Part shown: positions 1 through 64,000 of the stretch, one piece after another
Position numbering within the stretch: position 1 is the stretch's first letter
How the letters are laid out: the number at the start of each line of letters is the position of its first letter
The notes under the pieces: generated by a model
What the model was told of the DNA's origin: nothing
The model's input: only the letters and a program-made list of their open reading frames with translations
The model's database searches: none
DNA from: Deltaproteobacteria bacterium
Lineage (GTDB): Bacteria > Desulfobacterota > B13-G15 > RBG-16-54-18
Assembly: GCA_016927065.1 (NCBI GenBank)
Contig: JAFGNJ010000005.1
Span: 1 to 64,000, forward strand
Reading direction: 5' to 3'
Length of the DNA stretch: 64,000 bases
Program-made: the position numbers and the translations under genes

Positions 1-1
1 T

Positions 2-97
2 CATGAGCTTATCCCCCAAATAACAAAGAATTTGGGACATATTAACATAAAATCACCTGAAATTAAATTATTTGGGCAACAGCCCGTAAAGATTTGA
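2..97 (+). CDS. C-terminal end of an upstream gene (partial)
   Basis: An open frame enters from the left edge at base 2 and ends at TGA 95-97, giving about 31 codons. The peptide (ending LFGQQPVKI) has no stop and an ordinary composition. It is too short to identify; it could be the tail of a truncated gene or a chance open frame. Confidence 0.3.
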   Translation, partial: HELIPQITKNLGHINIKSPEIKLFGQQPVKI

Positions 98-157
98 CCC
101 CATCTCCTTCTATGCCGTTTTATACAGAGTGTATAATCATTGGGAGCACACAAGTCT

Positions 158-928
158 ATGGATTTTACGCTTTTTGAGAATCGGTATCTCCTGGCACTCG
201 CATCCGCAGTGATAGGTGTATTGCTGACTCTTGTTACCGAGCGTATCCTGAATAAGCGAGGCCTTTTTACCTATTTTGTCCGACACAGTCGGGTTGGCAT
301 TTCTGCCGACGACGCAGTATTCGGATCAGTCCGTGTTACCTGGAATAACAATCCGGTAGCGAACCTCTATTCCTCAACGGTGGAGCTTAGGAATGAGAGT
401 TTAAAAGATTACGACGACGTCGTAGTCAAAGTGTTCTCGAATGATACCATGCTGCTGACGGAAAGAGCGGAGCTACTCGATACGACAAGAATCTTGGAGT
501 GGACGGAAGAATTCTCGAGCAGGTTAGCGGTCGCCCCAGGAACATTAGCATCGGAGGAACAGCTGAAACTCTACTTTGAACAGCGAGACTATTTGGTTCC
601 AACCATGAACCGTGGACAGAAGGTTCGATTATCTTTCTTGAACACTGCCAAAACCGAGAAGCAGCCGACTATATGGCTCGACATCTTGCACAAAGGAGTA
701 AAAGTCAAATTTCGTGTTGCCCACAATGAAGTATTGGGAGTTCCACAACCGCACGCAGGGTTGATGGGTGCCATGCTAGGATTCTTACTCGTTGGCTTAA
801 TCGTCGTCTTCGTTAACACTGTGTGGCTAGCGGCCCTAATTGCTTTGATTTACGGGTTTTTTGCTCAGGTACCCGGTGCTTTCGTTATTAAGTGTTGGCG
901 TTGGTTAAGGGAGTGGCTTGGCGATTAA
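158..928 (+). CDS. hypothetical membrane-anchored protein
   Basis: Unrecognised protein of about 256 residues. A hydrophobic segment near residues 7-25 is followed by a basic stretch, then a soluble beta-rich middle of about 170 residues, and two hydrophobic segments near the C-terminus (roughly residues 200-235) ending in a Trp/Arg-rich tail. The middle part probably lies on one side of the membrane between the N- and C-terminal anchors. ATG 158 is preferred because it opens directly before the first membrane segment; an in-frame TTG at 140 is an alternative. The AT-rich composition and its place just before a restriction-modification pair suggest accessory DNA. No function is assigned. Confidence 0.6.
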   Translation: MDFTLFENRYLLALASAVIGVLLTLVTERILNKRGLFTYFVRHSRVGISADDAVFGSVRVTWNNNPVANLYSSTVELRNESLKDYDDVVVKVFSNDTMLLTERAELLDTTRILEWTEEFSSRLAVAPGTLASEEQLKLYFEQRDYLVPTMNRGQKVRLSFLNTAKTEKQPTIWLDILHKGVKVKFRVAHNEVLGVPQPHAGLMGAMLGFLLVGLIVVFVNTVWLAALIALIYGFFAQVPGAFVIKCWRWLREWLGD

Positions 929-1040
929 GATGCGTGCTAACAAGTAGCTGAACCTGACAGTCCTTTCTGACACGGTCCGTGCATGCGCACGCCCCGCGCC
1001 TGACCCAGAGTTGCAAGGCTGTAAATAAGAGAGGACATTT

Positions 1041-3365
1041 ATGCCACGACTAACTGAACAGGAACAGCAAGAGATCATCCGCTATTTAGAAGCTGACAAA
1101 CCGTTGCCGGACAAGTACCGCTTTCTGCTGTTTGAGGGCAAGCGAGAGGTGGAACTGGTCTGGAACGGCAAGAGCAGCGAGGTCTGCACCATCGTCCTGC
1201 CCTTTCAGGTGATCGAGCAGGTGGACGAGCCGCGCGCCGAAAAGCCGGAAGATACATCACTACAACTGGACATGTTCAGCACCGACAGTCGCGGCCGTCA
1301 GCTCAAGGGCTGGACAAACAAACTGATTTGGGGCGACAACAAGCTGATCCTCTCATCCCTAAAGAACGGCCCGCTGCGCGAGGAAATCGAGCGGCAGGGC
1401 GGCCTTAAGCTGATTTACATTGACCCGCCCTTTGACGTGGGCGCGGACTTTTCCATGGACATCGAGATCGGCGGCGACACTTTCACCAAGAAGCCCAATA
1501 TCCTTGAAGAGATCGCCTATCGCGACACCTGGGGCAAAGGCGCAGATTCCTTTATCGCCATGATCCACGAGCGGCTGGCGCTGATGCGCGATTTGCTGGC
1601 CGAGGATGGGGGTATTTACGTCCATTGTGATTGGCGGGTAAATAGTCTCATCCGGCTAGTTATGGATGAGGTATTTAATGACAGCAACTATTTGAACGAA
1701 ATAGTGTGGAAACGCACATCAGCCCGTAGTGATTCGCACAGTTACAACCACATACACGATTCAATATTCTTTTACGGAAAATCAAACAAATTTATCTTTA
1801 ATGTGCAGCATAATCCGTATGATCCGTCGTACGTTGATAATTTCTATCGCTATACAGACGAACAAACGGGGAGAAAGTTCAGAGTAAGTGATTTAATGGC
1901 TGCAGGTACCCGTAAGGGTTCTTCAGGCCAGCCTTGGCGCGGCATTGACCCAAATTCACGAGGAAATCATTGGAAATATACTATTGAAAAATTAGAGGAG
2001 CTAGATCAAGAAGGAAGAATTTACTGGCCAAAGAAGGAAGACGGTGTTCCAGGGTACAAGCGTTATCTTGATGAAATGCCGGGTGTACAAATTCAGTCCA
2101 TTTGGACTGACATTAGTCCGATAGCAGCACAGGCCAAAGAAAATGCGAGCTACCCTACTCAAAAACCCGAGGCCCTTATGGAACGCATCATCCGCGCCTC
2201 CTCCAACGAAGGCGACCTGGTAGCCGATTTCTTTTGCGGATCGGGAACAACAGCGGCAGTGGCGGAGAAACTGGGACGAAAGTGGATCGTGAGCGATTTG
2301 GGCAAGTTCGCCATCCATACCACGCGCAAGCGCATGATCGGCGTGCAGCGAGAACTGAAAGCCGAAGGCAAAAACTACCGCGCCTTTGAAATCCTCAACC
2401 TGGGCAAGTACGAGCGCCAGCACTATATCGGTGTCAACCCCAACCTGCGAGAGGCTGAGCAGCAGAAACAGCTGGAAGAAAAAGAAGCCGCCTTCGTCGA
2501 TCTCATCCTGCGCGCCTACCGCGCTGAAAAGACCGAGGGTTTTATCACCTTCCACGGAAAGAAGGCCGGCAGGCTGGTGGCAGTGGGGCCGGTGAACCTG
2601 CCGGTGACGCGGCTGTTCGTGGAAGAGGTGATTTTAGAGTGCCGCAAGAAGCACATCACCCGCGTGGACATCCTGGGCTTCGAGTTCGAAATGGGCTTGT
2701 TTCCCAACGTGCTGGACGAAGCCCGCGCCAAAGGCATCGACATCGCCCCTAAGTACATCCCTGCTGAGGTGTTTGACAAACGGGCGGTGGAGAAGAATCA
2801 GGTGGTCTTTCACGATGTCTCCTTCATCGAGGTCAAACCCCACGTCAAGAAGAACACTGTTGCGGTGGAGCTGACCGACTTTTCGGTGTTCTATTCGCAG
2901 GATTCCATCGCCGCCGCCGAAGCGACGCTCAAGGACAAGGCCAGCAAGATCGTGGTGGAAAAGGGGCAGATCGTCAAGGTGAGCAAGGATAAGAACGGCA
3001 TCGTCAGCCGTGAACTGCTCACGCAGAACTGGACGGACTGGATTGATTATTGGGCGGTGGATTTTAACTTCGAGAGTAAACGGGAGATAGTCCGGGTCAA
3101 GATGGCTCCGGCGGCGCAGGAAACGCTCGACGGGCTCGATTCTCCACAAATGCAGTTGGAGCATTACGAGGAAGTCTGGACAGGGGATTATATCTTCGAG
3201 AATGAATGGCAATCTTTCCGCACCAAAAAAGACCGATCTATCGAACTAACAAGTGTTTTTCATGAATGCGCGCCGGGACGGCGTAAGCTGGCCGTCAAGG
3301 TGGTGGATATCTTCGGCACCGACACCATGACCGTGGTCGAGGTTACTGTGGGTGGAAAAAAATAA
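1041..3365 (+). CDS. mod: type III restriction-modification methyltransferase (Mod)
   Basis: A 774-residue site-specific N6-adenine (or N4-cytosine) DNA methyltransferase; it both recognises the site and protects it. The catalytic motif DPPF is at residues 128-131, and the SAM-binding motif FCGSGT follows at about 398-403, which is the beta-class order typical of Mod proteins. Between them (about residues 200-375) lies the target recognition domain. Its DNA is clearly AT-richer than the flanks: by hand count 16 of 60 bases are G/C at 1741-1800, against 34 of 60 at 1381-1440. The C-terminal 350 residues are the extension expected to contact the Res subunit. The stop overlaps the start of res by one base (TAATG), so the two are translationally coupled. 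Confidence 0.93.
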   Translation: MPRLTEQEQQEIIRYLEADKPLPDKYRFLLFEGKREVELVWNGKSSEVCTIVLPFQVIEQVDEPRAEKPEDTSLQLDMFSTDSRGRQLKGWTNKLIWGDNKLILSSLKNGPLREEIERQGGLKLIYIDPPFDVGADFSMDIEIGGDTFTKKPNILEEIAYRDTWGKGADSFIAMIHERLALMRDLLAEDGGIYVHCDWRVNSLIRLVMDEVFNDSNYLNEIVWKRTSARSDSHSYNHIHDSIFFYGKSNKFIFNVQHNPYDPSYVDNFYRYTDEQTGRKFRVSDLMAAGTRKGSSGQPWRGIDPNSRGNHWKYTIEKLEELDQEGRIYWPKKEDGVPGYKRYLDEMPGVQIQSIWTDISPIAAQAKENASYPTQKPEALMERIIRASSNEGDLVADFFCGSGTTAAVAEKLGRKWIVSDLGKFAIHTTRKRMIGVQRELKAEGKNYRAFEILNLGKYERQHYIGVNPNLREAEQQKQLEEKEAAFVDLILRAYRAEKTEGFITFHGKKAGRLVAVGPVNLPVTRLFVEEVILECRKKHITRVDILGFEFEMGLFPNVLDEARAKGIDIAPKYIPAEVFDKRAVEKNQVVFHDVSFIEVKPHVKKNTVAVELTDFSVFYSQDSIAAAEATLKDKASKIVVEKGQIVKVSKDKNGIVSRELLTQNWTDWIDYWAVDFNFESKREIVRVKMAPAAQETLDGLDSPQMQLEHYEEVWTGDYIFENEWQSFRTKKDRSIELTSVFHECAPGRRKLAVKVVDIFGTDTMTVVEVTVGGKK

Positions 3366-6058
3366 TGGCACTCCATCCCAACTTCCCCGAAACGCCCTAT
3401 GCCATTCTCGATCCGGCCCTCCGCTGGTTTCCGGCGGATGAAGCCCTGCGGGAGTCAAGCTCTGAAAAGCTGATGCCTCCCTTAGTGTCTCAACTGCGCA
3501 AGAAGGTGAAGGAATGGCGGGACAGCGGCTATGTGGGGGCGAGAGAGACCAGCCGTAGCCTGCTCAACTGGTGGTTCAACACCCCCCACCTGTTGCCCCA
3601 GGCCAATGGTGTAATGGCCGAGTTTCAGTATTACTTTGCCCAACGCGAGGCGCTGGAAACCATCATCTACCTGTACGATGTGGTGGGCGTGCAGGACAAG
3701 TTCGACCTGATGCGGTTCGATAGTTCCGGCGCGGTATCGGCGGGCATGTTTGATGAGACCTGGCGGCGTTTTGTGGTGAAAATGGCGACAGGCACAGGCA
3801 AGACAAAGGTGCTGAGCCTGGTGCTGGCCTGGAGCTTTTACCACAAACTGTATGAACCGGAGTCGGCACTGGCGCGTAACTTTCTGGTGATCGCCCCTAA
3901 CATCATTGTGCTGGACCGTATATACAAGGATTTTAAGAGCCTGCGCATCTTCTTTGAAGATCCGGTTATCCCGGACAACGGTGTGGACGGGCGCAACTGG
4001 CGCGATGATTTTCAACTGACACTGCACCGGCAAGACGAGGTGCGCATCACTCGCCCTACCGGCAACATTTTTCTGACCAACATCCACCGCGTCTATGCCG
4101 GAGACGACATCCCCCCAGCACCCGATGATGAAGACATGCGGGATTATTTCCTGGGTAAGCATCCCACTGGAGCGACGACCGACTCCAAAGTTGATTTGGG
4201 TATGATCGTGCGCGACATTGATGAGCTGGTGGTGCTGAACGACGAGGCGCACCACATCCACGACCCGCGTATGGCATGGTTCAAATCCATCGAGGATATT
4301 CACAACCGCCTGAAGCAAAAAGGGACGGCTCTCTCCCTGCAAGTGGATGTGACCGCCACACCCAAGCACAACAACGGCGCGATTTTCGTCCAGACCGTTG
4401 CTGATTACCCGCTGGTGGAGGCCATCAAGCAAAATGTCGTCAAACACCCCGTCGTACCCGATGGTCCGAGCCGCGCCAAACTGGTTGAGCGCCAGAGCGC
4501 CAAGTACACCGAGAAATACGCCGATTACATTCACCTGGGCGTAATCGAGTGGCGCAAGGCGTATGCCGAACACGAAAAGCTGGACAAGAAGGCCATCCTA
4601 TTTGTGATGACCGACGACACCCGGAATTGCGACGACGTGGCCGCGTATCTGCGAACCACCTATCCAGAATTTGCTGAAAAAGATGCGGTACTGGTTATTC
4701 ATACCAAGAACAACGGGGAGATTTCCGAATCCACGTCAGGTAAAGCCAAAGAAGAACTTGATTTGCTACGCAAACAGGCCAACGACATTGACAGCCTGGA
4801 GAGCCCCCACAAGGCCATTATCTCCGTGATGGTTCTGAAAGAAGGTTGGGATGTGCGCAACGTCACCACCATAGTCGGCCTGCGTCCATATGCCGCCCCA
4901 AGCAACATATTGCCCGAACAGACCCTGGGACGCGGCTTGCGTAAAATGTACCCCGGCGGTTTGGAAGAATACGTCAGCGTGGTCGGTACGAATGCCTTTA
5001 TGGATTTTGTAGACACCATTCAGGCCGAGGGCGTGGTGCTGGAGCGCAAACCGATGGGCGAAGGCACGCTGCCCAAGACGCCTCTGGTGGTGGAGGTCGA
5101 CAAAGAAAACGTCAAAAAAGACATCGACGCGCTGGATATTGCAATCCCGGTACTGACCCCCCGCGTCTACCGGGAATACAAGCACCTTGGCGATCTGGAT
5201 GTGGGCGCGCTGGGGCATCAGCGCGTGGCCTACCTACAGTTCAGCGAGGAGGAACAGCGGGAGATCGTCTTCAAGGATATCACCACCGGCGAGGTGACGC
5301 ATATCACCATCCTCGACACGGCTGGCGTCGCCGATTACACTGCGGTAATCGGCTACTTCGCACAGACCATGATGAAGGATTTGCGGTTGGTGAGCGGCTA
5401 CGACGTGCTGTATGGCAAGGTCAAAGCCTTTGTGCAAGATGGTCTGTTCGACCGGAAGGTGGAACTCGAAAGCCCCAACACCCTGCGCAACCTGTCGGAA
5501 CTGGCCGCCACCAAAACCCTGCTCGAAACCTTCAAGAAGGCGATCAACGCTCTCACGGTACAAGACAAGGGCGATGCCGAAATCCGCGACACCATCAAGC
5601 TGCGGCAGACACGCCCCTTCGTGGCTAAAGATCAGGGCTACCTCATCCCGAAAAAGAGTGTCTTCAATCGCATCATCGGCGACAGCCATTTTGAATTGCT
5701 GTTCGCCCGCTTCCTGGAAGACTGCGACGATGTGGTTTCCTACGCCAAGAATTATCTGGCGGTGCATTTCAAGCTGGACTATGTTAACGCGGATGGAGAT
5801 ATATCCAACTACTATCCGGATTTTCTGGTCAAGCTGTCCGCCAAACAGATTTTCATTGTCGAAACCAAAGGCCAGGAAGACCTGGACGTGCCACTCAAAA
5901 TGCAACGGCTTCGGCAATGGTGCGAAGACATAAACCGCGTGCAGACTAACGTGGAATACGACTTTGTTTACGTTGACGATGAGAGCTTTAAGAAATACAA
6001 ACCTGTCTCATTCAGGCAATTGGTTGATGGCTTCAGGGAATACAAAGAGAAAATATAA
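3365..6058 (+). CDS. res: type III restriction enzyme, Res (helicase/nuclease) subunit
   Basis: An 897-residue superfamily 2 translocase/endonuclease that acts with Mod to cleave unmodified DNA. Walker A (ATGTGKT) is near residues 140-147, and the Walker B-like NDEAHH near 291-296. A helicase motif VI (TLGRGLRKM) is near 519-527. At the C-terminus a PD-(D/E)xK nuclease core is visible: YYPDFLVKL then FIVETKGQED (about 816-840), with P-D and E-x-K in the usual arrangement. Length and domain order match full-size Res proteins, and no frameshift is seen, so the system is likely intact. Confidence 0.94.
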   Translation: MALHPNFPETPYAILDPALRWFPADEALRESSSEKLMPPLVSQLRKKVKEWRDSGYVGARETSRSLLNWWFNTPHLLPQANGVMAEFQYYFAQREALETIIYLYDVVGVQDKFDLMRFDSSGAVSAGMFDETWRRFVVKMATGTGKTKVLSLVLAWSFYHKLYEPESALARNFLVIAPNIIVLDRIYKDFKSLRIFFEDPVIPDNGVDGRNWRDDFQLTLHRQDEVRITRPTGNIFLTNIHRVYAGDDIPPAPDDEDMRDYFLGKHPTGATTDSKVDLGMIVRDIDELVVLNDEAHHIHDPRMAWFKSIEDIHNRLKQKGTALSLQVDVTATPKHNNGAIFVQTVADYPLVEAIKQNVVKHPVVPDGPSRAKLVERQSAKYTEKYADYIHLGVIEWRKAYAEHEKLDKKAILFVMTDDTRNCDDVAAYLRTTYPEFAEKDAVLVIHTKNNGEISESTSGKAKEELDLLRKQANDIDSLESPHKAIISVMVLKEGWDVRNVTTIVGLRPYAAPSNILPEQTLGRGLRKMYPGGLEEYVSVVGTNAFMDFVDTIQAEGVVLERKPMGEGTLPKTPLVVEVDKENVKKDIDALDIAIPVLTPRVYREYKHLGDLDVGALGHQRVAYLQFSEEEQREIVFKDITTGEVTHITILDTAGVADYTAVIGYFAQTMMKDLRLVSGYDVLYGKVKAFVQDGLFDRKVELESPNTLRNLSELAATKTLLETFKKAINALTVQDKGDAEIRDTIKLRQTRPFVAKDQGYLIPKKSVFNRIIGDSHFELLFARFLEDCDDVVSYAKNYLAVHFKLDYVNADGDISNYYPDFLVKLSAKQIFIVETKGQEDLDVPLKMQRLRQWCEDINRVQTNVEYDFVYVDDESFKKYKPVSFRQLVDGFREYKEKI

Positions 6059-6067
6059 CGAAGGATT

Positions 6068-6098
6068 GGGGGTCAGATCTATTTTTTGACATCAGCTG
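6068..6098 (+). repeat. GGGTC-ATCTATTTT remnant, copy 1
   Basis: The sequence GGGGGTCAGATCTATTTTTT followed by GACATCAG lies just after the res stop. A similar string (GGGTCGTATCTATTTTCTTT then GCATCTG) lies just after the NERD gene at 6952-6980. Both sit immediately 3' of genes. Similar strings are known as scattered repeat remnants, often near REP-associated tyrosine transposases; no transposase is present here. Confidence 0.4.
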
Positions 6099-6131
6099 GG
6101 CCGGCACATGAAGTTTTGGGAATAGGACCTT

Positions 6132-6159
6132 TTATAAGAAATAAATTATAAGAAATAAA
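6132..6159 (+). repeat. 14-bp perfect tandem duplication
   Basis: TTATAAGAAATAAA occurs twice head to tail directly upstream of the ribosome-binding region of the NERD gene. It is AT-rich, and a change in copy number would alter promoter or leader spacing of that gene. No function is shown. Confidence 0.6.
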
Positions 6160-6176
6160 TAGGGGGGGTACAAATC

Positions 6177-6950
6177 ATGGCACGCGTATTGGGTGAGGCA
6201 GCGAGATATGTAACAGGACAGTCTTTAAAGAAGTATCGGCAGCAGTTTGTAATTCTTTTTTTGGTTTCTTATTGTTTTGCTCTTGTCCTTGGTTTTTTCT
6301 TTGGCTTTGGTTTTCATAGGCATCCTTATTATTTAAGCATCCCAACTTTCATTCTTATAGTAGGGCTTGGAGTAATTGCTCTATTATTAGTTAATAGGAT
6401 TACAAACAATCTGGAGACAAAGAGATTAGATTTCCGCAAGGGTGCGACTGGTGAGGCACTGGTGGGTTATCTTCTCGAAGGGTTGCCGGAGGATTACATG
6501 GTTATACATGGATTACAACTAAAACCTCAGTATGGAGATATTGACCATATCGTTGTCGGGCCGTCAGGCGTCTATGCCATCGATACGAAGAATTGGAGAG
6601 GGGTTGTTAAAGCGGACGGCAAGGGGGGGCTTTTGCTGAACGGAAAGCCCCCCGATAAACCGGCGATAAGGAATCTAACCCGGGCTATAATGAACCTTAA
6701 AGACGAGATTAAATTTCATGCCACATTCAATCCTTACATTTACGCTCTCCTCGTCTTTCCCGCCGCGCGCGTTGAGGCAAAATGGGGGCAGACGGAATCT
6801 GTTCATTGCGTAAGAGCTGACCAACTCTACAAGTACATCGTTGAAAATAAAAAAGGCAAAAAGTTGCCCCCAAAAGAGATGGATGCCATTACACAGGCAT
6901 TCCTTGCATTGGCCCGAATGGATAAAGACTTTGTTTCTAATAGCAAATAG
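6177..6950 (+). CDS. NERD-domain membrane protein
   Basis: A 257-residue protein with two N-terminal membrane segments (about residues 24-44 and 53-75). A NERD (nuclease-related) domain follows at about residues 90-190. Its signature is clear: GATGEALV, then GDIDHIVVGPSGVYAIDTKN, where Asp, Asp and the D-x-K of IDTKNW match the nuclease-like core. The last 60 residues are less distinctive. A G-rich ribosome-binding stretch precedes ATG 6177. NERD proteins are found with plasmid, phage-defence and DNA-processing genes, and this one directly follows a type III restriction system. Nuclease activity is inferred only from the family. Confidence 0.8.
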   Translation: MARVLGEAARYVTGQSLKKYRQQFVILFLVSYCFALVLGFFFGFGFHRHPYYLSIPTFILIVGLGVIALLLVNRITNNLETKRLDFRKGATGEALVGYLLEGLPEDYMVIHGLQLKPQYGDIDHIVVGPSGVYAIDTKNWRGVVKADGKGGLLLNGKPPDKPAIRNLTRAIMNLKDEIKFHATFNPYIYALLVFPAARVEAKWGQTESVHCVRADQLYKYIVENKKGKKLPPKEMDAITQAFLALARMDKDFVSNSK

Positions 6951-6951
6951 A

Positions 6952-6980
6952 GGGTCGTATCTATTTTCTTTGCATCTGCC
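6952..6980 (+). repeat. GGGTC-ATCTATTTT remnant, copy 2
   Basis: Second copy of the string described at 6068-6098. It lies right after the NERD gene stop and before the good ribosome-binding site of the next gene. Confidence 0.35.
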
Positions 6981-7008
6981 TTTTCTCAGTACAGGAGGAT
7001 ATTGATAC

Positions 7009-7707
7009 ATGAAAAAAATCATCCTTGTATTGCTCTCGGCGTTACTCCTCATAGGTATGGGGCAATTATCCTATCCCTCGGAGGAAACGCCTTTAGAAAT
7101 ATTGAAAGATGCCCTTGCTTTCTATTCGGATTTTGAAGGAGATCTGCAGGGGAGGAAGTTAATAGGTGCTTCGTTCCTCCTGTCACAGATTACCAAACCG
7201 AAGATTATGAACGAGTTGACAGAGGATGAAAAAGCTCAGGTAACGATGCTGTCATCAAGAGTAGAGAAGGCTAAAAAGGATCTAACCAAAGAGGAGTTAG
7301 AACAACTGGCACAGCAAGTTGCTTTTCTCACAGCCGCGTGGGAGGGTGGTGTAGGAGAGCCGGTAGAAGAACGAACAGAGGAGGAATTAGCAGAACTTGA
7401 TACGTTGTTGCGTTCACAATGGAACGAGATGAGAGCGGCCTTGGCACGGAATGATATAGATAAGGCGGTGAGTTATTTTGCCTATGAAAACAGAGAACTT
7501 TATAGAAAGATATATACGGCTCTCGCAGACCAATTGCCGCAGGTAGCGCAGGACATGGGCGATATTACGCCTGTCGCCATCGAACACCGCACCGCCAAAT
7601 ATCGGTTGATTCGAAAAGAGGTAGTCAAAGGGAAGACATATGACATAACCTATTATGTCTATTTCATACGCGACAGCGATGGTGTATGGAGGATATTCAG
7701 ATATTAA
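7009..7707 (+). CDS. secreted protein with C-terminal NTF2-like (DUF4878-type) domain
   Basis: A 232-residue protein with a cleavable signal peptide (residues 1 to about 24; hydrophobic VLLSALLLIGMG). An acidic helical stretch follows, with many Lys/Glu pairs. A C-terminal region of about 95 residues begins near SQWNEMRAALARNDIDKA, runs through paired aromatic residues, and ends ITYYVYFIRDSDGVWRIFRY. That ending resembles small NTF2-like/DUF4878 domains, but the assignment is from memory of the fold pattern. A strong AGGAGG ribosome site lies before ATG 7009. It is likely periplasmic; no substrate can be named. Confidence 0.65.
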   Translation: MKKIILVLLSALLLIGMGQLSYPSEETPLEILKDALAFYSDFEGDLQGRKLIGASFLLSQITKPKIMNELTEDEKAQVTMLSSRVEKAKKDLTKEELEQLAQQVAFLTAAWEGGVGEPVEERTEEELAELDTLLRSQWNEMRAALARNDIDKAVSYFAYENRELYRKIYTALADQLPQVAQDMGDITPVAIEHRTAKYRLIRKEVVKGKTYDITYYVYFIRDSDGVWRIFRY

Positions 7708-7823
7708 TGTGAGGGTGGGGAGGTAAGATGGGCCGCATTTTCATCCGTGATTTTGTTCATCGACACCGGGCGCATGCACAAGTATGACGAAGTCATCGCT
7801 CAGAAGCCCCACAGGGAATAGGA

Positions 7824-7880
7824 GTACCGCTAAAGGGTACCCCCACAATCATATTTTTAGTAAAGAGGTGGGAGAGGGCG
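7824..7880. repeat. hairpin repeat, copy A
   Basis: A small stem GTACC/GGTAC (7824-7828 with 7836-7840) is followed by CCCAC (7842-7846) pairing with GTGGG (7868-7872) across an AT-rich loop. CTAAAGGGTAYCCYCAC then TCATATT is shared with the copy at 11553-11592, and the tail GGTGGGAGAGGG with the copy at 10452-10500. A run of T follows at 7883-7888, so it might also end transcription of the preceding gene. Confidence 0.55.
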
Positions 7881-7901
7881 GGTTTTTTCTCCTCGTTCGT
7901 G

Positions 7902-8303
7902 TTACTTTTTTGAGTAACCAAGATGCCCAAGAATTCTCCAGGCCTCTTGTTCGGCCTTTTCTTTTGTGATAGGAACCTCTTGATCCCCTCCTTGTTGTAT
8001 TTCTTTGTTTTTTACAATAAAGGTATATCTTGAATAGGTTTTTGGACCGAGGTCCTTGATCCACCACACCACGGTCCCGTCGCCTGATTCTGGATCTTCT
8101 GTGAATGCGACCGCGTTTAGTTCAGTGTGGTACGTCACTCCGAAATTTCCAGCAAACTTGCCCCAAATAGGGGATAAAAACTGCCCGGACATGGCTATTT
8201 CTTTTCCTATTTCAAATGGATCTTTTTGAGCAAGGCCATTCTGTGCCGTGCATAACAAAAGAACCACTATCAACACTGCCACTACTGTTGACGCCTTTTT
8301 CAT
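7902..8303 (-). CDS. small secreted hypothetical protein
   Basis: A 133-residue protein with a signal peptide (MKKASTVVAVLIVVLLLCTA, cleavage probably after the Ala of NGLAQ). The mature part has no recognised domain; it includes GKFAGNFGVTYHTELNAV and ends in a Glu/Lys-rich helix. ATG 8303 is chosen because AAAAGGAGG stands at correct spacing before it and the signal peptide starts there; the open frame extends 31 codons further upstream without a credible start. It stands alone, opposite in direction to its left neighbour. Confidence 0.65.
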   Translation of the reverse strand: MKKASTVVAVLIVVLLLCTAQNGLAQKDPFEIGKEIAMSGQFLSPIWGKFAGNFGVTYHTELNAVAFTEDPESGDGTVVWWIKDLGPKTYSRYTFIVKNKEIQQGGDQEVPITKEKAEQEAWRILGHLGYSKK

Positions 8304-8528
8304 AGCAAGCCTCCTTTTGTTGCAAGGATTACTAGGGCAACAGCACTCCTCGCACCGGCCAACGTGGGTAACACCCCATAGTATTACCCCATTCAAGAGA
8401 AAAGAGCAAGCTCGGGAAAACCCAATAATCAGATAACGAGGGAACGTTGAGGATAAGCCTTATGGGAAAAGGGATCACATCTTCATCCGTGACGTTTACT
8501 AGACCCGACGCGGAAGAATAGAATGCGC

Positions 8529-8559
8529 AAGGGGAACGCTTTCAGCAGACGTTCCCCTT
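8529..8559 (-). terminator. stem-loop downstream of the helicase gene
   Basis: AAGGGGAACG (8529-8538) pairs perfectly with CGTTCCCCTT (8550-8559) around an 11-base loop. It lies 20 bases beyond the stop of the minus-strand helicase gene. The stem is strong; the following T-run is weak. Confidence 0.6.
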
Positions 8560-8579
8560 GTTATTTGCTTGTGGGATTT

Positions 8580-9812
8580 CTATGCCAGGCTGGCGTGCAT
8601 GCTGCCTGACCGGCCCTTGGTCTTGAAGGCCGTATGGCCGCGTTTCTCTTTTTTCGTCTGGTGCGTCTTATTTCGGCCCTTCAGAAAGGGTGTTTCGTGT
8701 CGGTTTATGCGCGCGTTGGCGCAGCACTCTATCTCCCGCAGCCTGCTAAGCTCCTCCGCGAGGACAAGGGTAAAGGCGCGGCCGCTTCGTCCCATCCGCG
8801 CCGTCCTCCCGATCCTATGGATGTAGTGCTGGTCATCCTTGGGCAGGTCGTAATTGATAACCGCCTCTATGCCGTGCACATCCAGGCCCCGGGCGGCCAC
8901 GTCGGTCGCCACGAGTATTTTCGTCTGCCCGGTGCGGAATCGCTTCATGGCCGTGTCTCGGCGGGACTGCGTCATGCCGCCGTGCAGGCCGGCGGCGCGA
9001 TAGCCCTTGGCCTGCAGGTCCCTGACGGTCTTGTCCACCCTGCGCTTGGTGTTGCAAAAGACCAGGGCAGAGGCAGCCTGGTACGCCTCGATAAGCCGGC
9101 ACAGCACATCGAGCTTCATCCACGATTTTACCTCGCAGTATGCCTGCTCCACCTGGGGGACCGTTAGCTGCTCGCCGGCCACATTGACCAGGTGCGGGTC
9201 TCTCTGGAACTTTTGCGCGAGGTCCCTGATCGAGCGGGGGATGGTCGCCGAAAAGAGGAGGGTCTGCCGGTCTTCCGGTATGGCCCACAGGATTGTCTTC
9301 ATGTCGTCCACGAATCCCATATCGAGCATTCTGTCCGCCTCGTCGAGCACCACCATGGTGAGCTCATCGAATATCAGCGTGCCCCGGTTCATATGGTCCA
9401 TAATGCGTCCCGGCGTCCCGACGACGATGCGCGCTCCTCGCTTGAGGCTGTCGAACTGCCGCTTGATGGGCTGTCCCCCGTATACGGGGACGATGTGCAC
9501 GTCCCTGCGATATCGCGCAAGCCGCTTCAATTCCTCGGCAACCTGCACGGCGAGTTCCCTCGTGGGGCAGAGGACGAGGCCCTCCAGCTTTCTCCCCCGC
9601 GGCGCGAGCTGCTCGAGCATGGGGATGCCGAAGGCAAGGGTCTTCCCGGTACCGGTCTGTGCCTGTCCGATAATGTCCTTGCCGTCGAGGATAAGGGGGA
9701 TTGCCCCGGATTGGATCGGCGTCAGGTCCTCGAATCCCATGGTTGCCACGGCGCGTCTCAGTTCTGTTGATAACGTCAATTCGTCAAATCTTTTGTGTTG
9801 CATAGTACTCAT
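8580..9812 (-). CDS. rhlE: DEAD-box ATP-dependent RNA helicase (RhlE-like)
   Basis: A 410-residue helicase that unwinds short RNA duplexes in ribosome assembly, RNA decay or cold adaptation. The Q motif region is FEDLTPIQSGAIP, Walker A AQTGTGKT is at residues 51-58, DEAD at 157-160, SAT in LLFSATIP, and motif VI in HRIGRTARMGRSG. The C-terminal tail is short and rich in Lys/Arg. This matches the RhlE branch better than CsdA/DbpA, which carry an extra RNA-binding domain. It is transcribed alone, with a stem-loop after the stop. Confidence 0.93.
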   Translation of the reverse strand: MSTMQHKRFDELTLSTELRRAVATMGFEDLTPIQSGAIPLILDGKDIIGQAQTGTGKTLAFGIPMLEQLAPRGRKLEGLVLCPTRELAVQVAEELKRLARYRRDVHIVPVYGGQPIKRQFDSLKRGARIVVGTPGRIMDHMNRGTLIFDELTMVVLDEADRMLDMGFVDDMKTILWAIPEDRQTLLFSATIPRSIRDLAQKFQRDPHLVNVAGEQLTVPQVEQAYCEVKSWMKLDVLCRLIEAYQAASALVFCNTKRRVDKTVRDLQAKGYRAAGLHGGMTQSRRDTAMKRFRTGQTKILVATDVAARGLDVHGIEAVINYDLPKDDQHYIHRIGRTARMGRSGRAFTLVLAEELSRLREIECCANARINRHETPFLKGRNKTHQTKKEKRGHTAFKTKGRSGSMHASLA

Positions 9813-10262
9813 AGTTCTCCTTATAGTATTGAAATAACATAGTATTTGGCCGTTCCGTCCTCATCGGCGATCGGCCATTTCCATGTGGGGGAAGATAAAT
9901 GGGAAAGCAGAAAAGCAGAGAGGTTGTATTTGGCTCAACTACTGTAACATAGAATCCGCTAAATAGATAGGGTAAATTTACATTTTTTTGCCCTGGCAGA
10001 TTGACGACCCGATCCGCAAATCGGAGCAACAAAAGGGGCCAAATTTACATATCTGAGGGAGCCAGATGGGGTCTCTTGTCATTGCGTTTGCCTTTTAGAC
10101 GCATTGGACTGCATACGTAATTTGCAGGGGGAGGAGGGCGGGTTTTTGGTCTTGACTTTTGAGAGCACTGGTAGCAAGGTTTTAAAATAAGTATTCACAC
10201 CAGCACACTCAACATATTGCATAAATATCTTTCCATCCACGGCCGGGGAGGGGGAGGATCAT
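9813..10262. other. 450-bp intergenic region
   Basis: No gene is supported here. Two copies of an AAATTTACAT string occur (about 9975-9985 and 10040-10050) near a short inverted repeat GATCCGCAAATCGGA, and a GGGGGAGGAGGGCGGGTTTTTG stretch near 10129 resembles the tail of the hairpin repeats. It probably contains the helicase promoter on the minus strand and the leader of the small basic gene on the plus strand. Confidence 0.4.
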
Positions 10263-10433
10263 ATGGTACGGGTAGAGCGCCGCTCGGGGAAGGAGCGCAG
10301 GTCGAAGCAAGACCGCAGGAAGGCGCACAGCCACACCTATAAAGGGTCCGGCCGCCCGGACAGCAAGGAGAGGCGGTCCGGGAAGGACCGGAGAAAATCC
10401 CCCCCGGCCCCCATCAGGGACAAGCGTGACTGA
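10263..10433 (+). CDS. small highly basic protein (56 residues)
   Basis: ATG 10263 to TGA 10431-10433, preceded by GGGAGGATCAT, a good ribosome-binding site. The protein is about one third Arg+Lys and contains two related units, ERRSGKERRSKQDRRK and ERRSGKDRRKS. Such RRSGKDRR strings occur in linkers near PilZ and response-regulator domains; here they make up most of the protein. The GC content is higher than in the flanking DNA. It could be a small nucleic-acid-binding protein or a fragment of a larger one. The upstream ribosome site argues for real translation. Confidence 0.5.
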   Translation: MVRVERRSGKERRSKQDRRKAHSHTYKGSGRPDSKERRSGKDRRKSPPAPIRDKRD

Positions 10434-10451
10434 TTACATTCCTGCCGCTGC

Positions 10452-10500
10452 GCGGTATCACCTCTTTTATATTCTTATTAATAAGGTGGGAGAGGGTTTG
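10452..10500. repeat. hairpin repeat, copy D
   Basis: CACCT (10459-10463) pairs with AGGTG (10484-10488). The 20-base AT-rich loop contains TATATTCTTATTAATA, and the tail is GGGAGAGGG. The loop motif recurs in the stem-loop at 11372-11410 and at 11612-11655, and the tail recurs at 7868-7880. Confidence 0.55.
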
Positions 10501-10572
10501 GCTGGTTTTCTCTATGGAAATATTGTATTGTCTGAGATATAATGATTATAAATAGTGAAAGGGGTGATGGCG

Positions 10573-10758
10573 ATGAAAGTTACCGCTAAATCCATAAATC
10601 CTGAGGACTATATTCTATCCGTGTTATCTCCCGAAGACCGGCTTGATGCGGCTTTTAAGGTTGCGAAAGAGGCATTCAAGAACTCGAAATTGACGATGGC
10701 GGATATCGATAATGCCGTCAGAACGGTAAGGAAAAAGGCCTACGGAAAGAAGGGGTAG
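10573..10758 (+). CDS. putative antitoxin of a PIN-type toxin-antitoxin pair
   Basis: A small protein of about 61 residues with two predicted helices (SPEDRLDAAFKVAKEAFKNS and MADIDNAVRTVRKKAYG). ATG 10573 is preferred because GGGG lies 8 bases upstream; ATG 10567 and GTG 10555 are in-frame alternatives. It directly precedes, and its frame overlaps, a COG1569-type PIN gene, the usual antitoxin-toxin order. The family itself is not recognised, so the role rests on position. Confidence 0.6.
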   Translation: MKVTAKSINPEDYILSVLSPEDRLDAAFKVAKEAFKNSKLTMADIDNAVRTVRKKAYGKKG

Positions 10759-10777
10759 AGCAGTCATCGACACCGGC

Positions 10778-11170
10778 GTGCTGGTCTCCGCTTTTGCTTT
10801 TGGCGGGGTGCCGGAAAAAGCGGTGAAAAAGGCCTTTGTAGAAACCGAGCTCTATATTTCTCTTGCCCTCCTGAAAGAATATCGTGAAGTTCCTTTGGCC
10901 CTTGAACGGGAAGGAAAGATTACCAAGCTTCAATTAAAAGCATTGATTTCCGGGCTGGCCTCGATTGCAGCACAAGCAACCGTTGTCTATCCTCGAAAGA
11001 AGCTTTCTCTGTGCAGAGATCCGGAAGACAATATGTTGCTTGAATGCTGCCTTGCAGCAAAGGCCGATTTTTTAATCACCGGAGACAAAGACCTCCTTTC
11101 TCTGCGCTCGTTGCCCTTTCAATTAAGAATACTGTCTCCACGAAAATTTATAGAACTTACCCGAAGATAA
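10778..11170 (+). CDS. PIN-domain toxin (COG1569-like), start uncertain
   Basis: A PIN-domain ribonuclease of the putative toxin family. Conserved parts are VLVSAFAFGG near the start, CRDPEDNMLLECCLAAKADF in the centre and ITGDKDLLSL followed by ILSPRKFIEL at the end, which supply the later acidic residues. The first catalytic Asp of the family (in V-I-D-T-N-V-L) is present just upstream as VIDTG, coded at 10763-10777. No ATG, GTG or TTG exists in frame between the stop at 10727-10729 and GTG 10778, so the only normal start would leave out that Asp. Either a rare start (ATC 10766) or frameshifting from the antitoxin is used, or the toxin is decayed. Asn after D-T is replaced by Gly. Confidence 0.7.
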   Translation: MLVSAFAFGGVPEKAVKKAFVETELYISLALLKEYREVPLALEREGKITKLQLKALISGLASIAAQATVVYPRKKLSLCRDPEDNMLLECCLAAKADFLITGDKDLLSLRSLPFQLRILSPRKFIELTRR

Positions 11171-11305
11171 CAGCCGAGAGATGTATCGAGGAACGGAAAT
11201 GGCAAAATATTTTGCCTCTAGCAGCAAATAAATAGATGGGGTTTGGTTTTAGTTTGTAAGAGGTGACGCCACCACTAAAGGGTACCGCTTCGCGGCCCCT
11301 TACTC

Positions 11306-11468
11306 CTGCTCCTTAAAGTTAAGTCTTTAAGGAAAGCAGCCGGAGGTGCCCCCTTGGGCAGATGTCGTGAAGTGACACATTCGGATATTCTTATTGATGG
11401 GATGTGTCACGAAGCTCCCCTCCTATTCGGACTGAGGAGGTTGGGATGCCGCTCGCGGCAGACATCCC
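11306..11468. other. chain of four strong hairpins (possible structured RNA)
   Basis: Four stems follow one another in the gap between the PIN gene and the flavin-reductase gene. They are: CTGCT+CCTTAAAG with CTTTAAGG+AGCAG (11306-11339); GTGACACAT with ATGTGTCAC (11372-11380 / 11402-11410); CCTCCT with AGGAGG (11419-11424 / 11435-11440); and GGGATG with CATCCC (11443-11448 / 11463-11468), enclosing GCCGC-TC-GCGGC. All are perfect or have a two-base bulge. No coding frame explains them. It may be a non-coding RNA or a cluster of palindromic repeats. Confidence 0.5.
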
Positions 11469-11511
11469 CTCAATAATAAAAAATAGGATTGGTTGAGGAT
11501 CGCATTGCGAC

Positions 11512-11656
11512 ACATCCCCGTCTTATATATATTTTATAAAAGAGGTGGGGGACTAAAGGGTATCCTCACTTTCATATTGTTTAATAAAAAGGAAGCGGCG
11601 CAGCCCTGCTGCATCCCTTCTTTTATATTTCTTATTAAAATGGAGAGGGAGAGCTT
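11512..11656. repeat. hairpin repeats, copies G, C and F
   Basis: Three related units lie in tandem: CCCC/GGGG around an AT-only core (11516-11550); CTAAAGGGTATCCTCAC with TCATATT and AAAAAGG (11553-11592, matching 7830-7867); and GCAGC-CCT-GCTGC (11600-11612) followed by TTTTATATTTCTTATTAAAA and GGAGAGGGAGAG. The last unit supplies the ribosome-binding purines of the next gene. Confidence 0.5.
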
Positions 11657-11659
11657 ACT

Positions 11660-12160
11660 ATGAAAGATTTAGATTACATGTCCATTGCCGAGGATGCCAT
11701 CGAGAAGATCAAAAAAGGGGCTTTTTTAACCGTACAAGCCGGAGACGCGCTCAACACCATGACCATCGGTTGGGCCATGTTCGGCGTTATCTGGCGAAAG
11801 CCGATCATGATGGTGGCGGTGCGGTCCTCGAGACACACCTTCGGTATTATCGAGGCGGCAGAGGATTTTACCGTTTCCGTGCCGCAAGGTGACATGGACG
11901 ATGAGATTGCCTTGTGCGGGTCGAAATCGGGCAGGAACATGGACAAGCTCAAGGCAGCCGGCCTCAAGACAAGCAAGGGCACGAAGGTCGTCTCGCCGAT
12001 CATCAAGGCCCCAGGGTATCATTTTGAGTGCAAGATAGTCTACAAGTCCGCCATGAACCCGGCCTATCTGGATAAGGACTATGATACGGCTCTCTATCCG
12101 CAGAAGGATTATCATACCCTGTACTTCGGCGAGATAGTGGCCTGCTACGAAACCGACTGA
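11660..12160 (+). CDS. flavin reductase-like FMN-binding protein
   Basis: A 166-residue protein of the flavin-reductase-like/flavoredoxin type, which binds FMN and uses NAD(P)H or acts as an electron carrier. The family pattern is seen in GAFLTVQAGDALNTMTIGWA (residues about 20-39), then IWRKPIMMVAVRSSRHT, the FTVSVPQ strand and CGSKSGR followed by a Lys-rich turn. The full length matches family size. The purine-rich end of a hairpin repeat serves as the ribosome site. A strong bidirectional terminator follows, so it is a single-gene unit. Confidence 0.85.
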   Translation: MKDLDYMSIAEDAIEKIKKGAFLTVQAGDALNTMTIGWAMFGVIWRKPIMMVAVRSSRHTFGIIEAAEDFTVSVPQGDMDDEIALCGSKSGRNMDKLKAAGLKTSKGTKVVSPIIKAPGYHFECKIVYKSAMNPAYLDKDYDTALYPQKDYHTLYFGEIVACYETD

Positions 12161-12247
12161 TACCCAAGGCGGGTTCAGACAAGGAGCGAAAACCAATTCT
12201 GTCAAGACAACCCTTCTGTTCGTGGATGTAATAAATAAAGGGTTGAA

Positions 12248-12280
12248 AAGATCCGCAGGGTTTACGCCCTGCGGATCTTT
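12248..12280. terminator. bidirectional rho-independent terminator
   Basis: AAGATCCGCAGGG pairs perfectly with CCCTGCGGATCTT over a loop of about six bases. A-rich and T-rich flanks allow it to end both the flavin-reductase gene (plus) and the gene at 12290 (minus). Confidence 0.9.
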
Positions 12281-12289
12281 GTTCGGCCC

Positions 12290-13099
12290 CTAATACCTCG
12301 GATATCCCGGCGGAAAGGGAGCATACACGTCTTCATCCCAGAGCCTGTTGTGCGCCTCCTGCCCGCAGTGCAAGATTCCCTTCCTGCACAGGACCTCGCG
12401 CCATTCGTACTTAATGAGCGTCTTCTGGACGGGCTTTTTTTCTGGTTCGAAGGCCACCCTGACGGTGGGTGAGTACTCTTCATCACCAAAACCGGTGCCG
12501 GCGCGCTCATCGTCTAATGCCTCCATCTTACCCCTGGGCCGTTGCTCGGCGGACGGCGCTGCCGGTGAGTCCTGCGGCCGCTTGCGCTCATACAACGGCT
12601 TGGGCCAGCTTTTTTCACGATAGACGGCGACCGCGATAACGCCCATAGCCGAGTCATCGCCGAAGGTCCGCACGGAATAGGAGTCGGCCACATCGGTAAA
12701 GTAGAATTTGTGCACCTTATCGCTGGTGGTGCGCCACCCCTCATAACTGCCCTGCCCATAGCTGTTTATGATATACATGGCCTCGGTGTTCTTGAGATCA
12801 GACTGCTTGCCTGAAATGATGTTCCTGCCGTCAACGGCGATGACGACACCGATCCGGTCGGGGGTCCTATTGCGTATGCAAATGCCGTAGTTCGCCCCTC
12901 GTCTCGCCTCCAGATAGTTCTTGATAATATGGGTTTCTCCTTGCCACGAATCCCGGTGCGGGATGGACAAAAAAAGGCCGCCTCTCTCCGAGACGATATC
13001 GATGCTTACTGCCTCGCTGCTGCTTCCGTCGTGTGCGTATGCGGGTGCCGCCGCTGTCATGATCGCGGCTGTAATGAATGCTAGTGCTGAGTATCGCAT
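12290..13099 (-). CDS. secreted hypothetical protein
   Basis: A 269-residue protein with a signal peptide (MRYSALAFITAAIMTAAAPA, cleavage likely after AYA). The first half resembles an uncharacterised extracytoplasmic fold: VSERGGLFLSIPHRDSWQG, then a conserved-looking stretch GICIRNRTPDRIGVVIAVDG and YIINSYGQGSYEGWRTTSDK. The second half is low-complexity (Pro, Arg, Glu), followed by a Trp/Cys-containing tail. AAGGAG stands before the ATG. It ends at a shared terminator. The function is unknown; the location is probably the periplasm or cell surface. Confidence 0.7.
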   Translation of the reverse strand: MRYSALAFITAAIMTAAAPAYAHDGSSSEAVSIDIVSERGGLFLSIPHRDSWQGETHIIKNYLEARRGANYGICIRNRTPDRIGVVIAVDGRNIISGKQSDLKNTEAMYIINSYGQGSYEGWRTTSDKVHKFYFTDVADSYSVRTFGDDSAMGVIAVAVYREKSWPKPLYERKRPQDSPAAPSAEQRPRGKMEALDDERAGTGFGDEEYSPTVRVAFEPEKKPVQKTLIKYEWREVLCRKGILHCGQEAHNRLWDEDVYAPFPPGYPRY

Positions 13100-13345
13100 A
13101 GTGGTCTCCTTTCTGCGTGGTCTTTACCCTAATTAGACTCCAAAAGGCGAAAAATGTTCCCGCCGAGCGAAAACCATTTTATTAAGGAAAGAGTTCAACG
13201 CTGAAATAATTCGACTTCATAACCTTCGCCATCACCCTCCCCTGCCAAGCCCCCCTCAATGCCCCTTTTTATTCCCCATTGAACCCATCTTTATTTGCTG
13301 GTATCTTAAAAAGGCCCCTGCACAAAAACTAAGGAAGGATACGGC

Positions 13346-14569
13346 ATGTCCCTGAAAAGAGCCCTTCGGTTCTTCGCCTTAATGGCCTTTATCTTTGTGG
13401 TGGTGCTGCTTTTGGCCCGCAGCAGCATTTTGGAACTGCGAACCAGGGCGGAGGAGGGGTTTACCAAACAGCGCTTGACCGAGCTGCAGGGAGTTGCCGA
13501 AAAAAATCATACTTTCACAGGCGACCTCTACCTGGTGACCCCGCAGGGTGAGGTCCGCCCCCTGGGAAAGACCGATCCCCTTCCCCAGCTAGAGGCTGAG
13601 ACAATCTTTTCGTCCCTTTCCACCACCCCTGGGGGATTTCGCCAGGGGGATCGGTACTGGGTCTCCCTCCCCTTGCAGGACGGCACGTGGCTCCTCTCCA
13701 GCGCACCCTATCAAGAAGTCATCACCTGGACCTCGGGGTTTGAGGGGCGGGAGATCAGGAATGCCGTCCTCGTCATGGTGGCCTTCGGGCTCCTGGCCCT
13801 GGTCTGGATGTGGGCGGATTGGCGGGCCGTGATGGCGGCCCAAAAGGCCCAGATGGTGGAGGAGCTGGAGCGAAAGATCCAGGAGCGGACCGAGACCTTA
13901 AAAAGAATGAACCGCCTGGCCAGGCTCGGGGAGTTCTCCGCCAGCCTGGCCCATGAGATCCGCAACCCCCTCGGCTCTCTGGTGACCGCTGCCAAGCTGC
14001 TGCCCGATGCCACGGGTGGGGAAGAGGAGGAGCTGGTCGGCGTGATCAAGCGCGAGTCGGCCCGGCTGGACCGCCTGTTGGCCGATTTCCTCGATTTCTC
14101 CAAAGACCCTCACCCCCGGATCAAGATGAATTCCTTACACCCCATCGTGCGGCGCGCCGTGCAGGGGGCGACCAGGGGGGAGGAATTCCAGCGGGTGCGG
14201 ATCGCCTATCGTCTGGACCCCCGGATAAAGGAGATTCCCTGCGACCCGGAGCAGTTGGAGCAGGTCTTTTGGAACATCGCCCTCAACGGGGCCCAGGCCA
14301 TGGGGGGGGAAGGCGAGCTGCTCGTCTCCTCCCGGCGCAATGGCCGCTGGGTCGAGGTGTCCTTCCGGGACACAGGTCCGGGGATCCCCGAAGAGAAGTG
14401 GGGCCACATCTTCGAGCCCTTTTACACGGAGAAGCGAAAAGGAACAGGGCTGGGGCTTTCCATCGGCAGCAGGGTCGTGGAGGCCCACGGGGGGTTTATA
14501 CAGGTGGCGAGCGACGCCCGCTCATGGACCTCCTTCACCATTTCCTTGCCCCTGCAGGAAGAAAAATGA
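13346..14569 (+). CDS. membrane sensor histidine kinase (NtrB/ZraS type)
   Basis: A 407-residue kinase. One membrane helix is near residues 7-25, a small periplasmic sensor spans about 26-130, a second helix lies near 133-155, then a coiled stretch, and the phospho-acceptor His203 in SLAHEIRNPLGSL. The ATPase domain shows NIALNGAQAM, DTGPGIPEE and GTGLGLSI. The stop overlaps the start of the regulator (ATGA), so they form a pair. Because the regulator is sigma-54 dependent and a sigma-54 promoter lies just downstream, the kinase probably senses a periplasmic ligand that controls the transporter operon. The ligand is unknown. Confidence 0.9.
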   Translation: MSLKRALRFFALMAFIFVVVLLLARSSILELRTRAEEGFTKQRLTELQGVAEKNHTFTGDLYLVTPQGEVRPLGKTDPLPQLEAETIFSSLSTTPGGFRQGDRYWVSLPLQDGTWLLSSAPYQEVITWTSGFEGREIRNAVLVMVAFGLLALVWMWADWRAVMAAQKAQMVEELERKIQERTETLKRMNRLARLGEFSASLAHEIRNPLGSLVTAAKLLPDATGGEEEELVGVIKRESARLDRLLADFLDFSKDPHPRIKMNSLHPIVRRAVQGATRGEEFQRVRIAYRLDPRIKEIPCDPEQLEQVFWNIALNGAQAMGGEGELLVSSRRNGRWVEVSFRDTGPGIPEEKWGHIFEPFYTEKRKGTGLGLSIGSRVVEAHGGFIQVASDARSWTSFTISLPLQEEK

Positions 14570-15921
14570 CGGACACGGACCACAATGGACATATCTTGGT
14601 GGTGGACGACGAGCCCTCCATGCGAACGACCCTCTCCATCCTCTTGAGGCGGGAGGGGTACGAGGTCTCTCAGGCCGGAACGGGCGCTGAGGCGCTGGGT
14701 ATGCTGGAGCAGGGGGGATACGACATGGTCCTCACCGACCTCAAGATGGAGGGGATAGACGGAATGGAGCTCCTGCGCCATATCAAGGCCGCCGCACCCC
14801 AGACGGAGGTCCTCATCTTCACCGCCTACGGGACCATAGCCACTGCCGTCGAAGCGATGAAACTCGGCGCCTATGACTACATCGGCAAGCCCTTCGATGA
14901 AGAAGAGCTCCTCCTGAAGGTGGCCAGGGCCCTGGAGCGCAAGGCCCTGGTCAGTGAAGTGCGGGACCTGCGGGCGGAGTTGAAAGGACAGGGCGGCCGG
15001 GGAAAGATCATCGCCGCCAGCAAGCAGATGCGGGAGGTCTTGGCCAGGGTGCGCCAGGTGGCCCCCACCGAGGCCACCGTCCTCATCGAGGGTGAGAGCG
15101 GTACGGGTAAAGAGGTCGTTGCCCGGGCCATCCACCAAGCCAGCCCCCGCAGCGACCGGCCCTTTATCCCCGTCAACTGCAGCGCCTTTCCGGAGACCCT
15201 CTTGGAGAGCGAGCTCTTCGGCTATGAAAAGGGGGCCTTCACCGGCGCGGACAAGGCCCGCAAGGGCCTCTTTGAGGCGGCCCACACCGGCACCCTCTTG
15301 TTGGATGAGATCGGCGACATGCCCCCTCCCCTCCAGGGAAAGCTGTTGCGGGTCTTGCAGGAAGGGGAGGTGCGGAGGCTGGGGAGCACTGTTCCTATCA
15401 AAGTCCAAGTCCGCATCGTGACCGCCACCAATAAGGGGGCCGAGCAGTTGGTGGCCCAAGGCACCCTCCGCGAAGACCTCTTCTACCGACTCAACGTGGT
15501 CAGGATCTCTATCCCCCCCCTGCGGGAAAGGCCCGACGACATCATACCCCTGGCCCAGCACTTCCTGGAGATCTGTAGAAAGAAGGCCCAGAAGGAGATC
15601 ACGGGATTTGCCCCTGACGCGGTGAAGGCCATGCTCGATCACCCCTGGCCCGGCAACGTGCGGGAATTGGAGAACGCCGTTGAGCGGGGCGCCATCACCT
15701 GCCGATCCCCCTCCATTACCGCGCAGGACCTCTCCTTGGGGCTCTTCCCCCTTGATGCGGCGTCCGTTGAGAAGGGGACCACCCTGAAGGAGTTAGAACA
15801 AAGCTGCATCCTCACCGCGCTGGAGCGTCACGGCGGCAACCAGGCCAAAGCGGCCCGGGAGCTGGGCATCGGGCGCAACACTCTCTGGAGACGGTTGAAG
15901 GAGTACGGCCTCCTCCCGTAG
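14566..15921 (+). CDS. sigma-54-dependent NtrC-family response regulator
   Basis: A 451-residue protein: receiver domain with phospho-acceptor Asp58 (VLTDLKMEG), AAA+ domain with Walker A GESGTGKE (about 176-183), the sigma-54 contact loop GAFTGA and Walker B LLDEIGDM, and a Fis-type helix-turn-helix at the end (GNQAKAARELGIGRNTLWRR). Translation starts at ATG 14566 overlapping the kinase stop. The open frame extends far upstream, but that part is the kinase gene read in another frame. The probable target is the operon starting at 16174. Confidence 0.95.
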   Translation: MTDTDHNGHILVVDDEPSMRTTLSILLRREGYEVSQAGTGAEALGMLEQGGYDMVLTDLKMEGIDGMELLRHIKAAAPQTEVLIFTAYGTIATAVEAMKLGAYDYIGKPFDEEELLLKVARALERKALVSEVRDLRAELKGQGGRGKIIAASKQMREVLARVRQVAPTEATVLIEGESGTGKEVVARAIHQASPRSDRPFIPVNCSAFPETLLESELFGYEKGAFTGADKARKGLFEAAHTGTLLLDEIGDMPPPLQGKLLRVLQEGEVRRLGSTVPIKVQVRIVTATNKGAEQLVAQGTLREDLFYRLNVVRISIPPLRERPDDIIPLAQHFLEICRKKAQKEITGFAPDAVKAMLDHPWPGNVRELENAVERGAITCRSPSITAQDLSLGLFPLDAASVEKGTTLKELEQSCILTALERHGGNQAKAARELGIGRNTLWRRLKEYGLLP

Positions 15922-15938
15922 TTCCACCCTGTAACAAG

Positions 15939-15955
15939 TGTTCCAATAAGGAACA
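15939..15955 (+). promoter_or_regulatory. 17-bp inverted repeat, candidate enhancer site for the NtrC-type regulator
   Basis: TGTTCC-AATAA-GGAACA is a perfect 6-bp-arm inverted repeat centred about 70 bases upstream of the -24 element. Spacing and symmetry fit an activator-binding site of the NtrC family; assignment to the adjacent regulator is inference. Confidence 0.65.
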
Positions 15956-16018
15956 GTCCCTTTTTCATCCTATATCAATTTCCCCATTAAAATCAGCCTC
16001 TTATAAATCTCCCCACAC

Positions 16019-16034
16019 TGGCACGGCCCTTGCT
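16019..16034 (+). promoter_or_regulatory. sigma-54 promoter (-24/-12)
   Basis: TGGCAC-GGCCC-TTGCT matches the sigma-54 consensus TGGCACG-N4-TTGCW at every key base, with GG and GC elements at the required spacing. Transcription would start near 16045, leaving a leader of about 130 bases before the gene at 16174. Confidence 0.9.
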
Positions 16035-16173
16035 TAGTTATCCTTCTTTAATACTAAGGGGGGGTTACTGATAAGAACCCTGTTTTCGTGGCTATCGGGG
16101 GTGTCTTATAAAGGCATAGCATTGCGTAAGGGCGATGTTGTGAAAAGACAACGAGAGGAGAAGGGGGGTACCT

Positions 16174-17652
16174 ATGAAATACTCAGTGGCGTGCAATTGG
16201 GATCCAGCGTTGTTGGATCGCCTCAGTAAAGAATCCGCTTCGGTGGATTCGCTCTTCGGTCAGATCACCGACGATCCCTTTGGCGGGGGGCGCGGCTCTT
16301 TTCTCGCGCCGAAAGGCAACCGTGATGAGGCGGCGGAATTCATCGCCGAAGCGCGGAGGCGTGGATTCCACTTCAACTATCTCCTCAACGGTGCCTGTCA
16401 GGACAATCTGGAAATGACCCGTGAAGGAAACCGCATCCTCTTTGATCATATCGAATGGGTCGCTTCGACCGGGGCCGACAAAGTGACCGTTACCCTGCCC
16501 ATCATGCTGGTATGGCTCAAACGTCATTTCCCGGAGTTTCAGGTGGTGGTGTCCAGCTGGGCGCGGGTGGCCAATTGCAAGCGCGCAAAATACTGGGAGA
16601 ATATCGGTGCGGATGAGATCATCCTGGGGGAATATGCCACTCGTGACTTTGCGTCCCTGCAGGCGATGCGGCATGCTCTTAACTGTAGGCTCGAGGTCAT
16701 CGCCAACCCCTCGTGCCTCTATATGTGTTATCTCGACACGAACCATATCAACATGATGTCGCACGCGGCCCAGGGCGGCCATGTGAGCGGCGGCTTTGTG
16801 GTTGACCACTGCCAGGTGTACTGTCAGCGGTTGAAACTGGCGCAGACCGATGAGCTTATTAAGGCGCGGTGGGTGCGGCCGGAGGATGTCGGTGATTACG
16901 AAGAAATCGGCATCAACTCCCTGAAGCTCCTCGAACGCTTCCGGAACACCGAGAGCCTGATGCAGGTGGTTCGCGCCTATGAGGATCGGCGCTTCGACGG
17001 CAACTTCGTCGAGCTCTTGACCCTACCTCGCCGCAATGCCTACAATCCGCCGAATCTGGAATATCTCATCAAGCCTGATCTGGTCAATATCGACGTGATG
17101 CTCGAGATGGCCGACATCTTCGGCTATTCATTTTCCGATGTCATGCAGATAGATAATCGCGCCCTCGACGGCTTTGCCGAACACTTCAAGACACACGATT
17201 GTTATCATAGTTCGTGTGAGGAATGCGGGTATTGCAAACGGTGGGCGGAAAAAGCGGTGCAGGTGGATGAGGAGAAACGTCAAGCCATTCTTGATCGATT
17301 CGACCGCTTTATCGAGGCCATCATCGAACGTCGGACGCTTGCGGAAAACGAGCCCCTTGATGTGAGCCACATCCAGGTGAGCCCGGAAGCGGCTTCCGTA
17401 CTCGACAGCCTGATGGCCTTTGTGCCGCCGCCGCTCGCAGAGATCGCGCGCATGAAGACCATCAACGGCGCCGCCCAGATCGCGGGACAACACAAAAATT
17501 CAAAAACGGATGAAGCAATCGGCCCCGAGGCGATTGCCCACGCCTTTTGGCTGGGCACGCCCGAACCTTCCCGTGATCCTCTGCGGCAGGCCCTCGAACA
17601 GATGGGGCTGTGGCAGCACGTCGCCTCAGCGGAAGGGGCACAGGATCGTTAG
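16174..17652 (+). CDS. U32-peptidase-like Fe-S protein, paralogue A
   Basis: A 492-residue protein with a U32 (collagenase-like/UbiU-UbiV-like) alpha/beta barrel, recognised from its strand pattern and from FHFNYLLNGACQDN, GADKVTVTLP and RLEVIANPSCLYMC. Cysteines suitable for a cluster are C181, C185, C213 and C217. A second set lies in a C-terminal C343-x4-C348-x2-C351-x2-C354 motif. It is clearly homologous to the protein at 28050 over its length, sharing SVDSLFG, RPEDV, VRAYEDRRFDGN and LTLPR. It has a longer C-terminal tail. Being first in the sigma-54 operon and followed by a B12 radical SAM gene suggests a shared reaction. Characterised U32 proteins carry out O2-independent hydroxylations (prephenate-dependent) rather than proteolysis; the substrate here is unknown. 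Confidence 0.8.
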   Translation: MKYSVACNWDPALLDRLSKESASVDSLFGQITDDPFGGGRGSFLAPKGNRDEAAEFIAEARRRGFHFNYLLNGACQDNLEMTREGNRILFDHIEWVASTGADKVTVTLPIMLVWLKRHFPEFQVVVSSWARVANCKRAKYWENIGADEIILGEYATRDFASLQAMRHALNCRLEVIANPSCLYMCYLDTNHINMMSHAAQGGHVSGGFVVDHCQVYCQRLKLAQTDELIKARWVRPEDVGDYEEIGINSLKLLERFRNTESLMQVVRAYEDRRFDGNFVELLTLPRRNAYNPPNLEYLIKPDLVNIDVMLEMADIFGYSFSDVMQIDNRALDGFAEHFKTHDCYHSSCEECGYCKRWAEKAVQVDEEKRQAILDRFDRFIEAIIERRTLAENEPLDVSHIQVSPEAASVLDSLMAFVPPPLAEIARMKTINGAAQIAGQHKNSKTDEAIGPEAIAHAFWLGTPEPSRDPLRQALEQMGLWQHVASAEGAQDR

Positions 17653-17693
17653 ACAGCATGAGAACGAAGACTGTAATGACAGGAGGAAGGACC

Positions 17694-19319
17694 ATGGATG
17701 AGAAACGACTTGATTGCATGCTCGTGCATGCCCCCAAATTCGACAATTGGTATAAACCGCTCGGCGATTTCATATGGATCAACTACCTCCCCATAGGCAT
17801 CTTCGCCTTGGCGGATAATCTTGAGAAGCACGGCTACAAATCCGAGATCGTGCACCTCGGCATCGAGTGGATTGAGGATCACAACTTTGATATCGTCGAG
17901 TATGTGGGAAAAATCCGCCCTCGAGTCGTCGCCCTCTCCCTCCATTGGCACTATCAGTCCTACGACGTCATCAAGGTCGCCGAGGCGATCAAGGCCCGTT
18001 ATCCGGATATCTTTGTGTGCGCCGGGGGGTTTACCGCAAGCTATTATCATAAGGAGATCCCCGAAGACTTCCCCTCCCTGGACGCCGTCATCCGGGGGGA
18101 TGCGGAAGAACCTCTCTTGCGATTAGTCGAGCACGTGACCAAAAACAAACGCGACCTCCACACGGTCCCCAACCTGACCTGGCGCTCAAATGGCAAGGTA
18201 GTGGAGAACGAGGCCTTCTATTGCGCCACTGAGGAGCAGCTCAACGCCTTGCGGTTTACCAACCTTCCGCTCCTCAAAAACCACAAGACCTATGTCAATT
18301 ACTTCGGCCACCCCTTTATGTGGAAAAAGAGCTTTTCCAAGAAAGCAAATTTCCACAAGCTCTCCATCGGTTCCAAGACCCTCCCCTTGTCGATCGGACG
18401 GGGATGTCCTATGACGTGCACCTGGTGCGCCGGCAGCATCCTCTCCCAGAGGTTCATCACCAGGCGCACCAAGCCCATCTATCGGTCGATAGACAAGATA
18501 CTGGAGTCTATCCAAGAGGCACTGTCCTATGGCTATGAGACGATGTACGTGGTCTTCGATCCCTACCCCGACAACCAGGGTTTTTTTATCGAGCTCTTTG
18601 CCAAGATAAGAGAGTACAACATACAGTGCGAGATGGTCTTCGAGTGCCACGGCCTCCCCACCAAGCCGTTTATGGACGCCTTTCACGCGACCTTCCCCCA
18701 TGAGGAGTCGTTTTTGTGCATCTCCCCGGAGACCGGTTCGGAGCGGCTGAGACGGATGCACAAGCACCGCTTTTATTCCAATGAAGAGCTCCTGGATTGT
18801 CTGCGGTATCTAGAGGAGTTGGGGGTCAACAGCGAGGTCTTTTTTACCTACGGCATCCCCGGGGAGACCCTCGAGGAGTTACAAGAGACGATCAAGCTCA
18901 AACGGTTCATCAAGAGGAATTTCAAGCGCGTCCACTGTATCAGGGTCCTTTCAATAGAGATGGAGCCGGGGTCCCCCTGGCACATGGACCCGAAAAAGTA
19001 CGGTATTGTCCATGACAGGCCGCACTTCAGGGATTTTTACCGCGCGCACAGTTCGAAGTATAATCAGACCTATTCATCGCTGGGCTATTTCATCCCGAAC
19101 TACTTCCCCGACAACAACGGGGCTCAGGATATTGCGGGCTTCGAGCAGGCCCTGCAACGGATAAAATGCAAGTATTTCTGTTTTCTCGGCCCCAACGCGA
19201 GAAAGTCCGGCCCCGCGTGGACCGGCCGTCTGTTCTGCAACACCCTCTCCCTGATGGACAGACTCAAAGGAAAAAAGGCGCGCGCGGATGATGCCGCGCC
19301 GTTGTTACGCGGGTCTTGA
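17694..19319 (+). CDS. B12-binding-domain radical SAM protein, paralogue A
   Basis: A 541-residue protein with an N-terminal cobalamin-binding Rossmann fold (about residues 10-150; PRVVALSLHWHYQSYD and IFVCAGGFTAS). The radical SAM domain has C238-x3-C242-x2-C245 (GRGCPMTCTWCAGS) binding the [4Fe-4S] cluster. Downstream, FLCISPETGSERLRR and FFTYGIPGETLEEL are typical of this superfamily. ATG 17694 follows AGGAGGAAGG; the frame opens earlier but inside the previous gene. Members perform methylations, cyclisations or other radical chemistry on unactivated carbons. Pairing with a U32-like protein recurs at 28050-30833. Confidence 0.88.
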   Translation: MDEKRLDCMLVHAPKFDNWYKPLGDFIWINYLPIGIFALADNLEKHGYKSEIVHLGIEWIEDHNFDIVEYVGKIRPRVVALSLHWHYQSYDVIKVAEAIKARYPDIFVCAGGFTASYYHKEIPEDFPSLDAVIRGDAEEPLLRLVEHVTKNKRDLHTVPNLTWRSNGKVVENEAFYCATEEQLNALRFTNLPLLKNHKTYVNYFGHPFMWKKSFSKKANFHKLSIGSKTLPLSIGRGCPMTCTWCAGSILSQRFITRRTKPIYRSIDKILESIQEALSYGYETMYVVFDPYPDNQGFFIELFAKIREYNIQCEMVFECHGLPTKPFMDAFHATFPHEESFLCISPETGSERLRRMHKHRFYSNEELLDCLRYLEELGVNSEVFFTYGIPGETLEELQETIKLKRFIKRNFKRVHCIRVLSIEMEPGSPWHMDPKKYGIVHDRPHFRDFYRAHSSKYNQTYSSLGYFIPNYFPDNNGAQDIAGFEQALQRIKCKYFCFLGPNARKSGPAWTGRLFCNTLSLMDRLKGKKARADDAAPLLRGS

Positions 19320-19368
19320 GATGGTACGTGTTTTTACGGTATAACAAAATAATCAAGGAGGTATTGTT

Positions 19369-20550
19369 ATGAAGCTAGGTAAAAAATGTGTAGTGCTGGC
19401 AATGTGTTTGTCCCTTCTCTTTCTCTTCTCATGCTCACAGAAACCGAAAGAGGGATCCCCCTATACCATCGGGGTCAACCTCGAGCTGACCGGGCCGTGG
19501 GCGGAGGTGACCAAGACCGTGAAGCAGGTCTTGATCATGGAGGTGGAGAAAATCAACGCCATGGGGGGGGTGGACGGCCACCCCTTGGAGCTGGTCATCG
19601 AGGACAACGGTTTCGATCAAGGCAGGGCCGCAGCCATCATGACCAAGTTTACCCAGAACAAGAAAATCCCGGTAGTATTGGGCCCCTGGGAGGACCCGCT
19701 CCAGGGCACCACCAGGGCCATCGCCGAGCGGGAGGGGATCACCAATATCATCTTCTGCCCCTCCAACCCCATGGTCCGGGGCCTCAAACAAAAGTGGTCA
19801 TTCAACATCGCCCAGAGCGACATCATCGTCTCCCGAAAGCTGGCGGACCTGTGTCTGGCCCGCGGGTATAAGACGATCCTGGTCTTCCCGGGCAATTGGC
19901 CCTTGGCCCTGAGCCTGGCCGATTACTTCAAGCAATTCGGTGAGGAAAAGGGGCTGAAGGTCATCATTGCCAAGGAGACCCATGCGCCGAGCGACATCGA
20001 CATGACCCCCCAGCTCATCAAGCTCAAGCCGATCATAGAAAAGGAAAAGGTTGATGCCTTTTACGCCTCCACGGGGGGTCCTCCCGGGCCCATCATCGTC
20101 AAGAATATGCGCGCCCTGGGCATAAAGACCCCGGTCATCGGCACCCACGCCTTCGGATTCGGTTTTGTCATCGCCCTGGGGGGAGCGGCGATGGAAGGGG
20201 TGGAGTTTGGGGCCGGAAAGCCTGTCGTCCCCTACCAGCTCGATGAGGGCGACCCCGTGCGGCCCATCGTCACCGACCTCGACAAACGGATGAAAGAACG
20301 CTACGGCCAGGGGCTTGATCAAATAGCCGGCCATGCCCACGACGCCATCTGGCTCATCTATGACGCCCTGAAACGATGTAAGGGGGAGGTCACCAGGGCC
20401 GCATTCCGGAATGCCCTGGAAGACACCACCGAGTTTGTCGCGTGCCACGGCATCTATAACTACAGCCCCACGGACCACGACGGCTTGAGCAAAGAGGACA
20501 TGGTCTTTATCAGAATCGAAGACGGAAAGTTCAAGCGGCTCAAATTCTGA
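19369..20550 (+). CDS. livK: branched-chain-amino-acid-type ABC transporter, substrate-binding lipoprotein
   Basis: A 393-residue protein with a lipoprotein signal peptide (LLFLFSC; lipid-anchored Cys22) and a type I periplasmic-binding fold: YTIGVNLELTGPWAEVTKTV, then DNGFDQGRAAAIM and PVVLGPWEDPLQGTTRAIAE. AAGGAGG precedes the ATG. The family binds amino acids, amides, urea or aromatic acids, so the name livK gives the family, not the substrate. It is the first of five transporter genes, and a stem-loop separates it from the permease. Confidence 0.88.
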   Translation: MKLGKKCVVLAMCLSLLFLFSCSQKPKEGSPYTIGVNLELTGPWAEVTKTVKQVLIMEVEKINAMGGVDGHPLELVIEDNGFDQGRAAAIMTKFTQNKKIPVVLGPWEDPLQGTTRAIAEREGITNIIFCPSNPMVRGLKQKWSFNIAQSDIIVSRKLADLCLARGYKTILVFPGNWPLALSLADYFKQFGEEKGLKVIIAKETHAPSDIDMTPQLIKLKPIIEKEKVDAFYASTGGPPGPIIVKNMRALGIKTPVIGTHAFGFGFVIALGGAAMEGVEFGAGKPVVPYQLDEGDPVRPIVTDLDKRMKERYGQGLDQIAGHAHDAIWLIYDALKRCKGEVTRAAFRNALEDTTEFVACHGIYNYSPTDHDGLSKEDMVFIRIEDGKFKRLKF

Positions 20551-20595
20551 GGGTTTGACGCAGGGTTGTACATCAGATATATATACATGACTGCG

Positions 20596-20637
20596 AAAAA
20601 GGGGTGGGAGGATAGGAGGATCCGCTCACCCCTTTTT
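20596..20637 (+). terminator. 11-bp stem-loop between substrate-binding protein and permease
   Basis: AAAAAGGGGTG (20596-20606) pairs perfectly with CACCCCTTTTT (20627-20637). The T-run at the 3' side makes it terminator-like. As it is internal to the operon, it probably lets through only part of the transcripts, keeping the binding protein more abundant than the membrane parts, or protects the livK 3' end. Confidence 0.7.
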
Positions 20638-20672
20638 GACCTTTTTTAGTAACTAGTAATAAGGAAAGTTTC

Positions 20673-21563
20673 ATGAACCCGTGGATACATATACCCCAAC
20701 TCCTTGCCGCCGGCATCACCATGGGGGCCATCTACGCCCTGGTGGCCTTGGGGTTTGTCATTATTGTCAGGGCCTCTCAGATCCTCAACTTCGCCCAGGG
20801 GGAGTTCGTCATGCTGGGGGGGGTGGTCACCTTCTTCTTTATTACAGGGGCCGGGCTCCCCTACCCCCTGGCGGCCCTGGCGGCGGTGTTGGCGGTTATC
20901 GTGATCGGGTTCCTCCTCCACCTCTTAGTGGTCTATCCCCTGCGCAAGGCCTCCGTCCTCATCCTCATCATGGCCACCGTGGGGGCGTCCATCGTCATCA
21001 GCAACACCAGCGCGCTCCTCTTTGGGACCCTGCCCAAGGCCCTCCCCCCCTTTTCCGGCGACCTCCCCCTGGAGCTAGGGGGTATCCGCATTGTGCCCCA
21101 GAACCTCTGGGTCCTCGGGGCCACCTTCTTGCTCTTTTTCGTCCTCTATTTCCTCTCCCACCGCACCTTAGTGGGAAAGGCCATGGAGGCGAGCTCAACC
21201 GACCCCTTGGGAGCGGACCTCAGCGGGATCGCGAGAAACTTCATGGTCTTTCTCGCCTTCGGGGTGAGCGCGGGGGTGGGTGCCATTGCCGGGGTCCTGG
21301 TCACGCCGATCTTTTATACCAGCTACAATGCGGGGACCTTGCTGGGATTAAAGGGTTTTATCGCCGCGGTCGTGGGGGGGTGGGGGAAGAACAGCGGCGC
21401 GGTCCTGGGCGGCTTCGTCTTGGGGGTTGTGGAGTCCACGAGCATCGCCTTTATCCCTGCGGGGTATAAGGACGCGGTGGCATTTGTGGTCCTGCTGCTC
21501 ATCCTCTATTTCAGGCCCAAGGGAATCCTGGGCTCACCCTATATCGACAGTCGCCGATGGTAA
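20673..21563 (+). CDS. livH: branched-chain-type ABC transporter permease (LivH family)
   Basis: A 296-residue inner membrane permease with about eight hydrophobic segments. Family landmarks are GAIYALVALGFVIIVRAS, ILNFAQGEFVMLGG and the cytoplasmic coupling region around ASSTDPLGADLSGIARNF, followed by GFIAAVVGGWG. AAGGA lies before the ATG. The last seven bases overlap livM. Confidence 0.92.
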   Translation: MNPWIHIPQLLAAGITMGAIYALVALGFVIIVRASQILNFAQGEFVMLGGVVTFFFITGAGLPYPLAALAAVLAVIVIGFLLHLLVVYPLRKASVLILIMATVGASIVISNTSALLFGTLPKALPPFSGDLPLELGGIRIVPQNLWVLGATFLLFFVLYFLSHRTLVGKAMEASSTDPLGADLSGIARNFMVFLAFGVSAGVGAIAGVLVTPIFYTSYNAGTLLGLKGFIAAVVGGWGKNSGAVLGGFVLGVVESTSIAFIPAGYKDAVAFVVLLLILYFRPKGILGSPYIDSRRW

Positions 21564-22645
21564 AGAAATATAACAAGGGATCCAGAATAGAGTATAGAAA
21601 GAGGGATATCCTCTTTACGGCCGGCCTGTGGCTGGTCTCCCTGATCTTGCCCGATCCGCACCTCCCCTATCGCAGGGAATTTATCAAAAAGCGTGACTTC
21701 TTCTACGTGGGTGCCCTGCTGCTGCTTCCCTTGATCTTGTCCGGTCCCCTCGTCTATCTCATGGTACTGGCGGGGATCTACGCCATTGTGGCCCTGGGGT
21801 TGAGCCTCTTTTTAGGGTACGCCGGGCAGATCTCGCTGGGTCACGCCGCCTTTTTCGGAATCGGGGCCTATACCACGGCCATCCTCACTACACGCTATGC
21901 CGTCTCCCCTCTGGAGGCCTTTGGGGCATCCGCCCTGGCGGCTGCCGTCTGTGCCTACCTCATCGGCAAACCGATCCTTAAATTAAAGGGATATTTTCTC
22001 GCCTTGGCCACCTTGGGGTTCGGGGAAATTTTTTTGGTCATGGTGAGGGAATCCCGCAGCCTCACCGGCGGGGTCAGCGGGATCTTCGGCGTCCCGTGGT
22101 TTTCCGTGGCCGGGTTCGCCTTCGACACCTCTCTGAAACAATATTATCTGGTCTGGGGGGTCCTCATCGCCCTGGTCCTCTTTGCGAAAAACCTGGTGCG
22201 CTCCAAGATGGGGAGGACCCTGTTGGCCGTTGCCGCGAGCGAAGACGCCGCCGCCAGCGTGGGCATCAATGTGGCCCAGGTCAAGGTCAGGGTCTTTGTG
22301 CTCAGCGCCGCCTTCGCCGGTCTTGCCGGCAGCCTGTTTGCCTGCGTCTTGTCCACGGCCAACCCCCAGGGTTTCGGCTTGGGATTGTCCGTTCTCGTCG
22401 TCATGATGGTCATCATGGGGGGCATGGGAAACCTCTATGGCCCCATCTTCGCGGCCATCTTCCTCACCTGGCTGACGGATGTATTGGGGGGATTCCAGGA
22501 ATACAGCCTCCCCATCTACGGCGTGATCCTGATCCTGCTCCTCATCTTTTTTCCCGACGGCGTGGGGACCCGCCTGAATGAAAGGTTGATATATCTCATC
22601 AGCTACTGGGGAAGAAAGAGGAGGAGGGAGAGGGTGGATATCTGA
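21557..22645 (+). CDS. livM: branched-chain-type ABC transporter permease (LivM family)
   Basis: A 362-residue permease with a basic N-terminal extension and about ten membrane segments. Landmarks are YAIVALGLSLFLGYAGQISL, GHAAFFGIGAY and GRTLLAVAASEDAAASVGIN (the coupling helix). It overlaps livH by seven bases and livG by one (TGATG), so translation is coupled along the operon. Confidence 0.92.
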   Translation: MVKKYNKGSRIEYRKRDILFTAGLWLVSLILPDPHLPYRREFIKKRDFFYVGALLLLPLILSGPLVYLMVLAGIYAIVALGLSLFLGYAGQISLGHAAFFGIGAYTTAILTTRYAVSPLEAFGASALAAAVCAYLIGKPILKLKGYFLALATLGFGEIFLVMVRESRSLTGGVSGIFGVPWFSVAGFAFDTSLKQYYLVWGVLIALVLFAKNLVRSKMGRTLLAVAASEDAAASVGINVAQVKVRVFVLSAAFAGLAGSLFACVLSTANPQGFGLGLSVLVVMMVIMGGMGNLYGPIFAAIFLTWLTDVLGGFQEYSLPIYGVILILLLIFFPDGVGTRLNERLIYLISYWGRKRRRERVDI

Positions 22646-23409
22646 TGTCCCTGCTCTCCATCGACACCATAAGCAAGAGCTATGACGGCGTTCGCGCCCT
22701 CAATGGGGTTTCTCTGCGCGTTCGGGAAGGGACCATCAAAGGGCTCATCGGCCCTAACGGGGCGGGCAAGACCACCCTCTTTCACCTGATCACGGGGGTC
22801 GAACGGCCCTCAGCGGGGACCATCTCCTTTCAAGGAAGAGATATCACCACCCTGGAACCCCACGAGATCGCCCTCTTGGGGGTGGGCAGGACCTTTCAGA
22901 CCCTCCAGGTCATGGGAACGATGACCGTGGTGGAGAATATCCTAACCGGCATGCATAGCCGTCTAAAGGGCGGCTTTCTCTCCTGTGGATTATGGCTCCC
23001 CTGGATACACAAAGGGGAACGGACCGCCCTGAAGGAGGCCAAGGAGACCTTGGAATTCCTCGACCTGTTGGGGAGGTGGAAGTGGAACGCTTCCCACCTC
23101 TCATTCGCCCAACAGAAGATGCTTGAGCTGGGCAGGGCCCTGGCCATGAAACCCACTCTGTTGTTGTTGGACGAACCAGCCGCTGGCCTCACCCCCGCCG
23201 AGGTAACCAGGCTGGCGGAAAAGATACGCCGGCTCAGGGAACAGGGGATGACGATCCTCATTGTGGAGCATCACATGGGGATGATCATGGATATAACGGA
23301 TGAGGTGGCGGTACTCCACAACGGGGAGATCATCACCGAAGGCCCCCCCGATGCGGTGAGAAACGATCCCCGCGTCATTGAGGCATACCTAAGGGGGAAA
23401 GATGCTTAG
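22645..23409 (+). CDS. livG: branched-chain-type ABC transporter ATPase (LivG family)
   Basis: A 254-residue ATPase. Walker A is GPNGAGKTT, Walker B is LLLLDEPAAGL and the H-loop is in IVEHHMGMIM. The signature motif is LSFAQQ, where the usual form is LSYGQQ or LSGGQ: the second Gly position holds Ala. This may slow the cycle but is compatible with function in this subfamily. The start overlaps the livM stop; the stop overlaps livF by eight bases. Confidence 0.92.
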   Translation: MSLLSIDTISKSYDGVRALNGVSLRVREGTIKGLIGPNGAGKTTLFHLITGVERPSAGTISFQGRDITTLEPHEIALLGVGRTFQTLQVMGTMTVVENILTGMHSRLKGGFLSCGLWLPWIHKGERTALKEAKETLEFLDLLGRWKWNASHLSFAQQKMLELGRALAMKPTLLLLDEPAAGLTPAEVTRLAEKIRRLREQGMTILIVEHHMGMIMDITDEVAVLHNGEIITEGPPDAVRNDPRVIEAYLRGKDA

Positions 23410-24106
23410 GATAAAAAAATTGATCGTCCATTACGGCCCATTCATGGCCCTTAACAAGATCTCGCTGGAGGTCAATGTGGGAGAGGTAGTCACCCTTGTC
23501 GGCCCCAACAAGGCGGGAAAGACCACCCTCCTCCTCACCCTCTCCGGGATCGTGGAGACGACCGAGGGGAGAGTTCTTTTTCAAGACGCGGATATCACCA
23601 ACCTCGATCCCTACAAGATCGTCGCCCGAGGGCTCGGCCACGTCCCTCAGGGACGCCACATCTTCCCTACGATCTCTGTCTTTGACAACCTCATGGTGGG
23701 GGCCTATATCCGAAGAAAGGCCAAAGGAGAGATTGAAGAAGACCTGACGCGGATATATGAGCTATTCCCCGTCTTGAAGAAACGCGGCAAGCAGAGGGCG
23801 GGTACCCTCAGCGGGGGCGAGCAGCAGATGTTGGCCATCGGGAGGGCTTTGATGGGGCGTCCCAACCTGCTGATGCTGGATGAACCCTCATCGGGACTCG
23901 CCCCTCGTTATATCGATGAGATCTTTGCGGCATTTCAGGAGTTGAACAGGCGGGGGTTGACCATCTTCATCGTCGAACAGGAGATTCAAAGGTCATTGGC
24001 CATCTCGCACCGGGGATATGTCCTGCGCAATGGCCGTCTGATCAAAAAGGGACCCGCACCTGCCCTTGTAGAGAGCCGGGAGGTACAGGAGCTGTGTTTG
24101 GGGTAA
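23402..24106 (+). CDS. livF: branched-chain-type ABC transporter ATPase (LivF family)
   Basis: A 234-residue ATPase: Walker [10 protein letters not shown] (Lys where the family usually has Gly, still fitting GxxxxGKT), signature LSGGEQQ, Walker [12 protein letters not shown] and H-loop in IVEQEIQ, with Gln after Glu in place of the His seen in LivG. It is the last gene of the operon and is followed by a large inverted repeat. Confidence 0.92.
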
Positions 24107-24128
24107 TTGCTCAGAAAATAGACCGCAC

Positions 24129-24202
24129 AAATCCCTCCCCTCCTCCCTTTACAAAAGGGAGGAGTTCTTCCCCCTTTAACAAAGGGGGATAGAGGGGGAT
24201 TT
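24129..24202. repeat. 74-bp inverted repeat (MITE-like), also a possible terminator
   Basis: AAATCCCTCCCCTCCTCCC at the left end is largely the reverse complement of GGGGGATAGAGGGGGATTT at the right end. In between are short internal repeats of CCTTT-ACAAAAGG type. Sequences of the form AATCCCCCT...AGGGGGATT occur as dispersed palindromes in many environmental bacteria. It follows livF by 22 bases and would fold into a stable RNA stem, so it could end the operon. Confidence 0.65.
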
Positions 24203-24274
24203 TCATAGTTCGAGGGTGGTACCTCACTACGGGAATGACTGAGTATGAGTACGAGTGGGAAAACGAAGAGCGGC

Positions 24275-24628
24275 CTATTGCGATGACGGGATGGCTTCGG
24301 TCAGAAATTCGAACCACTGCTCTTGGAGGAAGATCCTCCGTCTGGGGACGATGGTAACGGGGGCAAACCTGAGGGTGAAGGACTTCCCCTTTTGATCACG
24401 GAAGGCAAGGTTGAAGAGAACGGTGTCCGACCCATAATAATTGTCTCGGGTGAGGGAGATCCGCTCCATCCTGGAAAAGGGGATTGTCAAATCGATCTTT
24501 TCCCCTTTCTTGCTCGCGGGCACCTGAAAGAACAGCTGTGCTTCCTCCACCCATAAGCGCCCCTTGCGCCTGGACCCTTTGACCGGGAGTCCACCGTAGT
24601 AATACATTTTGCACGGTTGAGGAGTCAT
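24275..24628 (-). CDS. hypothetical small protein, possibly PH/GRAM-like
   Basis: A 117-residue protein with alternating beta strands (GRLWVEEAQLFFQVP, KIDLTIPFSRMERISLT, FTLRFAPVTI) ending in a single helix (QEQWFEFLTEAI). This order, strands plus a final helix, is what PH/GRAM-like or bacterial PH domains show. No membrane segment. No clear ribosome site precedes ATG 24628; ATG 24607 is possible. The assignment is structural inference. Confidence 0.5.
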   Translation of the reverse strand: MTPQPCKMYYYGGLPVKGSRRKGRLWVEEAQLFFQVPASKKGEKIDLTIPFSRMERISLTRDNYYGSDTVLFNLAFRDQKGKSFTLRFAPVTIVPRRRIFLQEQWFEFLTEAIPSSQ

Positions 24629-24731
24629 CGTTCAAAAAGTAGGATAGCACTGACGACCGTGTGCGTCAATGGGAAGGGGTTATACGACATGATCAGCTTT
24701 CAACACCTTGATTTTTAAAGATTTTTTCTTC

Positions 24732-24761
24732 TTGTTGTGATGTTTAAAAATTTGTTATAAT
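24732..24761 (+). promoter_or_regulatory. candidate sigma-70 promoter of the defence island
   Basis: TTGTTG (24732-24737), an 18-base spacer and TATAAT (24756-24761) lie 55 bases before the HEPN-like gene, in an AT-rich stretch that marks the left edge of the island. Confidence 0.5.
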
Positions 24762-24816
24762 GTATCCATAAGAGAAGCAAACAGGAATGTTTTATATTAA
24801 TTGTTGGGCAACATAA

Positions 24817-25374
24817 ATGCAGCCGAAAGATACGAGAACAAAGTGGGAGCCGCATATAGGCAAGTTCCTGCTGTCGTTTACAGCCATCGAACACTTTGTG
24901 ACTATTTCGATTGACCTGCTGTCAAACAAAGCCGTGTCAAAAACTGCCAGGACGCTGCTTTTCGAGAAAAGAACTGAACTTCTCCTGGAGCTACTAGAAA
25001 ACAGCAGGAAGATTTCAAAAGAAAATAAGGACATACTCTTTGCACAATTGAAGAAGGCCCTTAACCTATCCAGAAACGTTAGAAACATTGTTGCACACAA
25101 TCACATACTGATGGAGCTATACAAGAGCAGCAACGATGGCAATATCTACGAGAGTGAATATATTATTTCATCCAGAAACAGGAGCAAGAAGCTATCATTG
25201 TCAAATTTGATTAGTTTTGCGAGAGAAACGGAAAATCTTGCAGAGGAAGTCTCTGAAACCTACTTGGCTTTAGTTAAGGAACATTTTGCCAGATCGAACA
25301 ATGCCCAACAGGCTTTTGCAGCGGATCGCAAAAAAACGCACCCGCTGAAAAGCAGCGTTAGGTCACTGAAATAA
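24817..25374 (+). CDS. HEPN-like helical protein
   Basis: A 185-residue, all-helical protein. The third helix region contains LSRNVRNIVAHNH: R-N-I-V-A-H fits the R-x4-H motif of HEPN domains, many of which are metal-independent RNases in toxin or phage-abortive systems. The preceding helices (FTAIEHFVTISIDLL, RTELLLELLENSRK) match the usual HEPN helix order. It sits 38 bases before a BsuBI/PstI-type restriction-modification pair and in the same direction. No nucleotidyltransferase partner (MNT) is adjacent. RNase activity is inferred. Confidence 0.6.
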   Translation: MQPKDTRTKWEPHIGKFLLSFTAIEHFVTISIDLLSNKAVSKTARTLLFEKRTELLLELLENSRKISKENKDILFAQLKKALNLSRNVRNIVAHNHILMELYKSSNDGNIYESEYIISSRNRSKKLSLSNLISFARETENLAEEVSETYLALVKEHFARSNNAQQAFAADRKKTHPLKSSVRSLK

Positions 25375-25412
25375 AAAGAATCCGTTGACTATGCCTGACA
25401 AACGAAAATAAT

Positions 25413-26936
25413 ATGATTACTCAGTACATGCATACACTTGACCACATTCGTAAATCGTTTAACGGCGCAACAAGTAGAGCTGATCGCTCCGAGATTGGCC
25501 AGTTTCTGACGCCTGCTGCAATAGCCAAATTCATGTCGGCTATGTTCGAAACTGGTCCTCAACGAGTGCGGATTTTGGACCCAGGGGCCGGGGCAGGCGT
25601 GCTTTTCGCGACCTGTGTGGAAACCCTGATTTCAAGAACAGAACGCCCCCAATCAATAGAGGTCGTTGCCTACGAAACGGACAGCACCATTCTACCCTAT
25701 CTTGAAGATACTCTGAGGAAATGCCATTCGTTTTGCGCATCCAAGGGCATCGAATTTCACGGAACCATAAAGGCCGACGATTTTATCTCTGCCGCTCTTG
25801 CCGAAGTTGATGGGTCTCTATTTCTCGCGCCGGGCAAACGATTCACCCATGCCGTTCTTAACCCCCCATACAAGAAGATCAACAGCAAGACTGCCATGAG
25901 TAGAAAGCTCTATTTGTCCGGCATAGAGGTGGCAAACCTGTATGCGGTATTTGTCTGGTTGTCCATGTCTTTGCTGGAACGGGGCGGTCAGATAGTCGCA
26001 ATAACACCTCGTAGCTTCTGCAACGGCCCGTATTTCAAAAAGTTTCGCGCTGCCTTCTTACGTATGATGAGCTTGAAACGGATTCACATCTTCGAATCCC
26101 GCAAAAAAGCGTTTGGAGACGACAATGTACTACAAGAAAATGTAATTTATCACGCGGTGCGGGGGCTTCAGAAACCGAAGTCTGTTTCAATCTCAGTCTC
26201 CGAGGGCCTTGACTTCGATAAGGCAAGCATCTTAGCGGTCCCGTATAGTCAAGTTGTCCATCCAGGTGATACGGACATGTTTGTTCATCTTGATGTCAAA
26301 AAGACTGATACTACCCCATCGAAGCAAGTGAAATGCTTTACCTCATCTCTCGGCAAGTTGGGGTTGAGTGTCTCCACCGGGCGTGTTGTCGATTTCAGAG
26401 CGCGAGAACATCTCAAACAGTCTCCCCAACAAGGTGACGTTCCACTTATTTATCCATGTCACTTCGCCAATGGTTTCATTAACTGGCCTGTAGAATCGGG
26501 TAAGAAACCGAATGCCATCACGTCAGACGCAGAGACGTCAACCCTCCTTGTTGAAGCCGGATTCTATGTTCTTACGAAGAGGTTCTCGGCTAAGGAGCAG
26601 CAGAGACGCATCATGGCGGCAGTTTACGACCCCGCACGTATCAATTCGCCATATGTGGGCTTCGAAAACCACCTGAACTACTATCATCAAAACGGTAAAG
26701 GGCTGCCAGCCGATTTGGCGAAAGGGCTCGCCTTATACCTCAACTCCACAATAGTTGACCAGTATTTCCGCCTTTTCAGCGGACACACTCAGGTGAATGC
26801 GACCGATCTTCGGAAAATTCCGTACCCCACCCGCGAGCAACTCACGCGCCTCGGTGCATCTATTGGGGAGACCATGCCCGACCAGGAAGCCATAGATTCC
26901 ATCGTAGAAAAGGAGTGTTCGAGCCTTGACAAATAA
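25413..26936 (+). CDS. type II DNA adenine methyltransferase (PstI/BsuBI/Eco57I-like)
   Basis: A 507-residue N6-adenine methyltransferase. The FLTP motif (QFLTPAAIAKFMSAMF), SAM-binding ILDPGAGAGVLF and catalytic NPPYKK (Asn-Pro-Pro-Tyr) appear in the gamma-class order. The C-terminal half carries target recognition, with ...YVGFENHLNYYHQNGKGL and LALYLNSTIVDQYFRLFSGH, as in PstI-type enzymes. It overlaps the endonuclease gene by 11 bases. The likely specificity, by family, is CTGCAG. Confidence 0.9.
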   Translation: MITQYMHTLDHIRKSFNGATSRADRSEIGQFLTPAAIAKFMSAMFETGPQRVRILDPGAGAGVLFATCVETLISRTERPQSIEVVAYETDSTILPYLEDTLRKCHSFCASKGIEFHGTIKADDFISAALAEVDGSLFLAPGKRFTHAVLNPPYKKINSKTAMSRKLYLSGIEVANLYAVFVWLSMSLLERGGQIVAITPRSFCNGPYFKKFRAAFLRMMSLKRIHIFESRKKAFGDDNVLQENVIYHAVRGLQKPKSVSISVSEGLDFDKASILAVPYSQVVHPGDTDMFVHLDVKKTDTTPSKQVKCFTSSLGKLGLSVSTGRVVDFRAREHLKQSPQQGDVPLIYPCHFANGFINWPVESGKKPNAITSDAETSTLLVEAGFYVLTKRFSAKEQQRRIMAAVYDPARINSPYVGFENHLNYYHQNGKGLPADLAKGLALYLNSTIVDQYFRLFSGHTQVNATDLRKIPYPTREQLTRLGASIGETMPDQEAIDSIVEKECSSLDK

Positions 26937-27894
26937 GACCAAGAGGCAAAAGTCAGAGGAAAAGATCAAGGAGGCTCTCGCCATCCTGAACGATCTCGGC
27001 CTTCCGAAGCAGCAACAAAACGAGCGGTCCGCTTTAACCCTTCTCTCCCTGCTAGGCTTGAAGCCCACAGACAAATGGAAGGACGCAGCCGATCCACTTA
27101 TGGGCATTACTCCCATGATGGACTTCTTTCAGAAACACTATGGAAAGAAATACGCTCCAAACACTCGCGAAACAGTACGGCGCCAAACAGTCCATCAGTT
27201 TTTACAGGCAGCCCTGATCGTAGCCAATCCTGATAAGCCCTCCAGACCGACCAATAGTCCCAAGGCGGTTTATCAGATCGAGCCGTCTGTCCTCAAACTG
27301 CTTCGAGGTTTCGGAAAACCCAGATGGAAAGGCGACTTGATGCAGTACCTTCGAACCGTGGGTACGTTGAAGAAGCTGTATGCGCGTGAAAGGGAAATGA
27401 AGCGACTGCCTGTCAAGCTTGCAAACGGACAAGAAATAAGGCTTTCTCCGGGTGGTCAGAATGTTCTTGTGAAGAAGATCATGGACGATTTCTGTCCGTT
27501 GTTCACGCCAGGAAGTTATGTCATCTACGTTGGGGACACCCAGATGAAATGGGCTTATTTCGATTCAGATGCTTTGTCACGGTTGGGTGTCAGAATAGAG
27601 GAACACGGGAAAATGCCGGATGTTGTCGTATTTTACGCAGAAAAGAACTGGCTTGTTCTTATTGAGGCTGTAACGAGCCACGGGCCCGTAAACCCTAAAC
27701 GCAGGCAGGAGTTGAAGGTGTTGTTCTTTGGATCAACGGCTGGCCTTGTTTTCGTGACCGCATTCCTTGATCGAAAGACCATGGTGAAGTACTTGAATGA
27801 CATTTCCTGGGAAACGGAAGTTTGGATCGCCGAGTCTCCGACACACCTAATACATTTCAATGGTGAACGTTTTCTCGGACCCTATGAAGACTGA
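26926..27894 (+). CDS. BsuBI/PstI-family type II restriction endonuclease
   Basis: A 322-residue endonuclease. The N-terminal helical part LGLPKQQQNERSALTLLSLL and YAPNTRETVRRQTVHQF are hallmarks of the BsuBI/PstI family. The catalytic domain includes YVIYVGDTQMKWAYFD, MPDVVVFY and LVLIEAVTSHGPVNPKR, holding the PD...E-x-x nuclease residues (Asp of PDVV, Glu of IEAV). TTG 26926 is used as start, with AAGGAG upstream inside the methyltransferase gene. The overlap would keep methylase translation ahead of endonuclease. The pair looks intact. Confidence 0.9.
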   Translation: MTNKTKRQKSEEKIKEALAILNDLGLPKQQQNERSALTLLSLLGLKPTDKWKDAADPLMGITPMMDFFQKHYGKKYAPNTRETVRRQTVHQFLQAALIVANPDKPSRPTNSPKAVYQIEPSVLKLLRGFGKPRWKGDLMQYLRTVGTLKKLYAREREMKRLPVKLANGQEIRLSPGGQNVLVKKIMDDFCPLFTPGSYVIYVGDTQMKWAYFDSDALSRLGVRIEEHGKMPDVVVFYAEKNWLVLIEAVTSHGPVNPKRRQELKVLFFGSTAGLVFVTAFLDRKTMVKYLNDISWETEVWIAESPTHLIHFNGERFLGPYED

Positions 27895-28049
27895 ATGACC
27901 CAACGAGTCGTTCCACCGGATCGGCGAGAAAAACCGTTCGCCTGCTGAAAAACCTACTTCGCTATCTCGTGTTAATTTTCAAATTAGGACACTACCGGCG
28001 CGCGGGATTGCTTGCAAAATGACATGCCGATTGTTACAGTAACGGTACT

Positions 28050-29315
28050 ATGAAACTGCGGGTTGGAGCTAATTGGGATATCGCATTTCTTGACGCCGTC
28101 AAGGGGACGTCGGTGGATGCCCTCTTCGGCAAGCTCCCCTACGATATCGTGGGGGGGGCGAGGCCTGCGTTTGTCCTGCCGCAGGTGGATCGAAACACGG
28201 TGGAACAGTACATAGCGGCCTGTCACGACCGGGGACTGGAGTTCAGCTACCTCCTGAACGCCCCCTGCCTGGGAAACCTCCAATATTCCAAAAAGGGATA
28301 CGGTCAGCTCATCGAGCTCCTGGAATGGATCGATCAATCCGGCGCCGACTCCGTCACCATCGGCATGCCGTATCTCATCGATCTTGTCAGGGAGCGCTTC
28401 CCCCGGCTCAAGGTCAAGGTCTCCACTACGGCCAGGGTCAATACCGCCCGCAAGGCCCTGCAATACGAGGCAATGGGCGTCGAGGAGATCATCATCGACG
28501 AAAACATCAACCGGGAGTTCAAGACCTTGGAGGCGATCAGGAAGGCGGTGGGGTGCAACCTGGAGCTGATCCTCAACAACATCTGCCTCTGGCAGTGTCC
28601 GTATAATTTTGAACACGTCAACCACGACGGCCACTCTTCCCGGGAAGGGGAGCAAGATGATTACTGCTATCTCCAGTATCCGGGATACCTCTGCCTCTAC
28701 AGGAAATTGACGGAGCCGGTGGAGCTCCTGAAATCCCCCTGGATCAGGCCCGAGGACGTCTCCTCGTATGAAGATATAGGTTACGACAGCTTCAAGATCA
28801 CCGAACGGTTTAAACGTACCCCCCTCCTGGTCGAGCATGTCCGGGCCTATGAAGACCGGCGTTACGACGGCAATCTCTTGGACCTCTTTACCCTCCCCCG
28901 GAAAGATGCATTCACCCCCGTCCATCTGGAGTATTTTATCAAACCCCAGCATGTCAACATCATGAAGGTCTCGGAACTGGGAGATGTATTCGACCTGGAG
29001 GTGCGGGAACTCATTCACATTGACAACACAAAGCTCAACGGCTTCCTCGAACACTTTAAGAAAAAGGACTGCAACCAGACCACGTGTGCTCAGTGCCGGT
29101 ACTGCGACAGGGTTTTGAAAAAGGTGGCGGTGATGAACGAAAAGGAACTCAAGAAGGCCGCCCAAAAGGTCAAAGGCTTTTCTGATAAGCTCATCTCAGG
29201 GGAGATCTTTGATATACCGAAGTCCCATGTTGTATTTCGCATCCCCCTTATCAAGTCCCTGCTCAAAAAACTGCTCGTATGGCGAGTACGGAAAGAACAA
29301 GGCGTTCACCCCTAA
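28050..29315 (+). CDS. U32-peptidase-like Fe-S protein, paralogue B
   Basis: A 421-residue homologue of the protein at 16174, in the same fold family. Shared landmarks are ANWD, SVDALFGK, LEFSYLLNAPCLGNL, RPEDVSSYEDIGYDS, VRAYEDRRYDGNLLDLFTLP and the C-terminal C341-x4-C346-x2-C349-x2-C352. Possible cluster ligands in the barrel are C179, C183, C206 and C215; the spacing of the last pair differs from paralogue A. It is 12 bases upstream of a B12 radical SAM gene, the same order as the first module. A membrane segment or signal is absent, so it is cytosolic. The reaction is unknown. Confidence 0.8.
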   Translation: MKLRVGANWDIAFLDAVKGTSVDALFGKLPYDIVGGARPAFVLPQVDRNTVEQYIAACHDRGLEFSYLLNAPCLGNLQYSKKGYGQLIELLEWIDQSGADSVTIGMPYLIDLVRERFPRLKVKVSTTARVNTARKALQYEAMGVEEIIIDENINREFKTLEAIRKAVGCNLELILNNICLWQCPYNFEHVNHDGHSSREGEQDDYCYLQYPGYLCLYRKLTEPVELLKSPWIRPEDVSSYEDIGYDSFKITERFKRTPLLVEHVRAYEDRRYDGNLLDLFTLPRKDAFTPVHLEYFIKPQHVNIMKVSELGDVFDLEVRELIHIDNTKLNGFLEHFKKKDCNQTTCAQCRYCDRVLKKVAVMNEKELKKAAQKVKGFSDKLISGEIFDIPKSHVVFRIPLIKSLLKKLLVWRVRKEQGVHP

Positions 29316-29327
29316 GGAAATCGCGGC

Positions 29328-30833
29328 ATGAGGTTTTTATTAGTCGATCCGCCCCATAAGATCTGGACCATCCTGAGGGCCTGGACACCCTCCCCGGGCT
29401 GCCTACAGCTGTTGGCCTACGTAGAGCGGGAAGGGTTCGATATCGAGTATATGGACTGCACGCTCAATGACAACCCATGGGGCGATCTGGAGGAAAAGGT
29501 CCGGCGGGAAAAACCGGAGGTGGTCGGAATCTCCGTCAACTGCACGGCCTTCATCTATGACGGGATGAACGCAGCCAGCCTCGTCAAGGCCGCCAGCCCC
29601 CAATCGATCATCATCATGGGTGGGGAGCACCCGTCTTTTGTGGCGGAGGAGACACTCAGGGATTGCCCTGCCGTCGATTACATCTGCGTCGGCGAGGGGG
29701 AGGTGACGCTGGCGGAATTCCTGCGGGCCGTTGAAAAGAAGGAGGATATCTCCAAGGTCTTAGGTCTCGCCTATCTCGATGAAAAAGGTGCATTTTGCTA
29801 TACCGGCGACCGCCCCTTCATCGAGGACCTGGATACCCTCCCCATGCCCGCCTATCACATGGCCAAGATGGATCATCCCTTTATCGAGCTCCCCTCCGAA
29901 GGGCCGAGGAGTCTAGTGGTTAATTTCTCCAGGGGGTGTACGTGGGATTGCACCTTCTGCACGGAATCGGCCTTTTATAAAAAGACCTGGAGGAACAGGA
30001 GCCCAAAGCTGATCGCAGACGAATTCGAACTCCTCAAAGAGAAATACAACCGCGATATCTTCTATGTAGGGGATAATACCTTCAATGTTAAAAAGGAACA
30101 AGGCATCGGCTTCATAGAGGAGATGCTCAAGCGCAAGACGAATCAGCACTTCTGGCTGCAATCCAGGGCCGATCTGGTGCTCAGGGATGAAGACCTCTTG
30201 GACGGCTATCGCGAGGCGGGAGTCTATCAATTTATGATGGGGATCGAATATCACGCGGACTCTGTGCTCAAAGACATCAAAAAACACCTGTCGGTGGAAC
30301 AGGCCCGCAAGGCCATGGAGCTGTTGAGGAAACACGGGCTCATGGTCATGGCGACCCTGCTCATCGGTCACTGGGAAGAGACGGAAGAAGACCGTGAAGC
30401 CTTTTTAAAATTCTTCGGGAAATATGTGGATCATTTCGGCCTCAACCTGATCACCCCTCTGCCCGGAACGCCGTACTTTGAGCACATGAAGAAATTGGGG
30501 AGGATCGAGGACTGGGATTACCGCAATTACGACTATATTCACGCGGTCATGGCGACCAAAGAGGCGGACCACCTTGAACAGGTAAACCTCATTTATAAAG
30601 ATGTCTTGAAGCGTTACTATTGGCGCCCGCGGGAGTTGTTCAAGCTGTTCTCCTCCAATCCGATCTTGCGGCGCCACCATCGATATTACATCACCAAAGT
30701 GGCCTTTAATATCATGATGCATGAGATTTTTGGAACGCCGATGTGGGTGCAGCCCAACTACCAGGAGTATCAAGACTATCTGGTAGAACGGGGAGAGGCA
30801 TTACCCGAGGCGTTGACGGCCGCGGCCAAGTAG
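29328..30833 (+). CDS. B12-binding-domain radical SAM protein, paralogue B
   Basis: A 501-residue protein with a cobalamin-binding domain at about residues 1-150 (VVGISVNCTAFIYDGMN, SIIIMGGEHPSF, then VGEGEVTLAEFLRA), followed by the radical SAM domain with C204-x3-C208-x2-C211 (SRGCTWDCTFCTES). Downstream are FYVGDNTFNVKKEQG and FMMGIEYHADSVLK, typical of the family. AAGGAA lies before the ATG. It has a longer C-terminal helical part than paralogue A's equivalent and is less similar to it than the U32 partners are to each other. Confidence 0.87.
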   Translation: MRFLLVDPPHKIWTILRAWTPSPGCLQLLAYVEREGFDIEYMDCTLNDNPWGDLEEKVRREKPEVVGISVNCTAFIYDGMNAASLVKAASPQSIIIMGGEHPSFVAEETLRDCPAVDYICVGEGEVTLAEFLRAVEKKEDISKVLGLAYLDEKGAFCYTGDRPFIEDLDTLPMPAYHMAKMDHPFIELPSEGPRSLVVNFSRGCTWDCTFCTESAFYKKTWRNRSPKLIADEFELLKEKYNRDIFYVGDNTFNVKKEQGIGFIEEMLKRKTNQHFWLQSRADLVLRDEDLLDGYREAGVYQFMMGIEYHADSVLKDIKKHLSVEQARKAMELLRKHGLMVMATLLIGHWEETEEDREAFLKFFGKYVDHFGLNLITPLPGTPYFEHMKKLGRIEDWDYRNYDYIHAVMATKEADHLEQVNLIYKDVLKRYYWRPRELFKLFSSNPILRRHHRYYITKVAFNIMMHEIFGTPMWVQPNYQEYQDYLVERGEALPEALTAAAK

Positions 30834-30992
30834 ATAAATTGTTACCTTAAAAAATCGACCTTTCAAAGAAGAACGCAATACATATAAAACCCCACCGTAT
30901 CATTCGACCCATCCTCAAACACAAAAGGGCTTGACTCCCTTTCGCCTGAACGGTAAGGTTATTTCTTTGCAAAATCGACACAAGAGGTTTGT

Positions 30993-32003
30993 ATGCCCGT
31001 AAAAGGGGAACGACTCGTCCCTGAAGGATTGCTTCTGCTCAGGGATAACATTCTCTCAAAGGGGAATATTTTCGGCGCATCGTCTAAGGCCAAGTGGGCC
31101 AAGGGGCTTGGCCTCCCCTCCCAGGGGGAGACACTCTTCTGCGCCGGCTGCGGCTATCAGTTCCTGGATGAGGCCGAGGCTACCCTCTCAGCGGTGAGGG
31201 CCCTGGATAAGCGGAGCGTGCCGTGGGAGCGGACCCTGGGGATGACCTCCTTCCTCAATAAACTGGGCATCAACCTGGGAGAGATCTACGGCAGGCTCAC
31301 CCATCATTCCCCACTCTCCGATAACCCCCTGCGCAACGCCGTCGAGGTGCTGCAGCGGATGGATATAGGGTTCGGCTATCTCGCCGAAGAGGAGCCGTGC
31401 TGTGCCGCTCCCCTCTATTTCTCCGGCTTTCAAGAAGAATTCGCCTCCCGGGCAACAGAAGCACAGCGGATAGTGCAAGAGCGAAAATTCACAAAAATCA
31501 TCGGGATGGTCCCTTCGTGCACCTATGCCCTGCGGGAGCTCTTCCCCCGTTTCCTCAATGAATGGGAGGTGGAGGTGCGTCACTTTTTGGAGGTGGTGTG
31601 TGAAGAGATAAAAAAAGGAAAAAAGTTTCGCCTCCCTCAAAAAATCAAGGCCACATACCACGACCCTTGTGTCCTCTCCAGGTACCTCGGCATAACTGAG
31701 GAGCCTCGCGAGATCCTGCGCGCCATCAAGGGAGTGGAGTTTGTCGATGTCGAACGTAACAAAGAAGCGTGGTCCACCTGCTGCGGGGGTGGAGGGGGAT
31801 TCGAGGTAATCTTTCCTGAGATAAGCCAAATCTTGGCCGTCAACAGGGTACACGAGCTTCTGAAGACCGATGCTTCCGTCATCGTTACCTCCTGTCCCGG
31901 ATGTCTCGTCCAACTCAGAGAGGGAGTCAAAACACTGAAGACCCAGCGTGTGGAAGTTATGGATATGGCCCAGTTACTCCACACCGCAATGGTGGAGGAA
32001 TGA
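30993..32003 (+). CDS. CCG-domain Fe-S protein (HdrB/LutA/LldE-like)
   Basis: A 336-residue protein with cysteine-rich CCG domains that bind non-cubane [4Fe-4S] clusters in heterodisulfide-reductase and lactate-utilisation complexes. Two half-repeats are visible: FCAGCGYQ...EEEPCCAAPLYFSG...VPSCTYALRE, and YHDPCVLSRYLG...WSTCCGGGGGFE...VTSCPGCLVQ. It is followed two bases later by a LutB-like gene, so the two proteins probably form an electron-transfer complex. The N-terminal 40 residues are without a clear domain. The substrate may be lactate or another 2-hydroxy acid, or the complex may be purely redox. Confidence 0.85.
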   Translation: MPVKGERLVPEGLLLLRDNILSKGNIFGASSKAKWAKGLGLPSQGETLFCAGCGYQFLDEAEATLSAVRALDKRSVPWERTLGMTSFLNKLGINLGEIYGRLTHHSPLSDNPLRNAVEVLQRMDIGFGYLAEEEPCCAAPLYFSGFQEEFASRATEAQRIVQERKFTKIIGMVPSCTYALRELFPRFLNEWEVEVRHFLEVVCEEIKKGKKFRLPQKIKATYHDPCVLSRYLGITEEPREILRAIKGVEFVDVERNKEAWSTCCGGGGGFEVIFPEISQILAVNRVHELLKTDASVIVTSCPGCLVQLREGVKTLKTQRVEVMDMAQLLHTAMVEE

Positions 32004-32004
32004 G

Positions 32005-33195
32005 ATGCCCACGTTCAAGGCATATAAAAAGAAACTAAAAGAAGCCGCCCGCGACCCAAAAATCAGTGTGGCCCTGGAACGGGCTATTGCGAGCTTTCGG
32101 AAAAACGTCGAGGAAGCCCTTACGAAATTCCCCCATACCCTCAAAATGGCCGAGGAGGTCAGGGGGATTAAGGAACAATCCATCTCTCGTATGGAAGAAC
32201 TGGTAGATAAGGCCTGTAAGGCCATCCGCCAGAATAAGGGTGAGGCCTTTGTAGCTCGCACCCCGGCAGAGGCCCTGGGGATCATCGAGGGTATTGTGGG
32301 CTCCGGCAAGCTCATCGTCAAGGGTAAAAGCCTGACCGGGGAGGAGATCGATCTGCGGGAACACCTGGAAGAACGGGGGAACGAGGTCTATGAAACCGAC
32401 CTGGGAGAGTATATCGTCCAGTTGTTGGGGATCAAGCCCATGCATCTCCTTGCCCCGGCGGTCCACGTCCCCAAGGAGGATGTGGCCGAATTGCTCTCTC
32501 GGGTTACCGGCAAGAAAGTCCCCCCTGATATTGAGGCCGAAGTGGCAACAGTAAGGCGGATCCTGCGGGATAAATTCTTCCGCGCCAATATCGGAATGAG
32601 CGGTGCAAATGTGGTGGCGGCGGATACCGGCACCCTCTTCCAGATAGAAAACGAGGGGAACATCCGCCTTTCCACAGCCGCCCCTCCGGTGTACATCGCC
32701 CTCATAGGGATGGAAAAGGTGGTCCCGACCATTGAAGATGCCTTCAAGGTGGCGGAGGTCACGTGGCGATACGCCGGCTATACCGTCCCCGCTTACGTCA
32801 ACCTCGTCTCCGGCCCCAGCAAGACCGGTGACATCGAAAAGGTCACCACCTATGGGGCACATGGCCCCAAGGAGATGTACGTCATATTCCTGGATGCCGG
32901 ACGCAGTAAGCTTGCCCAAGATCCTGTTTTCAAAGAGGCCCTCTACTGCCTGCGCTGCGGCGGCTGTCTCTATGAGTGCCCTCTCTTCGCCGTTACGGCA
33001 GGACGCTTTGGCGACAAATACTTCGGGGGCATCGGCGCCATCTGGACCGCCTTTGTCACCGGCGAACTCGCAGATGCTGCCCCCTTGACCTATTCCTGCC
33101 TCAGCTGCGGGCGCTGTAAGATTCGCTGCCCCATGGCAATTGATGCCCCCCAGATGTGCTTGGAGCTGAGAAAGAGGATCGCCGAGGGATCCTAA
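32005..33195 (+). CDS. LUD-domain / dicluster ferredoxin protein (LutB-like)
   Basis: A 396-residue protein: N-terminal helical part, a LUD (lactate utilisation, DUF162) domain at about residues 50-290 with ANVVAADTGTLFQIENEGN, and two C-terminal [4Fe-4S] motifs, CLRCGGCLYECPLF and CLSCGRCKIRCPMA, each C-x2-C-x2-C-x3-C followed by Pro. Start at ATG 32005, two bases after the preceding stop; the upstream in-frame region lies inside the neighbouring gene. In LutABC systems LutB pairs with LutA-like CCG proteins; a LutC gene is missing here. Confidence 0.87.
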   Translation: MPTFKAYKKKLKEAARDPKISVALERAIASFRKNVEEALTKFPHTLKMAEEVRGIKEQSISRMEELVDKACKAIRQNKGEAFVARTPAEALGIIEGIVGSGKLIVKGKSLTGEEIDLREHLEERGNEVYETDLGEYIVQLLGIKPMHLLAPAVHVPKEDVAELLSRVTGKKVPPDIEAEVATVRRILRDKFFRANIGMSGANVVAADTGTLFQIENEGNIRLSTAAPPVYIALIGMEKVVPTIEDAFKVAEVTWRYAGYTVPAYVNLVSGPSKTGDIEKVTTYGAHGPKEMYVIFLDAGRSKLAQDPVFKEALYCLRCGGCLYECPLFAVTAGRFGDKYFGGIGAIWTAFVTGELADAAPLTYSCLSCGRCKIRCPMAIDAPQMCLELRKRIAEGS

Positions 33196-33202
33196 TTCCC
33201 TA

Positions 33203-33895
33203 ATGGACAAAAGGACATTCGTCCGTCGCAGCTTTGCTGCTATCGCAGAAAGTTACGACCTGCTGAACACCCTCCTTAGCTTCGGCATTGATATGTGGTG
33301 GCGCCACGAGGCAATCAAGGCCCTGGGGTTTTCAGGACAGGGGCTTGTGCTGGATGCCTGTGCCGGAACCATGCGGCTGGGGAAAGGTATTCTCCGCCGA
33401 TACCCTGGGGCACGGGTAGTGACCCTCGACTTCTCTCTCGTTATGCTGGGCAGGGGGGCAGAGAGAGCACAGGGTGCTGCCATCGCCCCAATCGGCGGTG
33501 ACGCCGAATTACTCCCCTTTCGAGCGGAGACCTTCGGCCGGGCCATTGTCGGCTTCGGGATCAGGAATCTTTCAGATCCGCGAAAAGGGATTGAGGAGCT
33601 TGCACGGGTCCTCAAGAAGGGAGGAAGAGTCGTGATCCTGGAGTTCGGCAGACCCACCCTTCCTGTATTTAAGAATCTCTATAAGTGGTATCTCTCGCGC
33701 TTCATACCCTGGGCAGGAGGGGTCGTGTCCGGGCAAAAGGAGGTCTACCGTTATCTGCATGAATCCATCATGGCCTTCCCTGAACCTGCGGAACTAATGG
33801 CCATGATGCAAAAGGCAGGTTTCTCCCAGATCCACTGCCAAAAACTGACCGGCGGCATCGCCAACTTGTATATCGGGGAAAAGACGTCCCATTAA
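33203..33895 (+). CDS. UbiE/MenG-type SAM-dependent methyltransferase
   Basis: A 230-residue methyltransferase of the UbiE/MenG (demethylmenaquinone/2-methoxy-6-polyprenyl benzoquinol) family. Conserved parts are FAAIAESYDLLNTLLSFGID, FGIRNLSDPRKGIEELARVL and KKGGRVVILEFGRP, and near the end YRYLHESIMAFPEP. The SAM motif I reads LDACAGTMRLG, degenerate relative to the usual LDxAxGTGD. The gene begins eight bases after the LutB-like stop, suggesting one transcription unit from 30993. It probably methylates a quinone or a related aromatic. Confidence 0.85.
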   Translation: MDKRTFVRRSFAAIAESYDLLNTLLSFGIDMWWRHEAIKALGFSGQGLVLDACAGTMRLGKGILRRYPGARVVTLDFSLVMLGRGAERAQGAAIAPIGGDAELLPFRAETFGRAIVGFGIRNLSDPRKGIEELARVLKKGGRVVILEFGRPTLPVFKNLYKWYLSRFIPWAGGVVSGQKEVYRYLHESIMAFPEPAELMAMMQKAGFSQIHCQKLTGGIANLYIGEKTSH

Positions 33896-33925
33896 TAGTC
33901 GTTCTATTTTTAACGACAACAATTC

Positions 33926-33955
33926 TTGACAAACCTATTGAATTCACTCCATAAT
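33926..33955 (+). promoter_or_regulatory. candidate sigma-70 promoter
   Basis: TTGACA (33926-33931), an 18-base spacer and CATAAT (33950-33955) lie about 75 bases upstream of the gene at 34031, in an AT-rich gap after the UbiE-like gene. Confidence 0.55.
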
Positions 33956-34030
33956 CTAATTTGAAAGCCGTTTTGCATGACAATGAAATTGTATATACGC
34001 AGTATAATCTAAGATTATGCGTTTAAAAAC

Positions 34031-34483
34031 ATGAGATATGAGCATACTCAAAAAGGGAAATTGCATTTAATTCTGTATTTCGTAGCCTTATACCTTTTTA
34101 TTTCCAGTGTATTTATAAGGCACGACCCATTTGGGGCAATGGTGTTATTCTGCGGTGCTTTACTTATTCTGGTATTCGGTTTTTCCCTCCAAACCTTTAC
34201 CGTTAGAGACGAAGGTGATTTTTTACGTATTTTTTCTGGCCCACTGCCATTATTCAGAAAGAAGATTCAATATTCTGAAATCGAAGATGTAAAGATAAAC
34301 AAATCAAATATACTAGATGGATGGGGGCTGCATTACGGAATAGGAAGAGGTTGGATAATAAACATCTGGGGATTTGATTGCATTGCCCTAAAGATTGGGA
34401 AAAAGAAATTTCGTATAGGGACAGATGACAAAGAAGCATTATTTGATTTTTTAAAACGGAAACTTGAAAAAGATAGCACATAG
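34031..34483 (+). CDS. hypothetical membrane protein with PH-like cytoplasmic part
   Basis: A 150-residue protein. Two adjacent hydrophobic segments (about residues 12-31 and 36-56) are followed by a beta-rich region (FTVRDEGDFLRIF, IQYSEIEDVKINKS, IGKKKFRIGTDDKEALFDFL), a pattern typical of small bacterial PH-domain membrane proteins. AT-rich. No relation to the neighbours is evident. Confidence 0.55.
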   Translation: MRYEHTQKGKLHLILYFVALYLFISSVFIRHDPFGAMVLFCGALLILVFGFSLQTFTVRDEGDFLRIFSGPLPLFRKKIQYSEIEDVKINKSNILDGWGLHYGIGRGWIINIWGFDCIALKIGKKKFRIGTDDKEALFDFLKRKLEKDST

Positions 34484-34571
34484 CAAATCACTGAACAACT
34501 GACTGGACTTTTGCTGCGTTTAAACCCGGCGCGTCAGCTCCATTGTTATGTAATACAAGAAAGGAGAGGCC

Positions 34572-34859
34572 ATGATAAAAAAATTGCTCTTGGGCCTCAT
34601 GTGGTTTTTAATTATATTTATCGTGAGCTATGTGGGCACAGGGGTTATCCTCCTTTTACTTGTTTTGGCCCCTGAAACAAATCAGATAAAATATGAAACG
34701 GCTCAGATGTTTCGCAATACCTATATGGTGTTCTTTGCCATCGGCTCCGTAATCCTCGCATGTCTCGGAACAGTTACCGGCATCTTGCCCGGCACGAAGA
34801 AGAAGCCCCGCACGAAAAAGAGGGCAAGTGCAAAAAAGAAGGCCCGCAAGAAGAAATAA
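34572..34859 (+). CDS. small membrane protein with a basic C-terminal tail
   Basis: A 95-residue protein: two membrane segments (about residues 7-33 and 53-75) and a 22-residue tail made almost only of Lys, Arg, Ala and Thr. Such a tail suits binding to nucleic acid or anionic lipid, or simply electrostatic orientation. AAAGGAGAGG stands before ATG 34572. Unknown function. Confidence 0.6.
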   Translation: MIKKLLLGLMWFLIIFIVSYVGTGVILLLLVLAPETNQIKYETAQMFRNTYMVFFAIGSVILACLGTVTGILPGTKKKPRTKKRASAKKKARKKK

Positions 34860-34914
34860 CATCTCAACAAAAAAAGCGTATAATATAAAAAGGGATTATT
34901 TAACTAATCGAACT

Positions 34915-36603
34915 ATGAGACCCGCCAACAGGAATATCGGAACTACCGTGCACCCCGAAACAAAAAATGTCCGCGTGCTGGGGGTAACGTATACCCATGT
35001 TAATTTGGGCGAGGAAGGAGATCTGTATATCACGGAACCCGGTCTCCTCTTTGCAGACTGTCTCTTTCCTGAAAATCATTGGACGGACAAGGAATGGTTC
35101 ACCCAGCATTCCGAGCGGCTTTCGGGCACGAGCAGCCTGTACAGAGTCACCACGAAGAAAGTCAACGGTAGGCAGAAAGAGATCGTCATCAAATGGAACC
35201 GTATGGGGCAGGAGATTCCGGGCGACAAAGAGTTTGCCAATGCAGAATTCAACAGCCCCTTCGAGGAATTCTCCCTCGTTATGGATTTGTGGGATACTCT
35301 GAAACAAACGGAACGAAAGGTATTCACGCAGAAACCGCTGGCGATATTCGTTCCCGCAACACAGGTGGAACTCTGGCGCACCGGAAGAAAAGAGTACATG
35401 ATGCAGGCCAAGATCGATAAGCACGTAGAAATCGAGCTTGACATGCACCGGCTATACGCCGTGATATACGAATGGATCAAGGGGATCGATGCGACCCAGG
35501 CATGCGAACAGGGTATTATCGACGAAGATCAGATGGTATCGCTCACCCTCTCAACGTATGAACGAATAGAGAGACACGGGTTCGATGTCCTCGATAGAAA
35601 ACCCCACCACGTCATCGTGAGACCGCAGAAGAACGGAGAACTCAGGAAAGACAAAGAAGAGGACATTGTGTGCTCTCTGGTCGACTACGAACTCCTCACC
35701 CGCACGCCTGAACACGAAACGGCGGTCAAGCAGGAAAAGCGCAGCGATTATTTGCGAAAACAGCGGGATCGATTCGTCGTCAAAACGCCCGCGGTTCTTC
35801 CCTCCCATCTCCATTACATGAACATATTCGGGGTGGGGTATATCTACGGCCGCACCCAAAGCACCGACGGAGAGCTCTGGGTCGTGGGGAAAGACCCAGA
35901 ACTCTTCGACTACTTCCTGCCGGAACGCTGGGAAAAGGCCTTGCGGACGCGTCTTTCGGCATTTCATGAGGTATTCCATACCGTGACGAAAGACAACATC
36001 AACCTGGTATGGAAGGTGTCACGTGTAGGGATTATGCCTGATATGGATCCTTTTAAAGATGATGAACGCAAGATCATCGAGTTCGGCTACAACAGCCCCT
36101 TTGAGGAAGTGGCCCTTGCGGTAAAACTGGACCGAGAGGGTATCCCCACCATCTACCCCCGGGCGATATACATGACCGGAAGTCGGACCGAAATATCGGG
36201 ATTTCTCTTTGATGACCGCAGATATGAAACGCATCAGCATCTGGTGACCGCCGAGGGGAAACCCGTCTTGAGGAATGACCATGACTATATCATCATCTGG
36301 GGATACTGGAACGGTCCTGACGACATGCTGGCCGCACGGGACGGAGATTATTTCGAAGGGGTGAATGCCTTGCGCGCATGGAGGGAAGGCATCATAACGG
36401 AGGGAGAATATGTTGATCTCATGGAACGTATCCGTGGAAGAATCAGGGGCCTGAAGGTCGAGGACCTTAACCTCCGGGGATCTCATATCCTCCTTTCACG
36501 ACGCTTTAACACAGGGGAACTCATACGAGACCAGAATGGTTTTCCCGAAACCCGAATATGCAACTTCGAACTGCTGCGCATGTCCGAAGGGTGGGTAGAA
36601 TAA
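34915..36603 (+). CDS. hypothetical protein with two related kinase-like halves
   Basis: A 562-residue cytosolic protein containing an internal duplication. Half 1 spans about residues 15-275 and half 2 about 300-560. Both show a strand with a Lys or Trp-Lys (EIVIKWNR; INLVWKVSR), then a helix opening with FNSPFEEF or YNSPFEEV. An alpha-helical lobe then leads to a motif HHVIVRP or SHILLSRR and to a D/N-x-E ending (LVDYELL; ICNFELL). This pattern resembles the VAIK, helix-C Glu, catalytic-loop and DFG layout of protein/aminoglycoside kinase folds, with the usual HxD changed. Start at ATG 34915; further upstream overlaps the previous gene. Catalysis is not established. Confidence 0.6.
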   Translation: MRPANRNIGTTVHPETKNVRVLGVTYTHVNLGEEGDLYITEPGLLFADCLFPENHWTDKEWFTQHSERLSGTSSLYRVTTKKVNGRQKEIVIKWNRMGQEIPGDKEFANAEFNSPFEEFSLVMDLWDTLKQTERKVFTQKPLAIFVPATQVELWRTGRKEYMMQAKIDKHVEIELDMHRLYAVIYEWIKGIDATQACEQGIIDEDQMVSLTLSTYERIERHGFDVLDRKPHHVIVRPQKNGELRKDKEEDIVCSLVDYELLTRTPEHETAVKQEKRSDYLRKQRDRFVVKTPAVLPSHLHYMNIFGVGYIYGRTQSTDGELWVVGKDPELFDYFLPERWEKALRTRLSAFHEVFHTVTKDNINLVWKVSRVGIMPDMDPFKDDERKIIEFGYNSPFEEVALAVKLDREGIPTIYPRAIYMTGSRTEISGFLFDDRRYETHQHLVTAEGKPVLRNDHDYIIIWGYWNGPDDMLAARDGDYFEGVNALRAWREGIITEGEYVDLMERIRGRIRGLKVEDLNLRGSHILLSRRFNTGELIRDQNGFPETRICNFELLRMSEGWVE

Positions 36604-36660
36604 AGCAGCATCTTCTCATACATGGCATCAGCATAATAAAAATTAAGGACGAGGCTGAAG

Positions 36661-37185
36661 ATGGACGGAACATATAAAGACATGATTGCCTTTCACGGCC
36701 ATAGCTGTCCTGGGCTGGCGATCGGATATCGAATGACCAAGGCAGCGCTCGATTTTTTGTCGGGCTTACGATCGAAGGATGAGGAGCTGGTAGCGATTGT
36801 GGAAAACAACGCCTGCGGGGTGGATGCCTTGCAGTATATCTCCGGCTGCACATTCGGCAAGGGTAACCTCATTTTCAAGGATTACGGGAAGCAAGTCTAT
36901 ACGCTGTATGATCGCAAGACCAAACGTGGTGTACGCGTTTGCTTCATGAACCGCGCTGTCCCCCAAGGACTGAGAAATGATAGGAAGAAGTTCATCGACT
37001 GGCTCCTGTCTGTACCGGACGAGGAGATCATATCCCTGAAAGAAGTGCGAATCGATGAGCCTGAACCCGCTCGTATCATGAAATCCGCGGAATGCGCCTT
37101 CTGCGGGGAGAGGGTGATGGAAACACGGGTGAGAGAGATCAATGGTAAGCCGGTATGCATCCCCTGTGCGGAGAAGATGCAGTAG
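36661..37185 (+). CDS. FmdE-family metal-binding protein
   Basis: A 174-residue protein of the formylmethanofuran dehydrogenase subunit E family. The signature is FHGHSCPGLAIGYRM near the N-terminus, with ENNACGVDALQYISGCTFGK further on. The C-terminal zinc ribbon has C-A-F-C (ECAFCGER) and C-I-P-C (VCIPCAEK). FmdE proteins occur widely in bacteria outside methanogenesis, often near metal or molybdenum genes; their reaction is unsettled. It directly follows the kinase-like gene (57-base gap). Confidence 0.88.
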   Translation: MDGTYKDMIAFHGHSCPGLAIGYRMTKAALDFLSGLRSKDEELVAIVENNACGVDALQYISGCTFGKGNLIFKDYGKQVYTLYDRKTKRGVRVCFMNRAVPQGLRNDRKKFIDWLLSVPDEEIISLKEVRIDEPEPARIMKSAECAFCGERVMETRVREINGKPVCIPCAEKMQ

Positions 37186-37301
37186 TAGCTAAAACTCGAA
37201 GTGATCGACTACAGAGTGGTGCAACTCAGTCAAAGATGGATTAACATATCATCTTCGCGGCCGGTAATTGCCGGATAGTGAAAAAGGGAGGAAGATAAAA
37301 A

Positions 37302-37685
37302 ATGGAAATTTTCGGTATCGCAGTATTCGGTGCCACATTATTAGGTGTGGTTATAGGAATCATTATTATTCTTCTTCTTGGTTCTCTCGTTGTACATCTC
37401 GCTGCGAAATTATCAGGAGTCAAAAATGCAACCTTTGGCAAGGCCATAACAATATGTATTGCCTCTATAGTGATTGAAATACTTATTGGTCTCGTATTTT
37501 CATTAGTACCGGTCCTCGGCACGATAGCAGGTTTCTTGATTGGTCTGCTGTTAACCCTCCTTATTATAAAAAACATTTATAACACTGGCTGGGGCAGAGC
37601 CTTCGTAGTGTGGATCATGCAATGGGTCGTACTCATCATCGCCGGCTTGATCCTAGCGGTATTGGGCGGAATATTGGTGCTGTGA
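37302..37685 (+). CDS. hypothetical membrane protein
   Basis: A 127-residue protein with about four hydrophobic segments: GATLLGVVIGIIIILLLGSL, ICIASIVIEILIGLVF, GTIAGFLIGLLLTLLI and VLIIAGLILAVLGGILVL. Between the first two is a short soluble loop (KLSGVKNATFGKA). GGGAGGAAG precedes ATG 37302. No conserved function recognised. Confidence 0.6.
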   Translation: MEIFGIAVFGATLLGVVIGIIIILLLGSLVVHLAAKLSGVKNATFGKAITICIASIVIEILIGLVFSLVPVLGTIAGFLIGLLLTLLIIKNIYNTGWGRAFVVWIMQWVVLIIAGLILAVLGGILVL

Positions 37686-37802
37686 TCATAGTCTTTTACG
37701 ACGAGGTGTCATCCGGTCTTTGCCAAAGGCAAAAAGATGGCCGTAATTTTCAGTTGATTTTTGGCCCCGAACTATTAGAATGGGGATGAGAAGGAGACTG
37801 CT

Positions 37803-38009
37803 ATGGGAACCGCTGAAAATCTGCCAAAAAATGAGAGGATAATCCGGACAATCGTGGGGAGCGTCCTCATCATCGTGGGCTTTTTACTCCCTGGATTCTT
37901 GAAGCCGTTATCCCTCGTCCTCGGCTTGTGCTTTCTCTTTACCGCCTATATCGCCTACTGACCCTGAAAGGGATTCATGCTGAAGGTCTTCGGCAAAGAC
38001 AAAGAGTAG
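37803..38009 (+). CDS. DUF2892-like membrane protein, candidate selenoprotein with two in-frame UGA codons
   Basis: Read to the first TGA, it is a 52-residue protein (37803-37961) of the DUF2892 pattern: NERIIRTIVGSVLIIVGFLL, then LGLCFLFTAYIAY. The family ends with TAxxG-x-Cys-Pro, and here TGA stands exactly where that Cys is expected, followed by CCC (Pro) and a second TGA. The same frame then stays open as KGFMLKVFGKDKE to TAG at 38007, for a total of 68 residues (Sec-Pro-Sec). A SECIS-like hairpin follows. AAGGAG precedes ATG 37803. The alternative is simple termination at 37961, or a decayed 3' end. Confidence 0.6.
37978..37995 (+). promoter_or_regulatory. candidate bacterial SECIS hairpin
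   Basis: TGCTGAA-GGTC-TTCGGCA: seven base pairs (one G-U) capped by a GGUC loop. The loop starts 23 bases after the first TGA and 17 after the second. The Escherichia coli fdhF SECIS also presents GGUC in its apical loop, about 18 bases after UGA. The hairpin lies inside the extended reading frame, as bacterial SECIS elements must. Confidence 0.6.
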
Positions 38010-38100
38010 TCGCTCTCTTACTTATACGGTATTAATAGACGATTCGATTCCCGCCATTAGGAGGAGGGTACAACGTTTCGATCTTCCCAGGCATGAGGAA

Positions 38101-38934
38101 TCAGAGAAGAAATCCTTGTGCGAACCAAATAATACCAACGATGCCTAGCGCGTAGCAGTAGTAACCAAACCTATCAAGCCGACCGCGGCGGATCACCCCC
38201 AACAGCCACTTTAAGGCGATCGTACCGGAAATATAGGCAGCGATGGTGCCGACGAACAAGGTCATAATCTGCTGTGATGGTATCCCCGTGTGCAGCAGCT
38301 CCGCACCTTTCAACACGGTTGCACCGAGGATGGCCGGCAGGACCAGGAGGAACGAAAAGCGTGCGGCCTCACTGCGCTCCACCCCCGCGTACATGCCCGC
38401 AGCGATAGTCGATCCTGAGCGCGAGATCCCCGGCAGGATGGCGAAGGCCTGAGCAAGACCGATCACGAACGCCCTCAGCATGCCAAAACGGGTATCCTGA
38501 GACTTGATCCAGCGCGTGCCCAACAGGAAGGAACCGGTCACCAACAAGGCGACGGAGACAAAGAGGGGGCTTGAAAAGACGGCTTCGATCTCGTGCTCCA
38601 AGAATAACCCGACTACGAGTATCGGAATGGTGCCGATGCAGATGAGGATCCCCACCCTGAAAAAGGGGTCCTCCTGGTAGCGAAGTGACAATTTGCCTGG
38701 TGAAGGGTGGCGTACGGCATGCCCCACTGCCTTGGCTATATGCCAGACATCCTTCCAGAAGATCGTCAGGATCGCCAAAAAGGTCCCAAAGTGGACGAAT
38801 ACCTCGTAGGCAACCCCTTCGGTGTGCACACCGAGGATCGCCTTACCTAGGACGAGGTGCCCTGAACTGCTGATCGGCAAAAACTCCGTGACCCCTTGCA
38901 GCACCCCCAGCCATAATGCCTGCAATATATTCAT
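38101..38934 (-). CDS. uppP: undecaprenyl-diphosphatase
   Basis: A 277-residue inner membrane phosphatase that recycles undecaprenyl pyrophosphate for peptidoglycan and O-antigen synthesis. The two signature regions are LQGVTEFLPISSSGHLVL (Glu and catalytic His area) and LPGISRSGSTIAAGM (Arg/Ser). About seven membrane segments; full length. Transcribed opposite to pabBC, sharing the intergenic region 38935-39099. Confidence 0.95.
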   Translation of the reverse strand: MNILQALWLGVLQGVTEFLPISSSGHLVLGKAILGVHTEGVAYEVFVHFGTFLAILTIFWKDVWHIAKAVGHAVRHPSPGKLSLRYQEDPFFRVGILICIGTIPILVVGLFLEHEIEAVFSSPLFVSVALLVTGSFLLGTRWIKSQDTRFGMLRAFVIGLAQAFAILPGISRSGSTIAAGMYAGVERSEAARFSFLLVLPAILGATVLKGAELLHTGIPSQQIMTLFVGTIAAYISGTIALKWLLGVIRRGRLDRFGYYCYALGIVGIIWFAQGFLL

Positions 38935-39099
38935 TGCACAATCGCTCCCTTCGTTGGGATAAACAAAAAATTCTCATAGATCGAGAGAGGTTTGTCAAGG
39001 ATTACTTTATTGAATGTGCCCACCGGACCTTTATATTGCCAAGAGAAGGATACTATCGTAAGATTCCCCTGTATCAAAGATAGTCCTGCGAAGGGGCAT

Positions 39100-40887
39100 A
39101 TGACGGATCGTACCGATATCATCAATAGCGTTGTCATCCAAGACGCCACGCAAGGGCAGTGGCTGCATTTTTGTAATCCCAAACAGGCCATCTCCGCCTA
39201 TCGGGTTGAAGAGGTCATGGCAGCACTGGAGGCCATCGAAGAACAGGTGCGCCAACACGGCCTCTATGCCGCGGGGTTCATCGCCTATGAGGCGGCACCT
39301 GCCTTCGACTCGGCCCTTGCGGTGAAGGAAGACGGTGCCTTTCCCTTACTATGGTTCGGCCTTTACGAAAAAGCAGAACAGCTTCATCTTCCAACAGCAC
39401 CTGAAACGCAGAGTGCATCACTATTGTGGCAGCCTTCGCTGACGTCAGACGCATATCAGGACGCCCTTGGCAAAATCAAGGACTACATCGAGGCGGGTGA
39501 CACCTATCAGGTCAACTTCACCGTGCGCCTGCGATCACCATTCAGCGGAGATCCATGGCCGTACTTTATTGAGTTGGCCCGGGCACAGGACGCATTGTAC
39601 AGCGCCTTCGTGAACACCAAGGATTGGATCATATGCTCCGCCTCCCCCGAGCTCTTCGTGCAAGTCGAAGGTGATGAATTGATCTCCCGCCCCATGAAAG
39701 GAACCGCCCCGCGGGGGCTGATGCTACCTGAAGACCGCGAACAGGCCGACTGGCTCCACCACTCGGAAAAGAACAGGGCGGAAAACGTCATGATCGTCGA
39801 TATGGTCAGAAACGACATGGGACGGATCGCCAACACGGGGAGCGTGCACGTGAGCAGGCTCTATGAAGTCGAGAAGTATCCGACTGTGTGGCAGATGACC
39901 TCCACCGTCAAGGCAACAACAGAGGCCGGTCTATGCGCGATCATGCAAGCCCTCTTCCCCCCGGCCTCTATCACCGGGGCACCCAAACGCCGCACCATGC
40001 AAATCATAGCAGAGCTTGAGCACGCTCCGCGTCGAATCTATACGGGCACCGTCGGATTCTGGATGCCCGACCACAGGGCGCAGTTCAACGTCGCCATTCG
40101 GACCGTACTCATCGACAAGGCCACGGGCGAGGCCGAATATGGCGTCGGCGGCGGCATTGTGTGGGACTCCATTGACACCATGGAATTTGAGGAATGCCAG
40201 ATCAAGGCGCGGATCCTCACCCAGCAGGTGCCGGATTTCTCACTCCTCGAGTCGATCTTGTGGACCCCTGAGGAGGGATATTTTCTCCTGCAATACCATC
40301 TGGCGCGCCTGACGGACTCGGCAGCATATTTTTCCTATGCCGCAGATATGGACGCAATACGCAATAAGCTTGACTCCCTGGCACGCACCCTCCCCAAGTC
40401 CGCGCACAAGGTACGGCTGCTCGTGGCAAAGGATGGAGCCATCACTCTTCAATCTGAAGCCTTGGGGAATGCCCCTGCCACCGACCCCCTACATGTCTGC
40501 CTGGCACCTGCACCAATCGATCCCTCGAATCCGTTCCTCTATCACAAGACGACCAATCGGGGTGTCTATGAGCAGGCCCTGACAGCATCTTCTGGATACA
40601 CAGATTGCATCCTGTGGAACGAGAAGGGGGAAGTGACCGAGTCGTCAATCGCCAATTGCGTGGTCGAGTTGGAGGGAAAACTCTGTACCCCGCCGATCCA
40701 ATGCGGCCTCCTCCCCGGCACGTACCGGGCCTATCTCTTGGAGCAGGGGAAAATCAAGGAGAGGGTAATAAGAATTGAAGACCTCGCCACAAGCCCCCAC
40801 ATCTACCTAGTCAACTCAGTGCGCAGGGAGCGTGAGGTCATGGTTGACATGGAAGGAATTAAAAAAAGAGGTTTATTGCAACTATAA
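39100..40887 (+). CDS. pabB: aminodeoxychorismate synthase component I / lyase fusion (PabB-PabC)
   Basis: A 595-residue fused enzyme for p-aminobenzoate in folate synthesis. Residues 1 to about 370 are PabB: AGDTYQVNFTVRLRS, PELFVQ, RPMKGTAPRG, KNRAENVMIVDMVRND and ITGAPKRRTMQIIAELE. The remainder is a PLP fold-type IV PabC-like lyase with the typical YHKTTNRGVYEQA (Lys) and GEVTESSIANCVVE. ATG 39100 with AAGGGG upstream is preferred; an in-frame TTG at 38992 exists. The PabA glutaminase is not nearby. Confidence 0.93.
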   Translation: MTDRTDIINSVVIQDATQGQWLHFCNPKQAISAYRVEEVMAALEAIEEQVRQHGLYAAGFIAYEAAPAFDSALAVKEDGAFPLLWFGLYEKAEQLHLPTAPETQSASLLWQPSLTSDAYQDALGKIKDYIEAGDTYQVNFTVRLRSPFSGDPWPYFIELARAQDALYSAFVNTKDWIICSASPELFVQVEGDELISRPMKGTAPRGLMLPEDREQADWLHHSEKNRAENVMIVDMVRNDMGRIANTGSVHVSRLYEVEKYPTVWQMTSTVKATTEAGLCAIMQALFPPASITGAPKRRTMQIIAELEHAPRRIYTGTVGFWMPDHRAQFNVAIRTVLIDKATGEAEYGVGGGIVWDSIDTMEFEECQIKARILTQQVPDFSLLESILWTPEEGYFLLQYHLARLTDSAAYFSYAADMDAIRNKLDSLARTLPKSAHKVRLLVAKDGAITLQSEALGNAPATDPLHVCLAPAPIDPSNPFLYHKTTNRGVYEQALTASSGYTDCILWNEKGEVTESSIANCVVELEGKLCTPPIQCGLLPGTYRAYLLEQGKIKERVIRIEDLATSPHIYLVNSVRREREVMVDMEGIKKRGLLQL

Positions 40888-40927
40888 ATCATGAAATTTT
40901 TTAATAATAAGGACGGGAGGTATGCAA

Positions 40928-41491
40928 ATGCGACTTGTCAAAATTTTTCTATTGATGCTTTTTTTAGGTGTAGTTGTGCATATCACGTCAGCTTATGCGG
41001 AAACCTCTAACGATAAATTGTTAGTTTGCACCGATTATTATCAATTTAAGCCAGAGCAAAAGGACCCACGATTAATTAAACAGCCGAACGGTCCTTTTGC
41101 CGTAATGGTATTTCAAGAATATGCTTTAGGAGTGCATATAGGAATAATCTACTATGACCAAATGGGGAATCCCCTAGACGGGAAATGGTGGATTTCTGAA
41201 AGATTTTGGGATGATAGGAATTGGGGGTCTGATATTACTAGTCTATGTTGGGGTTCTGATGGTAAATTTTTATATGTTGGCACTTCTCAGATTTATGGTG
41301 ACGGCGGCCTTTTCCGCATTAATCTTTTTGAGAAGCAATACACTAGAATCTATCCGGAGTCAGCAAAAACTCCTCCTAATATCTCAATGACAGAAATAAT
41401 TTCAGTAAATAGAACTGAGAGGAAAATGAAAGTTAAAGTTTTTCAAAACGACTTTGCAACCGAAAGGATAGTAGAGATACCTTTGGAATAA
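40928..41491 (+). CDS. secreted hypothetical protein
   Basis: A protein of about 187 residues with a signal peptide (MRLVKIFLLMLFLGVVVH, then SAYAE). The mature part has aromatic-rich strands: PFAVMVFQEYALGVHIGIIY, DGKWWISERFWDDRNW and DGKFLYVGTSQIYGDGG. This hints at one or two beta-propeller-like blades, too few for a full propeller. ATG 40928 has better spacing to GGGAGG than ATG 40922. AT-rich. Confidence 0.55.
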   Translation: MRLVKIFLLMLFLGVVVHITSAYAETSNDKLLVCTDYYQFKPEQKDPRLIKQPNGPFAVMVFQEYALGVHIGIIYYDQMGNPLDGKWWISERFWDDRNWGSDITSLCWGSDGKFLYVGTSQIYGDGGLFRINLFEKQYTRIYPESAKTPPNISMTEIISVNRTERKMKVKVFQNDFATERIVEIPLE

Positions 41492-41534
41492 TCTTTTAAA
41501 CTTTTTTGCATAAACTTACATTGTAACTATTGCA

Positions 41535-42500
41535 CTATACCGCTTCTATAGTTGACGGTGGCTTGGGGGTAATATTATAGGTCACACTGACCACGCCGGG
41601 CACCTCGGTCGTGATCCGCTGGGCCAATGTGTGTAACACGTCGTAGCCGAGTCTGGTGGGGGAGCCGACCTTCGCATCCTTGCTCTCCCAGCACCTGACC
41701 TCGATCTGCAGGCCGAAATCCCTCTTGCCTGCCCTCACGCCGGTCACCTTGTCCTCATGCAAGATCGCCAAATACTGAAAGGCCTTGCTGGTGGCTAGCT
41801 CCTCCTCCACGATCTGGGTGGCCTTTCGCACAATTGCGATCCTCTCGGGTGTCACCTCACCGATGACCCTGGCAGCCAAGGCAGGCCCCGGAAAGGGCGG
41901 GCGGCTGTAGATCTCCTCCGGCAAGCCTACTGCCTGGGCGACCTTTCTGATCCCCGATTTCCTGAGTTGGATCAGGGGCTCGATGATCTTGTACCCGAAC
42001 ATCCGCTCCGGATCGATTCCCAGCTGTTCGAGTATGTTGTGCTGTCTCTTGACCCCGGCAACGGTTTCCTCGATATCGGTGTAGTTCGTTCCCTGCAGGA
42101 GATATTTGGCGCCGATCTCCTTCACCAGCTCGCCGAAGACTTCCTTGTAAAATGACCGGGTGATGGCCTCCCGCTTGTCTTCGGGGTCAATACGCCCTTT
42201 GAGTTCTGCGAAGAAGGTCTTCTGGGCATCGACCAGTTCTGTCGGAACACCTAATCCCTTAAAGAGCGAGACGATATGCTCCGGCTCCCCTTCTCGCATG
42301 AGGCCGCTGTCGATAAAGTAGGTCTTGAGCCGATCGCCGAGGGCCTTATGCCCGAACATGGTCACCACGGACGAATCGACACCGCCTGAGAGGGCGTTGA
42401 CGGCCACACCATCCCCCACAGCAGAGGCGATCTCCTTCACTTGCTCTGCAATGAATTGCTCCGTATCCAGCGCCTCTAACGTGATCTCCTTGATATCCAT
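41535..42500 (-). CDS. guaA: GMP synthase, ATP-pyrophosphatase subunit (stand-alone)
   Basis: A 321-residue enzyme that converts XMP to GMP. It has the PP-loop SGGVDSS at residues 38-44, YFIDSGLMREGE, LLQGTNYTDIEE and FPGPALAARVIGEVT, ending KPPSTIEAV (canonical ending KPPATIEWE). No N-terminal glutaminase domain is present, as in archaeal-type split enzymes. A separate glutaminase is expected elsewhere, or ammonia is used directly. GGAGG precedes the ATG. Confidence 0.93.
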   Translation of the reverse strand: MDIKEITLEALDTEQFIAEQVKEIASAVGDGVAVNALSGGVDSSVVTMFGHKALGDRLKTYFIDSGLMREGEPEHIVSLFKGLGVPTELVDAQKTFFAELKGRIDPEDKREAITRSFYKEVFGELVKEIGAKYLLQGTNYTDIEETVAGVKRQHNILEQLGIDPERMFGYKIIEPLIQLRKSGIRKVAQAVGLPEEIYSRPPFPGPALAARVIGEVTPERIAIVRKATQIVEEELATSKAFQYLAILHEDKVTGVRAGKRDFGLQIEVRCWESKDAKVGSPTRLGYDVLHTLAQRITTEVPGVVSVTYNITPKPPSTIEAV

Positions 42501-42696
42501 GACACCTCCGGTAGTTGTTTCACGAGAGCATTGACACCGGCACTATTGCTTTTCTGTGCCTCCTTGTCAAGACCGTTTTTGGCGGGGATTAATGATAAAA
42601 GGTGTGTTTAAAAAAATATGTGTATTGTTTGGGCGCATAGGGAGAAGTTCAAAGGAACCAGATTTTATGGTGATCCGGGGGGGCGAGTGATTATAC

Positions 42697-43152
42697 CTAT
42701 TTCATATCTATCCATCGATCCCTTCGAGAAAGCGAGTAATCCTCTGTTTCTGGCTTAAGACGTATTTCTATCACATAGGTAAAGTTCTGTACATCCTTTG
42801 ACTGCCAAAAATTCCTGAAATGGAAAATGCGAGCCTCTTTGTAGTGTATTTCAAGGACCTTCGGCTCTCGCCATTGCAGCTCCAAGCCTCCGACATGATC
42901 AGCTGAGAACACCCGACATTGATCTTTTGGAGCAGGAGTTCCTGCTCCACTTTGAACTATGAAAACGGTTTCCGAAAATGAAGTCGTTGCACCACAATTA
43001 CCCCTTACCTGGACAGCATCGAAGAGCCCATCAGGAGATTTTATACGAACCTCTTCATTAAATTCGCAGGGAGAGCAACCCCAAGCAAGAACGAGAAAAA
43101 TGGGAAAAAAATAGAGTCTATTATGTTTCAAATTGTGGGGTAGAACCCTCAT
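42697..43152 (-). CDS. lipoprotein, unknown function
   Basis: A 151-residue protein starting at an ATG that overlaps the TGA of fmdB (ATGA), so translation is coupled. A hydrophobic signal segment (LYFFPIFLVLAWGC) ends in a lipobox-like LAWGC with the lipidated Cys. The mature part is rich in Cys and charged residues (CSPCEFNEEV, GNCGATTSF) and has a strand-rich layout. No family recognised. Confidence 0.6.
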   Translation of the reverse strand: MRVLPHNLKHNRLYFFPIFLVLAWGCSPCEFNEEVRIKSPDGLFDAVQVRGNCGATTSFSETVFIVQSGAGTPAPKDQCRVFSADHVGGLELQWREPKVLEIHYKEARIFHFRNFWQSKDVQNFTYVIEIRLKPETEDYSLSRRDRWIDMK

Positions 43153-43367
43153 GATGAAGAGCCGCAACTCGAGCAGCTCGTGGCGCTGCAGGAGCCGCAG
43201 GAAGATCCCTGCGAGCTTGAGAACCCCTCGTCGCTCTTGTGGCTGAAGGTGGAAAGGAACTTTTTGACCTTAGTCCCGTTACAAGTGGGGCAAGTTACCT
43301 TTTGGTCACCGAAGACCAGAGTCTCAAAGTCCTTATCGCATTTCATGCAGTGATATTCAAAGATGGG
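43149..43367 (-). CDS. FmdB-family zinc-ribbon regulatory protein
   Basis: A 72-residue protein: MPIFEYHCMKCDKDFETLVF, CPTCNGTKVKKFLSTF, and a C-terminal tail of Ser/Cys/Gly (SSCGSCSATSCSSCGSSS). The C-x2-C ... C-x2-C zinc ribbon is canonical for FmdB (CxxC_CxxC_SSSS). Start is at the MPIFEY Met (43367), 22 codons inside the longer open frame. Downstream is the coupled lipoprotein. FmdB was named for regulation of formamidase; its molecular role is unclear. Confidence 0.92.
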   Translation of the reverse strand, partial: PIFEYHCMKCDKDFETLVFGDQKVTCPTCNGTKVKKFLSTFSHKSDEGFSSSQGSSCGSCSATSCSSCGSSS

Positions 43368-43473
43368 CATACCAACCTCCGTATGTATTATCATTATAAC
43401 ACCACTGAGGACCTTTTTCCAGTCCCTTCGCACAGTTTTTCATACTCGCCTTCCATGATATAGTATGTAAGAT

Positions 43474-44322
43474 ATGGAATCGGACATAAGAAAACCCCGG
43501 AAACTAAGCTCCAAACAGATACGCCGGTTTCGCAAGGCAGTCTATGACTACTATAAGCGCAACAGGCGGAAACTCCCCTGGAGAGAAACGCGCGATCCGT
43601 ACAAGATCCTCCTGTCAGAGCTGATGCTGCAACAGACCCAGGTTGTGAGGGTCATTGAAAAATACGAGGGGTTTCTCCGCCGATTTCCAATTATAGAAGC
43701 CGTGGTCCGCGCCCCGTTGCGCGCCATCCTCGAACAATGGCAGGGTCTGGGCTACAACCGTAGGGCCCTGGCGCTCAAAAACCTGGCAACCATAGTCGTT
43801 GATCTCTATAAAGGAAAAATCCCTTCGACAGTTGAGACTCTGAAGACCCTACCGGGTGTCGGCACTGCCACGGCCGGCGCCGTGTGCGCCTTCGCCTTCA
43901 ATAAACCGGCCGTATTTGTGGAGACGAACATCCGTAGCGTCTTCATCCACCATTTTTTTCACAATAGGGATGGTGTCAAAGACGGCGAAATCCTGCCGCT
44001 CGTAGAACAGACTCTCGATGCGAAACGACCGCGCGAGTGGTACTACGCCTTGATGGATTACGGGGTGGCGTTGAAAGAACAGCACCCCAACCCCAGCCGC
44101 AGAAGCGCTCATTACAGCAAACAATCCCCCTTTGAAGGATCCTTGAGACAGGTCAGGGGGATGATCCTGAAAGCATTGGTCAAACAACCGGGGATCTCCG
44201 AGCCTGCCCTGGTGAAAGGGATCGACCGCGATGCGGAGATGGTGAGGCAAGCCTTGAAACAATTGCGCACGGAAGGATTTATCATCAAGCAGGGAAAACA
44301 GCTTTTTATTCACGATAGATGA
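43474..44322 (+). CDS. MutY-like A/G-specific adenine glycosylase without Fe-S motif
   Basis: A 282-residue HhH-GPD DNA glycosylase. LPWRETRDPYKILLSELMLQ then QTQV is the MutY hallmark, including the catalytic Glu, and the helix-hairpin-helix is LPGVGTATAGAV. The residue normally Asp (in LDGNVxRV) is Glu here (VFVETNIRSV). The C-terminal [4Fe-4S] cysteines of MutY are absent: no C-x6-C-x2-C-x5-C after MDYGVALK. The last 80 residues resemble a winged-helix domain (ISEPALVKGIDRDAEMVRQA) instead of the NUDIX-like MutY C-domain. It probably removes A opposite 8-oxoG or acts on other base damage. Confidence 0.8.
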   Translation: MESDIRKPRKLSSKQIRRFRKAVYDYYKRNRRKLPWRETRDPYKILLSELMLQQTQVVRVIEKYEGFLRRFPIIEAVVRAPLRAILEQWQGLGYNRRALALKNLATIVVDLYKGKIPSTVETLKTLPGVGTATAGAVCAFAFNKPAVFVETNIRSVFIHHFFHNRDGVKDGEILPLVEQTLDAKRPREWYYALMDYGVALKEQHPNPSRRSAHYSKQSPFEGSLRQVRGMILKALVKQPGISEPALVKGIDRDAEMVRQALKQLRTEGFIIKQGKQLFIHDR

Positions 44323-44356
44323 AAGGGTACGATCAGAGGTCTGCGGACAGGGGACT

Positions 44357-45088
44357 TTAACCTAAGTCCCCGAAGAGATGCTGGATGATGCTCAGGACGC
44401 TGAGGGTCGCGGTCTCGGCCCGCAGGACCCGCTGTCCCAATCCGGCCACGAGGAAGCCCTGGTCTTGGGCCGCAGTTACTTCCGCCTCGGAAAACCCCCC
44501 TTCAGGGCCGATGAGCAGGGTGATCCCCGCATGCGGGTCGATCTTGTTTGCGATCTCCCGCAAGGGGGTAGGCTCATCTTCCCATAACATGACGCGTGCG
44601 CCTTCTCCCTGAGCGAAAAAATCCGCGAGCTCAAGGATCGCCTCGATCTCAGGGACTATTGTCCTGCCGCTCTGTTTGGCCGCCTCCTGGGCGATCCTGC
44701 GCCACCGCTCTCTCCTGAGCGACTCCCGCTCTCCTTCCACGATGGGGACGGAGCGAGAGGTAAGGAGAGGGATAATCCTGTCCACACCCAGTTCGGTGGC
44801 CTTCTGGATCACGAACTTCATCCGCTCCCCCTTCAGGAGGGCCTGGCCGAGCGTTATCCTCAAAGGGGATTCCCGCTGGGGGCTCAACTCCTCCTGGATG
44901 GCCAAGTACATTCCCGCGTCGTAGTCCTCTGAGAGCTCGGTCCGATACTCCCTCCCCTCCCCGTCGAAGACCGTCACCTCATCCCCAGGATTGAGTCGCA
45001 GGACCGTAAGGATGTACCGCGCCTCCCTGGATTGCAGGGAGATCTCCTCACCCGCGATCCTCTCTGGGGGGACGTAGATCCTAGGCAT
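44357..45088 (-). CDS. rsmE: 16S rRNA m3U1498 methyltransferase
   Basis: A 243-residue SPOUT-class methyltransferase. N-terminal PUA-like domain, then KFVIQKATELGVDRIIPLLT and the knot signature LLIGPEGGFSEAEV with LGQRVLRAETATLSVLSIIQ. GGGAG precedes the ATG. The upstream alpha/beta hydrolase gene overlaps its start by eight bases. Confidence 0.94.
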   Translation of the reverse strand: MPRIYVPPERIAGEEISLQSREARYILTVLRLNPGDEVTVFDGEGREYRTELSEDYDAGMYLAIQEELSPQRESPLRITLGQALLKGERMKFVIQKATELGVDRIIPLLTSRSVPIVEGERESLRRERWRRIAQEAAKQSGRTIVPEIEAILELADFFAQGEGARVMLWEDEPTPLREIANKIDPHAGITLLIGPEGGFSEAEVTAAQDQGFLVAGLGQRVLRAETATLSVLSIIQHLFGDLG

Positions 45089-45866
45089 CTGCTCCCTCGA
45101 CGGAACGCAAAAATGTTTCCGCTTTTTTGTTGAACTGCTCAGGGCACTCCACCATCACTTCGTGCCCTGCCCCCTCGATGATATCCAGACGGGACCCCGC
45201 TATCCTATCGGCCAGGTAGCGTGCGTATTTGATTGGGGTCAGGGTATCCTGATCACCGCATATAACCAGCGTGGGCACCGTAATCGCTTCTATCTCTTGC
45301 ATGGCGTCGAATCGATCGCAGGCTAAGAAGTCACCAAACAGGACATCGGGTGAATTCTTCATCATCTCCGCTGTTGCCACTTCTAACATCTCCTTGGGAA
45401 CATCCTTAGCAAAGGAGAATCCACAGATGCGCTCCACGGTCTGGGAAAAATCGCTTTTGATGCCCTCGAGGATACCGGGGTCTACCCGCAGCCGCGCACC
45501 GGTACCCGCCAGTACCAGTCCCTTGGGGAGGGCCGGAAATCTCAGGGCTAGGTCCATGGTGATGGCTCCTCCCATGGAGTGCCCAATGATAAAGGGGCTG
45601 GCCACTCCCAGTTCATCCAAGGCCCCCCTGATCCAGAGGGCATAGCTCTTGATCTCCTGGGCCCCCGGGCCCTGCGCCGCCCCATGCCCCGGCAGTTCCA
45701 TAACCAGGCAGTTGAACGACCGATTAAAATAGTCCAGTTGCGCCTGCCAGGAGGATACGCTTCCCCCTGCGCCGTGGATGAAGACGAGGGAGTCTTGTCC
45801 CTCCGCTCGTTCATCTCTGTCAATTACCACATTTCCCCGCATACCGTAGACATCAATAACGGGCAT
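45081..45866 (-). CDS. alpha/beta-hydrolase
   Basis: A 261-residue hydrolase. Oxyanion-loop motif FIHGAGGSVSSW, nucleophile elbow IGHSMGGA (Ser), later Asp in VICGDQDTLTP and His in GAGHEVMVE complete the triad. Start at ATG 45866 overlaps the dus stop (TGATG); the frame extends upstream only within dus. Sandwiched in a coupled dus-hydrolase-rsmE unit. The substrate cannot be predicted. Confidence 0.88.
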   Translation of the reverse strand: MPVIDVYGMRGNVVIDRDERAEGQDSLVFIHGAGGSVSSWQAQLDYFNRSFNCLVMELPGHGAAQGPGAQEIKSYALWIRGALDELGVASPFIIGHSMGGAITMDLALRFPALPKGLVLAGTGARLRVDPGILEGIKSDFSQTVERICGFSFAKDVPKEMLEVATAEMMKNSPDVLFGDFLACDRFDAMQEIEAITVPTLVICGDQDTLTPIKYARYLADRIAGSRLDIIEGAGHEVMVECPEQFNKKAETFLRSVEGADA

Positions 45867-46861
45867 CAATTTTTCCCTGGTGCGCCCTCGATGTGCCGGA
45901 AATACGCCTCCATTTCCCGGATAAGCGCTTCTTTGGATCGAATAGTGTTTATCCTCCTGCGAAACTCCGCAGCAGCAGGGTACCCCTTCAGGTACCACCC
46001 CACATGCTTGACGAAGGTGAGGCCCCCGAGGGGGGTGCCGTTGCGCTCCAGGTGCATCTCAAGGTGCCTGAGAATCATACCTTTCTTCTCCTCCCACGTG
46101 GGGGGAGGGATTGTCCGCCCCTCATGGATGAGCCCCCGTGCTTGCTCGAAGATCCAGGGATTCCCCCAGCTCCCCCTCCCGATCATCACCCCATCGCATC
46201 CCGTCTCATCAATCATCCTGACCGCATCCTCAGGCGTGCGGACATCGCCATTGCCGATAATCGTGAGTCCTGTTTGTGCTTTGGTCTGCCTGATGATCCC
46301 CCAGTCGGCCTCCCCTGCGAATTTCTGCGACCGAGAGCGAGGATGGATGGCAACCAGGTCCACGCCGCAATCCTCGGCCATCTGGACGATCTGAAGGGCA
46401 TTGATACTCCTTGTATCCCACCCTGATCGGATTTTGACCCCCAGGGGGATGCGGATAACATCACGCACCCGCCTGAGGACCTTCCGCAACCTCGCCGGCT
46501 CCCGCAAGAGGGCCGCCCCCCCTCCCTTTCGCACCACCTTGGCGGCCGGGCACCCCACGTTGATATCAACCCCATCCAACCCCATCTCCTGCACTTGGGC
46601 GGCGGCCTCAGCCAACACCGCCGGGTCAAAGCCGTAGAGCTGGCCCATGAGCGGACTTTCTTGCGGGTAGACCTCTAAGAGGCGGCTGCATCCGTTATTC
46701 CCCCGCACCAAGCCCGCGGCGCTCACCATCTCGGTGTAGGCCAGGTCAGCCCCCTTGCCACTAGCCACGAGGCGGTAGGGGGGGTCCGTTATCCCTGACA
46801 TGGGGGCGAGGACGAGGGCCTTGAGAGGTAGTAAGTTTGCGATATCACGTGCCTCAGGCAT
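45866..46861 (-). CDS. dusB: tRNA-dihydrouridine synthase
   Basis: A 331-residue FMN enzyme that reduces uridine in tRNA D-loops. LVLAPMSGITDPPYR at the start, catalytic Cys104 in DINVGCPAAKVVRKGGGAAL, and GNGDVRTPEDAVRMIDETGC with DGVMIGRGSWGNPW near the FMN site. Closest to the DusB class by length and motifs. GGAGG lies before the ATG, inside the end of the amidase gene. Confidence 0.92.
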   Translation of the reverse strand: MPEARDIANLLPLKALVLAPMSGITDPPYRLVASGKGADLAYTEMVSAAGLVRGNNGCSRLLEVYPQESPLMGQLYGFDPAVLAEAAAQVQEMGLDGVDINVGCPAAKVVRKGGGAALLREPARLRKVLRRVRDVIRIPLGVKIRSGWDTRSINALQIVQMAEDCGVDLVAIHPRSRSQKFAGEADWGIIRQTKAQTGLTIIGNGDVRTPEDAVRMIDETGCDGVMIGRGSWGNPWIFEQARGLIHEGRTIPPPTWEEKKGMILRHLEMHLERNGTPLGGLTFVKHVGWYLKGYPAAAEFRRRINTIRSKEALIREMEAYFRHIEGAPGKN

Positions 46862-47390
46862 CGGCCTCCAACCTCGCTTTCAACGCATCCCGCAGGCGTC
46901 CCCAGGCGAAGAGGGGACCGGGGTCTTCTTTCCTCCCCGGGGCGATGTCGCTGTGCCCCACGATCCGCTCAGGGGTGATGGAGGGGTAGCGCTCCATCAA
47001 CAGGAGGCAGAACTCCTCCAGTGCGCGATACTGCCCTTCGGTAAAGGGGTGGCCTGAGCCGCCCTCCAACTCGATGCCGATGGAAAAGGAGTTACATCCC
47101 TCCCTCCCCTCAAAGGAGCTCTCCCCGGCGTGCCAAGCCATCTCGTCGGGGTCCACCAGCTCGATAACCTCCCCTTCACGATCGATAAAATAGTGGGCGG
47201 AGACCCGCAGTCCCTCCAATCCCTTAAAGTACGGGTGGGCGGTAGAATCTAACCTGTTCAGGAACAGATCCAGGACATACCCCGTGCCGAACTCCCCAGG
47301 AGGGAGGCTAATGGCGTGGATGACGATGAGGTCCACCTCCTGGCCATCTCTACCGGAAAAATTGGGGCTGGGAAGCCTTGTGATCTTCAC
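46854..47390 (-). CDS. ampD: N-acetylmuramoyl-L-alanine amidase (AmpD-like)
   Basis: A 178-residue zinc amidase for cytosolic recycling of anhydro-muropeptides. Zn ligands: His in LIVIHAISL, His in GHSDIAPGRKEDPGP and the Asp of KEDPGP; catalytic Glu in SIGIELEG. The length and the complete C-terminus are of AmpD size. GTG 47390 overlaps the upstream permease stop (GTGA), with GAGGGGGG before it. No signal peptide, agreeing with a cytosolic AmpD. Confidence 0.92.
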   Translation of the reverse strand: MKITRLPSPNFSGRDGQEVDLIVIHAISLPPGEFGTGYVLDLFLNRLDSTAHPYFKGLEGLRVSAHYFIDREGEVIELVDPDEMAWHAGESSFEGREGCNSFSIGIELEGGSGHPFTEGQYRALEEFCLLLMERYPSITPERIVGHSDIAPGRKEDPGPLFAWGRLRDALKARLEADA

Positions 47391-48193
47391 GCCCCCCTCT
47401 TGACATCCCATTTGTTTCTGAGGCCGTCACCGATGAAGTTGAACCCCAGGACCGTGAGCATGATGGCTATCCCCGGAAAGGTGGCTACATGGGGGGCAAA
47501 GAGGAGGTACTGGGCCCCCTCGTTCAGGAGCCTCCCCCACGTTGGCACATCCTGAGGTCCCAGCCCCAGGAAGCTGAGGCTTGACTCTGCCAGGATCACC
47601 CCTGCCAGACCGAACGTAGCCTCTACGATGACCGGGGCAAAGCAATTTGGCAGGATATGCCTGAGGATGATCCTGGGGTGACTCCCCCCCACGGCCTTTG
47701 CCGCCACGACGTATTCTCTGTTTTTCTCCGCGAGGACCTGGCCACGCACGAGTCTGGCATAGCCTACCCAGCCCAGCACACAGAGGGCGAGGATGATATT
47801 CTTGAGGCTGGGACCGAGGACCCCCGCCAGGGCAATGGCGAGCAGGATCCCCGGAAAAGCGAGGAGGATGTCGACGATCCTCATCAAGACGGCGTCGAAG
47901 ACTCCGCCAAAATAACCCGCTGTCGCCCCCAGGGCCACCCCGATGACCAGGGAAATCCCTATCACTACCACTGCCACCACGAGGGAGACCCGAGAGCCGT
48001 AGATGATCTGGCTCAGGATGTCCCTCCCCAGCTTATCCTGGCCCAGGAGGTGACCCGGGCTTGGCCCCTCCAGCTCCCCCGTGAGGTCGATGCCCAGGGG
48101 ATCAAAGGGAGCTAACAAGGGTGCCAAGAGCGCAGTCCCCATCAAAATACCGATGATAATGACCCCAATTAGTGCCAGTCTGTTCCCCATCAT
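47387..48193 (-). CDS. orphan DppC/OppC-family ABC permease
   Basis: A permease of about 268 residues with an N-terminal helix after NRLALIGVIIIGILMG and the DppC-type loop LGQDKLGRDILSQIIYGSRV. The coupling motif is EYVVAAKAVGGSHPRIILRH, then LSFLGLGPQDVPTWG. Five to six membrane segments. Start placed at ATG 48193 (GGAAG upstream), although TTG 48244 would add 17 residues. No DppB, ATPase or binding-protein gene is adjacent; upstream is an 80-base gap and an unrelated transporter. Confidence 0.85.
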   Translation of the reverse strand: MMGNRLALIGVIIIGILMGTALLAPLLAPFDPLGIDLTGELEGPSPGHLLGQDKLGRDILSQIIYGSRVSLVVAVVVIGISLVIGVALGATAGYFGGVFDAVLMRIVDILLAFPGILLAIALAGVLGPSLKNIILALCVLGWVGYARLVRGQVLAEKNREYVVAAKAVGGSHPRIILRHILPNCFAPVIVEATFGLAGVILAESSLSFLGLGPQDVPTWGRLLNEGAQYLLFAPHVATFPGIAIMLTVLGFNFIGDGLRNKWDVKRGA

Positions 48194-48338
48194 TTCACAC
48201 TTCCAATCTGAGACAATTGTCGCAAAATCAGCCTGTTTAGGCAAGAAGCGTTTGGGGAAAACAGAGGCATCCCCTCATAAAACAAACGTTTAGGGATAGG
48301 TCAATAGATGCTTGCAAAAATTCCTCTGCATCAAGGAT

Positions 48339-49643
48339 CTATCCAATAACCACCTGCCTCGCCGCCCGCTTGCCCCGCTCCACATCCACCGTTACCAGGA
48401 TCACAAAACCAACGATAAAAAATGCGATCACAGCCAATATGGCATTGCGGACCGAACCCGTGATGGTAGCCACTAAACCGAAGATAAGGGGACCGAAGAC
48501 AGAGGCGAACCGATTGGCAATAGCAAAGAACCCGAAGAACTCCGCCGAATGGCGAACGGGCAACAGGCTGCTGTAGAGGGAGCGGCTGATGGCCTGACTC
48601 CCCCCCTGCACCAACCCCACGAGAAATCCTAGCACCCAGAACTCTATCGGTTTGGTTATGAAGTAGCCGTATATGACGATGATACAGTAGACGGCCAGAC
48701 AAATATAGAGGGTCCGCTTCTCCCCGATCCGCTGCGCCAATTTGCCCATCAAGAGGGCTGAGGGGACCCCGATGATCTGGACCATGAGCAGACAGCCGAT
48801 CAAGGTCAAGACCCCAAAACCCAATTCATCCCTCCCAAAGATGACCGCCATGACGATTACCGTCTGCACGCCGTCATTGTAGATGAGGAAGCTGATGAGG
48901 AACTTCAGGAGTTCTGTAAAATGACGTATCTTTTTAAAGGTATCAGCCAGGGTCTTAAACCCGTGGCTGATATACCGGACGTGCTTGACTACCTTATCTT
49001 TCTTATCCCTGACATACAGGAACGTAGGGATGGCAAAGACCCCCCACCAGATACCCACGGTGAGGAAGGAAAGCCGTGAACCCCACGCCTTATCGGGGAT
49101 GCCGAACAACGCGTGCTGCTCGATCATCATGAGGTTGAGGATCAGCAGGATCCCTCCCCCCAAATACCCGAAGGCGAACCCCTTGCCTGAGACGTACTCC
49201 CGCTCCCCCTCAGGGGCGATCTCCGGCAAGAAGGCGTTGTAGAAGACCATGCCGCCGGCAAAACCGATGAGGGCGATAATGAAAAAGAGCGATGCCCGCA
49301 GGTAATCCCCGTACCCCACCGTGACCAGCAGGGCGGTGAAGACGGCCCCCAGATAGGTATAGAAGATAAGGAACTGCCGCTTGGCCCGGGAGTAATCGGC
49401 AATGGCCCCCAGGACCGGGGCGCTCAATGCCGTGATGACCATGGCGATCGCGATGCTGAAGCTCCACAGGGGGGTGGCAAAGAGATGAAAGGTGCACCCC
49501 AGGAAGGTGATATCCACCCCCTCCTTTGGGACGATGGAGACGAAGTAGATGGGGAGCACCGCCGCCATGATGGTCGTGGCAAAGGCGGAGTTGGCCCAGT
49601 CATACATACACCAGCTGAAAATGGTCTTCTTTGGGGCTTTCAC
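48339..49643 (-). CDS. UMF1-family MFS transporter (Atg22-like)
   Basis: A 434-residue transporter with about twelve membrane segments. Family markers: FSWCMYDWANSAFATTIMAA at the start, IADYSRAKRQFLIFYTYLGA, then GGMVFYNAFLPEIAPE and GKGFAFGYLGGGILL. GTG 49643 follows GGGAGG. The family includes the yeast vacuole effluxer Atg22; bacterial substrates are unknown. Divergent from the hisI-hisG operon. Confidence 0.9.
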   Translation of the reverse strand: MKAPKKTIFSWCMYDWANSAFATTIMAAVLPIYFVSIVPKEGVDITFLGCTFHLFATPLWSFSIAIAMVITALSAPVLGAIADYSRAKRQFLIFYTYLGAVFTALLVTVGYGDYLRASLFFIIALIGFAGGMVFYNAFLPEIAPEGEREYVSGKGFAFGYLGGGILLILNLMMIEQHALFGIPDKAWGSRLSFLTVGIWWGVFAIPTFLYVRDKKDKVVKHVRYISHGFKTLADTFKKIRHFTELLKFLISFLIYNDGVQTVIVMAVIFGRDELGFGVLTLIGCLLMVQIIGVPSALLMGKLAQRIGEKRTLYICLAVYCIIVIYGYFITKPIEFWVLGFLVGLVQGGSQAISRSLYSSLLPVRHSAEFFGFFAIANRFASVFGPLIFGLVATITGSVRNAILAVIAFFIVGFVILVTVDVERGKRAARQVVIG

Positions 49644-49791
49644 AGGGCACCTCCCTCAAAGTGTATGAATTATCTCATGCCCTTTTTACACGATTTCCGA
49701 CTCGATATGCAAGACTCATGATCGAGAATCCTGAGGGAAATAGTTGATATAACGGACGATATATGGTAAACAAGGGGGGAGGAGATACCAG

Positions 49792-50172
49792 ATGGCAGGG
49801 GTTGATCTCAATTTCGACAAGTTGAACGGTCTGGTCCCGGTGGTGGTCCAGGACTATTCCTCCGGTGAGGTCTTGATGCTGGCCTTTATGAACCGCCAGG
49901 CGTGGGAGGAGACCGTGAAGACCCGCCGGGCCACGTACTGGAGCAGATCGCGGAATCAACTATGGGTAAAAGGTGAGACCTCGGGGAACTTCCAGGAGGT
50001 CAAGGAGATTCTCGTGGACTGTGATGAGGACACCGTCCTCCTCAAGGTGATACAGAAGGGAGTGGCCGCCTGTCATATGGGCTTTCGGAGCTGTTTCTAT
50101 CGCAGGCTGGAGGGGGATGAACTGAAGGAAGTAGGTGAACGGATCTTTGATCCACAGGAGGTGTACCGGTGA
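49792..50172 (+). CDS. hisI: phosphoribosyl-AMP cyclohydrolase
   Basis: A 126-residue enzyme of histidine biosynthesis step 3. [20 protein letters not shown], then [20 protein letters not shown] and [20 protein letters not shown], with metal-binding Asp/Cys/His residues. A monofunctional HisI; the HisE pyrophosphohydrolase is not fused. GGAGGAG precedes ATG 49792, and GTGA couples it to hisG. Confidence 0.95.
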
Positions 50173-51041
50173 AGCTCTTAAAACTGGGGATACCCAAGGG
50201 GAGCCTGGAAAAGGCCACCATCGAGCTCTTTCGCCGTTCGGGCTGGAAGATCACCGTGGACTCCCGGAGCTATTTCCCCGCCATTGACGACACCCAGATC
50301 AGCTGCACCCTGGTGCGGGCCCAGGAGATGTCCCGTTTTGTGGAGATGGGTGCCCTCGACGTGGGGCTGACTGGTAAGGACTGGATCTTAGAAAATGATT
50401 CCGACGTGACAGTGGTGCAGGACCTGGTCTACTCCAAGGCTACCCAACAACCCGCCCGGTGGGTATTGGTGGTTTCAGAGACCTCTCCGGTCAAACGCAT
50501 CGAGAACCTCAAAGGGAAGAAGGTCTTCACCGAGTTGGTAAACTTTACCCGTCGCTACTTCGCAGAAAAGGGTATCGAGGTTGATGTGGAGTTCTCCTGG
50601 GGGGCGACCGAGGCCAAGGTGGTAGAGGGTTTGGCCGACGCCATCGTGGAGGTGACGGAGACGGGGAGTACCATCAGGGCCAACGGGCTCAGGATCGTCG
50701 AAGAATTAATGACTACCTATCCCCAAATCATTGTCAACAAAAAGGCCTGGCAGGATTCCTGGAAGCGGGAAAAGATAGAACAGATCAGCAAGCTTCTTAA
50801 AGGCGCCCTGGATGCCGAGGGCATGGTTGGTCTCAAGATGAACGTCCCCAAAGAACGACTTGAAGAGGTGATGAAGGTTTTACCCAGCATCACCGCCCCC
50901 ACCGTGGCTGACCTCTCCTGTCAGGACTGGGTCTCAGTTGAAACGGTGATGTCAGAACGGGAAGCGAGAGACCTCATCCCCCAGTTGCTCAAGAAGGGGG
51001 CGGTGGGGATCATCGAATACCCCCTTAATAAGGTCATCTAG
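50169..51041 (+). CDS. hisG: ATP phosphoribosyltransferase (long form)
   Basis: A 290-residue first enzyme of histidine synthesis. Start GTG 50169 overlaps the hisI stop. Family landmarks: [19 protein letters not shown], then [10 protein letters not shown] and the PRPP-binding [20 protein letters not shown]. The last 75 residues are the ACT-like regulatory domain, so it is the long type and does not need HisZ. The stop overlaps the convergent degP stop by four bases (CTAG). Confidence 0.95.
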
Positions 51042-52468
51042 CCATTCTTCTTCAATACCACAAAGATCGTGTGATAATCACCGGCTTTCACCCGGACGGC
51101 AAGTAAGAGGGTATTTTTTCTTTTATGACGCTCTATATTTTTGAAAAAGTCGGCCACGTCTTTGACTGGTTCGTGTTCCACCTCGATGATCACATCTCCC
51201 CGCTGCAACCCTTTTTCCTGGGCGGGGGAATTCGGCCCCACTTGGATAATCACCACCCCTTTATCGTCGGGAAGTCCTAGCTGATTGACTATGGCCGGGG
51301 TGATATCCTGGACCGCCGTAAAGCCCCATTCATCTGTCTCTTCAGGCTTGGTGGGTGTAGCGGCAGCGACCTGCTGCTCCGGAAATTTTCCGATGGTGAC
51401 CCACAAGGGCTTACGTTGCTTGTCGCGCCAGACGACAACCTTTACCTTTTTGCCCACCGGCGTATCACCAACCATCTTGAGGAGTTGGTGCATAGTGTCT
51501 ACCTTTTTATCATCGTATTCTATGACAATATCGCCTTTCTTCATTCCACCTTTTTCGGCAGGGCCATCAGAAACAACTTCGCTGATCAGCACCCCCTTGG
51601 TTTCTTTGAGGCCGAAAGACGTGGCCAGCTCCGGCGTCAGATCCTGAGGAAGTACCCCAAGATAACCGTAAGTCACTTGTCCTTTTTTGAGTTGGGGCAG
51701 CAGCCGCTTGGCCATGTTGACGGGAATGGCGAACCCGATTCCCTGTCCGCTGGCCACAATGGCGGTATTGATCCCCACCACTTCACCTTTCAGATTAAAG
51801 AGGGGACCGCCGCTGTTGCCCGGGTTAATGGAGGCATCGGTCTGGAGAAAGTCGTCATAGCGTCCGGCCCCGATCACCCTCCCCTTGGCGCTGATAATCC
51901 CCGCCGTGACGGTCTGCTCGAGACCAAAGGGGTTCCCAATAGCGACCACCCATTCACCCACCTCCAGTGTGTCCGAATTGCCCAGATGGACCACGGGGAG
52001 GTTACCAACGGCCTTAACCTTGATCAAAGCCAAATCCGTATTCGGATCTGTCCCGATAACCTGGGCATCGTATTCCTTGCTGTCCGAGAGCTTGACCTTG
52101 ATCTCTTCCGCCTGCTCGATCACGTGATTATTGGTCAGGATATATCCCGCTTTGTCGATGATGAAACCTGACCCTAAACTCTTCTGTTTGAATTCCCTCG
52201 GCTGGTCTCCGAAGAACCGCTTGAAGAATTCATCGCCGAAGAAATCGGGGAAGTCCCGCCCGCGGAAAAAGTCGTCCATGGGACTTTGCACCACCTTGGT
52301 GGTACTGATGTTGACCACGGTGGGTTTCAACTCCTTGACTAACTTGGTCAAGGAGGGCAGTCCCGTAACTACGGGGGCCGCCTCTCTGCCCAGGGAAAGG
52401 GCAGGGAGGACGACAGCTAGAGAGGCAACCATAGAAATCACAAGCATCATCCTTAAAAAAGACTTCAT
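51038..52468 (-). CDS. degP: periplasmic serine protease Do (DegP/HtrA family)
   Basis: A 476-residue protein with a signal peptide ([14 protein letters not shown]), catalytic triad His115 (TNNHVI), Asp145 (NTDLALIKV) and Ser219 (PGNSGGPLF), and two C-terminal PDZ domains (starting near [10 protein letters not shown] and FTAVQDITP). It degrades or refolds misfolded envelope proteins. AAGGAG lies before ATG 52468; a longer in-frame start exists further upstream. Located next to a CusRS-like two-component pair, but with a separate small gene in between. Confidence 0.93.
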
Positions 52469-52545
52469 GTTTTTCTCCTTAGTATCCATTTCGCTGTTAG
52501 TTTTTAATTTATAAGATAAGTTATAAGGAAGCAAGGTAGGGCAAA

Positions 52546-52782
52546 TCAATTACGGTTGAGATAAGGATCCCTTTTTTCCTGGCGCTTGCCACGCATATAT
52601 TCTCGCCATGAGATCTCTTTGATAAACTTCACACCCCGCCCGCATCCTTTTTTCTTCAATCGAGGGGTATGCACAGAATTACCCAGGACGCAGAAGATAT
52701 CATCACCCTGAAAATACCTCACCATGTCGTAACTCTTTCCCGCCCCGACATGGCCTCCTTCCATCACTAACTTATAATACAT
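52546..52782 (-). CDS. small conserved-looking protein
   Basis: A 78-residue protein with a clear ribosome-binding site (GAGGAAG) before its ATG. MEGGHVGAGKSYDMVRYFQG, then IFCVLGNSVHTPRLKKKGCG and WREYMRGKRQEKRD. Basic, no membrane segment. It lies upstream of degP in the same direction with a 77-base gap. No family recognised; the ribosome site and balanced composition support expression. Confidence 0.55.
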   Translation of the reverse strand: MYYKLVMEGGHVGAGKSYDMVRYFQGDDIFCVLGNSVHTPRLKKKGCGRGVKFIKEISWREYMRGKRQEKRDPYLNRN

Positions 52783-52860
52783 TATCTTCCTCAGTCTGTA
52801 TTGTTAATATCAGTATAACCAAGGAAGATTAAAAAACTATTAATGAAAAATTAAATCTTT

Positions 52861-54264
52861 TTAATCTTTCAGAGGAAGGGTTACGGTAAAGGTGCTCCCC
52901 TGCCCTACCTTGCTCTGCACCGCGATCTGTCCTTCATGGGCTTGGACAATCCATTGACAGATGCTCAACCCCAGCCCCGTTCCTCCCGTCTCGCGGGACC
53001 GCGCCTTATCGGCCCTGAAGAAACGATCAAAAACCCGCTTCTGGTCTTTCTGAGCAATTCCCACCCCTGTATCGGAAACTAAGATCCTGACCACCTTCTG
53101 GTCGCGGTCCCCCTCTACTTTCAATGAGACTTCACCTCCGGGAAGAGTATATTTCAAACCGTTCTCCGTCAAATTCAAGATAAGCTGGCGCAAAAAAAGG
53201 GGATCCCCCTCTATCTGTGTAACACCATCGTCCAAGAACTTCATCTGTATCTTTTTCTCTTCGGCGAGTATCCGAAGATCCTCCCACACATCCCGAACCA
53301 GAGACGATAGTTCCAACTTCTTCCGCTTCATGGTAACTTGCCCCATATCCGCACGGGAGAGCGTGAGGAGGTTATCGACAATACGGGACATGCGGCTTAT
53401 CTCTTCCAAGTTGCTGGCAAGTATTCTCTGATATTCCTTCAGGGCTCTTTTCTTTTTCAGCCCTAACTCTACTTCTCCCCTGAGAATGGTTAACGGAGTC
53501 TTGAGTTCATGGGAGGCATCGGCCGTGAAGCGCTTGACCCGGTGAAAAGACTCTTCCAACTTGGCGATCATCTCGTTGAAGGTCGAAGCTAATCTTCCCA
53601 ATTCATCATTAACTCGTTTAATCCGTATCCTTTGGCTCAGATCGCCGGAACCGATCCGGCGGGCGATCTGAGTGATTGCATCTACCGGTCTCAGGGCCTT
53701 GTTGGCCAAAAAGAGCCCCGCCGTGCTGGCGGCCAACAGGGCGGCCGGAACGGCAATAAGTAAGAGGAGAAGGAGTTGGTGCAGGGCCTCTTCTACCCCC
53801 TCCAAAGGACTGCCTACTTGGATGATCCCCGTCATACTTTCGTTCTCTATGATGGGAATCGTCACCACCCGCAGAGAGTATCTTCCCAGGACCTTAACGG
53901 TCTCAAAGATCGTCTTGCCCTTGGACGCTGCCTTCAGGGTTGAAAGATTGAGGGGGATCTTTATATCTCGTATATTGGTCGAACTCCCTCCGATTTTCCC
54001 CGATTCGTCCAGAATCTGAATATATCTCCCGAGGGGCCTGACCCCGTAGCGGTCAATCATAATTTGGTCGATATCGGCCCCAAAGGGGCTGCGCGCGGAG
54101 GCAGCGACGATCTCCCCCATGGTCTTTATTCTATTGTCCACCCCTTTGTAGAGGCTATCGGCAAGGGTAAAGTACAGGAAGATACTAAAAGAGCATAGAA
54201 TGATTCCCAGGATCACTACATACCATAACGTCAGCTTAAACTTTATAGTCTTAAACAAGTACAT
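52861..54264 (-). CDS. sensor histidine kinase (HAMP, CusS/QseC type)
   Basis: A 467-residue kinase: membrane helix at 12-34, periplasmic domain of about 130 residues, second helix around 163-188, HAMP linker (LRPVDAITQIARRIGSGDLS), phospho-acceptor His252 in ADASHELKTPLTIL and ATPase motifs NLTENGLKYT, DTGVGI and GTGLGLSI. Two bases separate it from the regulator at 54267, so they are one operon. The signal is unknown; the position after degP points to envelope stress. Confidence 0.92.
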   Translation of the reverse strand: MYLFKTIKFKLTLWYVVILGIILCSFSIFLYFTLADSLYKGVDNRIKTMGEIVAASARSPFGADIDQIMIDRYGVRPLGRYIQILDESGKIGGSSTNIRDIKIPLNLSTLKAASKGKTIFETVKVLGRYSLRVVTIPIIENESMTGIIQVGSPLEGVEEALHQLLLLLLIAVPAALLAASTAGLFLANKALRPVDAITQIARRIGSGDLSQRIRIKRVNDELGRLASTFNEMIAKLEESFHRVKRFTADASHELKTPLTILRGEVELGLKKKRALKEYQRILASNLEEISRMSRIVDNLLTLSRADMGQVTMKRKKLELSSLVRDVWEDLRILAEEKKIQMKFLDDGVTQIEGDPLFLRQLILNLTENGLKYTLPGGEVSLKVEGDRDQKVVRILVSDTGVGIAQKDQKRVFDRFFRADKARSRETGGTGLGLSICQWIVQAHEGQIAVQSKVGQGSTFTVTLPLKD

Positions 54265-54266
54265 TG

Positions 54267-54935
54267 TTATTCCTTTAACACATATCCCACCCCTCTGATG
54301 GTATGAATCAGCCTCTGCGAGGAATTCCGGTCGATCTTTTTGCGCAGGTGATTAACATAGACATCAATGACGTTGGTCATGGGGTCAAAATTATAGTCCC
54401 ATACATGTTCTGATATCATGGTTCTGGTCACCACCCGGTTGACATGGCGCATCAGGTATTCGAGGAGGGCATATTCCTTGGTTGTGAGCTCGATCTCCAG
54501 CCCCCCCCTGCTCACCGTGTGGGTAACCGGGTCCAAGACCAGATCGGCCACTCGCAGCTCTTCTGCGGGCTCCCGCTCTTTCCTCCTGAGCAAGGCCCTC
54601 ACCCTGGCGAGTAACTCGGCAAAGGCGAAGGGCTTGGTTAGGTAGTCATCTCCCCCCGCGTCGAGCCCCTTGACGACATCCTCCACGGAATCCTTGGCCG
54701 TCAGCATCAAGACGGGGAACGTCAACCCCTTCCCCCGCACCCCCTTTAAGACCTCCAGGCCGTCTATCTTGGGGAGCATAATATCCAAGAGCACGAGGTC
54801 ATAATCGTTTGCTTCTACCATAAAAAGGGCCTCTTCTCCGTCGTAGGCACAGTCTACGGCATAGTACTCCTCTTCCAGCCCTTTTTTGAGAAAGTTTGCT
54901 ACCTTCTTCTCGTCCTCTACCACCAAAATGCGCAT
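54267..54935 (-). CDS. OmpR-family response regulator
   Basis: A 222-residue regulator: receiver domain with phospho-acceptor Asp51 (LVLLDIMLPKIDG), then a winged-helix DNA-binding domain (YALLEYLMRHVNRVVTR, NVIDVYVNHLRKKID). It controls its own operon and possibly degP. No Shine-Dalgarno sequence is seen before the ATG. Confidence 0.93.
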   Translation of the reverse strand: MRILVVEDEKKVANFLKKGLEEEYYAVDCAYDGEEALFMVEANDYDLVLLDIMLPKIDGLEVLKGVRGKGLTFPVLMLTAKDSVEDVVKGLDAGGDDYLTKPFAFAELLARVRALLRRKEREPAEELRVADLVLDPVTHTVSRGGLEIELTTKEYALLEYLMRHVNRVVTRTMISEHVWDYNFDPMTNVIDVYVNHLRKKIDRNSSQRLIHTIRGVGYVLKE

Positions 54936-55117
54936 AACGTAAAATGTCTCAAGACAAACCGTTCAAGGGACCCTATAATTATTTTCACTCGAATACTACC
55001 TCTTTTATCCTTTCAGCCGGGCCTACCTAAAAAATTGCCCGTGCCAACACACCGTTTTTTAAGATTTAAAGATAATTTCACAATATTTTATCATTATCAT
55101 TCCCATACCCCAAAAAT

Positions 55118-55149
55118 GCAAGGTTTTTTTGTCCATAAAAACTCCTTGC
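55118..55149. other. hairpin in the promoter/leader region of the acyl-CoA dehydrogenase gene
   Basis: GCAAGG (55118-55123) pairs with CCTTGC (55144-55149), and inside TTTTT pairs with AAAAA. It lies in the 280-base AT-rich gap between the divergent regulator and dehydrogenase genes. It could be an operator or a weak terminator for minus-strand readthrough. Nothing else is evident in this gap. Confidence 0.4.
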
Positions 55150-55215
55150 CTCAAATGGATATTTTATGTTATGGGACTATATTTGTAAAAATTAAGCGAT
55201 ATGAGGATATAGAAT

Positions 55216-56397
55216 ATGGTTGAGATGAGTTTAGAGATGAAGGAGAAACGTGATCACCTCCTGAGGGAATCGGCAAAAAAAATCGCCTCTACCAAGGTAG
55301 CCAAGAGGGCGGCGGAGATAGATGCTGAAGGTGTCTTTCCGAGGGATATAGCGGAACTCTTTTTCCAGCAGGGGTTTCTCTCGGTGATGTTGTCTGAGGA
55401 ATATGGAGGGATGGATGGTGATATTACTGCCTTCTGTATCATCGCAGAGGAAATCGCATATGCGTGCGGATCTAGCTCCCTCATGATTCTTGCCCATTCA
55501 GTTGGGCTCATGCCGTTAATGATGGGCGGCAATGATGAGCAGAAAAAGAGATTCTACGAGCGGGTGGCAAAAGACCACGCCCTGGCCGCCTTTGCCCTGA
55601 CAGAGCCTGAGGCGGGTTCCGACGCCGCTTCTCTCAAGACCACGGCGGTGTTGGAAGGTGACCATTACATCTTGAACGGAAGCAAGTGTTTTGTGACCAA
55701 CGGCGGGGCGGCCGATCTCTATGCCGTGTTCGTCACTACCAGGCCGGGTGAAAGGACTAAAGGAATTTCTGTTTTTATGGTCGAAAAGGACACTCAGGGA
55801 GTCACTATCGGCAAAAGAGAAGAGAAGTTGGGAATGAGGGGATCAGACACCACCGACCTTATCTTCGAAAACGCCGTTGTCCCAAAAGAGAACCTCGTGG
55901 GAGCAGAGGGAGGCGGATGGGAGCTTGCCATGATGACCCTTAATCTCTCCCGACCCGCTATCGGGGCACAGGCAGTGGGTATCGCTCAAGGGGCCCTTGA
56001 TTTTGCCATAGACTATGCCGACAAGAGGATACAATTCGGACAAAAGCTGGCCGATTTTCAGGGAGTACAGTTTATGCTGGCCGACATGGCCATGCAGGTG
56101 GAGGCGGCACGGGCCGTTGTGTACAAGGCTGCGACGCTCCTGGACCAAAAAGTCTACGAGAGGGATCGGATGTCCGCCATCGGCGTAGACAAACTCTCGG
56201 CCATGGCCAAGTGTTTTGCCTCCGATGCAGCCATGCGGGTAACCGTCGATGCCGTACAAATTCTGGGGGGCTACGGATACTTGAAGGATTATCCGGTGGA
56301 GAGGATGATGCGGGATGCTAAGGTTACTCAGATCTTTGAGGGTAGTAATCAAGTCCAAAGGGTAATCATAGCAAGAAACCTTCTGAGGCGGGCCTAG
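55216..56397 (+). CDS. acyl-CoA dehydrogenase
   Basis: A 393-residue FAD enzyme that introduces a trans-2 double bond into acyl-CoA. FALTEPEAGSDAASLKT (FAD/substrate loop), FVTNGGAADLYAVFV, QFGQKLADFQGVQFMLADMA, and near the end FEGSNQVQRVIIARNLLRR, where the Glu is the family's catalytic base. Full length; resembles short/branched-chain and butyryl-CoA type members. Electron acceptor (EtfAB) genes are not adjacent. Confidence 0.92.
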   Translation: MVEMSLEMKEKRDHLLRESAKKIASTKVAKRAAEIDAEGVFPRDIAELFFQQGFLSVMLSEEYGGMDGDITAFCIIAEEIAYACGSSSLMILAHSVGLMPLMMGGNDEQKKRFYERVAKDHALAAFALTEPEAGSDAASLKTTAVLEGDHYILNGSKCFVTNGGAADLYAVFVTTRPGERTKGISVFMVEKDTQGVTIGKREEKLGMRGSDTTDLIFENAVVPKENLVGAEGGGWELAMMTLNLSRPAIGAQAVGIAQGALDFAIDYADKRIQFGQKLADFQGVQFMLADMAMQVEAARAVVYKAATLLDQKVYERDRMSAIGVDKLSAMAKCFASDAAMRVTVDAVQILGGYGYLKDYPVERMMRDAKVTQIFEGSNQVQRVIIARNLLRRA

Positions 56398-56554
56398 GAC
56401 AAAGATCATATTCCTCGGAATCCACGTCTTTCCCGAACTGCGTTACAGTTGGATGCTCAGGGGCTTGAACTGATCGCCCTTTCATCCTCATTGTATCTCT
56501 TCTCGTTTTTATATATCACTACTATGAGGCCCAGTATTCCATAATGAGAGACAA

Positions 56555-56588
56555 GGCATTGGTCCCCTTACCTGCCTAAGGGGATGCC
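56555..56588 (+). promoter_or_regulatory. nested hairpin leader
   Basis: GGCAT-TGGT-CCCCTTA-CCTGCC-TAAGGGG-ATGCC: an inner perfect 7-bp stem inside an outer 5-bp stem, followed 37 bases later by the gene at 56625. A structured 5' leader is likely; it may be a terminator of the upstream gene or a regulator. It does not match a known riboswitch that I can name. Confidence 0.45.
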
Positions 56589-56624
56589 TGAGAGAATCTC
56601 TGTAGGAAGGAGGGCAACAAAACA

Positions 56625-57110
56625 ATGCATCTCTACGAGGTGAACTTCCAATCGGTGGTCTCCCCTTATCGGGGCGATCTGATCATACCATTTCGTGAGG
56701 TCACCGTACGCAAGCTCCATAAGACACCGGGAGAAGTCAAGATAGAGGGGGAAATCAAGTGTCACCGGCTGCGGGAGTTTGTTGCCTCGAATGTGGGGAA
56801 CGTAATCTTCTTCACCCAACTGGGATCCGTGGACAGAAAAAAAGGGACTCTTTCCGTCGATGCCCTCATCACCTTCACCTTTATCCTCCTCGAAATGAAA
56901 GAGGAAAATTTCTTTCACAAAAACCCTGCAGAGGAATTTGTTGTCGATCAGAGCTTCTTGGACCTGGCCACCACGAGCGGTATAAAGCTCTCCCAATTTG
57001 AGGAATTCGATCATTTCCAGGTCCAGCGGATAGACAAAAAGGTAGCACCCCACGTGATTGCGGGGCACTACCACTACTTGAAAGACCCCCTCTTTTTACG
57101 CGTCCGGTGA
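56625..57110 (+). CDS. hypothetical protein preceding comEC
   Basis: A 161-residue protein with alternating strands and helices (VEGEIKCHRL-like strands, FVASNVGNVIFFTQLGSVDR, ITFTFILLEMKEENFFHKNP, FDHFQVQRIDKKVAPHVIAG). No membrane segment or known domain. GGAAGGAGGG precedes the ATG. The stop overlaps the comEC start (TGATG), so they are translated together. Confidence 0.55.
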   Translation: MHLYEVNFQSVVSPYRGDLIIPFREVTVRKLHKTPGEVKIEGEIKCHRLREFVASNVGNVIFFTQLGSVDRKKGTLSVDALITFTFILLEMKEENFFHKNPAEEFVVDQSFLDLATTSGIKLSQFEEFDHFQVQRIDKKVAPHVIAGHYHYLKDPLFLRVR

Positions 57111-59593
57111 TGACATCCGTGGGGCTGAGAGGTCTCAAATCACCCTTTCTCCCCCTCACCCTCGCCCTCATCATTGGGATCCTGATCGGGGGGCATATCC
57201 CGCTCGTCATCCCCCTGGTAACCGTGGGAGTACTGCTCCCCCTCTGTTTTTTCCTCTGGCGCCGGAAAGCCTTCGCGGCACAACTCCTCGCCCTGGCAGT
57301 ACTGATCGCCCTGGGGGCCTTCCTCATCCATCTCAGGCTGCACCCTTCCATCCCCCTCCACCACGTTTCGAAGCTCCCTGACCGGCACAAGGTGGTGCTG
57401 ACCGGCACCATCTACCGCCCCCCGCAGCGGGATGTGGGAAAGACCGTGGTTTATCTTCGGGCCGATGGTATCTCCCGTGGCAATACCGTCGCACCCGCCA
57501 CCGGACGGATGAGGATCACTATTGGAGACCGTGGCGTTCCAGTGCGGTATGGGTATCGCGTACGCCTCCAGGCAAAGCTCTATTACCCTCACAATTTTCG
57601 TAACCCCGGGGCATTCGACTACCAGGGTTATTTGAGGCGCAAGGGGGTCTTGATTACGGGCTATGTACGCAATGGAGAACAGATACAAATCTTAAGCAGG
57701 GAGGGAGGGACTCCGCTGCTGCGGCTTTTTGACCGCTGGCGGGCGGGGATAGAGGAGTTTCTCGATGCCAACACCTCCCCCCCGGGGAGGGGAATGCTCA
57801 AGGCCCTGCTCATCGGCGAGCGAGGAGAAATTAGCGATGAGACCAGGGAGGCCTTTATCGCCGCGGGGGCGGTGCATATCCTCGCCATCTCCGGCCTGCA
57901 CCTGGGTATCATAGTCACCCTCATTTTCTTCGCCGTACAGGGACTCCTTAAGTTATCGGAGCGCGCCCTCCTGCGGTATGATATCCGAAAGGTCGCCGCC
58001 CTAGCCACCTTCCCCCCGCTGCTCGCTTATATCCTCATCACCGGATTTCCCATCTCCACCATTCGGGCGGGGATCATGGCCTCTTGCTTCCTGATCGCCA
58101 TCCTTATAGACAGGTATCGGAACCCCCTTAACACCTTGGCCTTCGCCGCCTTCATCATCCTCCTGGTCTCACCCACCTCCCTCTGGGACCCGTCGTTTCA
58201 ACTCTCCTTTTCCTCCGTCTTGGGAATCATCGTCCTCACCCCGCCTCTCTATCGCCTCCTCTATCCTCAAGACCCCCTGACACTCTTGACCCGCCAGGGC
58301 AAGGGCAAGATTAAGAGGGCAATGATACTATCCTTTGTCGCCTCCTTTGCCGCTATCATCGTCACCTCCCCCATTGTGGCCTTCCACTTCCACCGCGTCT
58401 CAATCATGGGGCTGATATCCAATGCCGTCATCATTCCTATCATCGGGCTGGGGGTACTCCCTTTGAGCCTCCTCTCACTCCCCCTGATCCCCCTCTTCCC
58501 CTCAGCCGGTGCATTGGTGGCCCAGACCGCCGCTGCTCTTTCTCAATGGGGGATCAAGGCCATGGAGCTAATCGCCTCCATCCCCTTTGCAGCCACCTAC
58601 CTCCCTGCCCCTACTGCGCTGGAGATGATCCTTTTCTACACCTTCCTCGGCTCGCTCCTGTGGATCAAGAGGCCTCGCCTCAAGAAGGCGGCCCTGGCCT
58701 TGATACTGGTGATCGCGCTGCTCGACCTCTCATACTGGGGGCTCAGGGGTTACTTACAGAATGAATTCCGGGCGACCTATCTGGATGTCGGACAGGGGGA
58801 TTGCGCCCTCATTGAATTCCCCGGCGGCAAACGGATGCTGATCGACGGGGGCGGCCTGTATGGTGATTTCGACGTGGGAGAGAATATTATCGCACCCTTT
58901 CTGTGGGAGCGGCGCATCCTGCAAGTGGATTATCTGGTAGTGTCCCATCCCGAGCCCGATCACTATAAGGGCCTTCTCTTCATTGCCCAACACTTCCGCC
59001 CCCGCGAGTTCTGGCACAGTGGGTTAACGAGTACCGCCTCCAGCTATAGAGATCTCCTCTCTATTATCCAAAAGAAGGGGGTCAGGATGGTGCGGGTAGA
59101 GGATGGGTTTGTCCGATCCATAGGGGGTGTCCGATTGAAGGCTCTGCATCCCGTGGAGGGATGGATGCCTGGAGACAGATATAAACGGGGTTGGGTCAAC
59201 AACAACTCCGTGGTCCTGCGGATTGCGTTCGGTGAACACACCTTCCTCTTCACCGGCGACATCGAAAAGGAGGCGGAAATGAGGCTCCTCAAGGCCGGCA
59301 AGGACGTGCGGGCCCAGGTCCTCAAGGTCCCCCATCACGGGAGCAAGACCTCAAGCACGTACTTATTCATCAAGACGGTCTCCCCCCGATACGCCGTCTT
59401 CCCCTTGGGCTATAAAAACATATTTCACTTCCCGAACAAGAGGGTGGCGAACAGGTATGAGAGCCTCGGCTGTCAAATCCTCAGGACCGACCTGGACGGG
59501 GCCATTACCATAATAAGCGATGGAAAACAATTAGAGGTAAAGACGTATTGGGAAACTATGAGGTCCCCTGCAGGGGATATTTCCTCCCGTTGA
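57110..59593 (+). CDS. comEC: ComEC/Rec2-family DNA-internalisation protein
   Basis: An 827-residue inner membrane channel for DNA uptake. N-terminal membrane segments, an OB-like DUF4131 part, the competence domain (ALLIGERGEISDETREAFIA, GAVHILAISGLHLGI), then a C-terminal metallo-beta-lactamase domain (ATYLDVGQGDCALIEFPGGK, VVSHPEPDHYKGL, VLKVPHHGSKTSSTY). The HxxxDH-type motif reads SHPEPDHYKG. Full length. The start is at ATG 57110 or GTG 57107. Confidence 0.93.
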   Translation: MTSVGLRGLKSPFLPLTLALIIGILIGGHIPLVIPLVTVGVLLPLCFFLWRRKAFAAQLLALAVLIALGAFLIHLRLHPSIPLHHVSKLPDRHKVVLTGTIYRPPQRDVGKTVVYLRADGISRGNTVAPATGRMRITIGDRGVPVRYGYRVRLQAKLYYPHNFRNPGAFDYQGYLRRKGVLITGYVRNGEQIQILSREGGTPLLRLFDRWRAGIEEFLDANTSPPGRGMLKALLIGERGEISDETREAFIAAGAVHILAISGLHLGIIVTLIFFAVQGLLKLSERALLRYDIRKVAALATFPPLLAYILITGFPISTIRAGIMASCFLIAILIDRYRNPLNTLAFAAFIILLVSPTSLWDPSFQLSFSSVLGIIVLTPPLYRLLYPQDPLTLLTRQGKGKIKRAMILSFVASFAAIIVTSPIVAFHFHRVSIMGLISNAVIIPIIGLGVLPLSLLSLPLIPLFPSAGALVAQTAAALSQWGIKAMELIASIPFAATYLPAPTALEMILFYTFLGSLLWIKRPRLKKAALALILVIALLDLSYWGLRGYLQNEFRATYLDVGQGDCALIEFPGGKRMLIDGGGLYGDFDVGENIIAPFLWERRILQVDYLVVSHPEPDHYKGLLFIAQHFRPREFWHSGLTSTASSYRDLLSIIQKKGVRMVRVEDGFVRSIGGVRLKALHPVEGWMPGDRYKRGWVNNNSVVLRIAFGEHTFLFTGDIEKEAEMRLLKAGKDVRAQVLKVPHHGSKTSSTYLFIKTVSPRYAVFPLGYKNIFHFPNKRVANRYESLGCQILRTDLDGAITIISDGKQLEVKTYWETMRSPAGDISSR

Positions 59594-60062
59594 GTAAGAT
59601 ATAGTACTCGTCTGTTGCCTCATCATGCTGGGCGTGTTGAGCGACCTGGTAGAAGGGAAGGCGCAAAAACCGGGTGGGGAATTTCCCCTCTTTGACTAAA
59701 CAATAAGGGACATTCCCCTCGGCGATGCGAAAGGTATCCAGGTCCAATTGCTCCTCGGTACCGTCATTGAGCCGGATTATAAAGGCCTCTTCACTATCCT
59801 TGACTAGTTCGGCCCCTTGCACTAAAAAGACCGTATCCTCCACCTCCAGGCGCGCCCGCTCTCCGTTGATCTCTAGATAATATCCATTATCATCGAAATG
59901 GAGGGATTCATAAAAAAGGGAGAGGATTTCCTTGCGAATGATCTCCGCCCCCTCAAAATACCACTTTCCATCCTTGTCAACCGTGATGGATGGACGCGTA
60001 TTCCCTTTTTCTTTTTTTGAAGTAAACTCTTTCAACAACGTTGGCGGCTCGTCTCTTGCCAA
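59556..60062 (-). CDS. DUF1285-like protein
   Basis: A 168-residue protein resembling DUF1285. Features: SITVDKDGKWYFEGAEIIRK, EILSLFYESLHFDDNGYYLE, RARLEVEDTVFLVQGAEL and FTR-type end. The start is the uncertain TTG 60062 with no ribosome site seen. It converges with comEC and overlaps its last 38 bases. Function unknown. Confidence 0.6.
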   Translation of the reverse strand: MARDEPPTLLKEFTSKKEKGNTRPSITVDKDGKWYFEGAEIIRKEILSLFYESLHFDDNGYYLEINGERARLEVEDTVFLVQGAELVKDSEEAFIIRLNDGTEEQLDLDTFRIAEGNVPYCLVKEGKFPTRFLRLPFYQVAQHAQHDEATDEYYILLNGRKYPLQGTS

Positions 60063-60135
60063 GGGTGTAGGTTTAACACTTGACCTTCCCTTTCATCGTG
60101 AATCAAGAGTCAATGTTGGCTTTAACCCTCTCTTC

Positions 60136-60630
60136 CTAAAGGGGTGCCACACCAATATCACCCTTGTAAATTGTTATAATATGCCGATCAGCCAAGGGTT
60201 TCAGTGAAACTGAATGAGCTACCAAGTGTCGGTATAAAAATTTAGTGTGGTAAAAATATTTTATTTCCTCAATCTCACACCCCAAGCCAACATAATATAC
60301 AGCTTCAGGATCGGGCTTAAACCCTTCTTCCCATTCCAGTTTATATTCTATAAGTACCGGATATGGTCTTCCCCCCAATGTAGCGCCTTTCCACAACTCT
60401 TTATGAGAACGTGGAAAAAGTTCATTCTCTAAATAACTTTTTAGTCTATCACCGCCTTTCACTAACCATATTAAAGATTTGCCTCGATAATAAGTAATTA
60501 TTGGATCTATTTTGACCTTGCTAACATATTGCAGCTTGACCTTCCTGTAGTCTAATCTAAATATAATAGCCGCCGACAACCCAAGAATGATAATCAGGAA
60601 TAATAGCACCTTTCTTTTTTTACTTAGCAT
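60136..60630 (-). CDS. hypothetical membrane-anchored protein
   Basis: A 164-residue protein with one N-terminal membrane anchor (VLLFLIIILGLSAAIIF) followed by a soluble part (KVDPIITYYRGKSLIWL-like, GGRPYPVLIEYKLEWEEGF). It ends at a hydrophobic Ile/Val stretch. GAGGAGATAAAA precedes ATG 60630. AT-rich; probably periplasmic; no family recognised. Confidence 0.55.
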   Translation of the reverse strand: MLSKKRKVLLFLIIILGLSAAIIFRLDYRKVKLQYVSKVKIDPIITYYRGKSLIWLVKGGDRLKSYLENELFPRSHKELWKGATLGGRPYPVLIEYKLEWEEGFKPDPEAVYYVGLGCEIEEIKYFYHTKFLYRHLVAHSVSLKPLADRHIITIYKGDIGVAPL

Positions 60631-60777
60631 TTTTTATCTCCTCGTAGATGGTGGCGATTCTATGCCGCCCTAAAAGGGGTTAATGTTTCGAAAGCTTTGA
60701 ATTAAAAATGGGACACACTGTTTCTAAAGTTTTTTCCGCGTCATGTACCCGCACCCAAAAAGATTTATACACAGACA

Positions 60778-61419
60778 TCACTCTTTCTCATCATGTTTTG
60801 GCCTCCATCCCCATTTCCACTTTTTCAGCGGTACCACATACGCCGGTTGGCCGTTGTCTCCAAACCAGGAGTCTATGACGAATTTTTCTCTTGTCTGTTT
60901 ATCCCTGAGAACAGTGGCCGTATGCGGCCACCCCATTATCACAAATCCACGAGAGGTGGGGCGGTAGATATCATGGTAGGTAATAAGCCCATCGTTTTCC
61001 ATCATGGTTAGATACATCAGGGTATTGACCGATTCATCTTCACAATCCATCTGACGGTTGTGAAACATCCCTTGAAAGCTCCCTCCAATATCCACATCTG
61101 TCCCGGTGAGCGGCCCAACTATGGATTCCAGCACCCCAATAGCACGGGCGAGATACTCGCGTTCCTCAGCCGCATCTGACGGCCTCTGCGCAAAAACGGC
61201 GCGAACACGTTCCCATTGCGCCGCGCTTAACTGAACCTGGGCCGACTTCTCACAACCATGAGAATAGCAGATCTTAAAATCGGAGGGGTGAGGGTCAACA
61301 ATGTCATAGTGTTCGAGATAACGGCGAACGCCCTGTTGCGGAGCGACGCATGCCGTTAAGAACAGTGCAAACACTAAAAGAACCATAATTCTGCACATCA
61401 TTTTTCTTTTACCCCTCAC
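60778..61419 (-). CDS. transglutaminase-like lipoprotein
   Basis: A 213-residue lipoprotein: hydrophobic segment with lipobox FLTAC (Cys24). A Cys-His-Asp triad can be seen: Cys in NRQMDCEDESVNTLM, His in GWPHTATVLRDK and Asp in FVIDSWFGDNGQP, the order of transglutaminase-like cysteine peptidases. A small insert VGPLTGTDVDIGG precedes the Cys. GTG 61419 overlaps the proC stop (GTGA). The substrate may be cell-wall or envelope peptide; activity is inferred. Confidence 0.7.
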   Translation of the reverse strand: MRGKRKMMCRIMVLLVFALFLTACVAPQQGVRRYLEHYDIVDPHPSDFKICYSHGCEKSAQVQLSAAQWERVRAVFAQRPSDAAEEREYLARAIGVLESIVGPLTGTDVDIGGSFQGMFHNRQMDCEDESVNTLMYLTMMENDGLITYHDIYRPTSRGFVIMGWPHTATVLRDKQTREKFVIDSWFGDNGQPAYVVPLKKWKWGWRPKHDEKE

Positions 61420-62228
61420 CCCTGCATCTTTGCTAATTCCTTGGAGCGCTGGGTTGCCGAGGCCACGGCCTCCATCACGGCCCCCCTGAACCCCTTAGCC
61501 TCCAGCGCGGCGATACCCGCTATGGTCGTCCCGCCGGGGGATGATACCTTGTCCTTGAGATGGGCGGGATGCTCACCCTGCTCCGTGAGGAGCCGGGCGG
61601 TCCCAAGAACCGTTTGGATAGCCATATCTAAGGCCGCCTTTCTCGGCAAGCCCATACGCACCCCCCCATCTGCCAAGGCCTCGATAAAGAGACAGACATA
61701 GGCAGGTCCACTACCACTCATGCCCGTCACGGCATCCATGAGCTGTTCTGGGATGACCACCGTTTTGCCCAGGGCATCGAATATCTCCTGAGCTACCTCC
61801 ATATCCTCCTTCGTCGCCTCTCCACCTTTGGCAAGTGCGGTGGCGGACTCCAACGCCAGGGCCGCTATATTGGGCATCGCCCTAACCAGGCGCGCGCCCT
61901 TATCCAGGATAGAGGCAATGGTCCCGAGTGAAGCCCCGGCCGCGACGGAGATAAGCAGCGTCGCGGAATCCAGGGCTGGGGAGATCTCCTGCAGGACTCC
62001 CCTCAATTCTTGAGGCTTGACTGCGAGGATGATCACCTGCACCTGGGATGCGAGTTTTTTATTATCCTGCTCTACCTCCACACCATAGGTTTTCTTGATG
62101 AAGTCTCTCCTCTCAGGACGAGTCTCGCTAACGACGATGTTCTTGGTCATCCCCTTGTGATGGAGACCTCGCAGGATGGCCTCACCCATATTGCCGCAGC
62201 CGATGATCCCGATCTTTTTCTTCAGCAT
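61416..62228 (-). CDS. proC: pyrroline-5-carboxylate reductase
   Basis: A 270-residue final enzyme of proline synthesis. Rossmann motif IGIIGCGNMGEAIL, then LVRAMPNIAALALESATALA and the family signature GSGPAYVCLFIEALADGGVR. The start ATG 62228 follows AGGAG; the frame extends upstream without a better start. It is followed by the transglutaminase-like gene in an overlapping arrangement. Confidence 0.95.
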   Translation of the reverse strand: MLKKKIGIIGCGNMGEAILRGLHHKGMTKNIVVSETRPERRDFIKKTYGVEVEQDNKKLASQVQVIILAVKPQELRGVLQEISPALDSATLLISVAAGASLGTIASILDKGARLVRAMPNIAALALESATALAKGGEATKEDMEVAQEIFDALGKTVVIPEQLMDAVTGMSGSGPAYVCLFIEALADGGVRMGLPRKAALDMAIQTVLGTARLLTEQGEHPAHLKDKVSSPGGTTIAGIAALEAKGFRGAVMEAVASATQRSKELAKMQG

Positions 62229-62385
62229 ATCCCGCTCCTTTTGTATTAATTGCAATACAATTACTCACCCCCGCTGCACAAGAGAGGGTCCTCAGTTGCA
62301 TATGGTATGTTCTAGGATTGCACGTGCTTCAAGACGGAAAAAAGGCACTCTCTTGCTGCCGCGGAGTATCTATGTAATAAAAAAA

Positions 62386-62461
62386 TGGTGGAGATGGGGG
62401 GATTCGAACCCCCGACCCTCACGTTGCGAACGTGATGCTCTCCCAACTGAGCTACATCCCC
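62386..62461 (-). tRNA. tRNA-Ala, anticodon CGC
   Basis: A 76-base cloverleaf on the minus strand with CCA encoded (62386-62388). The acceptor pairs GGGGATG with CATCTCC, giving the G3-U70 pair that identifies alanine tRNAs. The anticodon loop TTCGCAA gives CGC, reading GCG. The T-loop GGTTCGAATCC is standard. Confidence 0.97.
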
Positions 62462-62474
62462 ACACAGATGCCCT

Positions 62475-62834
62475 TTATTCCTTCTTTTCGGAAAATCCCT
62501 TGATCACCCCTTTGAGTTCCGACAAGTCCGAGCTCTTCACCACATAGGCATCAGAGGCCCAGGTGGCAAGGTCCCTCTTATAATCCCCGTAGGCGGTGCA
62601 AATGACCACTGGCAAATCCTTGTCTTGCTTTCGTACCCGCTCCAGAACTTCCATCCCTCCCATACCCGGCATTTTGAGGTCAAGGACGACTATGTCCGGT
62701 TTCGATTCACTCAGTTTCGTGAGGGCCTCTTCACCTCCTCGAGCCAGCTCAACCTCATACCCCTCTTCCTCTAGCTCCTCCTTGTAGAGGAGGCGGATTC
62801 CCTCCTCGTCATCGACCACTAATATTTTTTTCAT
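62475..62834 (-). CDS. CheY-like single-domain response regulator
   Basis: A 119-residue receiver domain without output domain. Acidic pocket VVDDEEG, phospho-acceptor Asp52 (IVVLDLKMPGMGG) and Lys in YVVKSSDL. No kinase is adjacent. It lies between tRNA-Ala and the NadD-like gene, both on the same strand. Confidence 0.93.
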   Translation of the reverse strand: MKKILVVDDEEGIRLLYKEELEEEGYEVELARGGEEALTKLSESKPDIVVLDLKMPGMGGMEVLERVRKQDKDLPVVICTAYGDYKRDLATWASDAYVVKSSDLSELKGVIKGFSEKKE

Positions 62835-62863
62835 ATCTACTCACAAAAAAATATTATCTTATT

Positions 62864-63634
62864 TCACGGACCCTGTCTACTGTAAAATCTCCGTTTACGC
62901 AAGAACTCCTCCAGCGTTGGGGGTATCAAATCCTTTATCGATTTTCCCTCTGCCAACCGCCGTCGGACCTGAGAGGAAGAGATTCCGGCCAGGTCAGTGG
63001 AAAGTGTGAGGGTGGAAACCTGTGCCGCAAAGGGACGGTTCTCCTCACGCTCAAAAAGCTCCGTGAGTTCCGCTTTGCCACAATCCCCTCGATTGGCCAC
63101 CAAAAATCCAGCCTGAGAAAAGAGCGAGCGGAGGGCTTCCTCTCTATCCTCATAGTATCTGTGGTCAAGAACCCGAACAATAGTATCGTACCCCACGATA
63201 AAATAGATCTGTGTATCTCGAGGATACATGTGCTGCAAGGCCTCGACCTTATCGAGGAATAACCCCCGGTTAGAGATCCCCAGAGAGATGCGAGGGTCAC
63301 CCCCAAAGAAGACGAGGAGCATGAGAAGCCTGTCCTCCAACGGGGCACCGAAATACTCTTTGTCCATGGCCTGCTGGTCCAGGATTAGCAGGATTTCATC
63401 AAAGGCGACAGTCTTATCCGCCTCTCTCAACAGGGCTTGGTGTGCTACGGTAGGTGGATTAAAAGAAGCAGGCAGAACACCTAACACATTTCGCTTATCA
63501 GCACGTACCCCCCCCTGCGCTTGTTTTATTATCGTGATGCGGGGTGGGCCTTCCTGTGGAAGGGAACGCACCGCCTCATGCAGATACTCACGGGTGCGAG
63601 GATCGAAGGGTTCTATGAGATCAGAGATGAACAT
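62864..63634 (-). CDS. NadD-like nucleotidyltransferase
   Basis: A 256-residue protein with an adenylyltransferase (NadD) core: LPASFNPPTVAHQALLREA, YFIVGYDTIVRVLDHRYYED and ISSSQVRRRLAEGKSIKDLI. The T/HxGH motif reads TVAH, with Ala in place of Gly. An N-terminal extension of about 50 residues (MFISDLIEPFDPRTREYLHE) precedes the usual start of the domain. It could be NadD itself or a paralogue with another nucleotide substrate. Confidence 0.8.
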   Translation of the reverse strand: MFISDLIEPFDPRTREYLHEAVRSLPQEGPPRITIIKQAQGGVRADKRNVLGVLPASFNPPTVAHQALLREADKTVAFDEILLILDQQAMDKEYFGAPLEDRLLMLLVFFGGDPRISLGISNRGLFLDKVEALQHMYPRDTQIYFIVGYDTIVRVLDHRYYEDREEALRSLFSQAGFLVANRGDCGKAELTELFEREENRPFAAQVSTLTLSTDLAGISSSQVRRRLAEGKSIKDLIPPTLEEFLRKRRFYSRQGP

Positions 63635-63809
63635 ATGGTTATTCTACCATAGATGCGTAATCATTCGAACCGTATCTCATCGTTACTCACCTGTGAGCTA
63701 CGCTGAATACGGCAACAAACATGGCGAGGCATCAATCAAACCTATTTGATCAGATTGTATAAAGTAAGACTTTGTGGGTGTGGTCAAGGTACGCATAATC
63801 AGTTATACT

Positions 63810-64000
63810 ATGCATGTGAGTGGTGACTCCTTTCATGGCACACAAGGCATCATCTTCAATAAAACGGGGAGAGTAAAGGACGATTTTTACGTCTTAGGGC
63901 ACACGTGGATGCCCAGCTACCTGTTAGATGGTCCAAGGCCGGTCATATTTGAGTCCGGACTGACCTGCTTGGGAAAAATCTATGAGCAGGACATTCGGTC
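63810..64000 (+). CDS. metallo-beta-lactamase-fold protein (partial, runs off the window)
   Basis: The frame from ATG 63810 is open to the window end (63 codons). The peptide includes FNKTGRVKDDFYVLGHTWMP, then SYLLDGPRPVIFESGLTCLG. This matches the first strands of MBL-fold hydrolases (DGPRPVLFD-like). The start is uncertain; GTG 63816 is possible. The zinc-binding HxHxDH lies beyond the window. Confidence 0.6.
   Translation, partial: MHVSGDSFHGTQGIIFNKTGRVKDDFYVLGHTWMPSYLLDGPRPVIFESGLTCLGKIYEQDIR

Follow-up and report, generated by a model that had tools for sequence, protein, structure and literature searches.

Anaerobes of one phylum repeatedly pair a U32-family protein with a B12-binding radical SAM enzyme, an association that points to undescribed oxygen-free chemistry, probably acting on fat-like molecules. 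The conserved pairing joins known families, includes an unusual cysteine architecture and is apparently undescribed; its function is likely but unproven. Neither a published account of the pair nor a biochemically studied member of it was found in the open-access papers searched. To our knowledge, C–O bonds can be formed without O2 by only a few routes, one of which uses U32 proteins. Characterised U32 proteins act on RNA and on ubiquinone precursors. A subfamily that combines a distinct cysteine pattern with B12 radical SAM partners and acyl-processing genes would extend O2-free C–O chemistry to a new substrate class, and gene sets for testing such chemistry are now available.

The U32–radical SAM array with its transporter genes and a putative regulator

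The window, the whole stretch of DNA analysed here, comprises 64,000 nt of a Deltaproteobacteria bacterium (GCA_016927065.1, contig JAFGNJ010000005.1, positions 1 to 64,000, forward strand). A first-pass annotation had singled out two gene pairs of the same order, and all four open reading frames were recovered where it had placed them (Table 1), a U32 gene being followed by a B12 radical SAM gene each time, with a gap of 12 bp between U32B and the downstream rSAMb. Along the locus, genes for a kinase and a sigma-54-type regulator are succeeded by U32A, rSAMa, LivJHMGF, a reverse-strand gene for a 117-aa protein, U32B and rSAMb.

Table 1. Features of the locus in window coordinates
Feature	Position	Strand	Evidence or remark
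Histidine kinase and NtrC/sigma-54-type response regulator genes	13346..15921	+	ORFs, residues
Sigma-54 (-24/-12) type promoter TGGCACGGCCCTTGC, exact match	16019..16033	+	upstream of U32A
U32A, U32-family protein	16174..17652	+	PF01136 42.0 bits; alignment; clade A in tree
rSAMa, B12-binding radical SAM protein	17694..19319	+	PF04055 and PF02310 above cut-off
LivJ-like substrate-binding protein	19369..20550	+	PF13458 133.7 bits
LivH, LivM, LivG, LivF-like ABC transporter genes	20673..24106	+	ORFs, NCBIfam scan, synteny
117-aa protein, no Pfam match	24275..24628	-	copies at most B/b loci
Restriction-modification system	24817-27894		Eco57I-like methylase and PstI/BsuBI-type endonuclease
U32B, U32-family protein	28050..29315	+	PF01136 42.9 bits; clade B in tree
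rSAMb, B12-binding radical SAM protein	29328..30833	+	both Pfam domains above cut-off
CCG-domain protein, LutB-like iron-sulfur protein, UbiE/MenG-like methyltransferase	30993-33895		downstream of rSAMb

Neighbourhood comparison showed that U32A–rSAMa–LivJHMGF–U32B–rSAMb forms one unbroken array in the close relatives L003 and L019; the 117-aa gene is present in the array of L003, and none was called in that of L019. The window array is split between the 117-aa gene and U32B by a restriction-modification system (an ORF of 185 aa, an Eco57I/N6-methylase-like gene and a BsuBI/PstI-type endonuclease), which is not at this place in L003 and has a G+C content of 42–50% versus 53–64% in its neighbours. 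The 117-aa protein is strongly conserved next to rSAMb or U32B at some twenty loci; its copies, 61–74% identical with one masked copy at 41%, lie beside one of these genes in most B/b loci. Downstream of rSAMb, the order of the CCG-domain, LutB-like and UbiE/MenG-like genes is kept in L125, and that of the first two in L126, where the stretch ends. No Rfam elements were found within positions 12000–35000 of the window.

The promoter-type site, 155 bp before U32A, is the sole exact sigma-54-type match in the window. Sites of the same type lie upstream of U32A in L003, L004 and L019, the three relatives examined in which the regulator is kept; 4/4 regulator-linked U32A loci thus carry one, with 0.008 expected per locus. 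The two-component genes upstream of the array are also conserved in L003, L004, L125 and L126, and the regulator gene of the window has a probable start near 14566, so that it overlaps the end of the kinase gene. This adjacent system may turn on the U32A operon through the putative sigma-54 promoter.

The annotation had also linked the first pair to putative uptake by an ABC transporter, and the association with transporter genes extends to other genomes: Liv genes lie beside the pairs in the window's family (f1), at locus L006 and in family f50, where LivJ (62% identical) adjoins U32A/U32B at L095 and LivHMGF adjoins an rSAMb at L148. The transporter link is thus no accident of one genome. 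Liv genes are absent beside many U32 loci (family f9, Desulfobulbaceae). The LivJ-like protein does not reach any NCBIfam equivalog cut-off, and the four scanned transporter proteins carry domains yet score below the curated Liv cut-offs. What this Liv-type system would carry is probably a precursor or some related compound.

Cysteine patterns of the U32 proteins and their partners

Both U32 proteins exceed the PF01136 (Peptidase_U32) cut-off of 22.4 bits and belong to the superfamily; the window genome (2.48 Mb assembly) holds no other U32 gene, and their likeness is not due to chance, since they share 39% identity over 384 aa (E = 7e-108). The shared motifs noted earlier (SVDSLFG/SVDALFG, RPEDV and VRAYEDRR[FY]DGN) were all present, as were the Cx4Cx2Cx2C tails, found as CYHSSCEECGYC and CNQTTCAQCRYC. 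The core cysteines are C181/C185/C213/C217 in U32A (CX3CX27CX3C) and C179/C183/C206/C215 in U32B (CX3CX22CX8C), and the tail cysteines are C343/C348/C351/C354 and C341/C346/C349/C352, respectively; U32A has about 90 residues more than U32B at its C-terminus. The motif published for most U32 families is CX6CX15CX3/4C (PMC6747719); neither core has this spacing, which counts against the explanation we favour. Alignments showed that candidate Fe–S ligand sets are conserved in the subfamily and that the second four-cysteine set, the tail, is invariant. The tail may hold a second cluster, which could serve in electron transfer.

In the NCBIfam scan, the best U32 scores were 19.6 and 24.0 bits, below the TrhP cut-off of 534; no U32 model besides TrhP matched U32A or U32B at E ≤ 0.001, and there was no UbiU/UbiV model match. 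The predicted structure of U32B (pLDDT 81.9) adopts a barrel fold, and among solved structures only the U32 structure PDB 5D88 is closely related to it (E = 1.7e-11). A wider U32 clade (L098–L108 and L025) keeps the C-terminal Cx4Cx2Cx2C tail and has no adjacent radical SAM gene; one core cysteine is absent from the proteins of L025, L107 and L108, the first of which is a Myxococcales locus with a distant U32 relative and no radical SAM gene. Selenocysteine was considered for the U32 genes of G137 and G077 (L094, L095) and rejected, the flagged in-frame TGA/TAA codons proving to be ordinary terminal stops on reading the sequences.

The cobalamin-binding N-terminus and Cx3Cx2C motif ascribed to both radical SAM partners are borne out: B12-binding and Radical_SAM domains score above the Pfam cut-offs, with the motifs RGCPMTCTWC and RGCTWDCTFC, and rSAMa and rSAMb are therefore B12-dependent radical SAM proteins. 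The radical SAM cysteines are C238/C242/C245 in rSAMa, which has three further invariant cysteines (C492/C496/C515), and C204/C208/C211 in rSAMb. The two share just 24% identity over 225 aa and differ in their closest NCBIfam models, all below the curated cut-offs: TIGR04190 for rSAMa (218.1 of 500), BchE and HpnR for rSAMb (251.8 of 481 and 190.7 of 650). The nearest folds to the predicted rSAMa structure (pLDDT 68.5, C-terminus unreliable) are TsrM, TokK, CysS and MgmA. One rSAMa clade, a2, occurs without U32 and adjoins CrtI-like and MMPL genes. Elsewhere in the window genome (contigs C30 and C25, loci L140 and L141), a second rSAMa paralogue lies by a CrtI-like gene, and there is an acyltransferase–thioesterase–rSAMb'–rSAM_c cluster.

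Conserved pairing and exchange of partners

We searched 395 genomes of the phylum with a profile of the U32 subfamily and then read the neighbourhoods, taking U32 loci that scored ≥500 bits as subfamily loci (n = 39) and the lower-scoring U32 loci as controls (n = 24). A B12 radical SAM gene lies on the same strand within 9 kb at 38/39 subfamily loci and is directly adjacent (≤320 bp) at 29/39, compared with 2/24 control loci having such a neighbour and none having it adjacent. U32A at L005 is without a radical SAM neighbour, which counts against the favoured explanation. From the 22 B12-binding-domain matches in the 2.48-Mb window genome, we infer that the two genes would be neighbours by chance in a few per cent of cases. 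Carriers are likewise nested: U32 occurs in 21 of the 395 genomes, all within the 24 that carry rSAMb or rSAMb', which in turn fall within the 27 that carry rSAMa, so that 21/21 U32 carriers have both radical SAM types. At family level, all five families with carriers show the co-occurrence (p ≈ 2e-7 and 6e-8). These counts are not phylogenetically independent, most carriers belonging to f1 and f9; genome-level p-values therefore overstate independence, and the family-level values (about 1e-7) are fairer. The genome search that the annotation had suggested thus yielded conserved neighbours (38/39 versus 2/24) and complete co-occurrence, which together make it very probable that U32 and B12 radical SAM proteins of these subfamilies take part in one process, as it had supposed.

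The U32 tree has two clades. Clade A holds U32A, the genes of the f9 LuxC/E operons and one f50 tandem gene; clade B holds U32B, the f9 B loci, the Desulfobulbaceae genes and the other f50 tandem gene. On this tree the clades are deep and old, and the window U32 genes are paralogues. Partners are exchanged between the clades: A pairs with rSAMa in f1, f9 and f50, B with rSAMb in f1 and f9, and B with rSAMa in Desulfobulbaceae, in f62 and in G134. The description of the locus as a duplicated module therefore stands for the repeated gene order and fails for the genes themselves, which are not copies of one another because rSAMa and rSAMb belong to separate subfamilies and the two U32 clades diverged long ago; a recent duplication of the module is ruled out on the same grounds. 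Some genomes carry a single pair, with only B in G004 and G258 (98% completeness each) and only A in G002 (93%), each with a radical SAM partner. One-pair genomes among well-assembled ones, together with the exchanged partners, show that the modules are separable, in line with two related substrates and with the earlier suggestion that each pair acts on a different member of a substrate class.

Proposed chemistry, alternatives and known systems

An operon containing LuxE, LuxC and a flavoprotein gene includes or adjoins U32 in f9, f50 and f74; its f9 and f50 versions additionally hold rSAMa, an isopropylmalate/homocitrate-synthase-like (HMGL) enzyme and aconitase subunits, in the order rSAMa–HMGL–aconitase–FAD–LuxE–LuxC–U32. 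Desulfobulbaceae and their kin combine LuxE, LuxC, SDR, U32B, rSAMa, an MMPL exporter, a CrtI-like oxidase, an LpxL-type acyltransferase, rSAMb', a malonyl-type acyltransferase and ATP-grasp. The paralogues rSAMb' and rSAM_c adjoin ACP, KS, acyltransferase and a member of TIGR04072, a family named for ladderane/polyunsaturated-hydrocarbon clusters, and rSAMb paralogues in f9 occur with ACP, ketoacyl synthase, thioesterase, a BadF-type ATPase and a TIGR04072 protein. These contexts (LuxE/LuxC, MMPL/LpxL/CrtI-like and ACP/ketoacyl synthase) favour an acyl or lipid-like substrate. The lipid link comes from other families and paralogous loci, no fatty-acid or lipid genes being found in or next to the window array. 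TIGR04072 occurs in 124/395 genomes, far more than carry U32, which counts against the lipid reading. Unlike a ladderane-type cluster, the window array has neither a TIGR04072 member nor fatty-acid genes; a member above cut-off lies about 250 kb away (G000:C9:278960). A LuxC/LuxE pathway in the window genome was ruled out, a genome search having found no LuxC there. Two loci in other genomes, L158 (G053) and L146 (G016), hold lipid-like clusters in which a TIGR04072 member accompanies several B12 radical SAM proteins, the former also with a BadF-type ATPase, DUF2229/HGD-D-like proteins, ACP and ketoacyl synthase; they may represent an undescribed anaerobic lipid pathway.

Our leading, if tentative, reading is that the locus encodes two separable two-enzyme modules of one kind, U32A with rSAMa and U32B with rSAMb, and an ABC transporter. 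Under sigma-54 control, the modules would combine O2-free U32 oxidation with radical chemistry, the substrate being acyl or lipid-like. We favour this combination in view of the invariant tail and the acyl-type operon genes. U32A and U32B would each probably be an iron-sulfur enzyme that, like UbiU/UbiV and TrhP, inserts oxygen by an O2-independent route, perhaps with prephenate as the oxygen donor; the B12 radical SAM partner would probably act on an unactivated carbon of that substrate by methylation or oxidative remodelling. The likeliest substrate is an acyl or lipid-like molecule. In the simplest joint scheme, hydroxylation and methylation or remodelling could occur in either order. Prephenate has been implicated as the oxygen donor of U32 hydroxylation (review PMC11574389), and a prephenate dehydratase domain, from a prephenate-using enzyme, was found in the window genome, which supports this idea. 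A bolder form, possible but doubtful, is that a U32 protein with a second cluster site exchanges a hydroxylated acyl or lipid intermediate, made without O2, with its dedicated B12 radical SAM enzyme, leading to an undiscovered class of anaerobic membrane lipids or exported lipid-like products.

Rather unlikely, yet the strongest competitor, is a catabolic role in syntroph-like bacteria, in which Liv would import a small aromatic or branched compound that the sigma-54 system would sense and that U32 and radical SAM enzymes would activate without O2 for degradation. The importer with its substrate-binding protein between the pairs and conserved along with them, the sigma-54 two-component control directly upstream and the LutB/CCG-like redox genes syntenic downstream in L125 and L126 all suit this role; however, a set of CoA ligase, dehydrogenase and thiolase is absent from the array, and the U32 genes of f9 and Desulfobulbaceae belong to clusters that look biosynthetic and include acyltransferase genes or MMPL genes of the exporter type. 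Alternatively, U32A and U32B could form one UbiU/UbiV-like heterodimer that catalyses a single reaction, in which case rSAMa and rSAMb would perform consecutive steps of one module. UbiU and UbiV do form a heterodimer (PMC6747719), and the old clades A and B co-occur in f1, f9, f50 and f74, with tandem A and B genes in G137 and G077; we nonetheless consider this unlikely, as in the B-only and A-only genomes neither protein seems dependent on the other.

That the genes are neighbours through ancestral gene order and have no functional link, a view already disfavoured, is the least probable of these alternatives: although two related families supply most loci, there are three pairings across several families, other U32 loci lack such neighbours, and co-occurrence is nested. 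Scarcely more credible is that the U32 proteins modify RNA, as TrhP and RlhA do, with the radical SAM enzymes acting on the same RNA and the lipid context coincidental. TrhP (YegQ) is a tRNA U34 hydroxylase. Its model is the nearest in NCBIfam, and there is fold-level kinship with the U32 family, but the TrhP cut-off excludes U32A and U32B from membership, and a patchy distribution, linkage to a transporter and acyl-gene surroundings are not typical of housekeeping RNA modification.

The closest known systems include UbiU/UbiV, which are U32-family, 4Fe–4S-binding, O2-independent ubiquinone hydroxylases (PMC6747719). The window proteins resemble them in their U32 domain, four core cysteines expected to hold a 4Fe–4S cluster, two paralogues per genome and anaerobic setting, and differ in cysteine spacing, in the extra C-terminal four-cysteine tail and in having B12 radical SAM partners, where UbiU/UbiV go with the SCP2 protein UbiT. 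TrhP offers the nearest curated U32 model (24 bits), but the window proteins fall far below its cut-off, and their context is one of radical SAM, transporter and acyl genes. Ladderane/polyunsaturated-hydrocarbon clusters, described from anammox bacteria and Desulfotalea psychrophila (PMC2649909), likewise combine CrtI-like desaturases and fatty-acid genes with several radical SAM enzymes, and rSAMb paralogues adjoin a TIGR04072 member in G053; U32 is unmentioned in that account, however, TIGR04072 has a much broader distribution than the U32 pair, and the window array is without fatty-acid genes. Finally, BchE, HpnR, TokK, CysS, TsrM and MgmA share with rSAMa and rSAMb the B12-binding N-terminal domain, the radical SAM core and Cx3Cx2C, rSAMb being nearest to BchE/HpnR by sequence and rSAMa to TsrM/TokK/CysS by fold; the window enzymes are set apart from them by scores below the equivalog cut-offs, by the three extra invariant cysteines of rSAMa and by their U32 partners.

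Follow-up and report, generated by a model that had tools for sequence, protein, structure and literature searches.

A likely selenoprotein of the YgaP-like transmembrane superfamily with two selenocysteine codons one residue apart

Positions 37,803 to 38,009 of the window—the whole 64,000-nucleotide forward-strand stretch of contig JAFGNJ010000005.1 (Deltaproteobacteria bacterium) analyzed here—very likely encode a selenoprotein of the YgaP-like transmembrane (PF11127/DUF2892) superfamily, with a probability of about 0.9 that rests on comparative evidence, protein or 75Se evidence being absent. A selenoprotein carrying a Sec-Pro-Sec motif had been put forward as a candidate in an initial annotation made from sequence alone; its coordinates, peptide length, and hairpin description have been confirmed exactly, and the comparative data lend strong support to the selenoprotein reading. 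The frame opens on the plus strand at ATG 37803 and comprises 52 codons, a TGA (37959), CCC, a second TGA (37965), and 13 further codons before TAG (38007–38009). With TGA translated as selenocysteine (U), a 68-amino acid peptide is obtained (MGTAENLPKNERIIRTIVGSVLIIVGFLLPGFLKPLSLVLGLCFLFTAYIAYUPUKGFMLKVFGKDKE), which matches PF11127 (YgaP-like_TM) with an E-value of 8.9e-10 and 39 bits, exceeding the gathering cut-off of 25.3. The features of the locus are listed below.

37754..37781, plus strand: possible sigma-70 promoter, TTGATT-16-TAGAAT; weak, supported by a consensus match only
37790..37796, plus strand: Shine-Dalgarno-like GAAGGAG 5′ of the ATG, recognized by its sequence
37803..38009, plus strand: very likely selenoprotein ORF of 68 amino acids, a small YgaP-like_TM (DUF2892) membrane protein; translated with TGA as U, PF11127 match
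37959..37961, plus strand: first UGA, read as Sec53; UGA in 13/13 intact genes, in the column of the invariant Cys of YgaP-TM homologues
37962..37972, plus strand: small hairpin CCCU-GAA-AGGG overlapping the second UGA; one compensatory change, weak evidence
37965..37967, plus strand: second UGA, read as Sec55; UGA in 13/13 intact genes, without a Cys counterpart in ordinary homologues
37978..37995, plus strand: SECIS-like hairpin TGCTGAA-GGTC-TTCGGCA within the coding sequence; seven pairs (one of them G-U) and a GGUC loop

Most homologous genes have a site of the AGGAGG/GGAGG type ahead of their start codon, and in nearly all of them this start is located 52 codons 5′ of the first UGA. The putative promoter agrees with the consensus at 9 of 12 positions, and about 0.6 such matches are expected by chance in the region.

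A genome scan covering 84,980 species returned five homologues, and TGA-CCC-TGA occupies the same position in each of them. Searching 395 genomes of the phylum with a DNA pattern yielded 11 matches as compared with none for a reversed control, and profile searches brought four more members, one of which is probably the same gene as L004. Among the 11 pattern matches, one is spurious (L039, G300) and was dropped on account of an in-frame stop two codons upstream and the lack of a family ORF; another is a decayed copy (G392). Thirteen genes with an intact frame, that of the window included, were examined at the level of single codons; they come from several lineages of family rank within the phylum. 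Both UGAs are retained in all 13, Cys occurs at neither site in any of them, and neither the genome scan nor the profile search of the 395 genomes yielded a Cys version of the motif. In two genes of a single lineage the residue between the selenocysteines is Leu rather than Pro (Sec-Leu-Sec), and the motif is therefore written U-[PL]-U; the Sec-Pro-Sec motif proposed initially thus holds in part, Pro not being essential. The motif of the family as a whole reads U-[PL]-U-K-x3-LKVF-[SG]-K. The decayed Sec-Pro-Sec copy (L083:5039-5206, minus strand; G392:C1 around 23238-23363) occupies a syntenic place in a single-contig genome of ~2.1 Mb; its frame is disrupted, its motif is USU, and its hairpin is mismatched, all having degraded together.

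Comparison of these genes shows that coding continues through both UGAs to the downstream stop. The upstream parts are diverse, with a mean pairwise amino acid identity of 41% (nine of the 13 genes), and profile A1 matches the UGA genes over their whole length with E-values of 5.8e-19 or better, the decayed G392 copy excepted (4.8e-10); ordinary members of the superfamily are matched at 2e-9 or worse, and the match stops at about the conserved Cys. Past the UGAs, synonymous variation is seen at K56 (AAG/AAA), G57 (GGA/GGT/GGG), F58 (TTC/TTT), and K65 (AAA/AAG), and most amino acid replacements in the tail exchange similar residues (F/L, M/L/V). In pairwise comparisons, the non-hairpin codons differ 95, 46, and 210 times at codon positions 1, 2, and 3, respectively. 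Nucleotide identity amounts to ~0.5 upstream, 0.91 over UPUK, and 0.99 over the hairpin, and falls to 0.25–0.29 past the stop, which itself differs among the genes (TAG, TAA, or TGA). The initial annotation would have been refuted if conservation had ended before the first UGA; instead, conservation is highest past this codon and extends as far as the downstream stop.

The GGUC loop of the SECIS-like hairpin begins 23 nt past the first UGA and 17 nt past the second. Bacterial SECIS elements are spaced 16–37 nt from their UGA (PMC10778597), and since both distances fall within this range, one hairpin can in principle serve both codons; the criterion of a G or GU in the apical loop is likewise satisfied by GGUC. 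Upon folding of the window gene alone, hairpin stability was not clearly above that of shuffled sequence (z −0.9 to −1.4). One sequence could not settle the question, and the case therefore rests on comparison. The hairpin recurs in the 12 other genes, and in its main helix every cell is paired over 9 distinct sequences, the window gene having a G-U pair in place of A-U. The hairpin-forming codons CTG AAG GTC TTC AGC (L60–S64) do not exhibit a single synonymous change in 13 genes and are the only well-conserved codons in this set whose synonymous sites never change; two of the fixed third positions fall in the GGUC loop, at its first G and at its C. For other conserved residues, the codon is shared in 20–67% of pairs, and for identical residues in the upstream ORF in just 44%. 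From these frozen synonymous sites, comparison shows that the hairpin is constrained at the RNA level. The stem varies too little for true covariation to be claimed. The second, smaller CCC-GGG hairpin around the second UGA features one compensatory change (C-G to U-A, in G164); since this stands beside two unpaired cells, the evidence is treated as weak and the element as no more than possible. The SECIS of E. coli fdhF is an in-frame hairpin with a GGUC loop located soon after the UGA, and the main hairpin described here is similar in these respects. In contrast to fdhF, a single hairpin would serve two UGAs in the present case, and the sequence of its stem is nearly invariant across the family.

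The genome from which the window derives possesses a complete selenocysteine machinery, as had been suggested for checking: SelA (625 bits), SelB (373 bits), SelD (386 bits), and a tRNA-Sec with the anticodon TCA (SelC) were all found. SelB is present in all 10 UPU genomes tested; it also occurs in most relatives without the gene, and its co-occurrence is therefore not discriminating. Reassignment of UGA in the genetic code was considered and rejected, UGA being the normal stop in 14 of 52 long ORFs of the window. The SelD gene of the window genome (L090, G000:C14:15630-16556) has an in-frame UGA of its own, followed by a hairpin.

In ordinary YgaP-TM proteins, the second helix ends with a conserved Cys (GFCPLY, GWCPAY), and Sec53 falls into the same column; U53 is thus shown by comparison to take the place of this Cys. 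The position of the second selenocysteine is occupied by L, A, M, or P in ordinary homologues, and by Cys in none of those read. The expectation that homologues would have Cys at the UGA positions was accordingly met at the first UGA and not at the second. Many ordinary members have a distal Cys (..INTC) that the Sec family lacks, from which it may be inferred that the chalcogen pair has moved, two Cys about ten residues apart giving way to Sec-x-Sec. A normal Cys paralogue (L047) is found in the window genome, too. The small stand-alone Cys proteins of PF11127 share with the Sec protein their length, a similar N-terminal start, and two helices. Despite this relatedness several differences exist: the Sec protein features U-x-U where the Cys forms have C-P-L/A-Y, its tail is KGFMLKVFSK as opposed to LLGI(S/N)T(C), and it alone bears a hairpin in the coding sequence. 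The same PF11127 domain occurs in E. coli YgaP, a membrane sulfurtransferase of described topology (PMC4730233) that combines a rhodanese with a two-helix membrane domain and is matched in the E. coli control genome. In contrast to YgaP, the Sec protein lacks the rhodanese domain and possesses a Sec pair; Pfam gave no rhodanese match within the 68-amino acid stand-alone protein, leaving the criterion for a sulfurtransferase of the YgaP kind unmet. An AlphaFold model of low confidence (pLDDT 65) displays two helices and a short helix starting past the motif, and no credible relative could be identified by sequence in the PDB.

A different PF11127 protein, encoded at L072:1351-1539 on the plus strand (= G043:C27:19850-20038), carries one UGA where the conserved Cys would stand, GW-U-GACQALGVSTRRWG (GWUGAC), followed ~12 nt downstream by a GCGTTG...CAACGC hairpin, in a genome that has SelB. 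The class from which this gene comes is represented by one genome; the gene is possibly a second, independent Sec form (UxxC) of the superfamily.

The following mechanism is proposed. UGA53 and UGA55, both inferred to be decoded in the cell, would be read as selenocysteine by means of the one in-frame SECIS hairpin with its GGUC loop, a hairpin that would recruit the SelB-GTP-Sec-tRNA complex, and translation would end at TAG 38007. The predicted product is a 68-amino acid inner-membrane hairpin of two helices, with Sec-Pro-Sec at the end of TM2 and a short basic tail. Both termini and the U-x-U motif may face the cytoplasm, an orientation suggested by the positive residues at both ends. The two selenols would then act at the membrane surface as a pair handling redox equivalents, sulfur/selenium, or soft metals, through an Se-Se or Se-S bond or as metal ligands; this has been inferred and not shown. 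In view of the chemistry and of the relatedness to the membrane domain of YgaP, a role of the selenols in redox reactions or chalcogen transfer is preferred over soft-metal binding or transport, which is still a serious possibility; the preferred role has been inferred and not shown, and we put it slightly below an even chance. A bolder reading, which we hold to be right by a modest margin, is that of an uncatalogued family in which one SECIS hairpin would insert two selenocysteines one residue apart and U-x-U would form a diselenide or bind a chalcogen or soft metal, replacing the Cys chemistry of YgaP-TM proteins. Within this reading, the L072 gene hints at the possibility that selenocysteine entered the PF11127 superfamily at least twice.

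Several other explanations have to be weighed against a doubly decoded selenoprotein. Only one UGA might be decoded efficiently as selenocysteine, the other acting mostly as a stop or being read inefficiently, so that the main product would be shorter or mixed. In support of this assumption, some ribosomes would terminate at each of two UGAs spaced by six nucleotides, and just one strong hairpin is seen; but neither UGA has been replaced in any of 13 genes, the coding signal persists beyond the second, and both distances lie inside the known SECIS range, which renders this explanation very unlikely. Translation might also stop at the first UGA, the conserved piece downstream being an RNA element—a regulator in the 3′ untranslated region—that mimics coding sequence. 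Most SECIS stems need less conservation than is displayed by this 18-nt hairpin, and its near invariance, going beyond that need, speaks for such an element. Yet synonymous variation is seen in the codons for K, G, F, and the last K, and conservation stops at the downstream stop codon with mostly conservative changes (F/L, M/L/V) in the tail, so we consider this view very improbable as well. The view that the stop codons arose by chance, in a pseudogene or through an assembly error, can draw only on the G392 copy, which has truly decayed; it is all but ruled out by the presence of the same two UGAs in 13 genomes and by an upstream ORF under selection.

The remaining alternative accepts the selenoprotein and differs with respect to its function: the motif would be a soft-metal ligand, a selenium version of a CPC metal site, and not a pair for redox chemistry or chalcogen transfer. 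CPC is known as a metal motif in transmembrane segments. In favor of this possibility are the small size and two-helix shape of the membrane protein, with its chalcogen ligands at a membrane edge, and the precedent of a mercuric transport (MerT-type) selenoprotein in a published catalogue (PMC13188914). It is opposed by the occurrence of Leu for Pro in two genes and by the lack of conserved metal genes nearby, and we consider it clearly less likely than not, behind the redox or chalcogen-transfer role.

The neighborhood does not offer a functional clue, since no conserved operon is present. FmdE adjoins the gene only in the window, as had been noted initially, and lies ~4 kb off in G258; around the nine remaining loci that were examined, a few of them truncated by contig ends, FmdE was not matched. 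A functional link to FmdE was therefore rejected, the criterion of a conserved FmdE-linked gene group not being met. In the window, the FmdE domain is fused to a DksA/TraR-type zinc finger (36661-37185, plus strand) 5′ of the selenoprotein gene, and a hydrophobic 127-amino acid ORF (37302-37685, plus strand) with a sub-threshold Yip1-like match (E 0.0034) is located between the two. On the downstream side, a convergent uppP is present in the window as well as in two members of its family; other lineages have other neighbors.

The protein likely represents a selenoprotein family that is new and unusual in its U-x-U arrangement and that appears to be uncatalogued, within the table, the NCBIfam models, and the literature searched. 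Among the 119 prokaryotic selenoprotein families and subfamilies tabulated in 2026 (PMC13188914), there is neither a PF11127 entry nor a motif with two selenocysteines one residue apart, and no model in NCBIfam release 20 covers the Sec-x-Sec family. The initial annotation knew of no described DUF2892 selenoprotein; likewise, none was found in the table, in NCBIfam, or in the literature searched, which left out most subscription journals, and searches of that literature by motif name did not uncover a description of such a protein. The double-Sec selenoproteins of the catalogue (UxxU Prx-like, FmdB-type UxxU, and TsoB with UxxxxU) also combine two selenocysteines in one short motif; in contrast to the family described here, none features Sec-x-Sec with a single intervening residue and none belongs to PF11127.

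Standard annotation would cut the gene to a 52-amino acid fragment and conceal the motif. If the proposed reading is correct, the selenoproteome would gain a membrane protein superfamily with the tightest double-Sec motif of the catalogue checked, and the gene would constitute a compact natural test of one bacterial SECIS serving two UGAs at a distance of six nucleotides. Small membrane proteins of the YgaP-like kind occur widely, and little is understood about them; that two selenols are spent at the site of the conserved Cys suggests that chalcogen chemistry takes place there, which would make the role of the family testable.
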